Shown here: piece after piece, positions 1 through 45,942 of the stretch | How the letters are laid out: every line of letters starts with the position of its first letter | How positions within the stretch are numbered: position 1 is the stretch's first letter | Source of the DNA: a virus | Strand: one strand, 5' to 3' | IMG/VR virus record: IMGVR_UViG_3300035661_000107 | Location: 1-45,942 of that record | Length of the DNA stretch: 45,942 nucleotides | Position numbers and translations under genes: made by a program | Notes under the pieces: generated by a model | Told to the model about the DNA's origin: nothing | Databases searched by the model: none | The model's input: the letters and a program-made list of their open reading frames with translations, nothing else

Positions 1-2
1 CA

Positions 3-1505
3 ATACTAGATCCTACTATAAAAGTTTTAGAAATAAAACAACCTGAAACTGATACAGACTTAGAAAGAAATGAAAATAGTTTACAACCTACTTGGGAAAA
101 AACTAAAACAAGTTCTAAGTTGGGCGGCTGGGCTCCTTTTATAACATTGAAAAAATCAGTTATATCACCTTTAAATATTTCTACATTTTCATTGAATATG
201 TTTGGTCAAATTCCAGAAATCATTTTTGCATTTAATGATGAACGTGGACATTTTGATACAGAAATTCCCATGGATGGTGACCAAATTTCATTATATTTAA
301 AGCCACCTGATGTTGAAAATCAAAGGCCGATAAGAATAGATTTTGATTTGATTGGGATAGAGCCTATAATAAACGATGATTATAAAAGTTATGTAATAAG
401 AGGTATAATGAAAATTCCTGGCTTTTTTAATGATGTTTGTAAATCATTTCCTAAAGCTACTTCATTTGAACATTTACAAGATATTTGTAGTGAAATTGGA
501 TTAGGATTTGCATCAAATGAAACTTCAACAGACGACTCTATGACAAGGATTTGCCCTTTTAATAGTTATAATGAATTTATTAATGATATTTTAAAAAACA
601 CATTCAAAGATGATAATTCATTTTTTACATGGTATATTGATCCATTTTATTATCTTTGTTTGGTAAACATAAACAAACAATTAGCATCAGAAGTTGAACC
701 AGAAGATATTAATATAAGTAATTCTTATCCTACAGATGCCCAATTTTTAGAAAAAGACCAAGAAACTGTAGTAAAAGGTAAATTAATTTTGTCTAATCAT
801 CCTGATAAAAAAGGAACTAATGTGTTTATAAATAATTACGCGCCATCGGGTAATCAAGGAATTTGGCTAACAGATGGTTATATTAGAAAAACTAAATACT
901 ATGATATTGATACAAAAGGATACGAACATGAATACATTACTAATACAATAGAAGCAAATATAACACCTGGTAGTGAAAAAAGTTTTGTACTCCAAAAAGG
1001 TGGCACTAGCGGATTTTACAAAACTCAAGAAAAATATAATTGGGCTGGAAAACAAGAACCTAATTCCGTTGGCGGTAATGTACATGACAATTTCATTTAT
1101 TCGGAAGTTTTAAATTTACAAAATTCCATCGAATTGAGTAAACTTAATATGATAGTAGAGATAGAAGGTTCTAATTTTTACATTTATAAATATATGATGA
1201 TTCCTGTTGAAATTTATCACAACAAACAAGATGATGGTATTTTCAAAAAGGAAAAATTTGACATTAGAGATAAATCATTAGGACAATCAGATAATATAAA
1301 AACTAACACTGCTGATGTCGAAAAAGGACACGAACAAGATGCTAATTTTCACGATAGATTACCTTACTTAAATAAATATTTATCAGGTTATTATTTGGTA
1401 ACAGGAATCAAATATATTTATTCAAAAGACTCGCAAGTTAAAATGCTGGTAAATTTAACTAGACGTGAACACAATATCCCAGCAGAAAATAACGACTTTG
1501 TATAA
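3..1505 (+). CDS. Baseplate hub protein, gp27-like (5' end outside window)
   Basis: The reading frame is open from the left edge of the window, so the gene is cut at its 5' end and its true start lies outside. A TTG at 120 is only an internal codon. The protein is a beta-rich structural protein. Its last ~60 residues, with LNKYLSGYYLVTGIKY followed by a Thr-Arg-Arg-Glu stretch, resemble the end of gp27/late-control-D type tail hub proteins, which form the ring that connects the tail tube to the spike. A gp5-like spike gene lies two genes downstream, as expected for a hub-spike pair. The stop codon overlaps the next start (TAATG), so the two genes are translationally linked. The hub assignment is inference from fold-type motifs and context. 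Confidence 0.55.
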   Translation: MLDPTIKVLEIKQPETDTDLERNENSLQPTWEKTKTSSKLGGWAPFITLKKSVISPLNISTFSLNMFGQIPEIIFAFNDERGHFDTEIPMDGDQISLYLKPPDVENQRPIRIDFDLIGIEPIINDDYKSYVIRGIMKIPGFFNDVCKSFPKATSFEHLQDICSEIGLGFASNETSTDDSMTRICPFNSYNEFINDILKNTFKDDNSFFTWYIDPFYYLCLVNINKQLASEVEPEDINISNSYPTDAQFLEKDQETVVKGKLILSNHPDKKGTNVFINNYAPSGNQGIWLTDGYIRKTKYYDIDTKGYEHEYITNTIEANITPGSEKSFVLQKGGTSGFYKTQEKYNWAGKQEPNSVGGNVHDNFIYSEVLNLQNSIELSKLNMIVEIEGSNFYIYKYMMIPVEIYHNKQDDGIFKKEKFDIRDKSLGQSDNIKTNTADVEKGHEQDANFHDRLPYLNKYLSGYYLVTGIKYIYSKDSQVKMLVNLTRREHNIPAENNDFV

Positions 1506-2815
1506 TGAGCTCACAAGACATAGATCCAGGAATGCATAGATTTAGAAAAACAAATTTATTCTATTCTACAGACCCTTATATGCTTTACCAAGATCCTACT
1601 ATTTTGGGATTTAAATTATTATTTGATAATCATTCAGATGGATTGTTGTGTTTAGATCCTACCAATAAAAATTCTGCATTAAATTATTTGATTAGAATTG
1701 GGCAAACAGATAGAGCTAAAATTTTGTACAAATTTATCAATCACCTTAAATTACTTAACAATAATACTCCTTGGTTTTTTCAAGAAATTAAAGGATTAGA
1801 CGAAGCTTGGAAAAGAGGATTTAATTCAGGAAATGATTTTACTTCACTTTTACCTAATGATAGAAAAATAGAAATAGAATGTTTAGAATCCGTCGATTTA
1901 AGAGTAACAGCTTTAATGGATATGTACAGAAAAGCTTGTTTTGATTGGAATTACCGTAGAGAAATAGTTCCTTGGAATTTAAGATTGTTTAGTGTTAAAA
2001 TTTACGTATATGAGTTAAGGACTATAAATAGACTTGGAACACCAACAAAAGGACAATTTATAAACATTAATTCTAATAAAAAACAACAAAACGAAAATAA
2101 CTTATTACTAGGTTCTGACCCTATACACAACAAAACAGCTATCCATGATAATGATGTGATAATGAATAATCAAGGAACTGATATTGAGGCTAAAGCTAAT
2201 GTTATAACGGGTATTAAAAATTTATTAACCGGAAACAGTGATAACATTGGATCAGAATCATCTAATACAATTAATCCAAATATGAGTGGTTTTATGTTTG
2301 ATATGGAAATGTGTGAATTTTCACCAGATGATTCATCAACTATATTAGCTGCTATAGATAACAAAGGCAGTTCTGACTATGCTAAACAATCTATTGTTTT
2401 TACATATAGAAACATACAAGAAGAAAATAATAATAATATTTACGGCAACGATATAGAACTTAAAGATTTTTTAATTAATACTTTAAATGCTGCATCATTT
2501 GATGTGACAAAAGAAGTTAAAAGTAATCCTGCATCATCATTTGGTGTAAATAGTCCTTTTAATCCTGCATTTGGAATTATAGCTCCATTAGCTGATTTGG
2601 GAGTCGGTCTTTTAACTAAAGCAGTTAATAATGCAGTTGGTAGATTAGTACTTGGTAATGTATATGGACTAGAACCAGGTGATTTAATTAATTCTGCCGG
2701 AAATATAATAAGCGGAAATCCAGCCGATGTATTAAGTGGAATTTCGGACATAACCAATCAAGTAGGTCGTACTATAAATCCAAACCGTAGTAATTTAGGA
2801 AACATATTCGAATAA
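1505..2815 (+). CDS. Conserved virion structural protein, probable tail tube/baseplate junction
   Basis: This 436-residue protein has no obvious signal peptide or enzyme motif. The N-terminal 170 residues contain a pattern that I associate with a structural family of large myophages: a Tyr/Asp-rich start (FYSTDPYMLYQDP), then PWFFQEIKGLDEAW, and then CLESVDLRVTALMDMYRKA. The middle is Asn-rich. The C-terminal ~90 residues are Gly/Ala/Asn-rich with hydrophobic patches. It lies between the hub-like gene and the gp5-like spike gene and starts within the stop codon of the former, so a role in the central baseplate or tube cap (gp48/gp54-type position) is reasonable. The exact T4 equivalent cannot be told from the sequence alone. 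Confidence 0.5.
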   Translation: MSSQDIDPGMHRFRKTNLFYSTDPYMLYQDPTILGFKLLFDNHSDGLLCLDPTNKNSALNYLIRIGQTDRAKILYKFINHLKLLNNNTPWFFQEIKGLDEAWKRGFNSGNDFTSLLPNDRKIEIECLESVDLRVTALMDMYRKACFDWNYRREIVPWNLRLFSVKIYVYELRTINRLGTPTKGQFININSNKKQQNENNLLLGSDPIHNKTAIHDNDVIMNNQGTDIEAKANVITGIKNLLTGNSDNIGSESSNTINPNMSGFMFDMEMCEFSPDDSSTILAAIDNKGSSDYAKQSIVFTYRNIQEENNNNIYGNDIELKDFLINTLNAASFDVTKEVKSNPASSFGVNSPFNPAFGIIAPLADLGVGLLTKAVNNAVGRLVLGNVYGLEPGDLINSAGNIISGNPADVLSGISDITNQVGRTINPNRSNLGNIFE

Positions 2816-2816
2816 A

Positions 2817-3593
2817 ATGGCAAGAAATTTAAGATATGATGAGTTAAATGGTACTTATTGGCTCGGGGAAGTTGTAGATATAAACGACCCAAATAAAGTA
2901 GGTAGGATAAAGGTTAAAGTTTTTGGTAAATTTGATTTAATTCCCACTGAAGACATACCTTGGGCTTATCCTACTAACGCATATACAGGCGGCGACATAG
3001 ATGGAGGAGGGTCATTTTCTGTTCCTAAAAAAGGTTCTATAGTTTCTGTTACATTTGACAGTGGAAATATTTATCATCCAGAATACAAATTCATTCAAAA
3101 CATTTCAAAAGCATTAAAAGATGAAATAAGTAATTCCTACGAAAATGCTCATTCAGTTATTTATGACACAGTCACTGAAGGTGGTGTTAAAGTATTTTTC
3201 ACAGAAGAAAAAGGACTAATGTTTGATTTTAAATCAACACAAGTAAACATAAAACCAGATAAATCTGTCAAAATACAAACGGAATCAGGAAAAAGTATTA
3301 TTGAAATCACAAATGATGGTAAGTTAACAATAACACAAGATGGTAATATTACAATTAAAACAAATGCAAACATTGATATAAATTGTGTAAATGCAACCGT
3401 AAAATCAACAAAAACATTTATTAAAGCAGGATATATTGAATTAGGAGATGGAGCTTCGGAAAATTTAGTTTTAGGAAAAACATTCTTACCTTATTTTAAT
3501 AGTCATATTCACATGACACCAGCAGGTCCTTCTTTGACACCAATGGTTCCTATGAGCAATGCAATGTTAAGTAAAAATACATATACTAGATAA
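2817..3593 (+). CDS. gp5-like baseplate spike protein with OB fold, no lysozyme domain
   Basis: The first ~95 residues form an OB-fold domain of the gp5/VgrG type: YWLGEVVDINDPNKVGRIKVKVFG is followed by PWAYPTN and by VPKKGSIVSVTFDSGN. Residues ~115-205 are alternating beta repeats (Ile-Thr-Ile, Lys-Ile-Thr) like the triple beta-helix of gp5C. The C-terminus carries a His/Pro-rich tip segment (HIHMTPAGP). T4 gp5 is about 575 residues and has a lysozyme domain between the OB fold and the helix; this protein has 258 residues and no such domain. It would form the membrane-piercing needle on the hub. The leader is A-rich with no Shine-Dalgarno, and the gene starts two bases after the upstream stop codon. 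Confidence 0.8.
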   Translation: MARNLRYDELNGTYWLGEVVDINDPNKVGRIKVKVFGKFDLIPTEDIPWAYPTNAYTGGDIDGGGSFSVPKKGSIVSVTFDSGNIYHPEYKFIQNISKALKDEISNSYENAHSVIYDTVTEGGVKVFFTEEKGLMFDFKSTQVNIKPDKSVKIQTESGKSIIEITNDGKLTITQDGNITIKTNANIDINCVNATVKSTKTFIKAGYIELGDGASENLVLGKTFLPYFNSHIHMTPAGPSLTPMVPMSNAMLSKNTYTR

Positions 3594-3597
3594 ATAA

Positions 3598-4188
3598 ATG
3601 AGCAATCAATCAACATTAGAAACACTACAAAAAGGTGGTGTAGAAATACCTGGATTAGATTTTAATACTGTCATCAATGCTCTTGTTAAATCATTAAATG
3701 ATTCAATAATAGAAGAGGAGAAAAATTTAGGATTAACTTATTTAGCTGATTACATTAAAGGAATGGATAAAGCATCTTATGATAAATTTATAGATGAACA
3801 AAAGAAAGCTTTAGGACAAATGGTTAAAGAGCAAATTACAATTATAAAAGCAGAATTTAAATCAATCCAAGAACAAATTAAACAAGTGCAAGAAACTGTT
3901 GGTATTTTGATAAGTTCTGTTACTGCTGGTGCTGCAACTGCAGCTTCACAAGTAGCGTTAAATCCAACTACAGGGGCTGCGGCTTCTACTGCAATGATTG
4001 CACAAAATTTATTAGATCTAAAAGCAAAAAAAGGAATAATTGCAGGCGTTGTAACAAAAGCAAATAATTCTGGTATAAATTTAGTAAATGCAGCTATTAA
4101 AATTCAATTTGAATTACCTGATCCGGTTCTTGTAGTTTTAGAAACTATAGGAACTCTCAATTCAATAATAGAAACAATACCTACTTAA
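3598..4188 (+). CDS. Hypothetical helical structural-module protein
   Basis: I do not recognise this 196-residue protein. Residues ~35-105 are highly charged and helical (many Lys, Glu, Gln), which would suit a coiled coil. Residues ~105-135 are rich in Ala, Thr and Gly and moderately hydrophobic. The rest alternates Ile/Val with polar residues. It starts four bases after the spike gene and is the last gene before a 68-base gap, so it is probably part of the hub/spike operon. A baseplate-associated or chaperone role is possible but not supported by any motif. Confidence 0.6.
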   Translation: MSNQSTLETLQKGGVEIPGLDFNTVINALVKSLNDSIIEEEKNLGLTYLADYIKGMDKASYDKFIDEQKKALGQMVKEQITIIKAEFKSIQEQIKQVQETVGILISSVTAGAATAASQVALNPTTGAAASTAMIAQNLLDLKAKKGIIAGVVTKANNSGINLVNAAIKIQFELPDPVLVVLETIGTLNSIIETIPT

Positions 4189-4203
4189 TCACTTTTTAAT
4201 GGT

Positions 4204-4217
4204 GATATATAATTAAA
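4204..4217 (+). promoter_or_regulatory. Candidate phage promoter (GATATATAA variant)
   Basis: The 68-base gap before the S1-like gene contains GATATATAATTAAA, a near match to the AGATATATAA element seen before five other genes in this window. Here it lies 44 bases before the start codon rather than 12-15, so it would leave a longer, T/A-rich leader. Overlapping it is a weak inverted repeat (ATCAC ... GTGAT) just after the upstream stop. The function is inferred. Confidence 0.35.
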
Positions 4218-4256
4218 CAATCTCTTATTTTTATTTACTTTTTAAAACTTAAAATT

Positions 4257-5423
4257 ATGAAATTACATGAATCTCCAGTAGTGGAATTCGATTTCGACTC
4301 TTACGAGTCGGAATACCAGACTAAACTGGTAGAAAACAAAAACATTTACAAACTAAAAGGAGACCGATCAAAGGTCTACAGTAAAAAATCTTATGCACAA
4401 GACTTATACAATTCCTACGTAGGTCAAATGCCAACCAATTTTGCTAATCCAATTCTAGGAAACATTGTACAGGGTACAGTTATTTCTATAACTAAAAACT
4501 TTGCAGCGGTTGATATTAATTGGAGAGAAAATGCAATAATTGATCTCAAGAAAGAAAAAGCACAGTACTTACAGTACATCATGCCAGGTTATCCTATAGA
4601 AGTTCAAATTGAACGAATAGAAACTAGTGTTAATGGAACCTCTAAAGGAATTTATGCATCTTATTCAAGTCTTATTACTTCTAAATTCAAAAATGAACTT
4701 ATTGAATCTGTTGAAAAGAACATCGCTTACCTTGGTAAAGTTGTTGAATTAGTACATGCAGGTTATTTTGTCGACATTAAAGGTGTTAAATGTTTTATGC
4801 CAGGTTCTCTTGGTGGAATGAACAAATTAGTTGACTTCTCTGTACTATTAAACAAAGACATTTATGTTGTTCCGGTAAATTATTCTAAAGAAAAGGACTA
4901 TGTAGTAGTTTCCCACAGAGATTATTTAAAAGCCTTAGTACCTGGAAAAGTTAATGAACTTGAAATAGGACAAGAATATGAAGGAGCTGTAACAGGTTAT
5001 AACACTCATGGTATATTCGTAGAGTTTAACGAGTGTTTAACAGGCTTAATTTCTCGATTAGATATGTCACCAGAATATATAGTTCTTTATGAAAATGGTT
5101 CCATTAAACCTGGTGATGCTATTAAATTTAAACTTAAGAAAATTATCAGTAATGAAAAACTTTCATTAACTCAAAATGAAATAGAAACCGAATCTAGTAA
5201 ATGGGCAACTGCTAAAGCTAAATACAAAGTAAATAGCTATGCAATAGGAACCATTAAAAGAATTTTGCCTTATGGTGCTTTTATTGAACTAGAAGAAGGA
5301 ATAGTAGGTTTACTACACAAGAGCAATATAAAAGACGGTTCGGAACTTGAGGTAAGTCAAGAAATTAAAGTTAAAGTATTATTATTCGACGCGGATAATA
5401 AAAAAATTATACTAGATGTCTAA
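4257..5423 (+). CDS. S1-domain RNA-binding protein (ribosomal protein S1-like)
   Basis: The protein has four S1-type OB repeats at about residues 69-138, 156-223, 238-309 and 328-388. Typical S1 patterns are visible: GTVISITKNFAAVDI, GKVVELVHAGYFVDIKG, GAVTGYNTHGIFVEF with LTGLISR, and GTIKRILPYGAFIELEEGIVGLLHKS. Bacterial S1 usually has up to six repeats, so this is a shorter relative. S1 binds single-stranded mRNA on the 30S subunit, so a phage copy could bias translation toward phage messages or act in RNA handling. It sits alone among tail genes behind its own leader. Codons near the 5' end look slightly more GC-rich than in neighbouring genes. Its last codons overlap the next gene by eight bases. 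The domain call is strong; the role is inferred. Confidence 0.85.
   Translation: MKLHESPVVEFDFDSYESEYQTKLVENKNIYKLKGDRSKVYSKKSYAQDLYNSYVGQMPTNFANPILGNIVQGTVISITKNFAAVDINWRENAIIDLKKEKAQYLQYIMPGYPIEVQIERIETSVNGTSKGIYASYSSLITSKFKNELIESVEKNIAYLGKVVELVHAGYFVDIKGVKCFMPGSLGGMNKLVDFSVLLNKDIYVVPVNYSKEKDYVVVSHRDYLKALVPGKVNELEIGQEYEGAVTGYNTHGIFVEFNECLTGLISRLDMSPEYIVLYENGSIKPGDAIKFKLKKIISNEKLSLTQNEIETESSKWATAKAKYKVNSYAIGTIKRILPYGAFIELEEGIVGLLHKSNIKDGSELEVSQEIKVKVLLFDADNKKIILDV
4291..4314 (+). promoter_or_regulatory. RNA hairpin early in the S1-like gene
   Basis: A ten-base stem (ATTTCGACTC with GAGTCGGAAT, one G-T pair) closes a TTAC loop, starting 34 bases after the A of the start codon. It stands out in such an AT-rich genome. 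It may be a translational control element bound by the S1-like product, but this is only a suggestion. Confidence 0.4.
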
Positions 5424-5784
5424 TCTAATTAATTACAAACCATTGGAAACTCCAGCACTAAGGTCGGCTCTATTCGAAATTAGTGCAGAGTTTCCAACTG
5501 ATTTAAAAGAATACATCACCGCATACAATTTAAACACAGTGCGTAATACTTTAGAATTAGAAGTAGGATTGTTTGACTCTACTATGTTAATTAATGAAAT
5601 AAACTTAAATCAATTAGAAATAAAATTATTAGATATTACCGGTGAAGCTTTAGTAAAAATAGAGCTTTTTGATTTAGGTTATTTAGGTTTTACAATTACA
5701 GGAAACTACAATTCACAAAACTATTCTTCTATAAATATATTATGGTCTTATGAATATAAAAAAATTACATTATGTAGTATTTAG
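5416..5784 (+). CDS. Hypothetical protein
   Basis: I do not recognise this 122-residue protein. It is acidic and beta-rich, with alternating hydrophobic and polar residues and no Cys-rich or enzyme motif. It overlaps the end of the S1-like gene by eight bases (the ATG lies inside the last codons), so its translation is probably coupled to that gene. An accessory to the S1-like protein or a small baseplate component are both possible. Confidence 0.55.
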   Translation: MSNLINYKPLETPALRSALFEISAEFPTDLKEYITAYNLNTVRNTLELEVGLFDSTMLINEINLNQLEIKLLDITGEALVKIELFDLGYLGFTITGNYNSQNYSSINILWSYEYKKITLCSI

Positions 5785-5791
5785 AAACTGA

Positions 5792-5807
5792 AGATATATA
5801 AAATAAA
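5792..5807 (+). promoter_or_regulatory. Candidate phage promoter, AGATATATAA element
   Basis: AGATATATAAAATAAA lies in the gap before the gene at 5814, with 12 bases between the 10-mer and the ATG. It matches the other copies in sequence and spacing and resembles the T4 late promoter box TATAAATA. Confidence 0.5.
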
Positions 5808-5813
5808 AACAAA

Positions 5814-7187
5814 ATGGATTTTTCCATCAATTCAATATCTGTTTTGACAGAAAATTGTTTATTGAAAGTAATTGCGGATTTTAACTCAGAAATGAAGTTA
5901 AGATCTGCTATTTCGTCTTTAACTGATTCGTTAAAAACAAAAGTAGTAAAAAAAGGTAGTTCAGATGCTATAAATTATAATGCTGAATTATTTACAAGTG
6001 AAGATGGTACTTTTCACTTGAAGTCACCATTTATGAAATATGGTGATTTTAGATTATTTGTTATCAATCTTTTAAATTGGATTAAAACTAATGGTTCTAC
6101 AGATAAAAGATGTAATTTTATAATTGACTTGAAATTAAAAGATCAAGTACAAGGACCTTTTAAAGGCACGATGTTTTTTAAAGGAAATACAATAGAGTCA
6201 ATTAATACTTTAAAATTTGTGTTGGCATTTAATGAAGCTAAAATTTTTGAAAATTTTCCAGATAGAATAGACAATTTTAGAGCTCAATCAATTAAAAAAA
6301 TAGAGCCTATTCAAAAGTTTAGTAATGGAATGGTTAGCCAAGCTGATCCTAATACATACAAAGTATCAAATTCATCTAATAGTGGTATAAATTTTGAAAC
6401 TCTTTCTAAAGGGTATTTAAGAATGCAATATATTGGTGGTGAAAATTATCAAAACAAGACTAATAAAATTTTAGAAGCAATACAAAATTTTGCACAAACA
6501 TCTTATGAATGTGTTATTGATAAAAAATTAAATGATGCAGATCTTTATGTATTTAACAAATTAATTGATAAATATAAAAAGATACAAAAAGCGTATAAAA
6601 ATTATTCGGTATTTCACCAAGAATATCCTAAAATAGTTTTTACTGTTAATATGTATGATAATGAAAAAATTCTTTCACAATTTTATGATATATTAAAAGA
6701 CAGAATTTATGAATTAATTTCTAATTTAGATTTTAAATATAATACTAAGTGGTTTTTAAATTATGATAGCCTTGCACAAGTTTTACAAATAAAAAATGCA
6801 GTATTGAATGTTAAAACAGTTTCCAATATTGAATTTATAAATTGTAAATTAACTAATGGAAATTTTATTTTATGTGATTTTTATTTAAGTAAAATAGACA
6901 ATTCACATTTACAAAATTGTAATGTATATAGGGAAACTGTTGTCAAAAATTCTAAATTAATAGATAGCTTTAGTAATAGAACTTCTAAAAATATCAATTG
7001 TGAAATAATAGGAATAAATTCTGTTACAAATTGCGAAGTTGAAGGTGGTATAATTATTAATACAAAACTTGGTAAATTTGCCGAAATAAAAGATGATGTA
7101 AAAGTTGTTAAATATGAAAAATTAAAAACTGGATTTATAGTTGCTGGTGATACAGTCATAAGTAAAAATCCAAACAAAATAAAATAG
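5814..7187 (+). CDS. Virion-module protein with C-terminal beta-helix-like repeats
   Basis: This 457-residue protein is not assigned to a named T4 gene. The first ~300 residues are a mixed alpha/beta region (FLINLL-type and DRIDNFRAQ stretches). From about residue 320 the sequence becomes a run of short repeats around 'x-N-C-x-[LV]' (EFINCKLTNGNFILCDFY, LQNCNVY, INCEIIG, VTNCEVEGG, INTKLG). This resembles a pentapeptide or left-handed beta-helix solenoid. It follows a candidate promoter and runs into the neck/baseplate genes with four bases of spacing. A structural or fibre-attachment role is plausible. The repeat structure is seen; the function is inferred. Confidence 0.6.
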   Translation: MDFSINSISVLTENCLLKVIADFNSEMKLRSAISSLTDSLKTKVVKKGSSDAINYNAELFTSEDGTFHLKSPFMKYGDFRLFVINLLNWIKTNGSTDKRCNFIIDLKLKDQVQGPFKGTMFFKGNTIESINTLKFVLAFNEAKIFENFPDRIDNFRAQSIKKIEPIQKFSNGMVSQADPNTYKVSNSSNSGINFETLSKGYLRMQYIGGENYQNKTNKILEAIQNFAQTSYECVIDKKLNDADLYVFNKLIDKYKKIQKAYKNYSVFHQEYPKIVFTVNMYDNEKILSQFYDILKDRIYELISNLDFKYNTKWFLNYDSLAQVLQIKNAVLNVKTVSNIEFINCKLTNGNFILCDFYLSKIDNSHLQNCNVYRETVVKNSKLIDSFSNRTSKNINCEIIGINSVTNCEVEGGIIINTKLGKFAEIKDDVKVVKYEKLKTGFIVAGDTVISKNPNKIK

Positions 7188-7191
7188 AATA

Positions 7192-7938
7192 ATGTTCAAA
7201 GACGATTTTATGGCTAATGTTCAACAAGAACTTAATGTTGCTAGTGCTTTACCATTTACAATTCCACAAGCTGAGCTTGAACGTATTATAAACATTTCAG
7301 CTGATTGGTTTTACAAAAAATATGAAGATGCTGTTGAAGAAAGATATTATTTTATAACAAGTGCATTATTTAAAAGTGAACAATTCAAAGCAACTAGAAC
7401 AATAACTCTGCCTGACTGTGTATTTTCTGTTTGGGGATTTAAAAAACTTAAAGAAGATTTCGGTAGATCAATGTCATTTGATGGAACTGCTGATTTTGGT
7501 ATTGAAAAATTATTTTTATCAGATAGCAGTTCATTAGGTCAAGGTTCAGAAAATTTGATGTATTATACATTGAATATGTATTGGCTGGATGTAGCTTCTC
7601 ATATTATTAACCATACAGTTAGTTATAATTTTAATAGAAATACTCATAAACTTTTTGTTGGTGGGGAAACTCCTAATAGAGACTGTGTCGCTATATGTTA
7701 TGCTAAAGTTCCTATTGAACAACTTATGAATGATGAAGTATTTTATAGATATGTAGTTGCAAAAGCAAAAGTACAACTTTCTAGAATACTTGGAACATTT
7801 GATTTTAATTTACCGGGTAATATTAAAATTAATTATGATCTTATACGTGATGAAGGTAAAGATGAATTAGAAAAAATCGAAGAAGAAATTAAATCTGAAG
7901 AAGGAATGGACTTTTTCTTTACTTCAGGTGGTTCTTAA
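7192..7938 (+). CDS. Probable neck/head-completion protein (gp14-like)
   Basis: The protein has 248 residues. The region TITLPDCVFSVWGFKKL, a Tyr/Trp-rich middle, RNTHKLFVGGETP, and the C-terminal block FYRYVVAKAKVQLSRILGTF ending in an acidic EKIEEEIKSEE tail follow the layout of a neck or connector family found in many large T4-like phages and often annotated as gp14-like. In those proteins the last block is usually followed by a Pro-Gly segment, here LPGN. Such proteins close the head and join it to the tail. Placement directly before the gp25 and gp6 wedge genes fits a virion assembly role. I am sure it is structural but only moderately sure of the neck assignment. Confidence 0.5.
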   Translation: MFKDDFMANVQQELNVASALPFTIPQAELERIINISADWFYKKYEDAVEERYYFITSALFKSEQFKATRTITLPDCVFSVWGFKKLKEDFGRSMSFDGTADFGIEKLFLSDSSSLGQGSENLMYYTLNMYWLDVASHIINHTVSYNFNRNTHKLFVGGETPNRDCVAICYAKVPIEQLMNDEVFYRYVVAKAKVQLSRILGTFDFNLPGNIKINYDLIRDEGKDELEKIEEEIKSEEGMDFFFTSGGS

Positions 7939-7955
7939 AATAATAATAATTAAAA

Positions 7956-8321
7956 ATGGCTATTGATTTATATTCAAAAATGGAGACATATCCATATTAT
8001 GATTACTTTGAAATAGAAGTTGTTGATGAAATAGAAATGTTTTTACAGCAACTTGATATTTTGTTGGCATCTCCACCAGAGTGTATGTTAGGAAATCCTT
8101 CATTTGGATGTGGATTAGATAGATTCCTATGGTCTACACATACAAGTGCCGTTGATATTAAACAATTTATACAACAGCAAATAGTAGAAAATATAATTTT
8201 TTATACACCAATAGACTATGAAATAGATGTTAATTTTGTCAAAGGTCCTATATTTGATTCTATTTTAGTAGATGTTATAGTTGACTCTAGGAAAGTTGCA
8301 GGATATATGATAAATCCGTAA
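7956..8321 (+). CDS. Baseplate wedge protein, gp25-like
   Basis: This 121-residue protein matches the GPW/gp25 family in length and motifs. It shows ECMLGNPSFGCGLDRFLW at residues 42-59, then THTSAVDIKQFIQQQI, and a C-terminal beta-strand pair. gp25 forms the inner wedge with gp6 and gp53, and it nucleates the sheath by donating a strand (family knowledge). The gp6-like wedge gene follows directly, the same pairing seen in T4-type and P2-type phages. The start is set by an ATG preceded by an A-rich leader. Confidence 0.88.
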   Translation: MAIDLYSKMETYPYYDYFEIEVVDEIEMFLQQLDILLASPPECMLGNPSFGCGLDRFLWSTHTSAVDIKQFIQQQIVENIIFYTPIDYEIDVNFVKGPIFDSILVDVIVDSRKVAGYMINP

Positions 8322-8335
8322 AATAATTTTTTTAA

Positions 8336-10105
8336 ATGAAAATTTTAAATGCCAGTAAGTTAAAAATAACAGACATAAACAATCAAATAAAAGCTTGGTT
8401 GTTTACTACATATAACCAAACTGCTCAGGTATATAGCAAAGCATCTCCATTTGGTCATATTTTAACAATAATTAATGAATACTTTCAATTATTGTTAATA
8501 TATTTGGAAGATATAGCAGTTGAATTAAACATAACAACTGCTAGCAAACGAAGATCTATTAATGGTTTAGCCAGATTAACAGGACATAATCCATCGAGAC
8601 CTTTTTCAGCTAATGGAACTGTTTCATTAATGGTTAAAAGTTCTTATGATACTACTGGTGTAATTTCCAATGTAATAATTCCTGATAAAATTTCTTTAAT
8701 TTGTAAAAACAATTCTAAAAAATATTTTTTAAGTTTAGGTAATTACAGTGGCAATTTAAAAATAAATGTTAATAACAGAGAAAAACATCTTGTAAAAATT
8801 ATACAAGGTGAAATTGAAACTACTTCTTTAATAGGAACTGGGTTGGAATTACAGTCATATTCAATTGTTACTAAAAATCTTATTGAACATAATTTGATTT
8901 GGGTAACAGTTAATGGTGTAAATTACAATGTGGTTGACTCGCTTTACGACATTAGTGCAGGTGACACTAGTTGTATTGTTAAAACAGGACTTTCAGGCGG
9001 CATTGATATTTATTTTGGAAATTTTACTTTTGGAACTGTTCCAAAAGTGGGTGACTTAATAGAAGTAACTTATGTTAATAGTGAAGGTTATAATGGAAAT
9101 ATTTTTTCAAAATCTGACTCTATTAATTTTAAATTTATAGGAAATGGTTATAATGAAAATGGTGAGATAGTTGACTTGAATGAAATTTTAGAAATCAAAA
9201 TAGACAAACCTATTTTGATGGGTGCTGATGAAGAAGACATGGAATTAACAAAATTAATTGCTCCTAAAACCAGTAAAGCATTTGTGTTAGCTAATCCCGA
9301 CAATTATATTTACATGCTTTCTAAATTTGGATTTTCATATATAGATGCTAGTATTACAGATGCAAATGGAGATTACATTGCAGATAACAATATAATTAGC
9401 TTATTTATTTTACCTGACATTAATAAAAAATTAGATATAAATACAGATTATTTTTCTACAGACATAGATAATTTTACATTAACGCAAGATGAAAAAGATG
9501 CTATTTTAACTTTTATAAATAATAGCAATCAACAATTAATTTCAACAGAAGTTGAAATTTTAGATCCTATTATAACTAAATATGCAATAAACATTATTTT
9601 AAGAAATTATGATACAGCAGATCCTAATGTTGTTAAATCTAATATAATTTCATTACTAAGTGATTATTTTCTAAAAGTAAAACGTCGTGATAAAATTCCA
9701 AAATCAGACTTAATAGCAATCATAGAAGGAGTAGAAGGTGTTGACTCTGTTAATCTTTCATTTGTATCTAGTGCAAATGAATTAGCAATTAGAGATGGAT
9801 ATTATACTGTTGTAGAAAATATTTCTGATAAAGTAACAGGACTAATTACTTCTAATACTAAAACAATAACATTGTTGCCTAATGAGGACCCTAATTTAGG
9901 ATTAGATGATTTTGGTGATATAAAAATAAATACAAATGAAATGCCATTGCTTAGAGGTGGATGGTATGACAGATACAACAATTATTATGAAGATACAATT
10001 GATGATAATGTATTATCTTCTGTTAACATTATAATTAAAGAAGTTATTAAAGAAAGCTTATCTGTTAAAATAAGAAATAAAACAAAATCTAATATAAAAG
10101 CTTAA
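8336..10105 (+). CDS. Baseplate wedge protein, gp6-like (baseplate J family)
   Basis: The protein has 589 residues, close to T4 gp6 (660). The baseplate J signature lies around residues 227-255: FGNFTFGTVPKVGDLIEVTY, then a Gly-Asn-rich GYNGN. The C-terminal third has the usual helical region (DPNVVKSNIISLLSDYF) and IIEGVEGVDSVNLSF, which matches the end domain of gpJ/gp6 proteins. gp6 forms the dimeric ring that holds the wedges together and drives baseplate opening. Upstream is the gp25-like gene; downstream is a small gene and then the gp7-like gene, so the wedge genes are in the conserved order. Confidence 0.85.
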   Translation: MKILNASKLKITDINNQIKAWLFTTYNQTAQVYSKASPFGHILTIINEYFQLLLIYLEDIAVELNITTASKRRSINGLARLTGHNPSRPFSANGTVSLMVKSSYDTTGVISNVIIPDKISLICKNNSKKYFLSLGNYSGNLKINVNNREKHLVKIIQGEIETTSLIGTGLELQSYSIVTKNLIEHNLIWVTVNGVNYNVVDSLYDISAGDTSCIVKTGLSGGIDIYFGNFTFGTVPKVGDLIEVTYVNSEGYNGNIFSKSDSINFKFIGNGYNENGEIVDLNEILEIKIDKPILMGADEEDMELTKLIAPKTSKAFVLANPDNYIYMLSKFGFSYIDASITDANGDYIADNNIISLFILPDINKKLDINTDYFSTDIDNFTLTQDEKDAILTFINNSNQQLISTEVEILDPIITKYAINIILRNYDTADPNVVKSNIISLLSDYFLKVKRRDKIPKSDLIAIIEGVEGVDSVNLSFVSSANELAIRDGYYTVVENISDKVTGLITSNTKTITLLPNEDPNLGLDDFGDIKINTNEMPLLRGGWYDRYNNYYEDTIDDNVLSSVNIIIKEVIKESLSVKIRNKTKSNIKA

Positions 10106-10106
10106 T

Positions 10107-10352
10107 ATGTATAAAGACTCTTTACATAAAAAAATGTTAGAACAAATTGAAAATAGGACAATTGGATTTGATTATAAAAAAGATCCTCTTATTTATAAAT
10201 TTGTGTCCCCCATTATTTTGCAAAATCCTAGATTGAACAGCTTTTTAACACAAATAAATTCTTATTTAGTAGAAATGTTAGATTTGATTAAATACTATCA
10301 ATTTTACTTTAATTTTACTATTGATAAAAATGATAAAAGATACAATATATAA
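10107..10352 (+). CDS. Small hypothetical baseplate-module protein
   Basis: This 81-residue protein sits between the gp6-like and gp7-like genes with only one or two bases on each side, so it is almost certainly translated in the same operon. It is basic at the N-terminus. From about residue 28 it is mostly helical with aromatic residues (IKYYQFYFNF). No known motif is seen. Its position suggests a small wedge subunit or assembly factor. Confidence 0.6.
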   Translation: MYKDSLHKKMLEQIENRTIGFDYKKDPLIYKFVSPIILQNPRLNSFLTQINSYLVEMLDLIKYYQFYFNFTIDKNDKRYNI

Positions 10353-10354
10353 GA

Positions 10355-13300
10355 ATGTACAGCAATTTAAAATTTTTTGACCATAAAGGACATTTACTTA
10401 ATTTTCAATACAACTCTATTTTAGATAAATGGACTGGTAACTTGTATATTGACTCTATATCCGAAGGTCTTGTTGAAAATTTAACTTTTTATTTATTAGA
10501 AACAATATATGAAAATGATAGTATGTTTCCTACAATAAAATTTCCAACAAACAATGTAGGAGACGATGAGTGGTATTTAGAATTCGACTCTAATTTAAAA
10601 TCTATACCAGAATTATTTTTATATACATTTGGAAAGGATGTAGATGGCTCTAGTTATTTAATAAAAGAAACTACTCATGATTTGGTTTTAGACAAAGCTA
10701 CCGTAACATACATCAATAATAGAAAAGTAGTTTATAATCAAATAAATGGAACCCTTGTTCATTTAAGAACTTCTCCTATGCAAATTAACGTAGGATTTGA
10801 ACCTACTAGTGAAAATAAATTTGAAAATACTTTATACATTAAGACTAAGAATACTAATGTTATTATTGCTGAAATAAATGTATATGGTGAAGGAATTGAA
10901 GAAGATGAAAGGTTGAGAGATCTTTTAGTTAATTTAGGACATGATTTATTACCAGAAGATTACAAAATTTTTTACAATAGTGATGTAAAAGAAGAATCAA
11001 TAGATTGGCAATTAATCAACACAAAACGTAAAGAACTTTTATTAGAGCACAGTAATATTTTTCCTTATGTAGGGTCGTACAAAGCACTTATCAATATTTT
11101 AAAATTTTATGGTTATAACAATGTTAAAATGAAAGAGTATTGGCAAAATGTTAAAGTAGGAGCTCCAGACTATGGTAAATACAAACAAGTTGACATAACA
11201 GATTTATTCATTGTTGACTCCAAAATGGAAACTTCAAATTTAATAAATAGCAAAGTTTACAAAAAAACAAATTTAATGAGTTTGTATTATGATATAACCA
11301 TAGAAGATGGTACTTATGATGAAGATGGATTGCCATATACAAAAGAAACATTTACATTTACACAAGAAGAAGTTCTTATTAAATTATTTGCACTTAAGAA
11401 AAAATTACAACAGTATTTTTTACCACTTAATTCTAAAATAGTTGATATTATTGGCGAATCTATATATTTTGGCCTTTATAAAGTATTGCATTTAACTAGC
11501 GAAAATTCAATAAGAGATATTAATATTGGTATAAAAACTGATTTTAATTTATTTCCATTTAATGAATTTTATATAGATGACTTAAGGTATTTAGGTTTTA
11601 CAGGTAATATAGAACTTGACCAAACACAGATTAACAAAGTATTAACGGGAATTAAATCTTCTAACTATGATGTAGAAAACATACCAGTAGGATGCCCTAT
11701 TATATTAACAAATACTACATTTAATTTACATTTTGATGATTTACAAATAACATATAATCAACTAGTAGAGTTGTCTAATCATCCTTCGATAGGTTCTACT
11801 AGTAATAGATCTGGCACTTGGGACAATGTTTCTAAATTAGGAAACATTGAATTAGTTTGGGAAATAACAAAACAAACAACTAATAATGACGATAGAACAT
11901 TTTCATTTATTAAAAATGTTTCATTAATAGAAAGTATAGAAAATACTTCACAAATAGGTGTTATTTTACCATTTGATGGATTTTATAATATTAGATTATC
12001 AATTATAGATGCATTTAATCAACATAATACTGTTTACAAACCTTCTGTTATAGAAGTTAAAACAAAAGAGGCGGAATTCATAGGTTGGTATAAATTTATG
12101 GATAAAGTTTACACTTGGGACACTTCAAATATTTGTCCAAGACAAAGCGATAGATCCACAGAATTTGATAAAGAATTATTTGGCCCTTTAATGTCATGGG
12201 ATAATTATACATCTATATGGGAAAGACCGGTACATCCAAATGAAAGTATTGAAATGGCAGACTTAAGTTATCATACATTGGATAGTATTAATGAATTTGA
12301 AACTGCTCAATTAGAAAATCAACAAGATTTAAATTATTTTGATTATTCTTTTAACGCGATAGGCTTAAATGCTTCTTGGGATGATATTTATCATTTACAA
12401 TGGAATGACGGTGGACCTAGGAGAACCGAATGGAGGTTACGTAATTTGGTAGATGTAAATTATTCAGGATTTTACGAAATTCAAATAAAAACTAATGTTA
12501 GTTCTTCTTATTTTACACATTCAGGAACATTAACAGATAAAGTAAAATGGATTGATTTATACAATTTGTTATGTGCTCAAGGTGGTGTATTTAAAAACTT
12601 TGTATATTTTTTACAAGATGACCAACACGGAACAATTGACATAGTGGCAGTATCTAAAGAATATGATTGTTCTAGTAGATATACAATAAATGTTTTTTAT
12701 AATGGGAACAATATTACACCTGCATACACGGGAGAACCTTATAATACTAATTATTTAGGTTTTATTGGAAATACGCCTGGATATTTTGAACTTTATGATA
12801 TTGTTCCTAGAGGTCCAGTAACAATAACAATAAAAGAACAAGCTAATAATATAAATGATAATCATTCCATTGGATATTCATCCAACAATTCATCTTCTAC
12901 TATTAGAGAATATAATGGAAGTGGCTATAACAATTTGTTAGATCTATATTTTGATTTGATAAGTACTTCAAATGATTTGTCTAGGTATGTTTTTGATAAT
13001 TTTTCAATAAATCCAGTTTATCTTGATGACACAAAAACTAATTTATTAAAAATTCAATTTATAGAAAAGCAATATAACTATACTACAAATTATAGTATAT
13101 CTTATGTTAATGCAACCGGTTCTGATTTTTTACATTCAATTATAAAAAATACATCTTATAATGATTTACGTATTTTAAAATATCAGCAAGAGCTTCCTTT
13201 ATTAACACAAGTTAATTTTTGTTATGATAATTCTAAAATACCTGGCAAAGTGAACCCTATTTGGGTTATTGAGAAACTTGATGATTCATCATTCACTGAT

Positions 13301-13432
13301 ATATACAATAGAAACAGATTATTTTCATACACTTTTTCGGAAAGAGGCAGTTATACAATTTCTCTTTATTTAGAAGATACTAATGGTAATAAATCAACAA
13401 AAATTAAAAACGAAATAATTAAAATAATTTAA
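10355..13432 (+). CDS. Large baseplate wedge protein, probable gp7-like
   Basis: The length of 1025 residues is nearly that of T4 gp7 (1032), and it lies directly after the gp6-like gene as in T4. Around residues 220-260 the segment KRKELLLEHSNIFPYVGSYK followed by LINILKFYGYNNV looks like the tail-protein-I/gp7 core, where a helix precedes a conserved 'GTYxAL' type stretch. The rest is beta-rich with several Ig-like or carbohydrate-binding-like segments (for example residues ~510-570 and 850-1020), fitting a peripheral wedge arm. No catalytic motif is visible. The gp7 name rests on position, length and one weak motif. Confidence 0.6.
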   Translation: MYSNLKFFDHKGHLLNFQYNSILDKWTGNLYIDSISEGLVENLTFYLLETIYENDSMFPTIKFPTNNVGDDEWYLEFDSNLKSIPELFLYTFGKDVDGSSYLIKETTHDLVLDKATVTYINNRKVVYNQINGTLVHLRTSPMQINVGFEPTSENKFENTLYIKTKNTNVIIAEINVYGEGIEEDERLRDLLVNLGHDLLPEDYKIFYNSDVKEESIDWQLINTKRKELLLEHSNIFPYVGSYKALINILKFYGYNNVKMKEYWQNVKVGAPDYGKYKQVDITDLFIVDSKMETSNLINSKVYKKTNLMSLYYDITIEDGTYDEDGLPYTKETFTFTQEEVLIKLFALKKKLQQYFLPLNSKIVDIIGESIYFGLYKVLHLTSENSIRDINIGIKTDFNLFPFNEFYIDDLRYLGFTGNIELDQTQINKVLTGIKSSNYDVENIPVGCPIILTNTTFNLHFDDLQITYNQLVELSNHPSIGSTSNRSGTWDNVSKLGNIELVWEITKQTTNNDDRTFSFIKNVSLIESIENTSQIGVILPFDGFYNIRLSIIDAFNQHNTVYKPSVIEVKTKEAEFIGWYKFMDKVYTWDTSNICPRQSDRSTEFDKELFGPLMSWDNYTSIWERPVHPNESIEMADLSYHTLDSINEFETAQLENQQDLNYFDYSFNAIGLNASWDDIYHLQWNDGGPRRTEWRLRNLVDVNYSGFYEIQIKTNVSSSYFTHSGTLTDKVKWIDLYNLLCAQGGVFKNFVYFLQDDQHGTIDIVAVSKEYDCSSRYTINVFYNGNNITPAYTGEPYNTNYLGFIGNTPGYFELYDIVPRGPVTITIKEQANNINDNHSIGYSSNNSSSTIREYNGSGYNNLLDLYFDLISTSNDLSRYVFDNFSINPVYLDDTKTNLLKIQFIEKQYNYTTNYSISYVNATGSDFLHSIIKNTSYNDLRILKYQQELPLLTQVNFCYDNSKIPGKVNPIWVIEKLDDSSFTDIYNRNRLFSYTFSERGSYTISLYLEDTNGNKSTKIKNEIIKII

Positions 13433-13439
13433 ACAAAAA

Positions 13440-14045
13440 ATGGGACTAATTTCAGTTACAGAAATCCAAGGCTATGACTCAATATCAGCTTCAAGATTAA
13501 CAATTAATGATAACTTTTCGGTTATCTCGGACGCGGTTAATGGTGTTCTTACTTTATTTAATACTTCTGCCGGGACAATTGATTTAACATCAATTGGAAC
13601 AGGTAGTATTAGTGCTAAGGCATTAACAATAAGTTCTACTTCTACTATTAATGGAACACTTAATGTATCGGGTACGACTAGCTTAACAAATGTACTTTCT
13701 ACAGGTACATTAACTGTTAACCAAATACTTTTTAGCGGCGCTTCTTATATATTCTTACGTGAGCTTAAAGCTTCGGGAAGTAACACATTAACAGGTATTA
13801 ATATTTATGGTGTAACAGGCGGAACCGGTAGCAACACAATTTCTATTAAAACTAACGGTACTTTTGACTATATGGTAATGCCAAGAGTTGCTACAAAGTC
13901 AGACTTGTTAAATTTACAAAATCCTCATGTTGGTACTATAGCTTACATAATTGGAACTACCTCAATAGCTCTTTGTGTAGGAACTTCAAATACTCCTGGT
14001 GCTACTGGAAGTTGGGTTCAAATTTCTTCAACACCATTAGTATAA
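13440..14045 (+). CDS. Small fibre-like structural protein
   Basis: This 201-residue protein is rich in Ser, Thr, Gly and Asn and low in charge, typical of trimeric fibre shafts. Short beta repeats are visible (LTISSTSTINGTLNVSGTTS). Residues 1-45 resemble an N-terminal attachment domain (EIQGYDSISASRLTINDNF). The C-terminal ~60 residues (VATKSDLLNLQNPHVGTIAY to GSWVQISSTPLV) form a compact domain that recurs in tail-fibre-like proteins. It lies between wedge genes and large structural genes, so it is probably attached to the baseplate. The function is inferred from composition. Confidence 0.55.
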   Translation: MGLISVTEIQGYDSISASRLTINDNFSVISDAVNGVLTLFNTSAGTIDLTSIGTGSISAKALTISSTSTINGTLNVSGTTSLTNVLSTGTLTVNQILFSGASYIFLRELKASGSNTLTGINIYGVTGGTGSNTISIKTNGTFDYMVMPRVATKSDLLNLQNPHVGTIAYIIGTTSIALCVGTSNTPGATGSWVQISSTPLV

Positions 14046-14066
14046 AATAACAAAATAAATTAATAA

Positions 14067-16010
14067 ATGGCTACTCCATTAATAAACCCACTCCGTCAAT
14101 CTGGTGGAACAATGTATACATTTTCTTCTGCTGTAAGGGATATGCAAAAATCCCTTATGGACAATGATATAGTGTTTAGTTTTTCTAAATTTGCATTATT
14201 AGATTTGCCTAATGTAGATACTTTGTCAAGTGCATATGATAATAAAATTGTCTGGAATGCTTTAACAGGAGCAGCTCCATATATTAACAATGATTTGAAT
14301 ATAGCAGAGTCAATAGAAAATTATTTACTTAATCAAGAAGAATTTATTATAAATAGTTATAGCACATCTAACATACCTTATGATAGCACTTTATTACAAA
14401 CTGTCAGTGAACGACTTTTTTGGAAATGGCTAACTAAAATAAATGCTATTAAATTTAATGAAGCTCCTTCTCTTAAAACAAATTTACCAAATAGGTTTGT
14501 TGAATATACAGATGCTGCTTATAATAGTGTTGTTAAATATATTGGCAATATAGATGTTGTAAATAATACGAACATTTATACTGAAGTTTATATGCACATA
14601 CCTTCTAATCATGGTAACACTCCTACAATACTTTTCAAAACATTAAATGATAATAATTATCAACCATCTTTGGAATGGTTTACTGGTAACGACAATATAG
14701 ATGGTAGATCAGAGTCATCCATACATCCAGCTGGACTAAGTTTAAATGCCATTTATGATAATATGTCTTCTAAGATGTATGTAGCAGGACCTTCGTTTGG
14801 ATTAACTACATTTACCGATGTTGCTGTTCCTGGTGGAACAGCTAAAATATCAAATATGGATGGTGTTGTTTTAGATTTTGACAAATTATCATATAGTGAA
14901 ATAGCAAGCACTGCTGGAATTAACAATTTTGGTGATTTTAATGCAAGTGCAGCAAGTAATAATTTTAATTTTAACGTAGTTTTAGTTTATTACAATTTAT
15001 ATAAACAAAGCGATGCTACAAAAGTATTCACTAACTTATATGGTATTTTAGTTTTAGACAATTATATTAATCAAGGTGATTATGCAGAGTTAAAAAGATT
15101 TAATAAATTTAAAGCTAATACTTTAACAGGATTAAATGGCAATTCATATAGTTTGAAATTTAATATCAAAATAGATGCTTCTGTTTCTAATTTAGGTATT
15201 GATAAAGTCATAAATGATTATAATACCTTTTCTATGGAATTGTTTTCTGATGCTATGATGCAAGTTAAAACTGCCGCTTCAATGTTCGAAAGTCAAAGCA
15301 TAGAAATGATTAGTATTAAAAACAGATTAACTAATTTAGAAAATTTCTACTTTTCACAAGATGATTTAAATGCTGTTAATAATAGGATTTTACAAGTTGA
15401 AAAATCAATTACTTCTGCTAATATGGCATTTGGTGATAAAAACACTTTGTTAAAATTAATCAATGCTAATTCAGATAATATTAATTTGTTATTATCAGGT
15501 AATCTTTCTACTTCATTAACATATAATACAGATGTTATACAGCCAGGCGCAGGTATAGAAATTGACAAAAGCGTAAAAAACAAACTTAAAATAACAAGTA
15601 CACAACAAAGATACAATCCTAATGTGTATTGTAAAAATAGCACAGGAACAATTGAATTTACAATAGGTAATGGCGACCCATCGTCAACTATCAACGGGAA
15701 TGTAATTCCTTTACAAGAATTTACTAATTATTATAAATATGATGTAGACTCACAAACATTAACCTCTGATTTAATTATTAATATTGAAGATAATTTTAAT
15801 AAATGGAAGCTTGGTCAATCTATCAAATTTTATTTTGACAAAACCATTGATCTTAATGGCAATACCATAATAATAAAATCCGATTTTGCTAATTCATACA
15901 AAATAATTGCGGTTATTGACAATTCAAATATAATGTCAACAAAACCAATCATAGAATTAGTATGTGTTGACTCTACTAATTTAAAATTTGATACAAATAT
16001 TTTAAGATAA
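14067..16010 (+). CDS. Virion structural protein (baseplate-associated)
   Basis: The protein has 647 residues. The N-terminal segment GGTMYTFSSAVRDMQKSLMDN followed by FSKFALLDLPNV is a pattern I associate with structural proteins of large T4-like phages, some annotated as gp8-like. Residues ~395-480 are helical with heptad-like spacing (IKNRLTNLENFYF, NNRILQVEKSI) and probably form a coiled coil. The C-terminal ~150 residues are beta-rich. It is nearly twice the length of T4 gp8, so direct equivalence is doubtful. It is one of a run of four large structural genes that follow the wedge genes. Confidence 0.55.
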   Translation: MATPLINPLRQSGGTMYTFSSAVRDMQKSLMDNDIVFSFSKFALLDLPNVDTLSSAYDNKIVWNALTGAAPYINNDLNIAESIENYLLNQEEFIINSYSTSNIPYDSTLLQTVSERLFWKWLTKINAIKFNEAPSLKTNLPNRFVEYTDAAYNSVVKYIGNIDVVNNTNIYTEVYMHIPSNHGNTPTILFKTLNDNNYQPSLEWFTGNDNIDGRSESSIHPAGLSLNAIYDNMSSKMYVAGPSFGLTTFTDVAVPGGTAKISNMDGVVLDFDKLSYSEIASTAGINNFGDFNASAASNNFNFNVVLVYYNLYKQSDATKVFTNLYGILVLDNYINQGDYAELKRFNKFKANTLTGLNGNSYSLKFNIKIDASVSNLGIDKVINDYNTFSMELFSDAMMQVKTAASMFESQSIEMISIKNRLTNLENFYFSQDDLNAVNNRILQVEKSITSANMAFGDKNTLLKLINANSDNINLLLSGNLSTSLTYNTDVIQPGAGIEIDKSVKNKLKITSTQQRYNPNVYCKNSTGTIEFTIGNGDPSSTINGNVIPLQEFTNYYKYDVDSQTLTSDLIINIEDNFNKWKLGQSIKFYFDKTIDLNGNTIIIKSDFANSYKIIAVIDNSNIMSTKPIIELVCVDSTNLKFDTNILR

Positions 16011-16024
16011 AAAATATAAATACA

Positions 16025-19000
16025 ATGAGCGATTATTCACTTACTACTCTTTTAAATGATTTATTGAAACTTCAAAATAACAGTTTGGAGGCTATAAATG
16101 CATTGGCAAATGCTACAACATCACAGAGCGATACAGTTGATGTAAAAATCTTAAATTCTTCTAATGTTTTAGAAACAGTTAAAATTCCTTCATTTGGTTA
16201 TTTAAAAAATCAAATGAATGTATTAAATGCTACTGTAAAAAATTTAGCTGGTATTGGAGATGCAAATTCTAATGTTCGTTTGTCTGATGGTAGTTTTAGA
16301 AAAATACTTGTAGCTAATTTACAAAAAGAAGCATCTAATATAACAAGTCTTTCAAAACCTAATACATTTAACAAAAAAGAAAATTGGTTTTTTGAATCAT
16401 TTTTGAACCCACTTTTGTACGTTTCTTTTAATTTAACAAATCAAATTAAATTTAATACAGAAAACGTAGAAGTATCTAGGTATATATTAAATCTTGATAC
16501 TGCTTCTAAATTAAGCATTTTTAATACAACTTTTTTGAACAAAAGCGATATAAATTATAGCACATTTTTACAAATTCTAAATGATAATCGTATAACATAT
16601 TTTTTGGATAAAAATATAGTAAAAACAGCTCCAAGAACATTACAGTATTTTGGTAGTTTTACTGTTACTGATGTAAAAGATGACACCATAACAGAAATAA
16701 TAAATGGCGAATCTGTTTATAAAAAACTTTTGTCTGTTAAACTTGATAAATTAACATATTCAGATAGTTCTTCTGCTTATTTAAATACAAAACAATTAAA
16801 AATTGGAGATTCTTTAGTAGTTAATTCAGGTAATAAAAATACAAGATATGAAATACTTTCAGTAGACAATTCAACAAGAACAATTAAAGTAAGATTGATA
16901 GAAGGATTTGATGCAATATCTATAGGCAGTGATGTTCTTAGTTATTATGCAGTAGATAGTTCGGATGTTATCGTTGATGTTAATGTTGGTTTTAATGAAC
17001 GTTCAGTTATTTTTATTAAAGCAATAGACCCGGATTCTAAAATTCTTGCTACTCAATGGTCGCCTGGTGTTGGTTTTTATACAAATGACTTAACTATCAT
17101 AGATACTAATGGAAATTCTGTAAACCTTGCAACATACTATCAAAATGAAGTTGTTGATTTTGGGGCTTATCTTTATTCTTCCGTTAAGGATAAAACTGTT
17201 CCTGCTGCATTTGGTATAGTTCCTGATGCTCCTGTTATTTCATCTTCTAATTTTAAAGTTTTACAAGTTAATGAACATTTGAATTCTTCATTATCTTCTA
17301 ATATTGCTAAAAAACAATATGATAAAACTCTTGCACAATCGCAAATTGCATCTTTAGATAAAACTATAACAGATTTAAAAACTAAAATTGCTACTACAAC
17401 ATATTCAACAGATCAATTAAGAAAAACTGACGAGTCTAGTTTAAATAACTTAATAACACAAAGACACTCACAATCTGTATTATATTCATCATTGGTTGAT
17501 GAAATTAATACATTAACAAATTCGCAAAATGTTGATATAACTCCTAAATATAGAATTAGAGGATTTTTTCCATTTCCTACTCCTAAAAATTCTCCTAGGA
17601 CAGGAAACCAAGAAGTTATACAATTTTTAATTCAATATCGTTATATTGGAAAAGATGGTTCTGCAAATAAACCACAACAAATATCTTATGTTGATACAAA
17701 CGGTCAAACAAGGAGAGGAACATTTTCAAATTGGATAGAATACACAAGTCCAATAAGACTAAAAGCAATGGATGTAACTACCGGTAATTTTTATTGGACA
17801 ATAGATCAAACCGAAAACGCGGATATTGTTAACATTAACCAAGTAGATATTCCTATAAATGCTGGTGAATCTGTTGAATTTAGAATAAAATCTATATCCG
17901 AAGCCGGATGGCCGGTAAATCCATATTATTCCGATTGGTCTGATATTATTAAAATAGATTTTCCAACAGAATTAGAATCTATACAAAGTATAAGCACTAT
18001 CGCCGAACAAGCTAAAGCTGAAAAAGTTAAAATAGAATTATTGTCTGACTTTTCTAGCATGAATTTAGACACTATTGCCGGTTTATCATTTACGCAAAAT
18101 GGAAATTTTTATGCTAATGATTCTAAACATATTGCTTCAGGATTTTTAACCCCTGAAAACAATATAATTAGTTTGTTTGATAAACTAAATGAAATGGACA
18201 AACAATTACAAACATTACAGTCTCTTATTCAAAACGCAAAAGGAAATCTTGCAGTTTCAGTTATTGATGAATATGGACAAGAGTACAAGGTTGATAACAA
18301 CACAACTCTTAAACTTTATGCGGGTAATTACAAAGATCAAGTAAATTCATTGCAAATTAAAAAGGGTGCTATTGTTACTAAAACTTATTTGTTAAAATTA
18401 GCAAATGACTCAGCATCTTCTCTCGAGCTTTATTCAAGAATGTACGGTTCTAAGACATTAATGGTTGTTGGTACAGCAGGTGATGTAGATTATAATACTT
18501 TGAGAAAATATGATAATGTTCCTATTGGTATTTCAAAATCATATCCAAAAGATACGATAATAGATAATTTACCTAATCAATCTGCACAAGTAAAAGGACA
18601 ATTCTTATATGGAAGATATATGTCCGTTGATGGAACTAACGAACTTTATGTTGACCCTTCTTCATTAAGCGGAAATATAAATATAAATAGTTCAGGAGAG
18701 TTTTTGCCATCCGATGACCACGGAAGTAATGGAAATGGATTTGCTTGGAGCATATATAATGGTAATACAATACCTTCTAGTGAAATGAGTCCTTCCGGTT
18801 TTTATATTCACAAAAACCATCCAGATATACCATCTTGGGAGTCTGAAAGTACAGGAATTCCATATTCAGAAACAGTAAAAAAATATGTAAGAAATTCTGC
18901 ATTAGCTGGTGATACATCAACATCAAATTATTTTAAACAATTAGCATATCATTATAATAGCACACAGAATTCAAAAATATGTTTTTCACCTAATGATCAG

Positions 19001-19447
19001 TACTTAATAGGACCGCAAACGGTAGGAGCATATTTATTCTTAAATCCTAATTCACATGATGACTTAGTGGTGGATGGTAATGATGCATTATCTACTAAAA
19101 TTTTACAATATGGTTCGGATAAAGCTATAACAATTCCTGTTATTTTTCAATATAGAATGACAGACTATTATGGCGATGGTAATAATGGATTAGGAAACAT
19201 AGGCGGGGACATAAATTTTAACACAAGTTCTAATTTGGAATATACAAAAAGAATAGGAATAGATATTTATAACAATTTAAAAGATAATAATAGATTTTCA
19301 TTTGATATAGAAATAACTTCTAGATATACTTCTAAAACAATGTCTAATACTTTTATTCCAACAAGGTCATTTGAAAATGCAATTAGCGATTTAACAGGTG
19401 TAGTAAAAACAGTTAGTCCTAAATTAAATAAACCTGCATCTAAATAA
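16025..19447 (+). CDS. Large virion structural protein with coiled coil and Fn3-like region
   Basis: The protein has 1140 residues. Residues ~415-500 form a predicted coiled coil (SQIASLDKTITDLKTKIATT and following heptads). Residues ~510-650 contain a fibronectin III-like segment with YRIRGFFPFPTP, IQFLIQYRYIG and GESVEFRIKSISEAGWP. A second helical stretch lies near residues 715-745 (FDKLNEMDKQLQTLQSLIQ). It belongs to the giant structural proteins of large Bacteroidota-type phages and has no enzyme motif. It is preceded by an A-rich leader containing ATATAAATA. A role as a peripheral baseplate or fibre-base protein is inferred. Confidence 0.55.
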   Translation: MSDYSLTTLLNDLLKLQNNSLEAINALANATTSQSDTVDVKILNSSNVLETVKIPSFGYLKNQMNVLNATVKNLAGIGDANSNVRLSDGSFRKILVANLQKEASNITSLSKPNTFNKKENWFFESFLNPLLYVSFNLTNQIKFNTENVEVSRYILNLDTASKLSIFNTTFLNKSDINYSTFLQILNDNRITYFLDKNIVKTAPRTLQYFGSFTVTDVKDDTITEIINGESVYKKLLSVKLDKLTYSDSSSAYLNTKQLKIGDSLVVNSGNKNTRYEILSVDNSTRTIKVRLIEGFDAISIGSDVLSYYAVDSSDVIVDVNVGFNERSVIFIKAIDPDSKILATQWSPGVGFYTNDLTIIDTNGNSVNLATYYQNEVVDFGAYLYSSVKDKTVPAAFGIVPDAPVISSSNFKVLQVNEHLNSSLSSNIAKKQYDKTLAQSQIASLDKTITDLKTKIATTTYSTDQLRKTDESSLNNLITQRHSQSVLYSSLVDEINTLTNSQNVDITPKYRIRGFFPFPTPKNSPRTGNQEVIQFLIQYRYIGKDGSANKPQQISYVDTNGQTRRGTFSNWIEYTSPIRLKAMDVTTGNFYWTIDQTENADIVNINQVDIPINAGESVEFRIKSISEAGWPVNPYYSDWSDIIKIDFPTELESIQSISTIAEQAKAEKVKIELLSDFSSMNLDTIAGLSFTQNGNFYANDSKHIASGFLTPENNIISLFDKLNEMDKQLQTLQSLIQNAKGNLAVSVIDEYGQEYKVDNNTTLKLYAGNYKDQVNSLQIKKGAIVTKTYLLKLANDSASSLELYSRMYGSKTLMVVGTAGDVDYNTLRKYDNVPIGISKSYPKDTIIDNLPNQSAQVKGQFLYGRYMSVDGTNELYVDPSSLSGNININSSGEFLPSDDHGSNGNGFAWSIYNGNTIPSSEMSPSGFYIHKNHPDIPSWESESTGIPYSETVKKYVRNSALAGDTSTSNYFKQLAYHYNSTQNSKICFSPNDQYLIGPQTVGAYLFLNPNSHDDLVVDGNDALSTKILQYGSDKAITIPVIFQYRMTDYYGDGNNGLGNIGGDINFNTSSNLEYTKRIGIDIYNNLKDNNRFSFDIEITSRYTSKTMSNTFIPTRSFENAISDLTGVVKTVSPKLNKPASK

Positions 19448-19483
19448 ATTTGATTTTAAAACAAACCAAATATAAAACAAAAA

Positions 19484-22400
19484 ATGTCAATAATAACAAA
19501 GAAAAGCTCTTTTAATTTAGTCCGTACTAATCCATCATTGACAACTAATATAAAAATAGTATCCGATAATGAAAAAGTGTATCTTGAGTCAATCGATGCA
19601 GATCCACTTCTTTCAAAGTCAATGTACAAAAAATTTGAAGTAACAGGTGGCCTTTATGCAAATGATTTACATAAATTTTATTCACAAGGTGGAAATTTAC
19701 TACCAAAATCAATAGCATATAAAACGTATGAACGTGATGAGTATTATTCCATAAAAGACAGTTATAAATATCAATATGATTTTAACTATGCAATGGGAGT
19801 TGAACGAAAAAAGTCTAGACTTTACACACAAGAGCTTAGTATATTCTCTCCTTTGTGGGTAGAACCAGAATGTTTGCCTGATTATTTTCTAATATTTAGA
19901 CTTAAAGGGCCTATGTCATTAAATGGATTAAATGGTGCTTCTTATGATCAGAATAATCCAATAATTAATGGGGGTATAGACTTAATAAAAGATCCTAGTA
20001 AATTTTTTGAAAACTATATTAAAAATGCAGAAATAATTAAAACATTTGACTTGACTAACAAATCTGCTATAGGCCGTTATATTCGTAATTATACCTTGAA
20101 TTCGTTATTTCCTAAATATTCAATATATGCATCAATTAATAAAAATGATTTAACATATTGGGAAGGTATTTCGTATGACAATAGTGGATTTTGTAAAAAA
20201 TCGCAAAACATATATAAATCTTATACTTTACAAGATAAAACTATAATAGAAAAGGATAGTTTTATTACAAATGGCTTTTATGAAAATGGTGTAGTACATC
20301 CTAATATACTTAATTTAGAATTTTTATTTGATGACTTAACTGTTAAAAATTATGAATTTAATCGTTATTTTGGTTTATATGTTTCTGAAGCAGAAATTGG
20401 CAAATTTAATCTTGATTTAGAAAATACAATAAAAGTAAGTAATTTATTATTAGATCAAAAAATAGTAAATTCAAATATTATAACTAATGACGAAGGTGTT
20501 ATTATAGCAGTTGATGCTAATACTCCAGCTGATAAACTAATAAAATTCGAACCAAATGTTCCTAAATTTCCTTATGTAAAAGATACTAATGGTTTATTTT
20601 ACTCAGTTAATCAACAAACTGATTGGGATTTTGAAATAGGAAATTTTATTAGGTTAAAAAATAATTCTATTAACATAGATAATTTTAGCAATTATGGAAC
20701 TCCTATAAAATATGTAGATATATTTGAATCTACTAAAAAAGGTACTTCTTGTTTTTCTTTTAAAGTAATAGGAAAAGTTTTACCTGGTGACCAAATAAGA
20801 ATAAAATACATTGATGTTACAAATCCTTTATCTTCTAGATATACCATTACTGGTTTAAATTTACCAAATGGTACTAATTCTGGTTTAGGTTTTAGTATAA
20901 ATGGTTCGTCCGTGGATATAGCAACAGCGATTTGTAAATCTATTAACGCAATTAGCGACAATACCAACAAAACACAGCAATTTTATGCAATTAATACAGG
21001 AAACAGAGTGACTGTATTAACAAGAACGCAAAATTCATATTTAAACAATACTAATTATACATTATTTAGTCAAGCTGAAGTATTTCCATTTACAATTCCT
21101 AATGATTATGCTTCGCCTGTTTTCGTAAATAATTATTTAGATATAACAGGTAGCACAAATTATTTAACAGGAAATTTATATTCTTATCATTTTACAGGTG
21201 GTACCGATGACATTAAAGGAAAATTCACTATTAAACAAGAAGATGTTCTTGAATTTAGAGGAACTGATAAAGTTTTTGTTAAAAATTACAAAGACAATAC
21301 TTACCAAGAAATAACAGATTACTCGCCATATATAGATGAACCTGTCAAAAATGGCCGTGGTGAAATTAAAAGTTTTAACAATATAGATGTATACTATAGT
21401 TGTTATTTAGATAATTCAATATTAAGTTTTGGTGTTTCTAAAAAAATAGCATTGTACAATAGAATCAATAATACAAATGGGTATTTGTCATTATTTCCTA
21501 TAAAGGATTTTGATTTTGATTTTTACAATAAAGATTATACTAAAACAGCCGACTCTGATATTTCCAAACTTCTGAATTTTTATAAAACAAATCCTAATAG
21601 TCCTATTTATGGAACATCTGGATCAAATAAAAACGATATTTTAAATACATTATTTGGCCCGGACTGTTCATTTTTATCACAAGGTGGTTATCAAACATTG
21701 TTATCACAAGTAGATGAATTCGATAATTCAATAACAACATTGGATAATGAATATGATAGATTAAAAGAAAATTATTTAAATGAACTTTCTACAGAGTCAA
21801 GGGTAGTTCCATATATTAACAAATGGGTGTATGATAATGATGCAACAGATATAAGAGAAAACAATTATAGGTTAAACACTGACCAATCATTTGGATTTAG
21901 CAATTTTGCCCCTTCTTTCGAAGAGTATTTAAGGAATAAAAATTTCTTTACGCACGAGTGGTATTATTTACAAAAATATCCACCGTACATGACATTTGAT
22001 GAAAAAGTAAATTCATTTTCATATTTCGACGAAGACATAGACGAGGCTCTTTTAAAAGACGTCAACAATGATTATTTTTCTTCTTATTTTACTAGAAATT
22101 CTATAGGAGGCACTTCAGTAAGTAATAGTTTTAAATACTCTATTTTTGAAAATGGTAGTGATTCAACTTATGCAGAAACTATGTTTAGAGGAGTAAAATT
22201 AATAGTTAAAGACAGGTATGAGTATTCTAACATAAATTATAATATCAATTCATTAAAATTTTTAAACAATACAATTTACAATAACTATAAATTTTCTGCT
22301 GTTTTAACATATTCAGAAATTGGCACTGAATTATTATTTATTAAAAATGATAAATTTAAAACTATTACATTGTTAATAAAAGCTAAATTAGATGGACCTT

Positions 22401-24169
22401 TTTTCCAAAGTGGTTCTACTAAATTTATAGATAGAGCTCATTTGTATACTATTAAAGACATTTATAAAATAGGAACAACTTCAAATTCACTTGAATTCGA
22501 TGATAAAATTTTAACAGGACACATTAATAAAATAACATATACTCAAGTAGGAAATGGCGCGGTTGAATGGCATGTTTTTGCCGAAAAAGATTTAACAGGA
22601 CTTCTTCCTAATTTTAAAAATCAATTAGCAGTTAATGAATTAGGGTTATATAATGACATATTTATACAAGCTGTAGATAGAATTAATAGTTTTGTTAAAT
22701 ATATTAAATTTATTGGTATAAAAAATATAACTTCAAATTCATTTGATTGCACTGATATTAAATATAGCATAGATGGGACTAACCCAGAAAATTTTTTAAT
22801 AAAATTATTAGCACAAGCAAGTGATAAAATAGAATTAAACCTATTAGATAATGACTATGATAATGTAATAGTTAGTCCATATAATTCATTTCCAGTGGGA
22901 CAGCGTTTTCCTAAAATGATTAGCTCCCAAATGTCGGGTAATACTTTTGTTTTATCTAGCATGAAAAAGTTGTTTTGGCAAAATCCTATATACAAATCAG
23001 GTGGTTATAATGGATTGGAATCTACTATTGAAGAAATATCATTTGCTTCTATAGCTGATAAAATTAACAATGGAAGCCCTGATGTAAAATATATAGAAGT
23101 TGATACTAATGGAAATACTCTTTTAAATACATTTTGTATAGAATTAGTCAAACCAGAACAAGCAATAGTTTCAACATATTTACGAGCCCAAAATTTAACT
23201 AAACAATTTTCTAATTTACAAAATTATATCGGAAAATTAGGATATGAAGTTGTTCAAACAGACAGAACTACTATTAGTCCTATAAACAGGCAAAAAGGTG
23301 GATTTAATCCTAGAACAATTAATTTAATTAATTTCATAGACAGAGACCCTAACTTGTTATATCAAAATATAGAATTGTCATTAGACAAGTCGTTTGGTAT
23401 TATTAAAAATTTGTATTATAATAAAGTAAACATAGAAAATGCTAATAATATTTTAAAAATTAAAGATGACAACACTTCATATCCATTGATAGGTGAAATT
23501 GCTATTGACAAAAAAGATTATTTTATATTCAATTCATCATTTGATCCTGCTTTTTATGTTAAAAATTTAACCCCCGTCTCTTATTCATTTGTTTCAGGAC
23601 AAGCTGAAATGAAAGAATTTAAAACATTTTTTGGTTCTAAAATTCTTTCAATTCCTAGTAATATCAAAATGCAATTATTTGACGGTTATATAGAGCTAAC
23701 AGATTTAGGTAAATTATCAAATATAAGTAATGTAGAACAAAAAATAGTTAAGTCTATAGATGTTGTCAAATCAAATAAAATACTAACATTAAATGTTTTT
23801 ACTGATGAACTTTTAAAAAAGTATTTTATTAATGATGGTATAATAAATCAATTTCAAATATATTTAGACCCTAGTTATTCTAATAGCAAAAATATAGTTG
23901 AAATGACAAATAATTATATAAAAGAGAACATACTCGACAAATATATAATAAAAGCTATAAATTTTTGGGAGAAATTTATACCTAAAGGAGTTTCCTATAA
24001 CATCATAGAACTTAATATGACGGATAGTGAAAAAATACTTAATGGATATGTTGAAAGTAAAAGTTTTTCAGTTCAATATACATCTGATTTAAATTTTGAT
24101 TTAAAATATAATATACCTTTAGATAAAAATTATTCAATTGCCTTTACAATAGAATTAGAAAAAAAATAA
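19484..24169 (+). CDS. Giant virion structural protein (1561 residues)
   Basis: This is the largest gene of the window. The N-terminus (KSSFNLVRTNPSLTTNIKIV, then VYLESIDADPLLSKSMYKKF) and the aromatic-rich stretch around residues 80-130 (YELSIFSPLWVEPECLPDYF type) look like a conserved structural family, but I cannot name a T4 equivalent. Composition is Asn/Lys/Ile-rich with many aromatic residues, and no catalytic motif, signal peptide or coiled coil is obvious. It is followed six bases later by the collagen-like fibre gene. A baseplate rim or long-fibre attachment role is a guess from context. Confidence 0.55.
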   Translation: MSIITKKSSFNLVRTNPSLTTNIKIVSDNEKVYLESIDADPLLSKSMYKKFEVTGGLYANDLHKFYSQGGNLLPKSIAYKTYERDEYYSIKDSYKYQYDFNYAMGVERKKSRLYTQELSIFSPLWVEPECLPDYFLIFRLKGPMSLNGLNGASYDQNNPIINGGIDLIKDPSKFFENYIKNAEIIKTFDLTNKSAIGRYIRNYTLNSLFPKYSIYASINKNDLTYWEGISYDNSGFCKKSQNIYKSYTLQDKTIIEKDSFITNGFYENGVVHPNILNLEFLFDDLTVKNYEFNRYFGLYVSEAEIGKFNLDLENTIKVSNLLLDQKIVNSNIITNDEGVIIAVDANTPADKLIKFEPNVPKFPYVKDTNGLFYSVNQQTDWDFEIGNFIRLKNNSINIDNFSNYGTPIKYVDIFESTKKGTSCFSFKVIGKVLPGDQIRIKYIDVTNPLSSRYTITGLNLPNGTNSGLGFSINGSSVDIATAICKSINAISDNTNKTQQFYAINTGNRVTVLTRTQNSYLNNTNYTLFSQAEVFPFTIPNDYASPVFVNNYLDITGSTNYLTGNLYSYHFTGGTDDIKGKFTIKQEDVLEFRGTDKVFVKNYKDNTYQEITDYSPYIDEPVKNGRGEIKSFNNIDVYYSCYLDNSILSFGVSKKIALYNRINNTNGYLSLFPIKDFDFDFYNKDYTKTADSDISKLLNFYKTNPNSPIYGTSGSNKNDILNTLFGPDCSFLSQGGYQTLLSQVDEFDNSITTLDNEYDRLKENYLNELSTESRVVPYINKWVYDNDATDIRENNYRLNTDQSFGFSNFAPSFEEYLRNKNFFTHEWYYLQKYPPYMTFDEKVNSFSYFDEDIDEALLKDVNNDYFSSYFTRNSIGGTSVSNSFKYSIFENGSDSTYAETMFRGVKLIVKDRYEYSNINYNINSLKFLNNTIYNNYKFSAVLTYSEIGTELLFIKNDKFKTITLLIKAKLDGPFFQSGSTKFIDRAHLYTIKDIYKIGTTSNSLEFDDKILTGHINKITYTQVGNGAVEWHVFAEKDLTGLLPNFKNQLAVNELGLYNDIFIQAVDRINSFVKYIKFIGIKNITSNSFDCTDIKYSIDGTNPENFLIKLLAQASDKIELNLLDNDYDNVIVSPYNSFPVGQRFPKMISSQMSGNTFVLSSMKKLFWQNPIYKSGGYNGLESTIEEISFASIADKINNGSPDVKYIEVDTNGNTLLNTFCIELVKPEQAIVSTYLRAQNLTKQFSNLQNYIGKLGYEVVQTDRTTISPINRQKGGFNPRTINLINFIDRDPNLLYQNIELSLDKSFGIIKNLYYNKVNIENANNILKIKDDNTSYPLIGEIAIDKKDYFIFNSSFDPAFYVKNLTPVSYSFVSGQAEMKEFKTFFGSKILSIPSNIKMQLFDGYIELTDLGKLSNISNVEQKIVKSIDVVKSNKILTLNVFTDELLKKYFINDGIINQFQIYLDPSYSNSKNIVEMTNNYIKENILDKYIIKAINFWEKFIPKGVSYNIIELNMTDSEKILNGYVESKSFSVQYTSDLNFDLKYNIPLDKNYSIAFTIELEKK

Positions 24170-24175
24170 TAAATA

Positions 24176-26503
24176 ATGCCAATAATAATTAAAGACTTAG
24201 TTTCTTCCGATATAGTCGGTGCATCTGGTTCATTTATGAATTTGATAGACAAAATTAATTTCAATTTTGACCAGATTATAATTAACGGCGGTGGTCCTAT
24301 TGGATTACCTGGTCCTAAAGGGGATATAGGATTACCTGGTCCTGCTGGTGGACGTGGAAACTTTTGGTTTGCTGGTTCAACGCCTCCAATGCATGGAGAT
24401 AATAATGAAGTTTTAATAGATGGTGATAAGTTTATTGGAATAGATGGATTTATAAAAAGCTATAGTGGTTCTTCTTGGATAGTAACTTCTGTTAATTTAA
24501 TGGGGGCTACTGGAAACACGGGTGCAACCGGTAAAAATGGGTATTCTGGTGGATATGAGGTCTACCAAGGCTATCCTAATCTAGGATATGGTATAACTTT
24601 ATCCGGTGGAGTTGCTTTAGGTTCAACAGGTTTAACTGGCGAGTCAAGTTCTTATCCTAATTTTATAACAACTACCAATCATAGAAACACTATTTTGGTA
24701 GGTGACCAGCTTTGGTCAATGAACAATTTTAAAAATTTCGGTGTAGTTTACGCTCGTGGTAATTATTTTGGTGTTGGTACAGGTATAAGTACTCCTAAAT
24801 TAGTATTAGTACAAGAAACAGTAGAAGATTCTTCTAATTTTTTATTATCATTTGGGGCATATGGTTTAACAGCTGGTGCTATTAGTAACGCTTCATATGG
24901 TTTTAATACATTAGGTGGAACTGCTGATTTTTTAGATTTTATAAATATTGGTTTTAAAAATATGCCTATAGTAGGTGGTAGTAATTATGGAACTCATTTT
25001 AAAGTTATTTCAAATACAATACCAGTTGATATTGAAGTAGGTGCATTTAATCCAACTCCTTCTAAAAAACCTGCTGACTTTAATTTAACAGCAAATAATA
25101 TATTCCTTAATACTTGGGGAGGTACTATTAATTTAACGTCGGACACTACTATTACTGGTTCTATAAGTGCCACTGTTATGTCTTCTTTCCCGGGTGGTAT
25201 TAACGTTGGAACTGCAATAAATTCAAGTGTTAACAATAATTTCGTAAAAATATCTAATGAATTAGATAATACTAGATTAGCTTTGTATGTTTCGTCCGAC
25301 AAGGGTGACAATGATGCAATACAAGCAGTTGCAAATGGAAATGGGGTAACAATACGTGCTATTTCTACTGGAATAAATGGAACAGCTATAAAAGCTGAAG
25401 GTAAAACAAACTTAGACGGAACTTTATTTGTTTCCGGTTTATCTACTTTTAGTGCTGGTTTAAATTCTTCAGGTGGTATATTTACGGGAAGTCCATTATA
25501 TAGTGGCTATAGTGCTATTTTTATGGCTGCTGCTGCATTTAATGCTGGTTTAACTGCATCTAGTGTATTTATAGCTGGAACAAGCACATATAATGGATTA
25601 GCAACCTTTAACAGTGGATTTGTTACTTCTTCTGCTACTTTTACAGGAACTAGCATTCACAATGGATTAGCTTCTTTTAATAGTGGTTTAAATGCATCTT
25701 CTGCTACTTTTACAGGAACTAGCATTCACAATGGATTAGCTTCTTTTAATAGTGGTTTAAATGCATCTTCTGCTACTTTTAATGGAATTTCTACTTTTAA
25801 CGGAAATGCTACATTTAATTCAGGTTTAACAGCTACAGCGGTTAATGTAGGCACTGGAAGAATTAAACAAAATGGATCAGAAATAGCACCAAAAGGAGAA
25901 ATAATAATGTGGTATGGTAATACATTAGCATCTATTCCATATGGATATGTTTTTTGTGGTAAATGGTACGTTGGATTTTCGTCTCAATATGACACTAATG
26001 GTGACTCTATAAATGCAGGTCCTCTCGGGACAACTTCTTATGCAGCTGTTAAAGCCGACCTAGACACATATTTTAATAATCTATATGGTCAATCATTAAC
26101 ATTAAGTAATGATGCTATAGGTAATTTAATATTTTGGTACATAACATTTAGTGGAAATACTATTTTAGGTATAACAATTCCTGATTTAAGTGGATTGTTT
26201 TTACCACAATCAGGTTATAGAGGAGGGCTTCCTAATTATCATTCTGGGGATACAGGCGGACTTGACTCTGTAAAATTAACATCGGCACAGTCAGGATTAG
26301 TAGATCACACACATAATGTTACAATAGTTGGTGAAAATAATGGTTATACTTATGTTGGAAATGGATCTAGCTCTGGTACTTTATATTCTGGTGCACATCC
26401 AATAACAACAAATGGAGTTAATGGTGGTGCACAAGATGCATATGAATCACATGAAAACCGTCCACCTTTTAAAACAGTAACATATTTAATTAGAGTTGTA
26501 TAA
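24176..26503 (+). CDS. Collagen-like tail fibre with C-terminal collar domain
   Basis: The protein has 775 residues. Gly-X-Y collagen-like stretches occur near residues 40-60 (GPIGLPGPKGDIGLPGPAGG) and 110-125 (GATGNTGATGKNG). Residues ~400-560 are a shaft of 23-residue beta repeats. The end is a phage collar domain: KGEIIMWYGNTLASIPYGYVF, then IPDLSGLFLPQSGY, the DHTHN pair of histidines, and a terminal ENRPPFKTVTYLIRV. Such a domain is found in T4 gp12-type short fibres and other receptor-binding proteins. It would trimerise and bind a host surface sugar or protein. The repeats offer a route to length variation by recombination. Confidence 0.85.
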   Translation: MPIIIKDLVSSDIVGASGSFMNLIDKINFNFDQIIINGGGPIGLPGPKGDIGLPGPAGGRGNFWFAGSTPPMHGDNNEVLIDGDKFIGIDGFIKSYSGSSWIVTSVNLMGATGNTGATGKNGYSGGYEVYQGYPNLGYGITLSGGVALGSTGLTGESSSYPNFITTTNHRNTILVGDQLWSMNNFKNFGVVYARGNYFGVGTGISTPKLVLVQETVEDSSNFLLSFGAYGLTAGAISNASYGFNTLGGTADFLDFINIGFKNMPIVGGSNYGTHFKVISNTIPVDIEVGAFNPTPSKKPADFNLTANNIFLNTWGGTINLTSDTTITGSISATVMSSFPGGINVGTAINSSVNNNFVKISNELDNTRLALYVSSDKGDNDAIQAVANGNGVTIRAISTGINGTAIKAEGKTNLDGTLFVSGLSTFSAGLNSSGGIFTGSPLYSGYSAIFMAAAAFNAGLTASSVFIAGTSTYNGLATFNSGFVTSSATFTGTSIHNGLASFNSGLNASSATFTGTSIHNGLASFNSGLNASSATFNGISTFNGNATFNSGLTATAVNVGTGRIKQNGSEIAPKGEIIMWYGNTLASIPYGYVFCGKWYVGFSSQYDTNGDSINAGPLGTTSYAAVKADLDTYFNNLYGQSLTLSNDAIGNLIFWYITFSGNTILGITIPDLSGLFLPQSGYRGGLPNYHSGDTGGLDSVKLTSAQSGLVDHTHNVTIVGENNGYTYVGNGSSSGTLYSGAHPITTNGVNGGAQDAYESHENRPPFKTVTYLIRVV
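25562..25837 (+). repeat. 69-base tandem repeats in fibre gene
   Basis: Four in-frame units of 69 bases start at 25562, 25631, 25700 and 25769. Units two and three (25631-25699 and 25700-25768) appear identical; the outer two are diverged. Each encodes a 23-residue shaft repeat of the type SSATFTGTSIHNGLASFNSG. Confidence 0.9.
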
Positions 26504-26519
26504 ACAAAAAAACATATAA

Positions 26520-29009
26520 ATGTCACAATCATCAAAATTTTATCAATTAACTTCTTCAATTTTGTTGGAGTATATATATGCAGATCAGTACAATCTTTCA
26601 ACACAAAGAATTTCTACTGATGATGCTCCTATTTATTTGTATAATGATAATTTGAATTCAAACGTAGTTTATAATTTACGAGGTACAGGTTCTAATCAAG
26701 ACAGAACTTACTTACGTGATGTTAACAATAAAATAAAAAGACTTCGTAATGTTTTTCCAGCAGGAAATTTATTAACATTGGTTAATCAATATCCTGTTTA
26801 TGAAACAATTAGACTTCATTTAGTTCAAGGATTTAATTTTGAAGGATATAAAGGATTTGATTTAAATGCTAAAATTTTAACTAACAAAGGAACGGAAATT
26901 AATCTTTTGAAATTTGTTTGCTATTCCACTGATTCATATGAAACTATGAATCCATCTCCATTTATGATGGGTGGTAAATATTATGCTTCTTATATTGATT
27001 TAAAAATACTTTCTACTTATAATTTAGCGTATGACTATTACAGTGGTAACGATACTTCTGTTGTTGATGCAATATCACAAAATAATGGAATTAAAAAAGA
27101 CCAATTTATTCAATTTAATTTCAATTGGATAAGTGCAAAAGAAAACTTTGCAGGAGTAGACTATGCGTACGAGGCAGAGTCTATTAATTTTGATATAATA
27201 GCACAAGATCAATATGAACAAATAACTGCAACTATTCTAGAGTCACCAGATTTTGATTACATAGAATATTATGCGTCATATAAAGGTTCAATTATTGATT
27301 CTTTTATAAATGATATGAATTCTAATGGATATGACTATATTGTTTTACACAGTTTAATTGTTTCAGAATTTATTAATACATTTGGTTCTGAACCTTACTG
27401 GTTAGTAACAGATAATTTAGAAATATCCCAAACTGAAAATTTTGGTGATGCAAATGTATTTAGGCCTATTATTAAAAATGCCAATGCAATGGCATATCGT
27501 ATCGACTATATTGCTAGGCTTTATAATAGAAATGATAATACTCAAATTTGGAAACGTTCTTCTTTAATATCTTATGATGTTACTAAATATGGAAGGAAGT
27601 TAGACTCTATAAAATTATTAGATAATCCTATACAAAATATAATTTATAACAAAAAAGTAGTTAAAGAAGTAACTATAAATAGAATAAGTGATAATATAGG
27701 AGTTAATACACAATTTGTTACAGTTCCTGTTTCAAATAATAATATAGTAGTTAATGCTAAAAATGTTGATACTCTCTCATCTAATTTGTTAAATGGTAAT
27801 AGCTTATTTGATATTAACAATACTTATGCAGATGGATTAGCTAAAATAATAATAACCAACGTTGCTTCTTATTTAAAATTTACTATTTATGAATATGTTA
27901 ATGGTAATTTACAAGGTTCCGATGTTTCAGCACTTGGTGATGCATATATTTCATTTTTGACTGATAAAGGAACTTATTTTGATATAATAGAATTTAAAGA
28001 TCCTACGATAAATAAATCAAAAGGAGAACTTTTATTTAGAATTTCAGAAATCGATTCAAACAAAGTACTAACATTCGCTAATAGACAATTTAGTATTTAT
28101 TTCAAAAATACAAAAAAAGAAAAAACTGTTAAGTGTCATGGTACATACTATAGTCAAAAGGAATGGACTTCTTTGTTAGAGTCAGAAACTTCAGAAAAAT
28201 TAAAAAACAGTTTAGTACACGCTAATTCTGTTATAACAGATTTAACTACCCAAATAAACCAATTAAAAATAGATTTGGCTAACACTATAATTGAAAAAAA
28301 TAAAATACTTAGCGATTATAATAATGAAAATATAGCAGATGGAACATTTATTGCACAATTGCAAAATCAAATTAAGTCAAATAGCACAACAATAAGCGAT
28401 CAAGCAGCAAAAATAGCAGAATTAACTAAAAAATTATCGGATATTTCTAATTCCGCAAATGATATAATAATATCACCAACAAAACAAGTTATTCCTGTAA
28501 CAAATCAAACAATTCCAACTGTCATAACAGTAAATACTAATACAAAATCTGGGGGTGGAGGATGTCCTACTCCAGATATGTTAATTCAAACAGACTCTAA
28601 TGAATGGGTTCTTGCTGAATACTTAAGAGTTGGAGATAAAGTTTTAACTATACATGAAATAACAGAAAAACTAGATTTTTACGAAGTTTCTTATGTAAAT
28701 AAATTAATTCAACCTATATTACAATTTACAATAGACGATAAAATTATTAAAGTATCTGAATCTCATAAATTTTTAACACCTAAAGGATTTATAGAAGCAA
28801 TTGATTTAAATCCTGGTGATGAAATTCGTACGTTAAATGGCACTTCTAAAATTAAGTCTATAGATGCTATCGAAGATGGTGAAGTTATGAAAATAGAAAT
28901 AAAGGATGCCCACACTTATATAGTAGATGGATTTATTTCGCACAATAAACAATTAGCAGATACTATAAACGAAGGTTCTTCTATAAGAAATACTAAAATG
29001 ATAGAATAA
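26520..29009 (+). CDS. Structural protein with coiled coil and C-terminal Hint (intein-like) domain
   Basis: The protein has 829 residues. The first ~530 are a beta-rich structural region; residues ~560-650 form a coiled coil (LTTQINQLKIDLANTIIEK and later heptads). A Gly-rich linker (SGGGG) then leads into a Hint domain from Cys682 (CPTPDMLIQT) to His808-Asn809, with an SESH block-B histidine and the block AHTYIVDGFISHN. The next residue is Lys810, not Cys/Ser/Thr, and only 20 residues follow. Normal splicing is therefore unlikely, and the domain resembles bacterial intein-like (BIL) modules that cleave or rearrange. The gene sits after the fibre gene, so the product is probably a virion fibre or baseplate protein that is processed. 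Confidence 0.75.
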   Translation: MSQSSKFYQLTSSILLEYIYADQYNLSTQRISTDDAPIYLYNDNLNSNVVYNLRGTGSNQDRTYLRDVNNKIKRLRNVFPAGNLLTLVNQYPVYETIRLHLVQGFNFEGYKGFDLNAKILTNKGTEINLLKFVCYSTDSYETMNPSPFMMGGKYYASYIDLKILSTYNLAYDYYSGNDTSVVDAISQNNGIKKDQFIQFNFNWISAKENFAGVDYAYEAESINFDIIAQDQYEQITATILESPDFDYIEYYASYKGSIIDSFINDMNSNGYDYIVLHSLIVSEFINTFGSEPYWLVTDNLEISQTENFGDANVFRPIIKNANAMAYRIDYIARLYNRNDNTQIWKRSSLISYDVTKYGRKLDSIKLLDNPIQNIIYNKKVVKEVTINRISDNIGVNTQFVTVPVSNNNIVVNAKNVDTLSSNLLNGNSLFDINNTYADGLAKIIITNVASYLKFTIYEYVNGNLQGSDVSALGDAYISFLTDKGTYFDIIEFKDPTINKSKGELLFRISEIDSNKVLTFANRQFSIYFKNTKKEKTVKCHGTYYSQKEWTSLLESETSEKLKNSLVHANSVITDLTTQINQLKIDLANTIIEKNKILSDYNNENIADGTFIAQLQNQIKSNSTTISDQAAKIAELTKKLSDISNSANDIIISPTKQVIPVTNQTIPTVITVNTNTKSGGGGCPTPDMLIQTDSNEWVLAEYLRVGDKVLTIHEITEKLDFYEVSYVNKLIQPILQFTIDDKIIKVSESHKFLTPKGFIEAIDLNPGDEIRTLNGTSKIKSIDAIEDGEVMKIEIKDAHTYIVDGFISHNKQLADTINEGSSIRNTKMIE
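28563..28946 (+). other. Hint/BIL-like domain within structural gene
   Basis: This segment encodes residues 682-809: nucleophile Cys first, Ser-Glu-Ser-His in the block-B position, and a terminal Ser-His-Asn followed by Lys. These are the self-cleavage residues of the intein fold without the downstream nucleophile. Confidence 0.8.
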
Positions 29010-29010
29010 T

Positions 29011-29577
29011 ATGATACTAGGAAACAGAAATGATCTTTTTAAAATAGAATTGCCTAAAATATTCCTACCTAAGGAAATTAAAGACAAATATTATGATTAT
29101 GTTTTTAGAATGCCAGCAAACATTAGAGATGTTTCAGATCTTATTAATTATTCTATTCAAAGCGTAACAATTCCTAATTTTAACTATGAACCTATAGAAC
29201 AAGTTCAACAAGGAGATGGTGTAAGAAAACATGGTACTACCAAACTTTACAGACAGTCGTTAAACAAAGAAATGTTATTAGATAGGAAGTTTACAATCAC
29301 ATTTCAATTGTTAGATGGAAATATTAATTATTGGATTTTATTAGATACTTTTTTTGCATATTATTCTTTTGAAGAATCGCTAAAATACATACCAGATATT
29401 TCTATTAAGATTTATAATGCTGAAGGATTGCACATGTATAGTGTTATTTTTAAAGATTGTTTGTTTACTTCTGTCGGAGAATACACGTTATCATATTCCG
29501 AAGTAACTCCTGAATTCAAAACATTTGATACCGAATTTAGATTTAACACTATGGATGTTGATTTTGCTAAACAATAA
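29011..29577 (+). CDS. Probable tail tube-related structural protein
   Basis: The protein has 188 residues, about the size of T4 gp19 (163) and other tube-fold proteins. The segment RKFTITFQLLDGNINYWILLDTF followed by aromatic residues, then ISIKIYNAEG and a beta-rich end (EYTLSYSEVTPEF, FDTEFRF), is in keeping with the two-sheet tail tube fold. Its start is one base after the Hint-containing gene stop. It ends the tail module. I cannot tell whether it is the main tube subunit or a tube-initiator/baseplate cap. Confidence 0.4.
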   Translation: MILGNRNDLFKIELPKIFLPKEIKDKYYDYVFRMPANIRDVSDLINYSIQSVTIPNFNYEPIEQVQQGDGVRKHGTTKLYRQSLNKEMLLDRKFTITFQLLDGNINYWILLDTFFAYYSFEESLKYIPDISIKIYNAEGLHMYSVIFKDCLFTSVGEYTLSYSEVTPEFKTFDTEFRFNTMDVDFAKQ

Positions 29578-29582
29578 ACAGA

Positions 29583-29595
29583 AGATATATAAATA
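29583..29595 (+). promoter_or_regulatory. Candidate phage promoter, AGATATATAA element
   Basis: AGATATATAAATA lies directly after the tail module stop, with 15 bases between the 10-mer and the ATG of the first capsid-targeted gene. It contains a perfect TATAAATA, the T4 late promoter box. Confidence 0.6.
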
Positions 29596-29607
29596 AAAAA
29601 AATTAGA

Positions 29608-29931
29608 ATGAAAACTTTTCATGAATATCTGGTAACAGAGTCTTTTACTAAAATGAATAATGGGTTATCTCATAAAGGAGAAGCTAGTTTCGTAATAGGT
29701 TATTTAAATGACTCTAAAGGATTTGCTTTACAATTTTTACCTGACTCAGAAACAAAAGAAAAATATACAACAGATGAATTGATAAAAATAATTAAACATT
29801 CTGTTTTTGATAACCTTCCTTATTTACAAAGAGATTTTTTCAAAGATGAGCCAAATGGTGATGCAGCAGGTATTATTTTTAGATTACAGCCATTCGACTT
29901 TGTAAATTACATTAAAAAAATAACAAAGTAA
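29608..29931 (+). CDS. Putative internal head protein with capsid-targeting peptide
   Basis: This 107-residue protein begins MKTFHEYLVTES. That is very close to the T4 IPIII capsid-targeting start (MKTYQEFIAEA, from memory), which the prohead protease cuts after the Glu. Here the cut would fall between Glu11 and Ser12. The rest is a small mixed alpha/beta protein with no known motif. It is the first of four consecutive genes with this type of N-terminus and has its own candidate late promoter. The inferred role is an internal protein packaged in the head and possibly injected with DNA. Confidence 0.6.
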   Translation: MKTFHEYLVTESFTKMNNGLSHKGEASFVIGYLNDSKGFALQFLPDSETKEKYTTDELIKIIKHSVFDNLPYLQRDFFKDEPNGDAAGIIFRLQPFDFVNYIKKITK

Positions 29932-30318
29932 ATGAAAAACTTGCAGTCATACGATGACTTTTTAAATGAAGCAGTAAAAATGTCTTCTTCGTATTTTTTA
30001 AACTTGTTAAATAATTTTGACACATATACTAAAATAACAAGTATAGGTGGTTGGAATTTAAATATGAGTTTGTTAGAAAAAGATCACGAGCTTGTTTGGC
30101 AAAAAGACAATTATAGTTTGTACACTTATTTATTTAGTGATAAAAAAGAAATTGTAGAATTTAAATTAATTTCTGATGATGATCCTAAACTAAATTTAAA
30201 AAGATTAGTAGGATTTGATACACTTCCACAAAAGTACACAGAAAATTACATGCTAGATATAGCAAACTATACAAAAAATGTAGAAAAATTTATCAAAAAA
30301 TTAAATTCTATTTTATAA
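29932..30318 (+). CDS. Putative internal head protein with capsid-targeting peptide
   Basis: This 128-residue protein begins MKNLQSYDDFLNEA, almost the same as the start of the gene at 36057 (MKNLQSFDEFLNEG). The predicted prohead protease cut is after Glu13. The remainder is charged, with aromatic residues and a C-terminal helix (NYTKNVEKFIKKLNSI). No function is recognised. It starts directly after the previous stop, and its stop TAA shares an A with the next start (TAATG). Confidence 0.6.
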   Translation: MKNLQSYDDFLNEAVKMSSSYFLNLLNNFDTYTKITSIGGWNLNMSLLEKDHELVWQKDNYSLYTYLFSDKKEIVEFKLISDDDPKLNLKRLVGFDTLPQKYTENYMLDIANYTKNVEKFIKKLNSIL

Positions 30319-30683
30319 TGAAAACTTTTAAAGAACATATCGCAGAAAAGGAAACTGTTACTAAATTAGAAACGGATTTGCTTTTAGAATCTCTTAAAAC
30401 TGAATTAACTCCTAGTGAAGAAAAACAAGTGGATGAAGCTATTAAAAAATTTGTTAAAGAGTATTTAGATAAGGGTAAAACTTTAAATGATTTAAATGAA
30501 GATATTACAAATGAAGGATTTTTAGGTTCTATTTTAGGTGGATTGACAGGATATGCATTAGGAAGTTCTATCGGAAAGGTTATTGCAAATGTACTTGGCA
30601 TAGAAAAGGGAGTAGTTTTTGATTTACTTACAAGTAAATTAGTAGGAGCGGCATTAGGTTCGGCTTTAGGAAAAAGAATTTAA
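30318..30683 (+). CDS. Putative internal head protein with glycine-zipper C-terminus
   Basis: This 121-residue protein begins MKTFKEHIAEKE, a capsid-targeting-like start with a possible cut after Glu10. The next ~50 residues are a charged helical region. From Gly67 the protein turns glycine-rich and hydrophobic: GFLGSILGGLTGYALGSSIG, and later VGAALGSALG. This is a GxxxG glycine-zipper pattern typical of membrane-inserting segments. A second protease-like site, DITNE before Gly67, would release exactly this segment. It may be an ejected membrane-active peptide; this is inference. It overlaps its upstream neighbour by one base. Confidence 0.6.
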   Translation: MKTFKEHIAEKETVTKLETDLLLESLKTELTPSEEKQVDEAIKKFVKEYLDKGKTLNDLNEDITNEGFLGSILGGLTGYALGSSIGKVIANVLGIEKGVVFDLLTSKLVGAALGSALGKRI

Positions 30684-30687
30684 CAAA

Positions 30688-31371
30688 ATGAAAAATATTA
30701 AATCGTCCGAAGAACTTTTATTTGAATCCTTAAACGATGATAGCTATTTAGTAAAAAATAAGAGTAAAATAATTTGTGGGATAGATTTTTCTATCAATAG
30801 TACAGCTGTTACTATTAAAAATGGCACAGATATAAGAATGTATTCATTTTCTCCTAATTATAATGGAAAGTTAAAAGCATTTACTATACATGAAAAAATT
30901 AAAGACATTGTTACAATAGTAGGATATTCTAAAATTGCAAAATGTGACGACTATACACAAGATCAGATAAACAAATTTAAAAATGCTCAAGCCTTAGCAG
31001 AAGCTATTCTTAATATAATTATACCGTTAATTGATTCAGAAGTAGAATTTAGAATAGAAGGTTATAGTTTTGGCTCCTCCGGAAATTCATTTATAGACCT
31101 AATAACATACAATTCATTTTTAAAATGTAAATTATGTAGTTTATATGGTACAGATAGTATTAAGGTAATTTCACCCAAGATAATAAAGAAATTATTTACC
31201 GGAAATGGAAATGCATCCAAATGTGACATGGTAAGAAAGTTTTCTACTTTAGATAATTCCCTGGCAAAATGGATAATCAAAAGTGAAATGATAAAAGAAG
31301 GAGAATTTAAGGTTCCCAAACCAATAGATGACATAGTAGACTCGTATGCAATTTCTTTTATAGAATTTTAA
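30688..31371 (+). CDS. RuvC-like nuclease with capsid-targeting peptide
   Basis: Residues 28-227 match the RuvC/RNase H fold. The acidic residues are in the expected places: Asp33 in CGIDFSINS, Glu124 in RIEGYSFGSSGN, and Asp214/Asp215/Asp218 in PIDDIVDSYAI. Between them is SPKIIKKLFTGNGNASK (162-178), which matches the conserved RuvC segment with its Gly-x-Gly-x-Ala-x-Lys. RuvC proteins cut Holliday junctions. The first 13 residues (MKNIKSSEELLFE, then Ser) look like the targeting peptide shared by neighbouring genes, so the enzyme may be packaged in the prohead. It may resolve branched DNA during packaging or act after injection. The fold is well supported; the packaging is inferred. Confidence 0.75.
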   Translation: MKNIKSSEELLFESLNDDSYLVKNKSKIICGIDFSINSTAVTIKNGTDIRMYSFSPNYNGKLKAFTIHEKIKDIVTIVGYSKIAKCDDYTQDQINKFKNAQALAEAILNIIIPLIDSEVEFRIEGYSFGSSGNSFIDLITYNSFLKCKLCSLYGTDSIKVISPKIIKKLFTGNGNASKCDMVRKFSTLDNSLAKWIIKSEMIKEGEFKVPKPIDDIVDSYAISFIEF

Positions 31372-31688
31372 AGCAAACATCGCTGATTCCCATGCATCCT
31401 TGGTCAACCTTGATTAAATAATTAAGTAGCCTGCCTGACTATACTAACCTACCGAAAAACCTGAATGACTTTAGTTATATGCAAAAAAAGTTTAAAAAGT
31501 TTTAAGCTTTTTTATGAAAAATTAATAAAATATCTAAAATATTTTAAAAATAATTCAAAATAGTAGTAAATAAATAAAAATATGCAATAAATAAAACTTT
31601 TTATTGATTTGTATATATAATAAGTATAAGTTCGATGTAAGTTAATAATTAAAAAAAGTAAGTAACGTAAGTAAAAAGTAAGTAAATT
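31372..31688 (+). other. 317-base intergenic leader before SSB gene
   Basis: No gene is seen here. The first ~100 bases are less AT-rich and contain no clear hairpin. A weak A/T stem (AAAAAG ... CTTTTT, 31494-31512) could act as a terminator for the upstream genes. GTATATATAATAAG at 31611-31624 is a partial match to the AGATATATAA element, about 65 bases before the SSB start. The last 31 bases hold three GTAAGTAA repeats. The long leader suggests the SSB gene has its own promoter and control. Confidence 0.45.
31658..31685 (+). repeat. Triple GTAAGTAA repeat in SSB leader
   Basis: GTAAGTAA occurs at 31658-31665, 31667-31674 and 31678-31685, ending three bases before the ATG. A fourth, degenerate copy (GTAAGTTA) is at 31637. 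It is unstructured, A-rich sequence, fitting a site where a gp32-like protein could bind its own mRNA. Confidence 0.6.
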
Positions 31689-32642
31689 ATGAGTAAAGAA
31701 TTAGACATTTTCAATTTAAGTGTAGAAGATTTAAAAGTTGAAGAAACAACAACATCTACAAAGACTGACTTCTACAAAACAGACCCTAAGAAAGGTAAAG
31801 ATTCAGTTTACCGTTCAATTATTAGATTCATACCTAATATCAACAATCCAAAAAAATCTATTATTAAAAAATATACATACTGGTTGGAAAACAATTCAGG
31901 TGAAGGTTTTTATGTAGATTGTCCCTCTTCAATTAATGAAAAATCAATCATTCAAGATACATTTTGGAAACTTTATAAATCAGATTCAGCATTTGATAAA
32001 AAGCAAGCAGAAAGAATTAAACGTAAAGAATACTACTATTCTTATGTATTGATTCAAAAAGATGCTCAAAATCCAGAATTAGAAGGAACTGTACAAATTT
32101 TCCGTTATCCTAGAGCAATTAAAAAACTTATTGATGCTCAACTTCAACCAGAAGCTGAAGATCTTGAAATGGGTGCAACTCCTGTTAATGTTTTTGACTT
32201 GTTTGCAGGAAAAGATTTTTTTCTTAAAGTGGTTCTTAAAGGTGGTTTTTGGAACTATGATGAATGCAAATTTGCATCTAACCAAGATGCAATTTCAATC
32301 AAAGGAGTTAAAATGGAAAATACCTCTGAGTCACGCAAACAAATTCTTTCTATTTACGAAGGTCTAAATGACATCGCAGATAATGAATTTAAACCATGGA
32401 CAGATGATATAAGAAATAAAGTTAATGACTTTTTAGTTGAATTAACAGGTACTCCTAGTAGTGCTATTTCAAATGTTTCAAGTCAACCAAAACCTGCTGT
32501 TTCTCGACAACAAGCAGAAACTAAACCAAAAGCTTCCACTCCCGTAGAAATATCTACATATGAAGAACTTCCTGAGATAACAACAGCTCAAGATGAAGAT
32601 GAAGAAGTTAAAAAATGGTTAGCAGAATTTGGAGTAAATTAA
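31689..32642 (+). CDS. 32: Single-stranded DNA-binding protein, gp32-like
   Basis: The 317 residues align well by eye with T4 gp32 (301). FRYPRAIKKLIDAQL corresponds to the T4 FGKKIWDKINAMI region. EMGATPVNVFDLFAGKDFFLKV corresponds to [22 protein letters not shown], and GGFWNYDECKF to SGFSNYDESKF. A Pro/Ser/Ala linker (residues ~250-285) leads to an acidic C-terminus (DEDEEVKKW), which in gp32 contacts other replication proteins. T4 gp32 holds a zinc ion with three Cys and one His; here only the first Cys (Cys78) remains, so the zinc site is lost. It coats ssDNA in replication and recombination. The primase, UvsY and UvsW genes follow. Confidence 0.92.
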   Translation: MSKELDIFNLSVEDLKVEETTTSTKTDFYKTDPKKGKDSVYRSIIRFIPNINNPKKSIIKKYTYWLENNSGEGFYVDCPSSINEKSIIQDTFWKLYKSDSAFDKKQAERIKRKEYYYSYVLIQKDAQNPELEGTVQIFRYPRAIKKLIDAQLQPEAEDLEMGATPVNVFDLFAGKDFFLKVVLKGGFWNYDECKFASNQDAISIKGVKMENTSESRKQILSIYEGLNDIADNEFKPWTDDIRNKVNDFLVELTGTPSSAISNVSSQPKPAVSRQQAETKPKASTPVEISTYEELPEITTAQDEDEEVKKWLAEFGVN

Positions 32643-32672
32643 TAACAAACAATCTTACTTATATTGAACTTT

Positions 32673-32705
32673 AAGAGCATAAAATGAACTTTTATGCTCT
32701 TTTTT
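32673..32705 (+). terminator. Rho-independent terminator after SSB gene
   Basis: A 12-base perfect stem (AAGAGCATAAAA / TTTTATGCTCTT) closes a TGAAC loop and runs into T residues. It separates the SSB gene from the primase gene. Confidence 0.88.
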
Positions 32706-32718
32706 CATATAATACACT

Positions 32719-33789
32719 ATGATTACTCCAACTCAAATAGAATTTATAAAATCAAAAATACAGTTAGTACTTGATGCAAGGTTTGATATTGCTCCTAAAA
32801 AGAAAATACACGAACATAGGGATAGATTAACTTTTGCATGTCCTTATTGTGGTGACTCTAATGATGATGCTAATAAAAAACGAGGTAATTTATTTTTTAA
32901 AAATTTAATGTATCATTGTTTTAATGCAGGATGTTACCATCATACAAATTTAGTAGAATTTTTAAAGGACTACAATCAATCAATTTCAAATTTAAATGAT
33001 TTGAATTTGTTTTTAGATTACATAAATGATAATAAATATAACAAATATGTAGTTTCACAAGTAACAGAAAGTGAAATTTTTGGTAAATTCAAAACATACG
33101 GAATTCCTAGAGATGTTGTAAAACAAAAACTAAAATTAAAAGAAATTTCAGAATGTGTTAAAATGCAAAAATATCTTAAAGGAAGACTTTTAGGCAATAG
33201 ATTTTTGGAATTTATGTCTAATCAAGATGAAGATGTTTTGTATATTTTTAATTATTTGACAAAAGATATTGTTATAGGATGGCAAGTAAGAAATTTCAAT
33301 GAATTAAAAAATAAAAACAAATACCAAAGTTTTAGTATAGAAAAAATTAATGATATTGTATTGAAAAGACCAATACATGAAGATAATGAAATCATTATGA
33401 AAATGAACACTTTTAGTATTTATTTTGGCATAATGCAAGCAGATTTTTCCACAGAATTAACTATATTAGAAGGTCCTATCGATGCTATGTTTATAAAAAA
33501 TTCTATAGCAACTTGTGGAATTGACAAGTCGATTGAAATATTTGAAGACATGGAAAATGTACGATATTTATTAGATAATGATAAAGTTGGAATAAATAAA
33601 ACAATAGAACTTTTAAAAGAACGAAAAAAAGTATTTATGTGGAAAAAACTTATCAAAGATTTTAGCATAAATGAAACAATAAAAGATGTCAATGACTTAA
33701 TAAAGTATTGTTGGTTTAATAAATCTGATGCAATAAAACACATTAATGAATACTTTACTAACAACCCATTAGATATTTTCTATGTATAA
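32719..33789 (+). CDS. DNA primase, gp61-like
   Basis: The protein has 356 residues, close to T4 gp61 (342). An N-terminal zinc ribbon is formed by Cys41 and Cys44 (ACPYCGDS) with Cys67 and Cys72 (YHCFNAGCYHH). The TOPRIM core has the catalytic Glu251 (LEGPIDAMF) and the metal-binding LLDNDKVG at 284-291. It makes RNA primers for lagging-strand synthesis with the replicative helicase, which is not in this window. The gene lies just behind the SSB terminator, has only a short A-rich leader, and overlaps the next small gene by eight bases. Confidence 0.9.
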   Translation: MITPTQIEFIKSKIQLVLDARFDIAPKKKIHEHRDRLTFACPYCGDSNDDANKKRGNLFFKNLMYHCFNAGCYHHTNLVEFLKDYNQSISNLNDLNLFLDYINDNKYNKYVVSQVTESEIFGKFKTYGIPRDVVKQKLKLKEISECVKMQKYLKGRLLGNRFLEFMSNQDEDVLYIFNYLTKDIVIGWQVRNFNELKNKNKYQSFSIEKINDIVLKRPIHEDNEIIMKMNTFSIYFGIMQADFSTELTILEGPIDAMFIKNSIATCGIDKSIEIFEDMENVRYLLDNDKVGINKTIELLKERKKVFMWKKLIKDFSINETIKDVNDLIKYCWFNKSDAIKHINEYFTNNPLDIFYV

Positions 33790-34033
33790 AATAAGTGAAT
33801 GTAAAATGCAAGAAGAAATAGACAATTTCTTTATAGAACATGATAAATCATTAAAAGAAAAAACAAAATTGTTAATTGATTTTCAAGAAGAATCAATAGA
33901 AACAAACTCAATAATTACTTTTAACAAAATGGAAATTATACCTAAGTTAAAAACAATTCCAAAAGAAAATAAAATTATTGTAAGAACAGAAGTAGTTAAT
34001 TTTAAGAAAACCAACAAACACAACTTATTTTAA
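33782..34033 (+). CDS. Small hypothetical protein
   Basis: This 83-residue protein is charged, with an N-terminal acidic helical half and a Lys/Thr-rich second half. No motif is recognised. It overlaps the primase gene by eight bases and shares an A with the start of the UvsY-like gene (TAATG). It is therefore translationally coupled on both sides and probably belongs to the replication operon. Confidence 0.6.
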   Translation: MYKISECKMQEEIDNFFIEHDKSLKEKTKLLIDFQEESIETNSIITFNKMEIIPKLKTIPKENKIIVRTEVVNFKKTNKHNLF

Positions 34034-34491
34034 TGACCGAAAATGAAAATCCTCAATTAACAGAAGAGGAAAAACTAGTTTTGCTAGAACAAAAATTTGA
34101 AAAGGAACGTGAGCAATATACTGGAAAAATAGGATTACTTATGCCTATGCTTCGAAACATGGATACTATAACAGAAGCCCAAGTATATAGCCTTTCGTAT
34201 AGACAAATTTTAGTTGATTTGATTTACAAATATCGTGCTATTTTAACTAAGCATAAAAATAATGACAAAAATTTCAAAAAACTTAGAATAGAATTTTACA
34301 AAAGAAATTATGACCTTAGACTAGATTCTAAAGAAATGTCGGAATACATAGCATCTGATATGGCTATGCGTGTTAGAAAATATGAACTTATAGAAAACCA
34401 AATAAACTTTTTGGTAAGTTCTGTTGACACACTTGATAAATTAGGTTGGGCTATTCGCGCAAGAATCGATATACACAATTCTAATATTTGA
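34033..34491 (+). CDS. uvsY: Recombination mediator, UvsY-like
   Basis: The 152-residue, all-helical, charged protein is close to T4 UvsY (137). The best match is the C-terminal segment SVDTLDKLGWAIRARIDIHN, against the T4 pattern in which a Leu-Asp-Ala-Ile stretch is followed by RGFAIKHIQDM. A central RxxYYSxR-like region is replaced by FYKRNYDLRLDSKEM. UvsY loads the UvsX recombinase on gp32-coated ssDNA. The UvsW helicase gene is directly downstream, as in T4. The name is supported by size, this motif and gene order. An unrelated helical protein is not fully excluded. Confidence 0.65.
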   Translation: MTENENPQLTEEEKLVLLEQKFEKEREQYTGKIGLLMPMLRNMDTITEAQVYSLSYRQILVDLIYKYRAILTKHKNNDKNFKKLRIEFYKRNYDLRLDSKEMSEYIASDMAMRVRKYELIENQINFLVSSVDTLDKLGWAIRARIDIHNSNI

Positions 34492-34503
34492 TGCCTGTAG
34501 TCA

Positions 34504-34519
34504 AGATATATAATTTAAA
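34504..34519 (+). promoter_or_regulatory. Candidate phage promoter, AGATATATAA element
   Basis: AGATATATAATTTAAA lies in the short gap before the UvsW gene, with 14 bases between the 10-mer and the ATG. UvsW is expressed late in T4, which fits a late-type promoter. Confidence 0.55.
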
Positions 34520-34527
34520 CTATTATA

Positions 34528-36060
34528 ATGCAATGGAAATTAAGTGATGACAATAAGGTACTAATTTTATTATCAGCTACTGAATTAGAAATAGACCAAC
34601 TTAAATTAACTTTTGAAAAAGAGTCACCTAATGCTAAATGGGACCCTAGGGTTAAAAAAGGATATTGGACTGGTAAGATAAATTATTTTAAAGCAAATAA
34701 ATATCTTCCGGCAGGTTTGTGGTATGAAGTTGTTGAAATGGCTAAAGAATATAATTTTGAATTAAAAATAAGCGGAATTGAAAACAAATTTGATTTTGAC
34801 ATTGATAAAGAAGAATTTTTAAATTGGGTAAATGAAAAATGGGCAAACTCGTCTATGAAGCCCAGGGATTATCAAATTGAATCAGCTTTTAATATTATTA
34901 AATATAAATGCTCGCTATCTGAAATAGCCACATCTGCTGGTAAAACTCTTATAATTTACATGATTTTAGCTTATCTTCTCGAACAAGGGAAAAGCAAAAA
35001 AATTCTTGTGATTGTACCTTCTGTTGACCTGGTAATTCAATCATCTGAAGACTTTTATCAATACAATGTAGATTCTGTTAAATTTCCTATTGATATTCAA
35101 CAAATATTTGCTGGTTCTGTTATTAGGGCTAAATCAAATATAGTTGTAGGTACATTCCAATCATTAGTTAAAAAAGACAAATCATACTATGACGACTTTG
35201 ATATGGTTGTAGTAGATGAGTCTCATAGGATTTCTTCCAATTCTATTAAAAGGGTACTTGAAAAATGTACAAATGCTGATAGAATTTTTGGTTTAACTGG
35301 CACAATTCCTAAAAAAGGAACTCTTGATAGGTTAACCCTTTGTGCATACACAGGACCAATTATTACTTCTATTAGAGCAGATTTCTTAATGGAACAAGGT
35401 TATATTACTAAATGTGAAGTAATTGCTATTGAAATGAACTATGTAGAAAATGAAATACGAAGTAGCTTTGCTAACTTGTTTGCCCGTTCTTCCGAAGACC
35501 GTAAAAAATTACTTTCTCTTGAACAGAATTTTGCCATAAATTCAGAAATTCGTTTAGAATTTATTACTGACATGATCCTAAAAAATCATAAAAATGCCCT
35601 TGTACTTTTCCATAGAATCGACTATGGTACCAAACTTTATAATATGCTTAGACAAAAAAGTAATAGAAAAGTACTTTATATCGATGGTGGTATTGACAAA
35701 GACAGAAGGTCTCTTTATAAAGAAAATTTGGAAGATGAAGAAGAGGTTATAATGGTAGCTTCTTTTGGTACATTTTCAACAGGGTTGAACGTACGAAACA
35801 TACATGTTATTTATTTAACAGAATCATTTAAATCTGAAGTAGTTATTAGGCAATCTATTGGTAGGGGTTTACGTAAGCATATTGCTAAAACAAAACTTCT
35901 TATTATAGATTTTATAGATGACTTTACGACAAGTAAATTTAAAAATTATCTTTATAAACACGGTAAAGCTAGACAAGAAATTTATGAAGAACAAAATTTC
36001 CCTTACTCTGTAAAAAACGTTGATTTACTAAAGATATATAAAATAAAAGAAAACCAATGA
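34528..36060 (+). CDS. uvsW: DNA/RNA helicase UvsW
   Basis: The protein has 510 residues against 502 in T4 UvsW. An N-terminal domain (residues 1-100) is followed by superfamily 2 motifs: Walker A at 134-140 (ATSAGKT), VVVDESH (227-233), the TGT motif (257-259), VLFHRIDYG, and VASFGTFSTGLNVRN with IRQSIGRGLRKH near the C-terminus. The last block is very like T4 ASYGVFSTGISVKN and LQTIGRVLRKH. UvsW unwinds R-loops and branched DNA, shifting replication to the recombination-dependent mode and helping fork restart. The stop overlaps the next gene's start (ATGA). The call is firm. Confidence 0.95.
   Translation: MQWKLSDDNKVLILLSATELEIDQLKLTFEKESPNAKWDPRVKKGYWTGKINYFKANKYLPAGLWYEVVEMAKEYNFELKISGIENKFDFDIDKEEFLNWVNEKWANSSMKPRDYQIESAFNIIKYKCSLSEIATSAGKTLIIYMILAYLLEQGKSKKILVIVPSVDLVIQSSEDFYQYNVDSVKFPIDIQQIFAGSVIRAKSNIVVGTFQSLVKKDKSYYDDFDMVVVDESHRISSNSIKRVLEKCTNADRIFGLTGTIPKKGTLDRLTLCAYTGPIITSIRADFLMEQGYITKCEVIAIEMNYVENEIRSSFANLFARSSEDRKKLLSLEQNFAINSEIRLEFITDMILKNHKNALVLFHRIDYGTKLYNMLRQKSNRKVLYIDGGIDKDRRSLYKENLEDEEEVIMVASFGTFSTGLNVRNIHVIYLTESFKSEVVIRQSIGRGLRKHIAKTKLLIIDFIDDFTTSKFKNYLYKHGKARQEIYEEQNFPYSVKNVDLLKIYKIKENQ
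36032..36049 (+). promoter_or_regulatory. Candidate phage promoter inside end of uvsW
   Basis: AGATATATAAAATAAAAG lies within the last codons of uvsW, with 15 bases between the 10-mer and the ATG of the next gene. It matches the other copies and would drive the capsid-targeted protein gene at 36057. Confidence 0.55.
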
Positions 36061-36518
36061 AAAATTTGCAATCATTTGACGAGTTTTTAAATGAAGGAGC
36101 TAGGCCTATTTATGATATAGCAGCTAAAATTTACGGGGAAAAGGTTTATATACAGCAAAATACTCTTTGGATTGCACATAATCCAGGAAGTGGTTTTACT
36201 ACTCAAATAAAAGGTGACCCGGATAAATTTAAAGGATATTTTACAAATAAAATGGAAGATGAACACTACGATGGAATTGTAAGTAAGATAAAGGCTTGGG
36301 CAGATACTAACAAGTTTTATGTTAGTAAAAAAGGCAAAACTTCTTTATATAAAATACCTTGTTATTGGGGATATAAAAATCCTAGTGATCTTTCTATTTG
36401 GGGTGGTGAAATACAACCTGACTATTTTCTTTTTATGTTAGTACAAACAATGGGTACTGGTGATACAATTATTGGATTTTTCAAAACACAAAGAGAAGCT
36501 AATGCTTTTTTGGGGTAA
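36057..36518 (+). CDS. Putative internal head protein with capsid-targeting peptide
   Basis: This 153-residue protein begins MKNLQSFDEFLNEG, matching the starts of the genes at 29932 and 38278. Cleavage is predicted after Glu13. The body has a central aromatic/Gly-rich region (PCYWGYKNPSDLSIWGG) and ends GFFKTQREANAFLG. A short motif-like stretch, GDPDKFKGYF, is visible, but no family is recognised. It lies between uvsW and a ligase-like gene and starts in the uvsW stop codon, with a candidate late promoter inside uvsW. The internal-protein role is inferred. Confidence 0.6.
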   Translation: MKNLQSFDEFLNEGARPIYDIAAKIYGEKVYIQQNTLWIAHNPGSGFTTQIKGDPDKFKGYFTNKMEDEHYDGIVSKIKAWADTNKFYVSKKGKTSLYKIPCYWGYKNPSDLSIWGGEIQPDYFLFMLVQTMGTGDTIIGFFKTQREANAFLG

Positions 36519-36530
36519 ATAATTTATAAA

Positions 36531-37730
36531 ATGGCAGAGATACAAACATTACAAGACCTTTATCGAAAAGAAGGACTAAAATTTATGCAAGAACTTTTCA
36601 ATAGTTATGTAATAATTAGTGAAAAGATTAATGCAACACGTTTTTGTTTTTGCAAAGAAGACAGTGGCAATTTTACATTTTATAAAAAAGATGGTAAAAT
36701 AACACAAATAGAAAGAACTTTAAACAAATTATTTGAAGAACCAATTAATTATATAGAATCTTTACCAAAATCTGTTAAAGATAAATTATTAGTAGGATAT
36801 GTATATGGTTTTAGATACTTTCATAATAATGCACCTATATTTGTTAATTATGATAAGATTCCTTTAAATGGCCTTATTTTAACAGATATTAAAAACAAAC
36901 AAGGTAAAATTATTGATGATCTGCATGTGTTAAATATGGTTTCTGACCTTTTAGTTGTTGAAAAACCACCAATTATTTGGAGTGGAAAATTAAACGACTC
37001 ACAAAAAACAAGAATACTTGATTATGTTAAAACAACAGAAGCAGACACTAAAATCAAATACAATTCCACATCGTTTACACATTTTATTATTTCTGTTTTA
37101 AATCCATCTAAAAAATCAACAACCTTGAATTTAGATATTAATAAGCCTATTGATTCTATTATTTTTAAATTTATAAATGATGAAACGAAATCTATAATAC
37201 ATGCAAAGTTAGTTGACCCTATAATGTTAGACATAAAAAATTCTTATGAAGGTGATAAGGAAATTAAAGACATGTTTGGTATAATACTTTCGGATATTGT
37301 AGAATTTATTAATATTAATGGAATAGACAAATACTCTATATCAAAATTATTAAATGAAGACCGTTATTTAGAATTAGTTTTTAAAATATACAATGACTAT
37401 ATTAGGAGAAACGGATACAAATTTGAAGGTATAAATCTTGAAACTCCTAGTTTTTCTAACTTACCTCAATTTGATTTGAATTTAGATTTAATAACAAATG
37501 ACAAAACAAGAGAAAATATAGCAAAATCAGATATTAACAAAAAGATTTTTAAAATAATTGTATCAACTTTTGTTAAAAATAGGTACAAAGCAACAGGAAC
37601 AATTACTCCTTCTTTAATTGAAAATATAAAAGAAATAAAATCGAAAATAGAAAACAGAATACGGTCAATTGACTCTATAAAAAATGAAGGTGTTTTTATT
37701 TTAACTTTTGAAGAATACTTAAATTCATAA
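36531..37730 (+). CDS. Possible nucleotidyltransferase-fold (ligase-like) protein
   Basis: The protein has 399 residues. Residues 29-39 (ISEKINATRFC) resemble ligase motif I, where Lys is the adenylated residue (pattern K-x-[DHN]-G-x-[RN]), but Ala replaces the usual Gly. A Lys-Lys-Asp-Gly stretch follows (FYKKDGKITQIER), and then GYVYGFRYFHNNAPIFVNYD and NGLILTDI, which could be the motif III/IV strands. The last ~200 residues are helical. I think it is a divergent RNA/DNA ligase-like protein; it could also be an inactive relative. The C-terminus ends FEEYLNS, echoing the capsid-targeting peptides but at the wrong end. Confidence 0.45.
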   Translation: MAEIQTLQDLYRKEGLKFMQELFNSYVIISEKINATRFCFCKEDSGNFTFYKKDGKITQIERTLNKLFEEPINYIESLPKSVKDKLLVGYVYGFRYFHNNAPIFVNYDKIPLNGLILTDIKNKQGKIIDDLHVLNMVSDLLVVEKPPIIWSGKLNDSQKTRILDYVKTTEADTKIKYNSTSFTHFIISVLNPSKKSTTLNLDINKPIDSIIFKFINDETKSIIHAKLVDPIMLDIKNSYEGDKEIKDMFGIILSDIVEFININGIDKYSISKLLNEDRYLELVFKIYNDYIRRNGYKFEGINLETPSFSNLPQFDLNLDLITNDKTRENIAKSDINKKIFKIIVSTFVKNRYKATGTITPSLIENIKEIKSKIENRIRSIDSIKNEGVFILTFEEYLNS

Positions 37731-37745
37731 AATAAAAAATATACA

Positions 37746-38267
37746 ATGGAAGAATTAACAGAACGTTATCAAATAAAACGTCGATATGGTCAATATGAAG
37801 CAAAACATGTAAATGCTAATGCCCCTGTACGTGATAGTATTGTAAAATTCGTTAGTGATAAATCAGTAACAGAAAAGGAAATTAAAGATTTTTTATCAAT
37901 GTTAGCAGAAGATAGAGGAAAATCTATTAATGTTTCTGCTTGGTTTAAAAATAATAACAAATATTTTCAATCTACTACTGAAGGATCTTTAACACTTTCT
38001 AAATATGGAAAACGTGTTTTAGAATATGTTTTAGAACAAGATAAAAACAAAAAACTTAATGAAGGTAAAGAACTCACGGATAAAGAAATTTCAGAAGCAT
38101 TTAACTTTTTGTTAAAATCAAACAATCAAGCAGCGATTGCTATTGCAAAGGTTGTTAAACAACAAATGGAAGTAATAGGTTATACTAACATGTTAGAACT
38201 TTTAAAGCTTATTCATGATGATTTGTACAAAAATGGTTCAACAGCATTAAACACTTATTTAAAATAA
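37746..38267 (+). CDS. Hypothetical helical protein
   Basis: This 173-residue protein is mostly helical and highly charged. The N-terminus is basic (ERYQIKRRYGQYEAKHV). A possible winged-helix or Ala-rich bundle follows (SLTLSKYGKRVLEYVLEQ and NQAAIAIAKVVKQQMEVIGY). No known motif is recognised. It lies between the ligase-like gene and a capsid-targeted protein gene, with about ten bases to the next start. Scaffold or internal head protein roles are possible but unsupported. Confidence 0.55.
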   Translation: MEELTERYQIKRRYGQYEAKHVNANAPVRDSIVKFVSDKSVTEKEIKDFLSMLAEDRGKSINVSAWFKNNNKYFQSTTEGSLTLSKYGKRVLEYVLEQDKNKKLNEGKELTDKEISEAFNFLLKSNNQAAIAIAKVVKQQMEVIGYTNMLELLKLIHDDLYKNGSTALNTYLK

Positions 38268-38277
38268 ACAAAATTTA

Positions 38278-39147
38278 ATGAAAAATTTTCCAGATTATAA
38301 TGATTTTTTAAACGAGACTTTAGTTTTTGACGAGGTTTCTAAAATACAAATATTTAATTCAGATGAACTTTTGTCACCTAATGAATTTTTTGCTAAGGTT
38401 AAAAAATCAATAGAAGCATCTAGAGCAGTTAATGGATCATCGAATTTTGGTAAAGGAATACAAGCTGTTAAATTTTTAAAAGATAATTTACCAGTACCGC
38501 TCGAAATACAAGTATATAGAAGCAAATGGAATTACGGTGGTAATTTATGTTTAAATATTGGAGTTAAAGGAATGGGAAAATCTCCATTTTATTATCATTC
38601 AGGAAATTCAACAGAAACACAATCTTATTCATTCGGCAAATACTTTGATGGATTAGTAGTTGATGGATTTAAAGAGCCTATACAAAGTATGGTAAGATAT
38701 GGTTCATACAAATCAATAAGTCATCATGATGAAATGCTACAAGACATTGTGAACGTTTTTAAAGCGTATGAATCTAAATTTGGTAAACCTTTTAGTGTAG
38801 CAACAGCAATGAAATTGGAAAAAGAATCTGAAAAAATAAAAACCGTGTTTAAATCTACTGAATCTAAGATCAACCCATTATATAATGAGTTGTCTTCTGT
38901 TGCTAATAAATTAGGAATTTCGGTAGGTTATCCCTTTTTAAGTGAAAAAAATAGAGAAATACGATTTAAAATTAATGAACCTAGGATGTATAGGCATCCA
39001 GATGAATATGGGGAACGTGCAGAAAAAGCTTTATCTTCAAAAGAATATACAAATTTTGAAAAATTAGTTAATAAGATACATGATATTTTAGAAAAAACAG
39101 GAAAACAAATAGGATATTCAGTAGATGTTTCAGCAAGCTGGAATTAA
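38278..39147 (+). CDS. Putative internal head protein with capsid-targeting peptide
   Basis: This 289-residue protein begins MKNFPDYNDFLNET, with a predicted prohead protease cut after Glu13. It is the largest of the six capsid-targeted proteins. Residues ~65-145 are beta-rich and contain GVKGMGKSPFYYHSG. The 'GMGKS' stretch resembles a P-loop only by chance, because the upstream strand and the usual G-x4-GK spacing are not met. The C-terminal part is helical (FEKLVNKIHDILEKTGKQ). No enzyme family is recognised. Confidence 0.6.
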   Translation: MKNFPDYNDFLNETLVFDEVSKIQIFNSDELLSPNEFFAKVKKSIEASRAVNGSSNFGKGIQAVKFLKDNLPVPLEIQVYRSKWNYGGNLCLNIGVKGMGKSPFYYHSGNSTETQSYSFGKYFDGLVVDGFKEPIQSMVRYGSYKSISHHDEMLQDIVNVFKAYESKFGKPFSVATAMKLEKESEKIKTVFKSTESKINPLYNELSSVANKLGISVGYPFLSEKNREIRFKINEPRMYRHPDEYGERAEKALSSKEYTNFEKLVNKIHDILEKTGKQIGYSVDVSASWN

Positions 39148-39174
39148 GCTAGAATTAAAATAATACAAAAATAT

Positions 39175-39840
39175 ATGGCAAGCACATCACAAACACAACA
39201 AAGACTAATGGGTCAAGCTTATGCAGTAAGACAATTTATGGACTCTAATGGAAAAAAAGGTTTAAATCCAGAAGAAATAGACTCTAAATATAGAGAAAAA
39301 ATAGAAGATCTTGCTAAAAATATGTCTAAACAAGATTTAAAGGATTTTGCAACTAAGTTAGAAGAAAATTCACCAATAGCAACATTGGGTTCTGTTAATG
39401 GTATGGGTTTTGTTTCTTTACCTGGAGCTGATGGAAAAATTGGAAGTGGAGATATTCCATTAAATTTAAACAAAACGAAAAAGGTATTTAAACGATTTAA
39501 AGAATTCACTCTTGCATTACAAGAGTCTTCTAACCAAGCTTTTGATAATGTTTATGGATCATCTTTGTATAAATTTAGTAATGAATACAAATCTATTTAT
39601 AACAGAATTTATAATATTGTATCTTCTGTTCTTGGTAGTGACTTAGCAGGAACCTTGAATAGTAAAAATTCTTTTACATTATTTACTAATTTAGCTAATC
39701 AAAAAGTAAATATTAAAGTCATTATAGATACAACAATATATGTTGATATAAATTATGGTAAAGCTACTTCATTTAATACAATAAAGGACATAGAAACTCA
39801 ATTAAACAGAACTTTTAAAAATATAGAAATAAATTATTGA
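39175..39840 (+). CDS. DUF3008-like protein with internal capsid-targeting-like segment
   Basis: The protein has 221 residues. Residues ~4-65 (SQTQQRLMGQAYAVRQF, and later MSKQDLKDFAT) resemble the small phage/bacterial DUF3008 family, whose members begin with a QQRFMGMVYA-type motif and end near KDFA. The function of that family is not known to me. Residues 105-118 (FKRFKEFTLALQES) look like the capsid-targeting peptide of neighbouring proteins placed internally, and could be a prohead protease site. The rest is a mixed alpha/beta domain. It is the last gene before a 292-base gap. Confidence 0.5.
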   Translation: MASTSQTQQRLMGQAYAVRQFMDSNGKKGLNPEEIDSKYREKIEDLAKNMSKQDLKDFATKLEENSPIATLGSVNGMGFVSLPGADGKIGSGDIPLNLNKTKKVFKRFKEFTLALQESSNQAFDNVYGSSLYKFSNEYKSIYNRIYNIVSSVLGSDLAGTLNSKNSFTLFTNLANQKVNIKVIIDTTIYVDINYGKATSFNTIKDIETQLNRTFKNIEINY

Positions 39841-40021
39841 TATTATTTTTTACATCATCATCAAAACCATATGCAGAAGTAGGAACAACCAAGTATTTTG
39901 AACATGTCCAAACGAGTAGATATTTATTTGGGCTAAACTTGTAGAAGTGGTTACTTTTAACGAACCAGAAATTATAATAGAAAAGTATGGTAAAACTTTA
40001 AATGGTTATGTGTATAAATAA
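39834..40021 (+). pseudogene. Frameshifted coding remnant
   Basis: The gap after the DUF3008-like gene has two coding-like stretches in different frames. The first, with no start codon, reads SSSKPYAEVGTTKYFEHVQT and on to a stop at 39942-39944. The second reads KLVEVVTFNEPEIIIEKYGK and ends at 40021. They meet near 39930-39944, as expected for a small indel in one former gene. I do not recognise the protein. A real start is missing, so it is probably a decayed gene end left by a deletion. Confidence 0.4.
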
Positions 40022-40039
40022 ACATTATTAACAAATAAA

Positions 40040-40075
40040 AAGAGTGCAATAATATTGTGCTCTTTTGTCGTTTTT
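40040..40075 (+). terminator. Rho-independent terminator before dUTPase gene
   Basis: An 11-base stem (AAGAGTGCAAT / ATTGTGCTCTT, with two G-T pairs) closes an AAT loop and is followed by a T-rich run. It resembles the terminator at 32673 and closes the capsid-targeted gene block. Confidence 0.8.
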
Positions 40076-40132
40076 ACTAAAAACTTATTTGCTTTCAAGC
40101 ATAAAATATCTAAAGACATTAAAATTTAAATT

Positions 40133-40720
40133 ATGAAATTTACTAAAGTTAGAAATGTTAAAACAATAGAAAGAGGAACTTCGAAGTCGGCAGGTGTTGA
40201 TTTTTATGTTCCTTTTTTTGATGAAAAATTTGTAAAGGATTTGTTAGAAAAAAATCCTAGTTTATTGCATATTACTGATGAGTCAGATGCACCTCCAATA
40301 TTTTATTCTTCTCATATTAAAGGAAATTCTATTATATTATTTCCACATGATAGGATTCTTATTCCGTCGGGAGTTCATGTTAATTTTACAGAAGAAGCAG
40401 ATAACTTTAGGGAAAGAGTTGGTTGTTTGGAATATGGACTTTCTCTTAATGCAAATAACAAATCAGGAGTTGGCTCTAAAAAAGGATTATCTGTCCTGGC
40501 TTGCGTGATCGATGAAGACTACGAAGGAGAAATTCACATTAATCTTGTTAATACAGGCAATATGCCTGTAGCAATTAATGAAGGAGAAAAAATTATCCAA
40601 TTTCTTTTACAACCTGTTTTTTATGCAAACATAGTCGAAGAACCTATTTTAGCAAATTTGTATATAAACAATGTATCGGAACGTAAAGATGGTGGATTTG
40701 GACATACTGATAAAAAATAA
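40133..40720 (+). CDS. dut: dUTPase (trimeric type)
   Basis: The protein has 195 residues. Motif 1 is SAGVDFYVP (19-27), motif 3 is in NNKSGVGSKKGLSVLACVID, motif 4 is EGEKIIQFLLQPV, and motif 5 near the end is RKDGGFGHT, with Gly-Gly-Phe-Gly. The enzyme hydrolyses dUTP to dUMP and pyrophosphate, keeping uracil out of DNA and feeding dTMP synthesis. It is longer than the usual ~150 residues because of an insert after motif 1 (residues ~30-75). It lies behind a terminator and just before the polymerase and reductase genes, a nucleotide metabolism cluster. Confidence 0.93.
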   Translation: MKFTKVRNVKTIERGTSKSAGVDFYVPFFDEKFVKDLLEKNPSLLHITDESDAPPIFYSSHIKGNSIILFPHDRILIPSGVHVNFTEEADNFRERVGCLEYGLSLNANNKSGVGSKKGLSVLACVIDEDYEGEIHINLVNTGNMPVAINEGEKIIQFLLQPVFYANIVEEPILANLYINNVSERKDGGFGHTDKK

Positions 40721-40725
40721 GAATT

Positions 40726-42114
40726 ATGATATTAGATATTGAACATGTTTTTGACAACGTACATATTTCTTATTTTGATAAGAATGGTAGTGTTAAAATG
40801 AAGCATTATAAGCTTAAAGACTATCCTAATTGGACAACTTGCTCAGTCCATGACAAAGAAAAATCTGACAAATTTACAAATTGGGACGGAAAACCTGTTA
40901 AAATTGTAAAAGAAAAAAGACTTAACAAATGGTCTTTATTAGAATTTGTGCACAACTTACCTAAAGAAGATAAAGAAGAAATAGAAGCTCTTTATTTTCC
41001 TAAAATACAATCTATTGATATTGAAACTGAAGTTATCGATGGATTCCCTATTCCAGAAATAGCAAAAGAACGAATAACTGCAATGGCTATTTCAACAGAA
41101 AATAATTCTACTTTAGTATTAGGTTGGAAGCCTCTTTCACAAGAACAACAAAAAATAATTTTCGACCAACATAGAGAATATTTAAAATCATTTGGCGATT
41201 GGAACTTCAAATACATTTGTTTTGATAACGAATATGATATGATAAAATTCTTTGTGTACAATTTGCTTCCTAAATTCTCTTTGGTTACAGGTTGGAATGT
41301 TGTTGAATTTGACTGGAAATACATTTTTAATAGATGTAGAATTTTAGGTATTGAAGTTTCATTAGCATCCCCAACAAGAAGTTTATCAAAAGATTCTTTT
41401 CCATTACATATAGGTCTTTTAGATTACATGTTACTATATAAACGTTGGGACAGATCAATTCAAATAAAAGAAAGCAACAAACTTGATTGGGTTTCAAATG
41501 CAGTGCTTGGAGTAACTAAACTTCATTATAATGGAACTCTTCAAGATTTATACGAATACAATTACGAAAAATATATACTATACAATGCTATTGACTCGGC
41601 TTTAGTTATTCTATTACATAGAAAATTAAAGACATTGAATAATATCCTTTCAGTGTCAGCATTGTGTAATGTTCCTATCAATAAGTCATCGTCACCAGTT
41701 GCTTTAACTGAATCGCTTTTGTGGAAAGGATTTTATGATAGAGGGAAAGTCATTGCTGATAAAAAAATGGAAGTTGAAAAAAGGGAATATGAAGGAGCTT
41801 ATGTTAAAGAACCTACCCCAGGTATGTACAGGGCTGTTGCATGTTTTGACTTTGCATCACTTTACCCCTCAATTATGCGTCAATTCAATATTTCACCAGA
41901 GTCATTTATTAAAAAAACAACATCCCAGCAAGTTCTTGAAAACTATAAAAATGATAAGAACTTTATAGTTGCTGTAACTGGTGCAATTTATGATAAAACA
42001 AAAGAATCAGTTTTAAAAGAAATTTTAGATGACCTTTATTCTAAACGAAGATTATATAAAGACAAATACTTATTGATAGAGAAGAAAATATCAGAGATTA
42101 AAAAAATAAAATAA
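40726..42114 (+). CDS. 43: DNA polymerase family B, N-terminal part only
   Basis: The 462 residues contain the exonuclease domain: Exo I at 97-102 (IDIETE), Exo II-like TGWNVVEFDWKYIFNRC (188-204), and Exo III YNAIDSALV (286-294). The polymerase motif A follows (FDFASLYPSIM, 374-384). The frame then stops in the fingers helix (LDDLYSKRRLYKDK ...), before motif B (KxxxNSxYG) and motif C (YGDTDS). T4 gp43 has about 900 residues. No frame after the stop carries the missing part; the reductase gene starts two bases later. Split gp43 genes are known in T4-related phages, so the C-terminal half is probably encoded elsewhere. No intein half is seen at the break. Confidence 0.88.
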   Translation: MILDIEHVFDNVHISYFDKNGSVKMKHYKLKDYPNWTTCSVHDKEKSDKFTNWDGKPVKIVKEKRLNKWSLLEFVHNLPKEDKEEIEALYFPKIQSIDIETEVIDGFPIPEIAKERITAMAISTENNSTLVLGWKPLSQEQQKIIFDQHREYLKSFGDWNFKYICFDNEYDMIKFFVYNLLPKFSLVTGWNVVEFDWKYIFNRCRILGIEVSLASPTRSLSKDSFPLHIGLLDYMLLYKRWDRSIQIKESNKLDWVSNAVLGVTKLHYNGTLQDLYEYNYEKYILYNAIDSALVILLHRKLKTLNNILSVSALCNVPINKSSSPVALTESLLWKGFYDRGKVIADKKMEVEKREYEGAYVKEPTPGMYRAVACFDFASLYPSIMRQFNISPESFIKKTTSQQVLENYKNDKNFIVAVTGAIYDKTKESVLKEILDDLYSKRRLYKDKYLLIEKKISEIKKIK

Positions 42115-42116
42115 GT

Positions 42117-43148
42117 ATGCAAAAAGGTAAGAAATTTTTGTCAGATTTGAAATTATATTCTGACTATTTTAAATGGAATGAATCGCTAGGGCGATATGAA
42201 AATTGGGAAGAAGCGTGTGAAAATATTATGGATTCACACTATCGAAAATATGGGTTAGGTATTAAAGAATATGCTGATTCTGCATTGGTAAGTATGAAAG
42301 ATAAAAATGTGCTTGCTTCTCAAAGAACTTTACAATATAGGGGAAATCAATTAGAACAACATAATTCAAGGTTATATAATTGTACTTCAACTTATATGGC
42401 TCGTAACAAAGTTTTTCAAGAAATTTTTTATTTGATGTTATCTGGTTGTGGGGTTGGTGTAGGACTTTTAAAACCTTTCGTCGCCAATCTTTCAAAAATA
42501 CAAAAAAGGACATTAGGTACAAAAACTTTTATCATTCCTGATACAATTGAAGGATGGGCTGATGCATTAGGTGTTTTGATGTCATCGTATTTTGTAGACA
42601 ATCAGCCTTTTCCTGAATATGCTGGATATGAAATTAAATTTGACTATTCGCTTATTCGTCAAAAAGGAGCTTATATTTCAGGTGGCTTTAAAGCACCAGG
42701 TTCTGAAGGTTTAAGAAATTCAATTAATAAAATTGAAGAACTTATTAACAATTGGATTTTAACAGAAGGTAATGCAATCAGGCCTATTTTAGCTTTTGAC
42801 ATCCTTTGCCATATTTCTAATGCAGTCTTATCGGGAGGCGTACGACGTTGTTTGCCGGAATATTATGAAGTTCAATTAGCTGATGGTTCTTGGAAACAAA
42901 TTAAAGATTGTAAAATAGGTGACATGGTACTATTCGAAGGAAAATCATATCCGATTAATAATGTATTTGACCAAGGAATTCAATCTTTAGTTAAAATTAA
43001 TACAACCGAAGGCTTTCATGTTTCTACAATAAATCATAGATGGTTGGTAAAAAATGTAACAACAAATAAAATAGAATGGAGGACTCCTACTGAAATTTTA
43101 GGAAATGAATCTAATTTTAAATTTTTAATAAAAAAAGAAAATCTATGA
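42117..43148 (+). CDS. nrdJ: Ribonucleotide reductase piece 1 fused to N-intein
   Basis: Residues 1-244 are the N-terminal part of a ribonucleotide reductase catalytic chain, most like adenosylcobalamin-dependent (class II, monomeric) enzymes. Cys89 in YNCTST is the likely first redox cysteine, followed by GCGVGVGL, IPDTIEGWADALGVLMSSYF and FDILCHISNAVLSGGVRR. At Cys245 the reductase is interrupted by a 99-residue N-terminal split intein that ends with the stop codon. The conserved RR-S junction of reductases is exactly the break point, and the Ser is supplied by the gene at 44537. Ligation by protein trans-splicing is needed for a working enzyme. It starts two bases after the truncated polymerase gene. 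Confidence 0.88.
   Translation: MQKGKKFLSDLKLYSDYFKWNESLGRYENWEEACENIMDSHYRKYGLGIKEYADSALVSMKDKNVLASQRTLQYRGNQLEQHNSRLYNCTSTYMARNKVFQEIFYLMLSGCGVGVGLLKPFVANLSKIQKRTLGTKTFIIPDTIEGWADALGVLMSSYFVDNQPFPEYAGYEIKFDYSLIRQKGAYISGGFKAPGSEGLRNSINKIEELINNWILTEGNAIRPILAFDILCHISNAVLSGGVRRCLPEYYEVQLADGSWKQIKDCKIGDMVLFEGKSYPINNVFDQGIQSLVKINTTEGFHVSTINHRWLVKNVTTNKIEWRTPTEILGNESNFKFLIKKENL
42849..43145 (+). other. Split intein 1, N-terminal half
   Basis: This segment encodes residues 245-343. It starts with the nucleophile Cys (CLPEYYEVQLADGSWKQIKD), then IGDMVL, and has the block-B TxxH motif as TINH in HVSTINHRWLV. It ends at a stop codon after ~100 residues with no block F or G, which defines a split intein N-half. 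Confidence 0.88.
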
Positions 43149-43291
43149 CAACTATTACATATTTTAGTACAGTTAAAGAAGCTTGTACATTTATTAATAA
43201 TTATAATGGTGAATTAATTTTAAAAAATTTTAAAATTTATGATTCTAACAAAAATTTAATTGCTGAATTAGTAAATAAAGCTTTAGACTAA
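43145..43291 (+). CDS. Small ORF between intein half and endonuclease gene
   Basis: A 48-residue frame begins with an ATG that overlaps the stop of the piece 1 gene (ATGA), so it can be translated by coupling. The peptide starts MTTITYFSTVKEACTFINNY and has a helical/beta pattern like a small folded protein. No motif is recognised. It could be an uncharacterised accessory to the intein/endonuclease cassette or a chance frame. Confidence 0.4.
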   Translation: MTTITYFSTVKEACTFINNYNGELILKNFKIYDSNKNLIAELVNKALD

Positions 43292-43311
43292 TGAGGTTTA
43301 AGGATGATGTT

Positions 43312-43328
43312 AGATATATAAAATAAAC
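43312..43328 (+). promoter_or_regulatory. Candidate phage promoter, AGATATATAA element
   Basis: AGATATATAAAATAAAC lies 14 bases (10-mer to ATG) before the homing endonuclease gene, so the endonuclease may be transcribed separately from the reductase pieces. Confidence 0.55.
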
Positions 43329-43335
43329 ACCATCT

Positions 43336-44547
43336 ATGAAAACTGCATTAACATCTACTAAATATAACATTTGTTTAGAAAAACCTATTAAAAATACAAA
43401 AAAAGGACCTAATACATATTATTACGTTATAAAATGTGCTAATATAGAATGTAACAATACAATTAATGTTAAGCCCTCTGTTTGGGAAAGTGTTTTGTCA
43501 AGCAATAATCCTAGAATTTTTTCATGTTCAATGAATTGTAAAAAGTCTAATTTTGTTAAAAATTTGTTAATTCAAAAGACTATAGAAACAACTGGGTTTT
43601 CAAATCCATATCAAAACCCATTAGTAAAAAATAAAATAAAACAAACAAATTTAAAAAAGTACGGTGTCGAAAATCCATTTCAATCCGACATAATAAAAAC
43701 AAAAATTAAACAAACTAATTTAGCTAAATATGGTTGTGAAAATCCTCAACAAAATAAAGATATATCAAATAAAACAAAAAATACTAGGATAGAAAAATAT
43801 TCTAATAATCTACAAGGTTGGGCTGTAAAAAGCACGATGATTAAAACTAATTTAGAAAAATTTGGAAATCCTCAGTTTTTTGGATCTTCTCAAGGAAAAA
43901 TGTCTAAACAAAATTTTATTAATTTGTATGGTGAACTAGAAGGATTATCTAAATATGAAAAGTGGAGGACTTCAAGTAAACAAAGTTTAGAAAAATTTAT
44001 AAAACTATATGGTATTAAAGATGGCAATATACGATATGAAAACTGGGTTAGAAATTCAAGACAAAACTTAGAAAATTTTATTAAACGATATGGTAAAATA
44101 GAAGGAACTGAAAAATATGAAATTTTTACAAAACTAAGATTGTCTAATTTACTAAAAAATGGTAAAAATTCTAAGCTAAATGATTTTTTTGAAAGCTTGT
44201 TATTAGAAATCATTCCACAAACAGATTATATTAGAGAATTTGCATTAACTAATAAAACAAGAGCAGGTTTTTATTTTTATGATTTTTGTTTATTTGATAA
44301 AATTTTAATAGAAGTTAATGGAGACTATTGGCATTGTAATCCTATTAAATATAATACAGGTGAATATGTTAATTATATTGGTAGAAAACATCCTGTTTTA
44401 GTAGATGATATTTGGAAAAAAGATGAGCTAAAAAAACGTAATGCAGAAAATGAAGGTTATTTATTTTTTACATTTTGGGAAAATGATATTTTAAATAATA
44501 CTGAAAAAATAAAAAACAAAATAAAACAAATTATAAATGAAAAATAA
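43336..44547 (+). CDS. Free-standing homing endonuclease, EDxHD/VSR-like
   Basis: The protein has 403 residues. A zinc-binding site is formed by Cys34, Cys39, Cys64 and Cys68. Residues ~95-160 are DNA-binding repeats around KIKQTNLKKYGVENPFQ and KIKQTNLAKYGCENPQQ. Residues ~190-270 contain three repeats of the type FIxxYGxxxGxxxYExW. The C-terminal nuclease domain has YDFCLFD, IEVNGDYWHCNP (325-336) and DDIWKKDELKKRNAENEGY, matching the EDxHD/VSR-related nucleases (I-Bth0305I type). Such enzymes were reported in fractured genes with split inteins, between the two halves. The gene lies exactly there and would spread the insertion by cutting intein-free alleles. It overlaps the start of piece 2. 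Confidence 0.85.
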   Translation: MKTALTSTKYNICLEKPIKNTKKGPNTYYYVIKCANIECNNTINVKPSVWESVLSSNNPRIFSCSMNCKKSNFVKNLLIQKTIETTGFSNPYQNPLVKNKIKQTNLKKYGVENPFQSDIIKTKIKQTNLAKYGCENPQQNKDISNKTKNTRIEKYSNNLQGWAVKSTMIKTNLEKFGNPQFFGSSQGKMSKQNFINLYGELEGLSKYEKWRTSSKQSLEKFIKLYGIKDGNIRYENWVRNSRQNLENFIKRYGKIEGTEKYEIFTKLRLSNLLKNGKNSKLNDFFESLLLEIIPQTDYIREFALTNKTRAGFYFYDFCLFDKILIEVNGDYWHCNPIKYNTGEYVNYIGRKHPVLVDDIWKKDELKKRNAENEGYLFFTFWENDILNNTEKIKNKIKQIINEK

Positions 44548-44710
44548 TAATGAATTTGATTTAGATATAGATATTAATAATTACATAGAAGCTGATATAT
44601 TATCTATTACCGATTGGCAAGAAGAACAAACTTTTGATATTGAAGTAGAAAATGTTCATTGTTTCTATGCAAGGGAACGAGTTGGAAATATAGAAGGAAT
44701 TTCTCACAAT
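44537..44710 (+). other. Split intein 1, C-terminal half
   Basis: Residues 1-58 contain block F (TFDIEVENVHCFYA) and block G (GISHN) before the Ser59 nucleophile. It restores SGGVRR-SAMN when joined to piece 1. It is longer than many known C-halves because of an acidic N-terminal ~18 residues. Confidence 0.87.
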
Positions 44711-45703
44711 TCAGCAATGAATATGATTGTTGATCCTTATGATGATGAAATGATTAATGCAAAAATTGGAAATTGGTTTAATACACACCCTCATCGTGCT
44801 CGAAGTAATAATTCGATTATTCTTTTACGTGATTTAACAACAAAAGAAAGATTTACAGAAATTGTTAAAATGAATGATGGTATGTCAGACATTGGATTTG
44901 TATTTGCTAATTCATGGTTTGATATGTTTAATCCTTGTTTTGAAATTTCTAAAATTCCAATGCTTTATCATGGTGACTTACAAAAAATTGAATATGATGA
45001 AATAGAAGACTTTGTTAAAGATCATATTGATCTTTTAGGAGTGCAAGGCTGTAACTTAACAGAAATTAATGCTGAAAAATGTACCACTAAAGAAAAGTTT
45101 TTAAAATCATGTAAAGATGCATCAATTTTAGGTACATTTCAAGCAGGTTGGACTAATTTCCCTTATTTAGGAAAAGTAACGGAGGAAATTTTTAAAAGAG
45201 AAGCTCTTTTAGGTGTATCTATAACTGGCTGGATGAACAATCCTAAATTATTTAATCCTCAATTACTTAATGAAGGTGCAGAATTAGTTAAATCAACTAA
45301 TAGAGAAGTAGCTAAACTAATTGGAATAAATCCAGCAGCAAGAACAACTTGTGTTAAACCTTCTGGCAATGCTTGCACTGCATTTGATACGAAAATTAAA
45401 ACTAATATGGGTGATATGACTTTAAATGAAATTTTTAACGTGGCATTAGTTAAAGACATAAATCCAAATGAATTAGTAGGCAAAACTTTCGCAACACCAT
45501 ACATACCAATTTCCGTTTATAATGAAAATAATGAACTAGAACCAATTACGCATATTTATGTTAACGGGTATTCCGAAGTTTATGAAATTGAATTTGAAGA
45601 TGGAAATACTTATAAATTCACGGAAAGCCATAAATTAAAAACAACAAATGGCTGGAAACGAATGGACGAATTAACAGAAGATGATGAAATAATTTCATTT
45701 TAA
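44537..45703 (+). CDS. nrdJ: Ribonucleotide reductase piece 2 with intein halves at both ends
   Basis: Residues 1-58 are the C-half of split intein 1, ending GISHN before Ser59. Residues 59-279 are the reductase middle part. It contains FNPCFEISK with Asn132, Cys134 and Glu136 (the NxCxE active site with the thiyl-radical cysteine) and VQGCNLTEIN, whose Cys172 is probably the second redox cysteine. It ends TTCVKPSGNA. From Cys280 to the stop (109 residues) is the N-half of a second split intein. The ends must be spliced to piece 1 and piece 3. The start overlaps the endonuclease gene by 11 bases. This layout makes the protein inactive alone. Confidence 0.88.
   Translation: MKNNNEFDLDIDINNYIEADILSITDWQEEQTFDIEVENVHCFYARERVGNIEGISHNSAMNMIVDPYDDEMINAKIGNWFNTHPHRARSNNSIILLRDLTTKERFTEIVKMNDGMSDIGFVFANSWFDMFNPCFEISKIPMLYHGDLQKIEYDEIEDFVKDHIDLLGVQGCNLTEINAEKCTTKEKFLKSCKDASILGTFQAGWTNFPYLGKVTEEIFKREALLGVSITGWMNNPKLFNPQLLNEGAELVKSTNREVAKLIGINPAARTTCVKPSGNACTAFDTKIKTNMGDMTLNEIFNVALVKDINPNELVGKTFATPYIPISVYNENNELEPITHIYVNGYSEVYEIEFEDGNTYKFTESHKLKTTNGWKRMDELTEDDEIISF
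45374..45700 (+). other. Split intein 2, N-terminal half
   Basis: Residues 280-388 start with Cys (CTAFDTKIKTNMGDMTLNEI), carry TESH in the block-B position (YKFTESHKLKT) and end MDELTEDDEIISF at a stop codon. The upstream flank is the conserved reductase loop PSGNA. Confidence 0.87.
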
Positions 45704-45767
45704 TATGATTAAACGAACTTAAATTAAAGTACAAAAACTATTTAAAAAAGGAAAATAAAAATACAAA

Positions 45768-45875
45768 ATGAAAATAAAAAAAATAGTTAAATCACAAGAA
45801 GTTATTATGACTGGTGATTTAGAAGTAGGTAACTCACATTCATATCAATTATCAAATGGCGTAGTTTCACACAAT
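45768..45875 (+). other. Split intein 2, C-terminal half
   Basis: Residues 1-36, ending Ser-His-Asn before Ser37, form a short C-half of the size reported for fast split inteins. It pairs with the N-half at 45374-45700 by gene order. Confidence 0.86.
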
Positions 45876-45942
45876 TCGGTAATTCTTGGTACATCATCTG
45901 GAATTCACGCAGAACATGCAACAAGATATTTTCGTATTATGC
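45768..45942 (+). CDS. nrdJ: Ribonucleotide reductase piece 3 with C-intein (3' end outside window)
   Basis: The gene starts 64 bases after the piece 2 stop with an A-rich leader. The first 36 residues are a C-terminal split intein half (GNSHSYQLSNGVVSHN). Ser37 begins the reductase sequence SVILGTSSGIHAEHATRYFR, which continues the PSGNA loop of piece 2 in the pattern KPSG-x-x(4-6)-G-x-SxGxH of class II reductases. The frame is open at the window edge, so the gene continues. No endonuclease is present in the 64-base gap. Confidence 0.88.
   Translation, partial: MKIKKIVKSQEVIMTGDLEVGNSHSYQLSNGVVSHNSVILGTSSGIHAEHATRYFRIM

What the first reader, a model, noticed from the sequence alone, without database searches (positions are those of the whole stretch)
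42117..45942. Ribonucleotide reductase fractured into three genes by two split inteins
Seen: piece 1 ends SGGVRR then Cys-intein; piece 2 begins with a C-intein ending SHN-S, contains NPCFEIS, and ends PSGNA-Cys-intein; piece 3 begins with a C-intein ending SHN-S and continues the reductase. Known: single split inteins in fractured phage-like genes were described in metagenomic data. Two successive breaks in one reductase require two trans-splicing reactions. Catalytic Cys89 (piece 1) and Cys134/Cys172 (piece 2) lie on separate proteins, so no piece can work alone.
Basis: partly seen in the sequence, partly recalled or inferred. Interest (0 to 1): 0.92.

Follow-up and report, generated by a model that had tools for sequence, protein, structure and literature searches.

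The report
Phage reductase split into three genes
A large phage carries its DNA-precursor enzyme (a vitamin-B12-type ribonucleotide reductase) as three separate genes whose ends carry the halves of two different split inteins, so a working enzyme should need two successive protein-joining reactions; single breaks of this kind are known, but I found no description of a double one.

Summary
Confirmed. The right end of this 45,942-bp phage contig encodes a class II (NrdJ/RTPR-type) ribonucleotide reductase in three genes. Piece 1 (42117-43148) ends SGGVRR|N-intein. Piece 2 (44537-45703) is C-intein|extein|N-intein. Piece 3 (from 45768) is C-intein|extein and is cut by the contig end. In about 100 viral relatives the three extein parts are contiguous DNA, so both joints are exact. 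All splicing residues and the reductase cysteines present are intact, and the exteins are under purifying selection (dN/dS about 0.08-0.14). Gap A holds a homing endonuclease whose predicted nuclease fold best matches I-Bth0305I, the EDxHD type linked to 'fractured genes'. Gap B is only 64 nt; relatives split there usually carry a GIY-YIG endonuclease. I also found a second doubly fractured NrdJ (L125; split at NP^C and PSGNA^S), several single fractures, and NrdJ genes mixing contiguous and split inteins. The arrangement works like Dassa's fractured genes, but twice in one gene: natural three-segment trans-splicing. Splicing itself is inferred. Novelty: new variant of a known kind. I could not read Dassa 2009 to exclude an earlier double case, nor exclude an intact copy elsewhere in the genome, because the contig is a fragment.

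The parts
42117..42848 (+). Piece 1, extein E1 (244 aa): N-terminal part of class II RNR with Cys89 (YNC) and the SGGVRR junction
   Evidence: 85% identical to intact L002/L082
42849..43145 (+). Piece 1, N-intein IN1 (99 aa, Cys1; block B STINH = TxxH); stop codon 43146-43148
   Evidence: 48-51% identical to the site-A split N-inteins of L112 and L116
43145..43291 (+). Small ORF (48 aa, MTTITYFST...) overlapping the IN1 stop; function unknown, possibly spurious
   Evidence: sequence read
43302..43335 (+). Weak RNA stem-loop just upstream of the endonuclease start codon (possible expression control)
   Evidence: whole stretch -9.3 kcal/mol, z -1.8 (weak)
43336..44547 (+). Free-standing homing endonuclease gene (403 aa): DUF7487 repeats plus C-terminal EDxHD/Vsr-like nuclease (EVNGDYWH)
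   Evidence: 35% to the endonuclease in the same gap of L116; best PDB fold match 3r3p, I-Bth0305I
44537..44710 (+). Piece 2, C-intein IC1 (58 aa, ends SHN)
   Evidence: 35-47% to IC of L116 and L112
44711..45373 (+). Piece 2, extein E2 (221 aa): NPC Cys134, Glu136, GCN Cys172; ends PSGNA
   Evidence: 82% identical to intact L002
45374..45700 (+). Piece 2, N-intein IN2 (109 aa, Cys1; block B FTESH = TxxH); stop codon 45701-45703
   Evidence: 50-61% identical to site-B split N-inteins in 5 other contigs
45704..45767 (+). Gap B (64 nt), no endonuclease; the corresponding gap in most relatives holds a GIY-YIG endonuclease gene
45768..45875 (+). Piece 3, C-intein IC2 (36 aa, ends VVSHN)
   Evidence: TIGR01443 above its cut-off; 53-64% to relatives
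45876..45942 (+). Piece 3, extein E3 (first 22 aa of the C-terminal part of the RNR; cut by the contig end)

Best explanation
A T4-like large phage encodes one adenosylcobalamin-type (class II) ribonucleotide reductase as three co-directional genes. Two different, naturally split class-1 inteins, one at SGGVRR^S and one at PSGNA^S, should assemble pairwise (IN1 with IC1, IN2 with IC2) and perform two protein trans-splicing reactions, releasing both inteins and joining E1-E2-E3 into one reductase. The breaks most likely arose by invasion of contiguous inteins followed by splitting around free-standing homing endonuclease genes. The site-A endonuclease (EDxHD type) is still present. The site-B endonuclease was probably lost, leaving a fixed split. 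Shown: gene anatomy, exact joints, intact splicing and catalytic residues, purifying selection, endonuclease fold similarity, and relatives in intermediate states. Inferred: splicing, pair specificity, homing, and loss of the second endonuclease.
For: Exact contiguity of E1|E2|E3 in about 100 viral relatives, with 64 unique intact proteins collected. Cys1, TxxH, terminal HN and Ser+1 are present in both inteins, with the split where endonuclease domains usually sit (99/58 and 109/36 aa). Homologous split inteins at both sites in other contigs: site A L112, L116, L119/L335; site B L120, L103, L123, L124, L125, L129, L131, L229, L231, L233, L234. A second double fracture, L125, with endonuclease genes in both gaps. 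Gap-A endonuclease model (pLDDT 90) best matches I-Bth0305I, then Vsr, and its relatives sit in split-intein gaps of other replication genes. Constraint: 217 of 224 invariant positions kept; dN 0.13 against dS 0.94-1.64 and no rate excess over the intact sister.
Against: No experiment. Piece 3 is incomplete, so its C-terminal cysteines are unseen. The IN1/IC1 intein reaches no curated intein model and only weakly resembles gp41-1. Much of the divergence used for dN/dS may predate the fracture. The record is a fragment, so another reductase could exist elsewhere.
Confidence: 0.86

Rival explanations
1. Genes in pieces without splicing: the three polypeptides associate non-covalently into an active enzyme, as reported for Aeromonas phage Aeh1 NrdA, and the intein parts are inert tails.
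For: A phage RNR broken by an endonuclease insertion retains function without a self-splicing element (PMC3653736).
Against: Both inteins keep Cys1, TxxH, HN and Ser+1, and the halves are conserved with their counterparts at the same sites. Both breaks lie in conserved active-site motifs, where bulky tails would be expected to block the enzyme.
Confidence: 0.07
2. A decaying, non-functional reductase that accumulated mobile elements.
For: Such decay was proposed for Campylobacter phage nrdA (PMC3653736).
Against: No frameshifts or internal stops; dN/dS about 0.08-0.14; no more changes than the intact sister L002; 217 of 224 invariant positions kept.
Confidence: 0.04
3. Assembly or binning artefact joining unrelated fragments.
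For: The contig is a metagenomic assembly that ends inside piece 3.
Against: The same site-specific splits recur in many independent contigs, including a second doubly split one (L125). Gene order dUTPase-gp43A-RNR is shared with LR756500, and gp43A-RNR with L123.
Confidence: 0.02

Closest known systems
'Fractured genes' with split inteins and free-standing endonucleases (Dassa et al. 2009, NAR 37:2560; paper not held, content from memory and from PMC3653736)
   Same: Phage replication or nucleotide-metabolism enzyme broken by a split intein, with a free-standing EDxHD-type homing endonuclease gene between the halves (gap A).
   Different: Two fractures in one gene, giving three pieces; gap B has no endonuclease.
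NrdJ-1 naturally split intein (class II RNR, marine metagenome; PDB 8ubs)
   Same: Same host enzyme class, canonical split position, Cys1.
   Different: By memory its insertion site is at the NPC motif, not at the two sites here; intein 2 is only distantly similar (E 0.0013). NrdJ-1 is known as a single break.
gp41-1 split intein (PDB 6qaz)
   Same: Nearest solved relative of intein 1 by sequence (weak, E 0.0034); naturally split, cyanophage-like.
   Different: Different host gene and site; low similarity.
Aeromonas phage Aeh1 nrdA-a/nrdA-b
   Same: Phage RNR broken into separate genes by a homing endonuclease.
   Different: Class I enzyme, no intein, no splicing, two pieces.
[quoted passage not shown]
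   Same: Two inteins in one phage RNR.
   Different: Class I gene described as one interrupted gene (5-7); the paper does not describe three genes with two split inteins.
Engineered tandem trans-splicing of three segments (PMC12707363, PMC7090010)
   Same: Two orthogonal split inteins join three polypeptides, with the middle one carrying IC and IN.
   Different: Engineered; here the arrangement is natural.

Membership tests
Fractured genes (Dassa 2009 type) | Conserved enzyme coding region broken by a split intein | tested here: met
   both sites, joints exact against intact relatives
Fractured genes (Dassa 2009 type) | Free-standing endonuclease gene between the halves | tested here: met
   Met at gap A (43336-44547). 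Not met at gap B (64 nt), although relatives split at that site have one
Fractured genes (Dassa 2009 type) | Vsr-related (EDxHD) endonuclease, reported for about half of the loci | tested here: met
   3r3p (I-Bth0305I) rank 1, probability 1.00, TMt 0.70, E 0.016; Vsr 1vsr/1cw0 ranks 2-3; E..GD.WH.NP invariant in 28 sequences
Class 1 split inteins | Cys/Ser at position 1, TxxH in block B, C-terminal His-Asn, Ser/Thr/Cys +1 | tested here: met
   Read for both inteins
Class 1 split inteins | Match to curated intein models | tested here: inconclusive
   Intein 2 joined passes TIGR01445 and IC2 passes TIGR01443; Pfam PF14890 E 8.6e-7 but below its cut-off; intein 1 matches none
Class 1 split inteins | Trans-splicing activity | not testable with these tools
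   Needs expression
Class II (NrdJ/RTPR) ribonucleotide reductase | Family similarity and B12-RNR insertion domain | tested here: met
   phrog_367 E 4e-32; TIGR02505 E 1e-18 and PF21995 E 6e-5, both below curated cut-offs (piece 1 is a fragment); 1l1l hit; relatives annotated RTPR/NrdJ
Class II (NrdJ/RTPR) ribonucleotide reductase | Active-site Cys pair, NPC Cys and Glu | tested here: met
   Cys89, Cys134, Glu136, Cys172; the three piece-2 residues invariant across 18 sequences
Class II (NrdJ/RTPR) ribonucleotide reductase | C-terminal redox cysteines | not testable with these tools
   The contig ends inside piece 3; intact sister L002/L082 has CSGTSC
Class II (NrdJ/RTPR) ribonucleotide reductase | Adenosylcobalamin dependence | not testable with these tools
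   Biochemical

The most novel reading that the evidence does not exclude
This is natural tandem (three-segment) protein trans-splicing in which the two split inteins had to become orthogonal. The middle piece carries IC at its N-terminus and IN at its C-terminus, the topology used to cyclise peptides with split inteins, so mispairing would circularise it. The mismatched halves on that piece are both strongly acidic (IC1 -11, IN2 -11), as they are in relatives split at each site (IC at site A -11 and -13; IN at site B -8 to -14), which may prevent self-pairing. Double fractures arose at least twice (window at A+B; L125 at NP^C+B).
Probability: 0.4. Interest if true: 0.75.

Novelty: new variant of a known kind. 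Interest (0 to 1): 0.62.

Why it matters
It would be a natural precedent for something protein engineers build deliberately: one protein assembled from three separately made chains by two non-cross-reacting split inteins. It gives new split-intein pairs already matched for joint use. The related loci (intact gene, contiguous inteins, one split, two splits, with endonuclease, with a reduced one, without) lay out the route by which inteins become permanently split genes in one gene family.

Tried and rejected
(1) Remnant of a lost GIY-YIG endonuclease in gap B: best local alignments to endonuclease 3' ends were reached by 1.5% (L103), 3% (L229), 6% (L123) and 18% (L233) of dinucleotide shuffles; suggestive only. 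(2) T4-type late promoters (TATAAATA) controlling the endonuclease: not over-represented in this 27.6% GC contig by a mononucleotide expectation; dropped. (3) Structure model of piece 2: mean pLDDT 65, matches not meaningful; not used. (4) phmmer of the whole endonuclease against PDB sequences: no hit; fold search succeeded instead. (5) Site-A alignment scan added almost nothing beyond the pattern scan, and the genome-contig scan gave no convincing new split NrdJ. (6) C-terminal half of DNA polymerase gp43: palm motifs not found in the window. (7) Literature: no paper in the held library describes a natural gene broken by two split inteins; Dassa 2009 itself is not held.

Full report
Observation. 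The window is the whole record of a linear virus contig of 45,942 bp. At its right end lie three reductase genes on one strand. Piece 1 (42117-43148) is 244 aa of reductase ending SGGVRR, followed by 99 aa starting CLPEYY. Piece 2 (44537-45703) is a 58-aa stretch ending SHN, 221 aa of reductase from SAMN to PSGNA, then 109 aa starting CTAFD. Piece 3 starts at 45768 with 36 aa ending SHN, then SVILGTSSG..., and runs off the contig. The frames of the pieces differ, so no simple stop read-through would join them.

Proof of the joints. In loci fetched with pieces 1 and 2 from IMG/VR, tblastn of E1, E2 and E3 shows the three parts contiguous to the base in nearly all, e.g. L002: E1 7290-8021, E2 8022-8684, E3 8685-8750, at 84.8, 81.9 and 81.8% identity. 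This fixes both insertion points at residue level: SGGVRR^S (site A) and PSGNA^S (site B). Sixty-four unique intact proteins were collected.

What the enzyme is. PHROG 367 (ribonucleotide reductase, E 4e-32), TIGR02505 (RTPR, E 1e-18, below its full-length cut-off), the B12-RNR insertion domain and RTPR structure 1l1l all match piece 1; annotated phage relatives are called RTPR/NrdJ. The C-terminal cysteines lie beyond the contig end.

What the inserts are. Both inteins have Cys1, a TxxH block B, a terminal His-Asn and Ser+1. Intein 2 is recognised by TIGR01445 and TIGR01443 and resembles DnaB, DnaE and NrdJ-1 inteins. Intein 1 is divergent and hits only gp41-1 weakly, but it has clear homologues split at the same site in L112, L116 and L119/L335. 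Intein 2 has homologues split at site B in at least ten other contigs.

Endonucleases. Gap A holds a 403-aa gene with DUF7487 repeats and a C-terminal nuclease. A model of that domain (159 aa, pLDDT 90) finds I-Bth0305I first among 350,542 PDB chains (probability 1.00, TM-score 0.70 by target length, E 0.016) and Vsr next. The residues E..GD.WH.NP are invariant in 28 sequences. Members of this endonuclease family lie between split-intein halves of DNA polymerase and other replication genes, and in the same gap A of L116 (35% identity) and L335; in L112 only a C-terminal remnant is left. At site B most relatives carry a GIY-YIG (SegE-like) endonuclease, but the window has only 64 nt there, and L234 is likewise split without an endonuclease. 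Loss of the gap-B endonuclease is therefore the likely history, though the sequence remnant is statistically weak.

Second double fracture and mosaics. L125 (IMGVR_UViG_3300039159_000503, 5,045 bp) contains ...NP|N-intein, an endonuclease, C-intein|CVEIG...PSGNA|N-intein, a GIY-YIG endonuclease, and C-intein|SVILG.... It is another NrdJ in three pieces, broken at the active-site Cys and at site B, with endonuclease genes in both gaps; its first piece is cut by the contig start. L103, L124, L129 and L131 have a contiguous intein at NP^C plus a split one at site B. L231 has three contiguous inteins plus the split one; L233 combines a contiguous intein, an HNH-gene insertion between CNL and SEI that looks like a group I intron, and a split intein. 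Only the window and L125 were found with two splits.

Is it functional? Between the window exteins and intact L002, dN is 0.13 and dS 0.94-1.64; differences by codon position are 93/36/214. The window lineage has no more unique changes than L002 (19-24 against 26-28, four outgroups), and 217 of 224 otherwise invariant positions are kept. This supports an enzyme still under selection. Some of that divergence may predate the breaks.

Mechanism. The best-supported reading is two trans-splicing reactions joining three chains. Shown: the anatomy, the joints, intact residues, selection. Inferred: splicing, order, specificity. The middle piece has the topology (IC at the front, IN at the back) that would cyclise if its own halves paired. 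IN1 and IN2 share about 29% over a poor alignment, IC1 and IC2 about 40% over 35 residues, and the two halves on piece 2 are both at net charge -11, so self-pairing looks disfavoured. This is a hypothesis.

Setting. The phage has T4-type genes (gp32-like SSB, primase, gp41-type helicase, baseplate genes). Its nearest record by polymerase (46%) and helicase (49%) is huge phage LR756500 of 462 kb, which shares the dUTPase-gp43A order and has at the same place a different class II reductase, fractured once, plus a fractured gp43B. So the window is probably about a tenth of its genome, and absence of an intact reductase cannot be claimed.

Known or new. Single fractures are known: PMC3653736 reports that Dassa 2009 found 7 nrdA and 2 nrdJ interrupted by inteins in ocean metagenomes. 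Two inteins in one phage nrdA are known (PMC3322345), and three-segment trans-splicing has been engineered (PMC12707363; PMC7090010). I found no description of a natural gene broken twice by split inteins, but the key 2009 paper is not held. Verdict: confirmed, new variant of a known kind.

Noticed in passing
L125 (IMGVR_UViG_3300039159_000503) 1-4014: A second NrdJ in three pieces, split at NP^C and PSGNA^S, with a nuclease gene in each gap (the first weakly matching Phage_endo_I, the second GIY-YIG).
   Followed up: yes
L231 (IMGVR_UViG_3300007538_000175) 2410-7512: One NrdJ with three contiguous inteins (at YN^C, LLC and NP^C) plus a split intein at PSGNA^S with a GIY-YIG gene in the gap: four inteins in one enzyme.
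   Followed up: partly
L233 (IMGVR_UViG_3300005264_000005) 3023-7721: NrdJ gene with a contiguous intein, an HNH-gene insertion between CNL and SEI (looks like a group I intron) and a split intein, all in one gene.
   Followed up: partly
L229, L231, L233, L125 and L120, just after the site-B N-intein stop codon: Strong RNA hairpins (-19 to -27 kcal/mol; z -4.4 to -7.6 where tested) lie between the N-intein stop and the endonuclease gene start; some arms resemble the flanking extein codons (GTTAAACC...). Possible expression control of the endonuclease.
   Followed up: partly
window 40726-42114: Family B DNA polymerase gene (462 aa) ends shortly after motif A with no intein; motifs B and C are not in the window (a gp43A-type split polymerase). 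Same layout in L123 and in LR756500.
   Followed up: partly
L332 (huge phage LR756500.1) 18368-22542 and 26706-30118: Unannotated 462-kb phage record: a class II reductase fractured once by a split intein with an endonuclease gene, and gp43B fractured at its DTD-S motif, in the region syntenic with the window.
   Followed up: partly
L330 (Pseudaeromonas phage KLEP7, OM654377.1) 176-2610: nrdJ broken at the NPC motif by a short non-coding insertion, probably a group I intron, annotated as two reductase genes.
   Followed up: no
L234 (IMGVR_UViG_3300048014_000057) 6330-6520: Site-B split intein with a gap of about 24 nt and no endonuclease, in the same reading frame after a single stop codon: a minimal split.
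   Followed up: partly
window 43145-43291: Small 48-aa ORF between the N-intein stop and the endonuclease gene, overlapping the stop codon (ATGA); function unknown.
   Followed up: no
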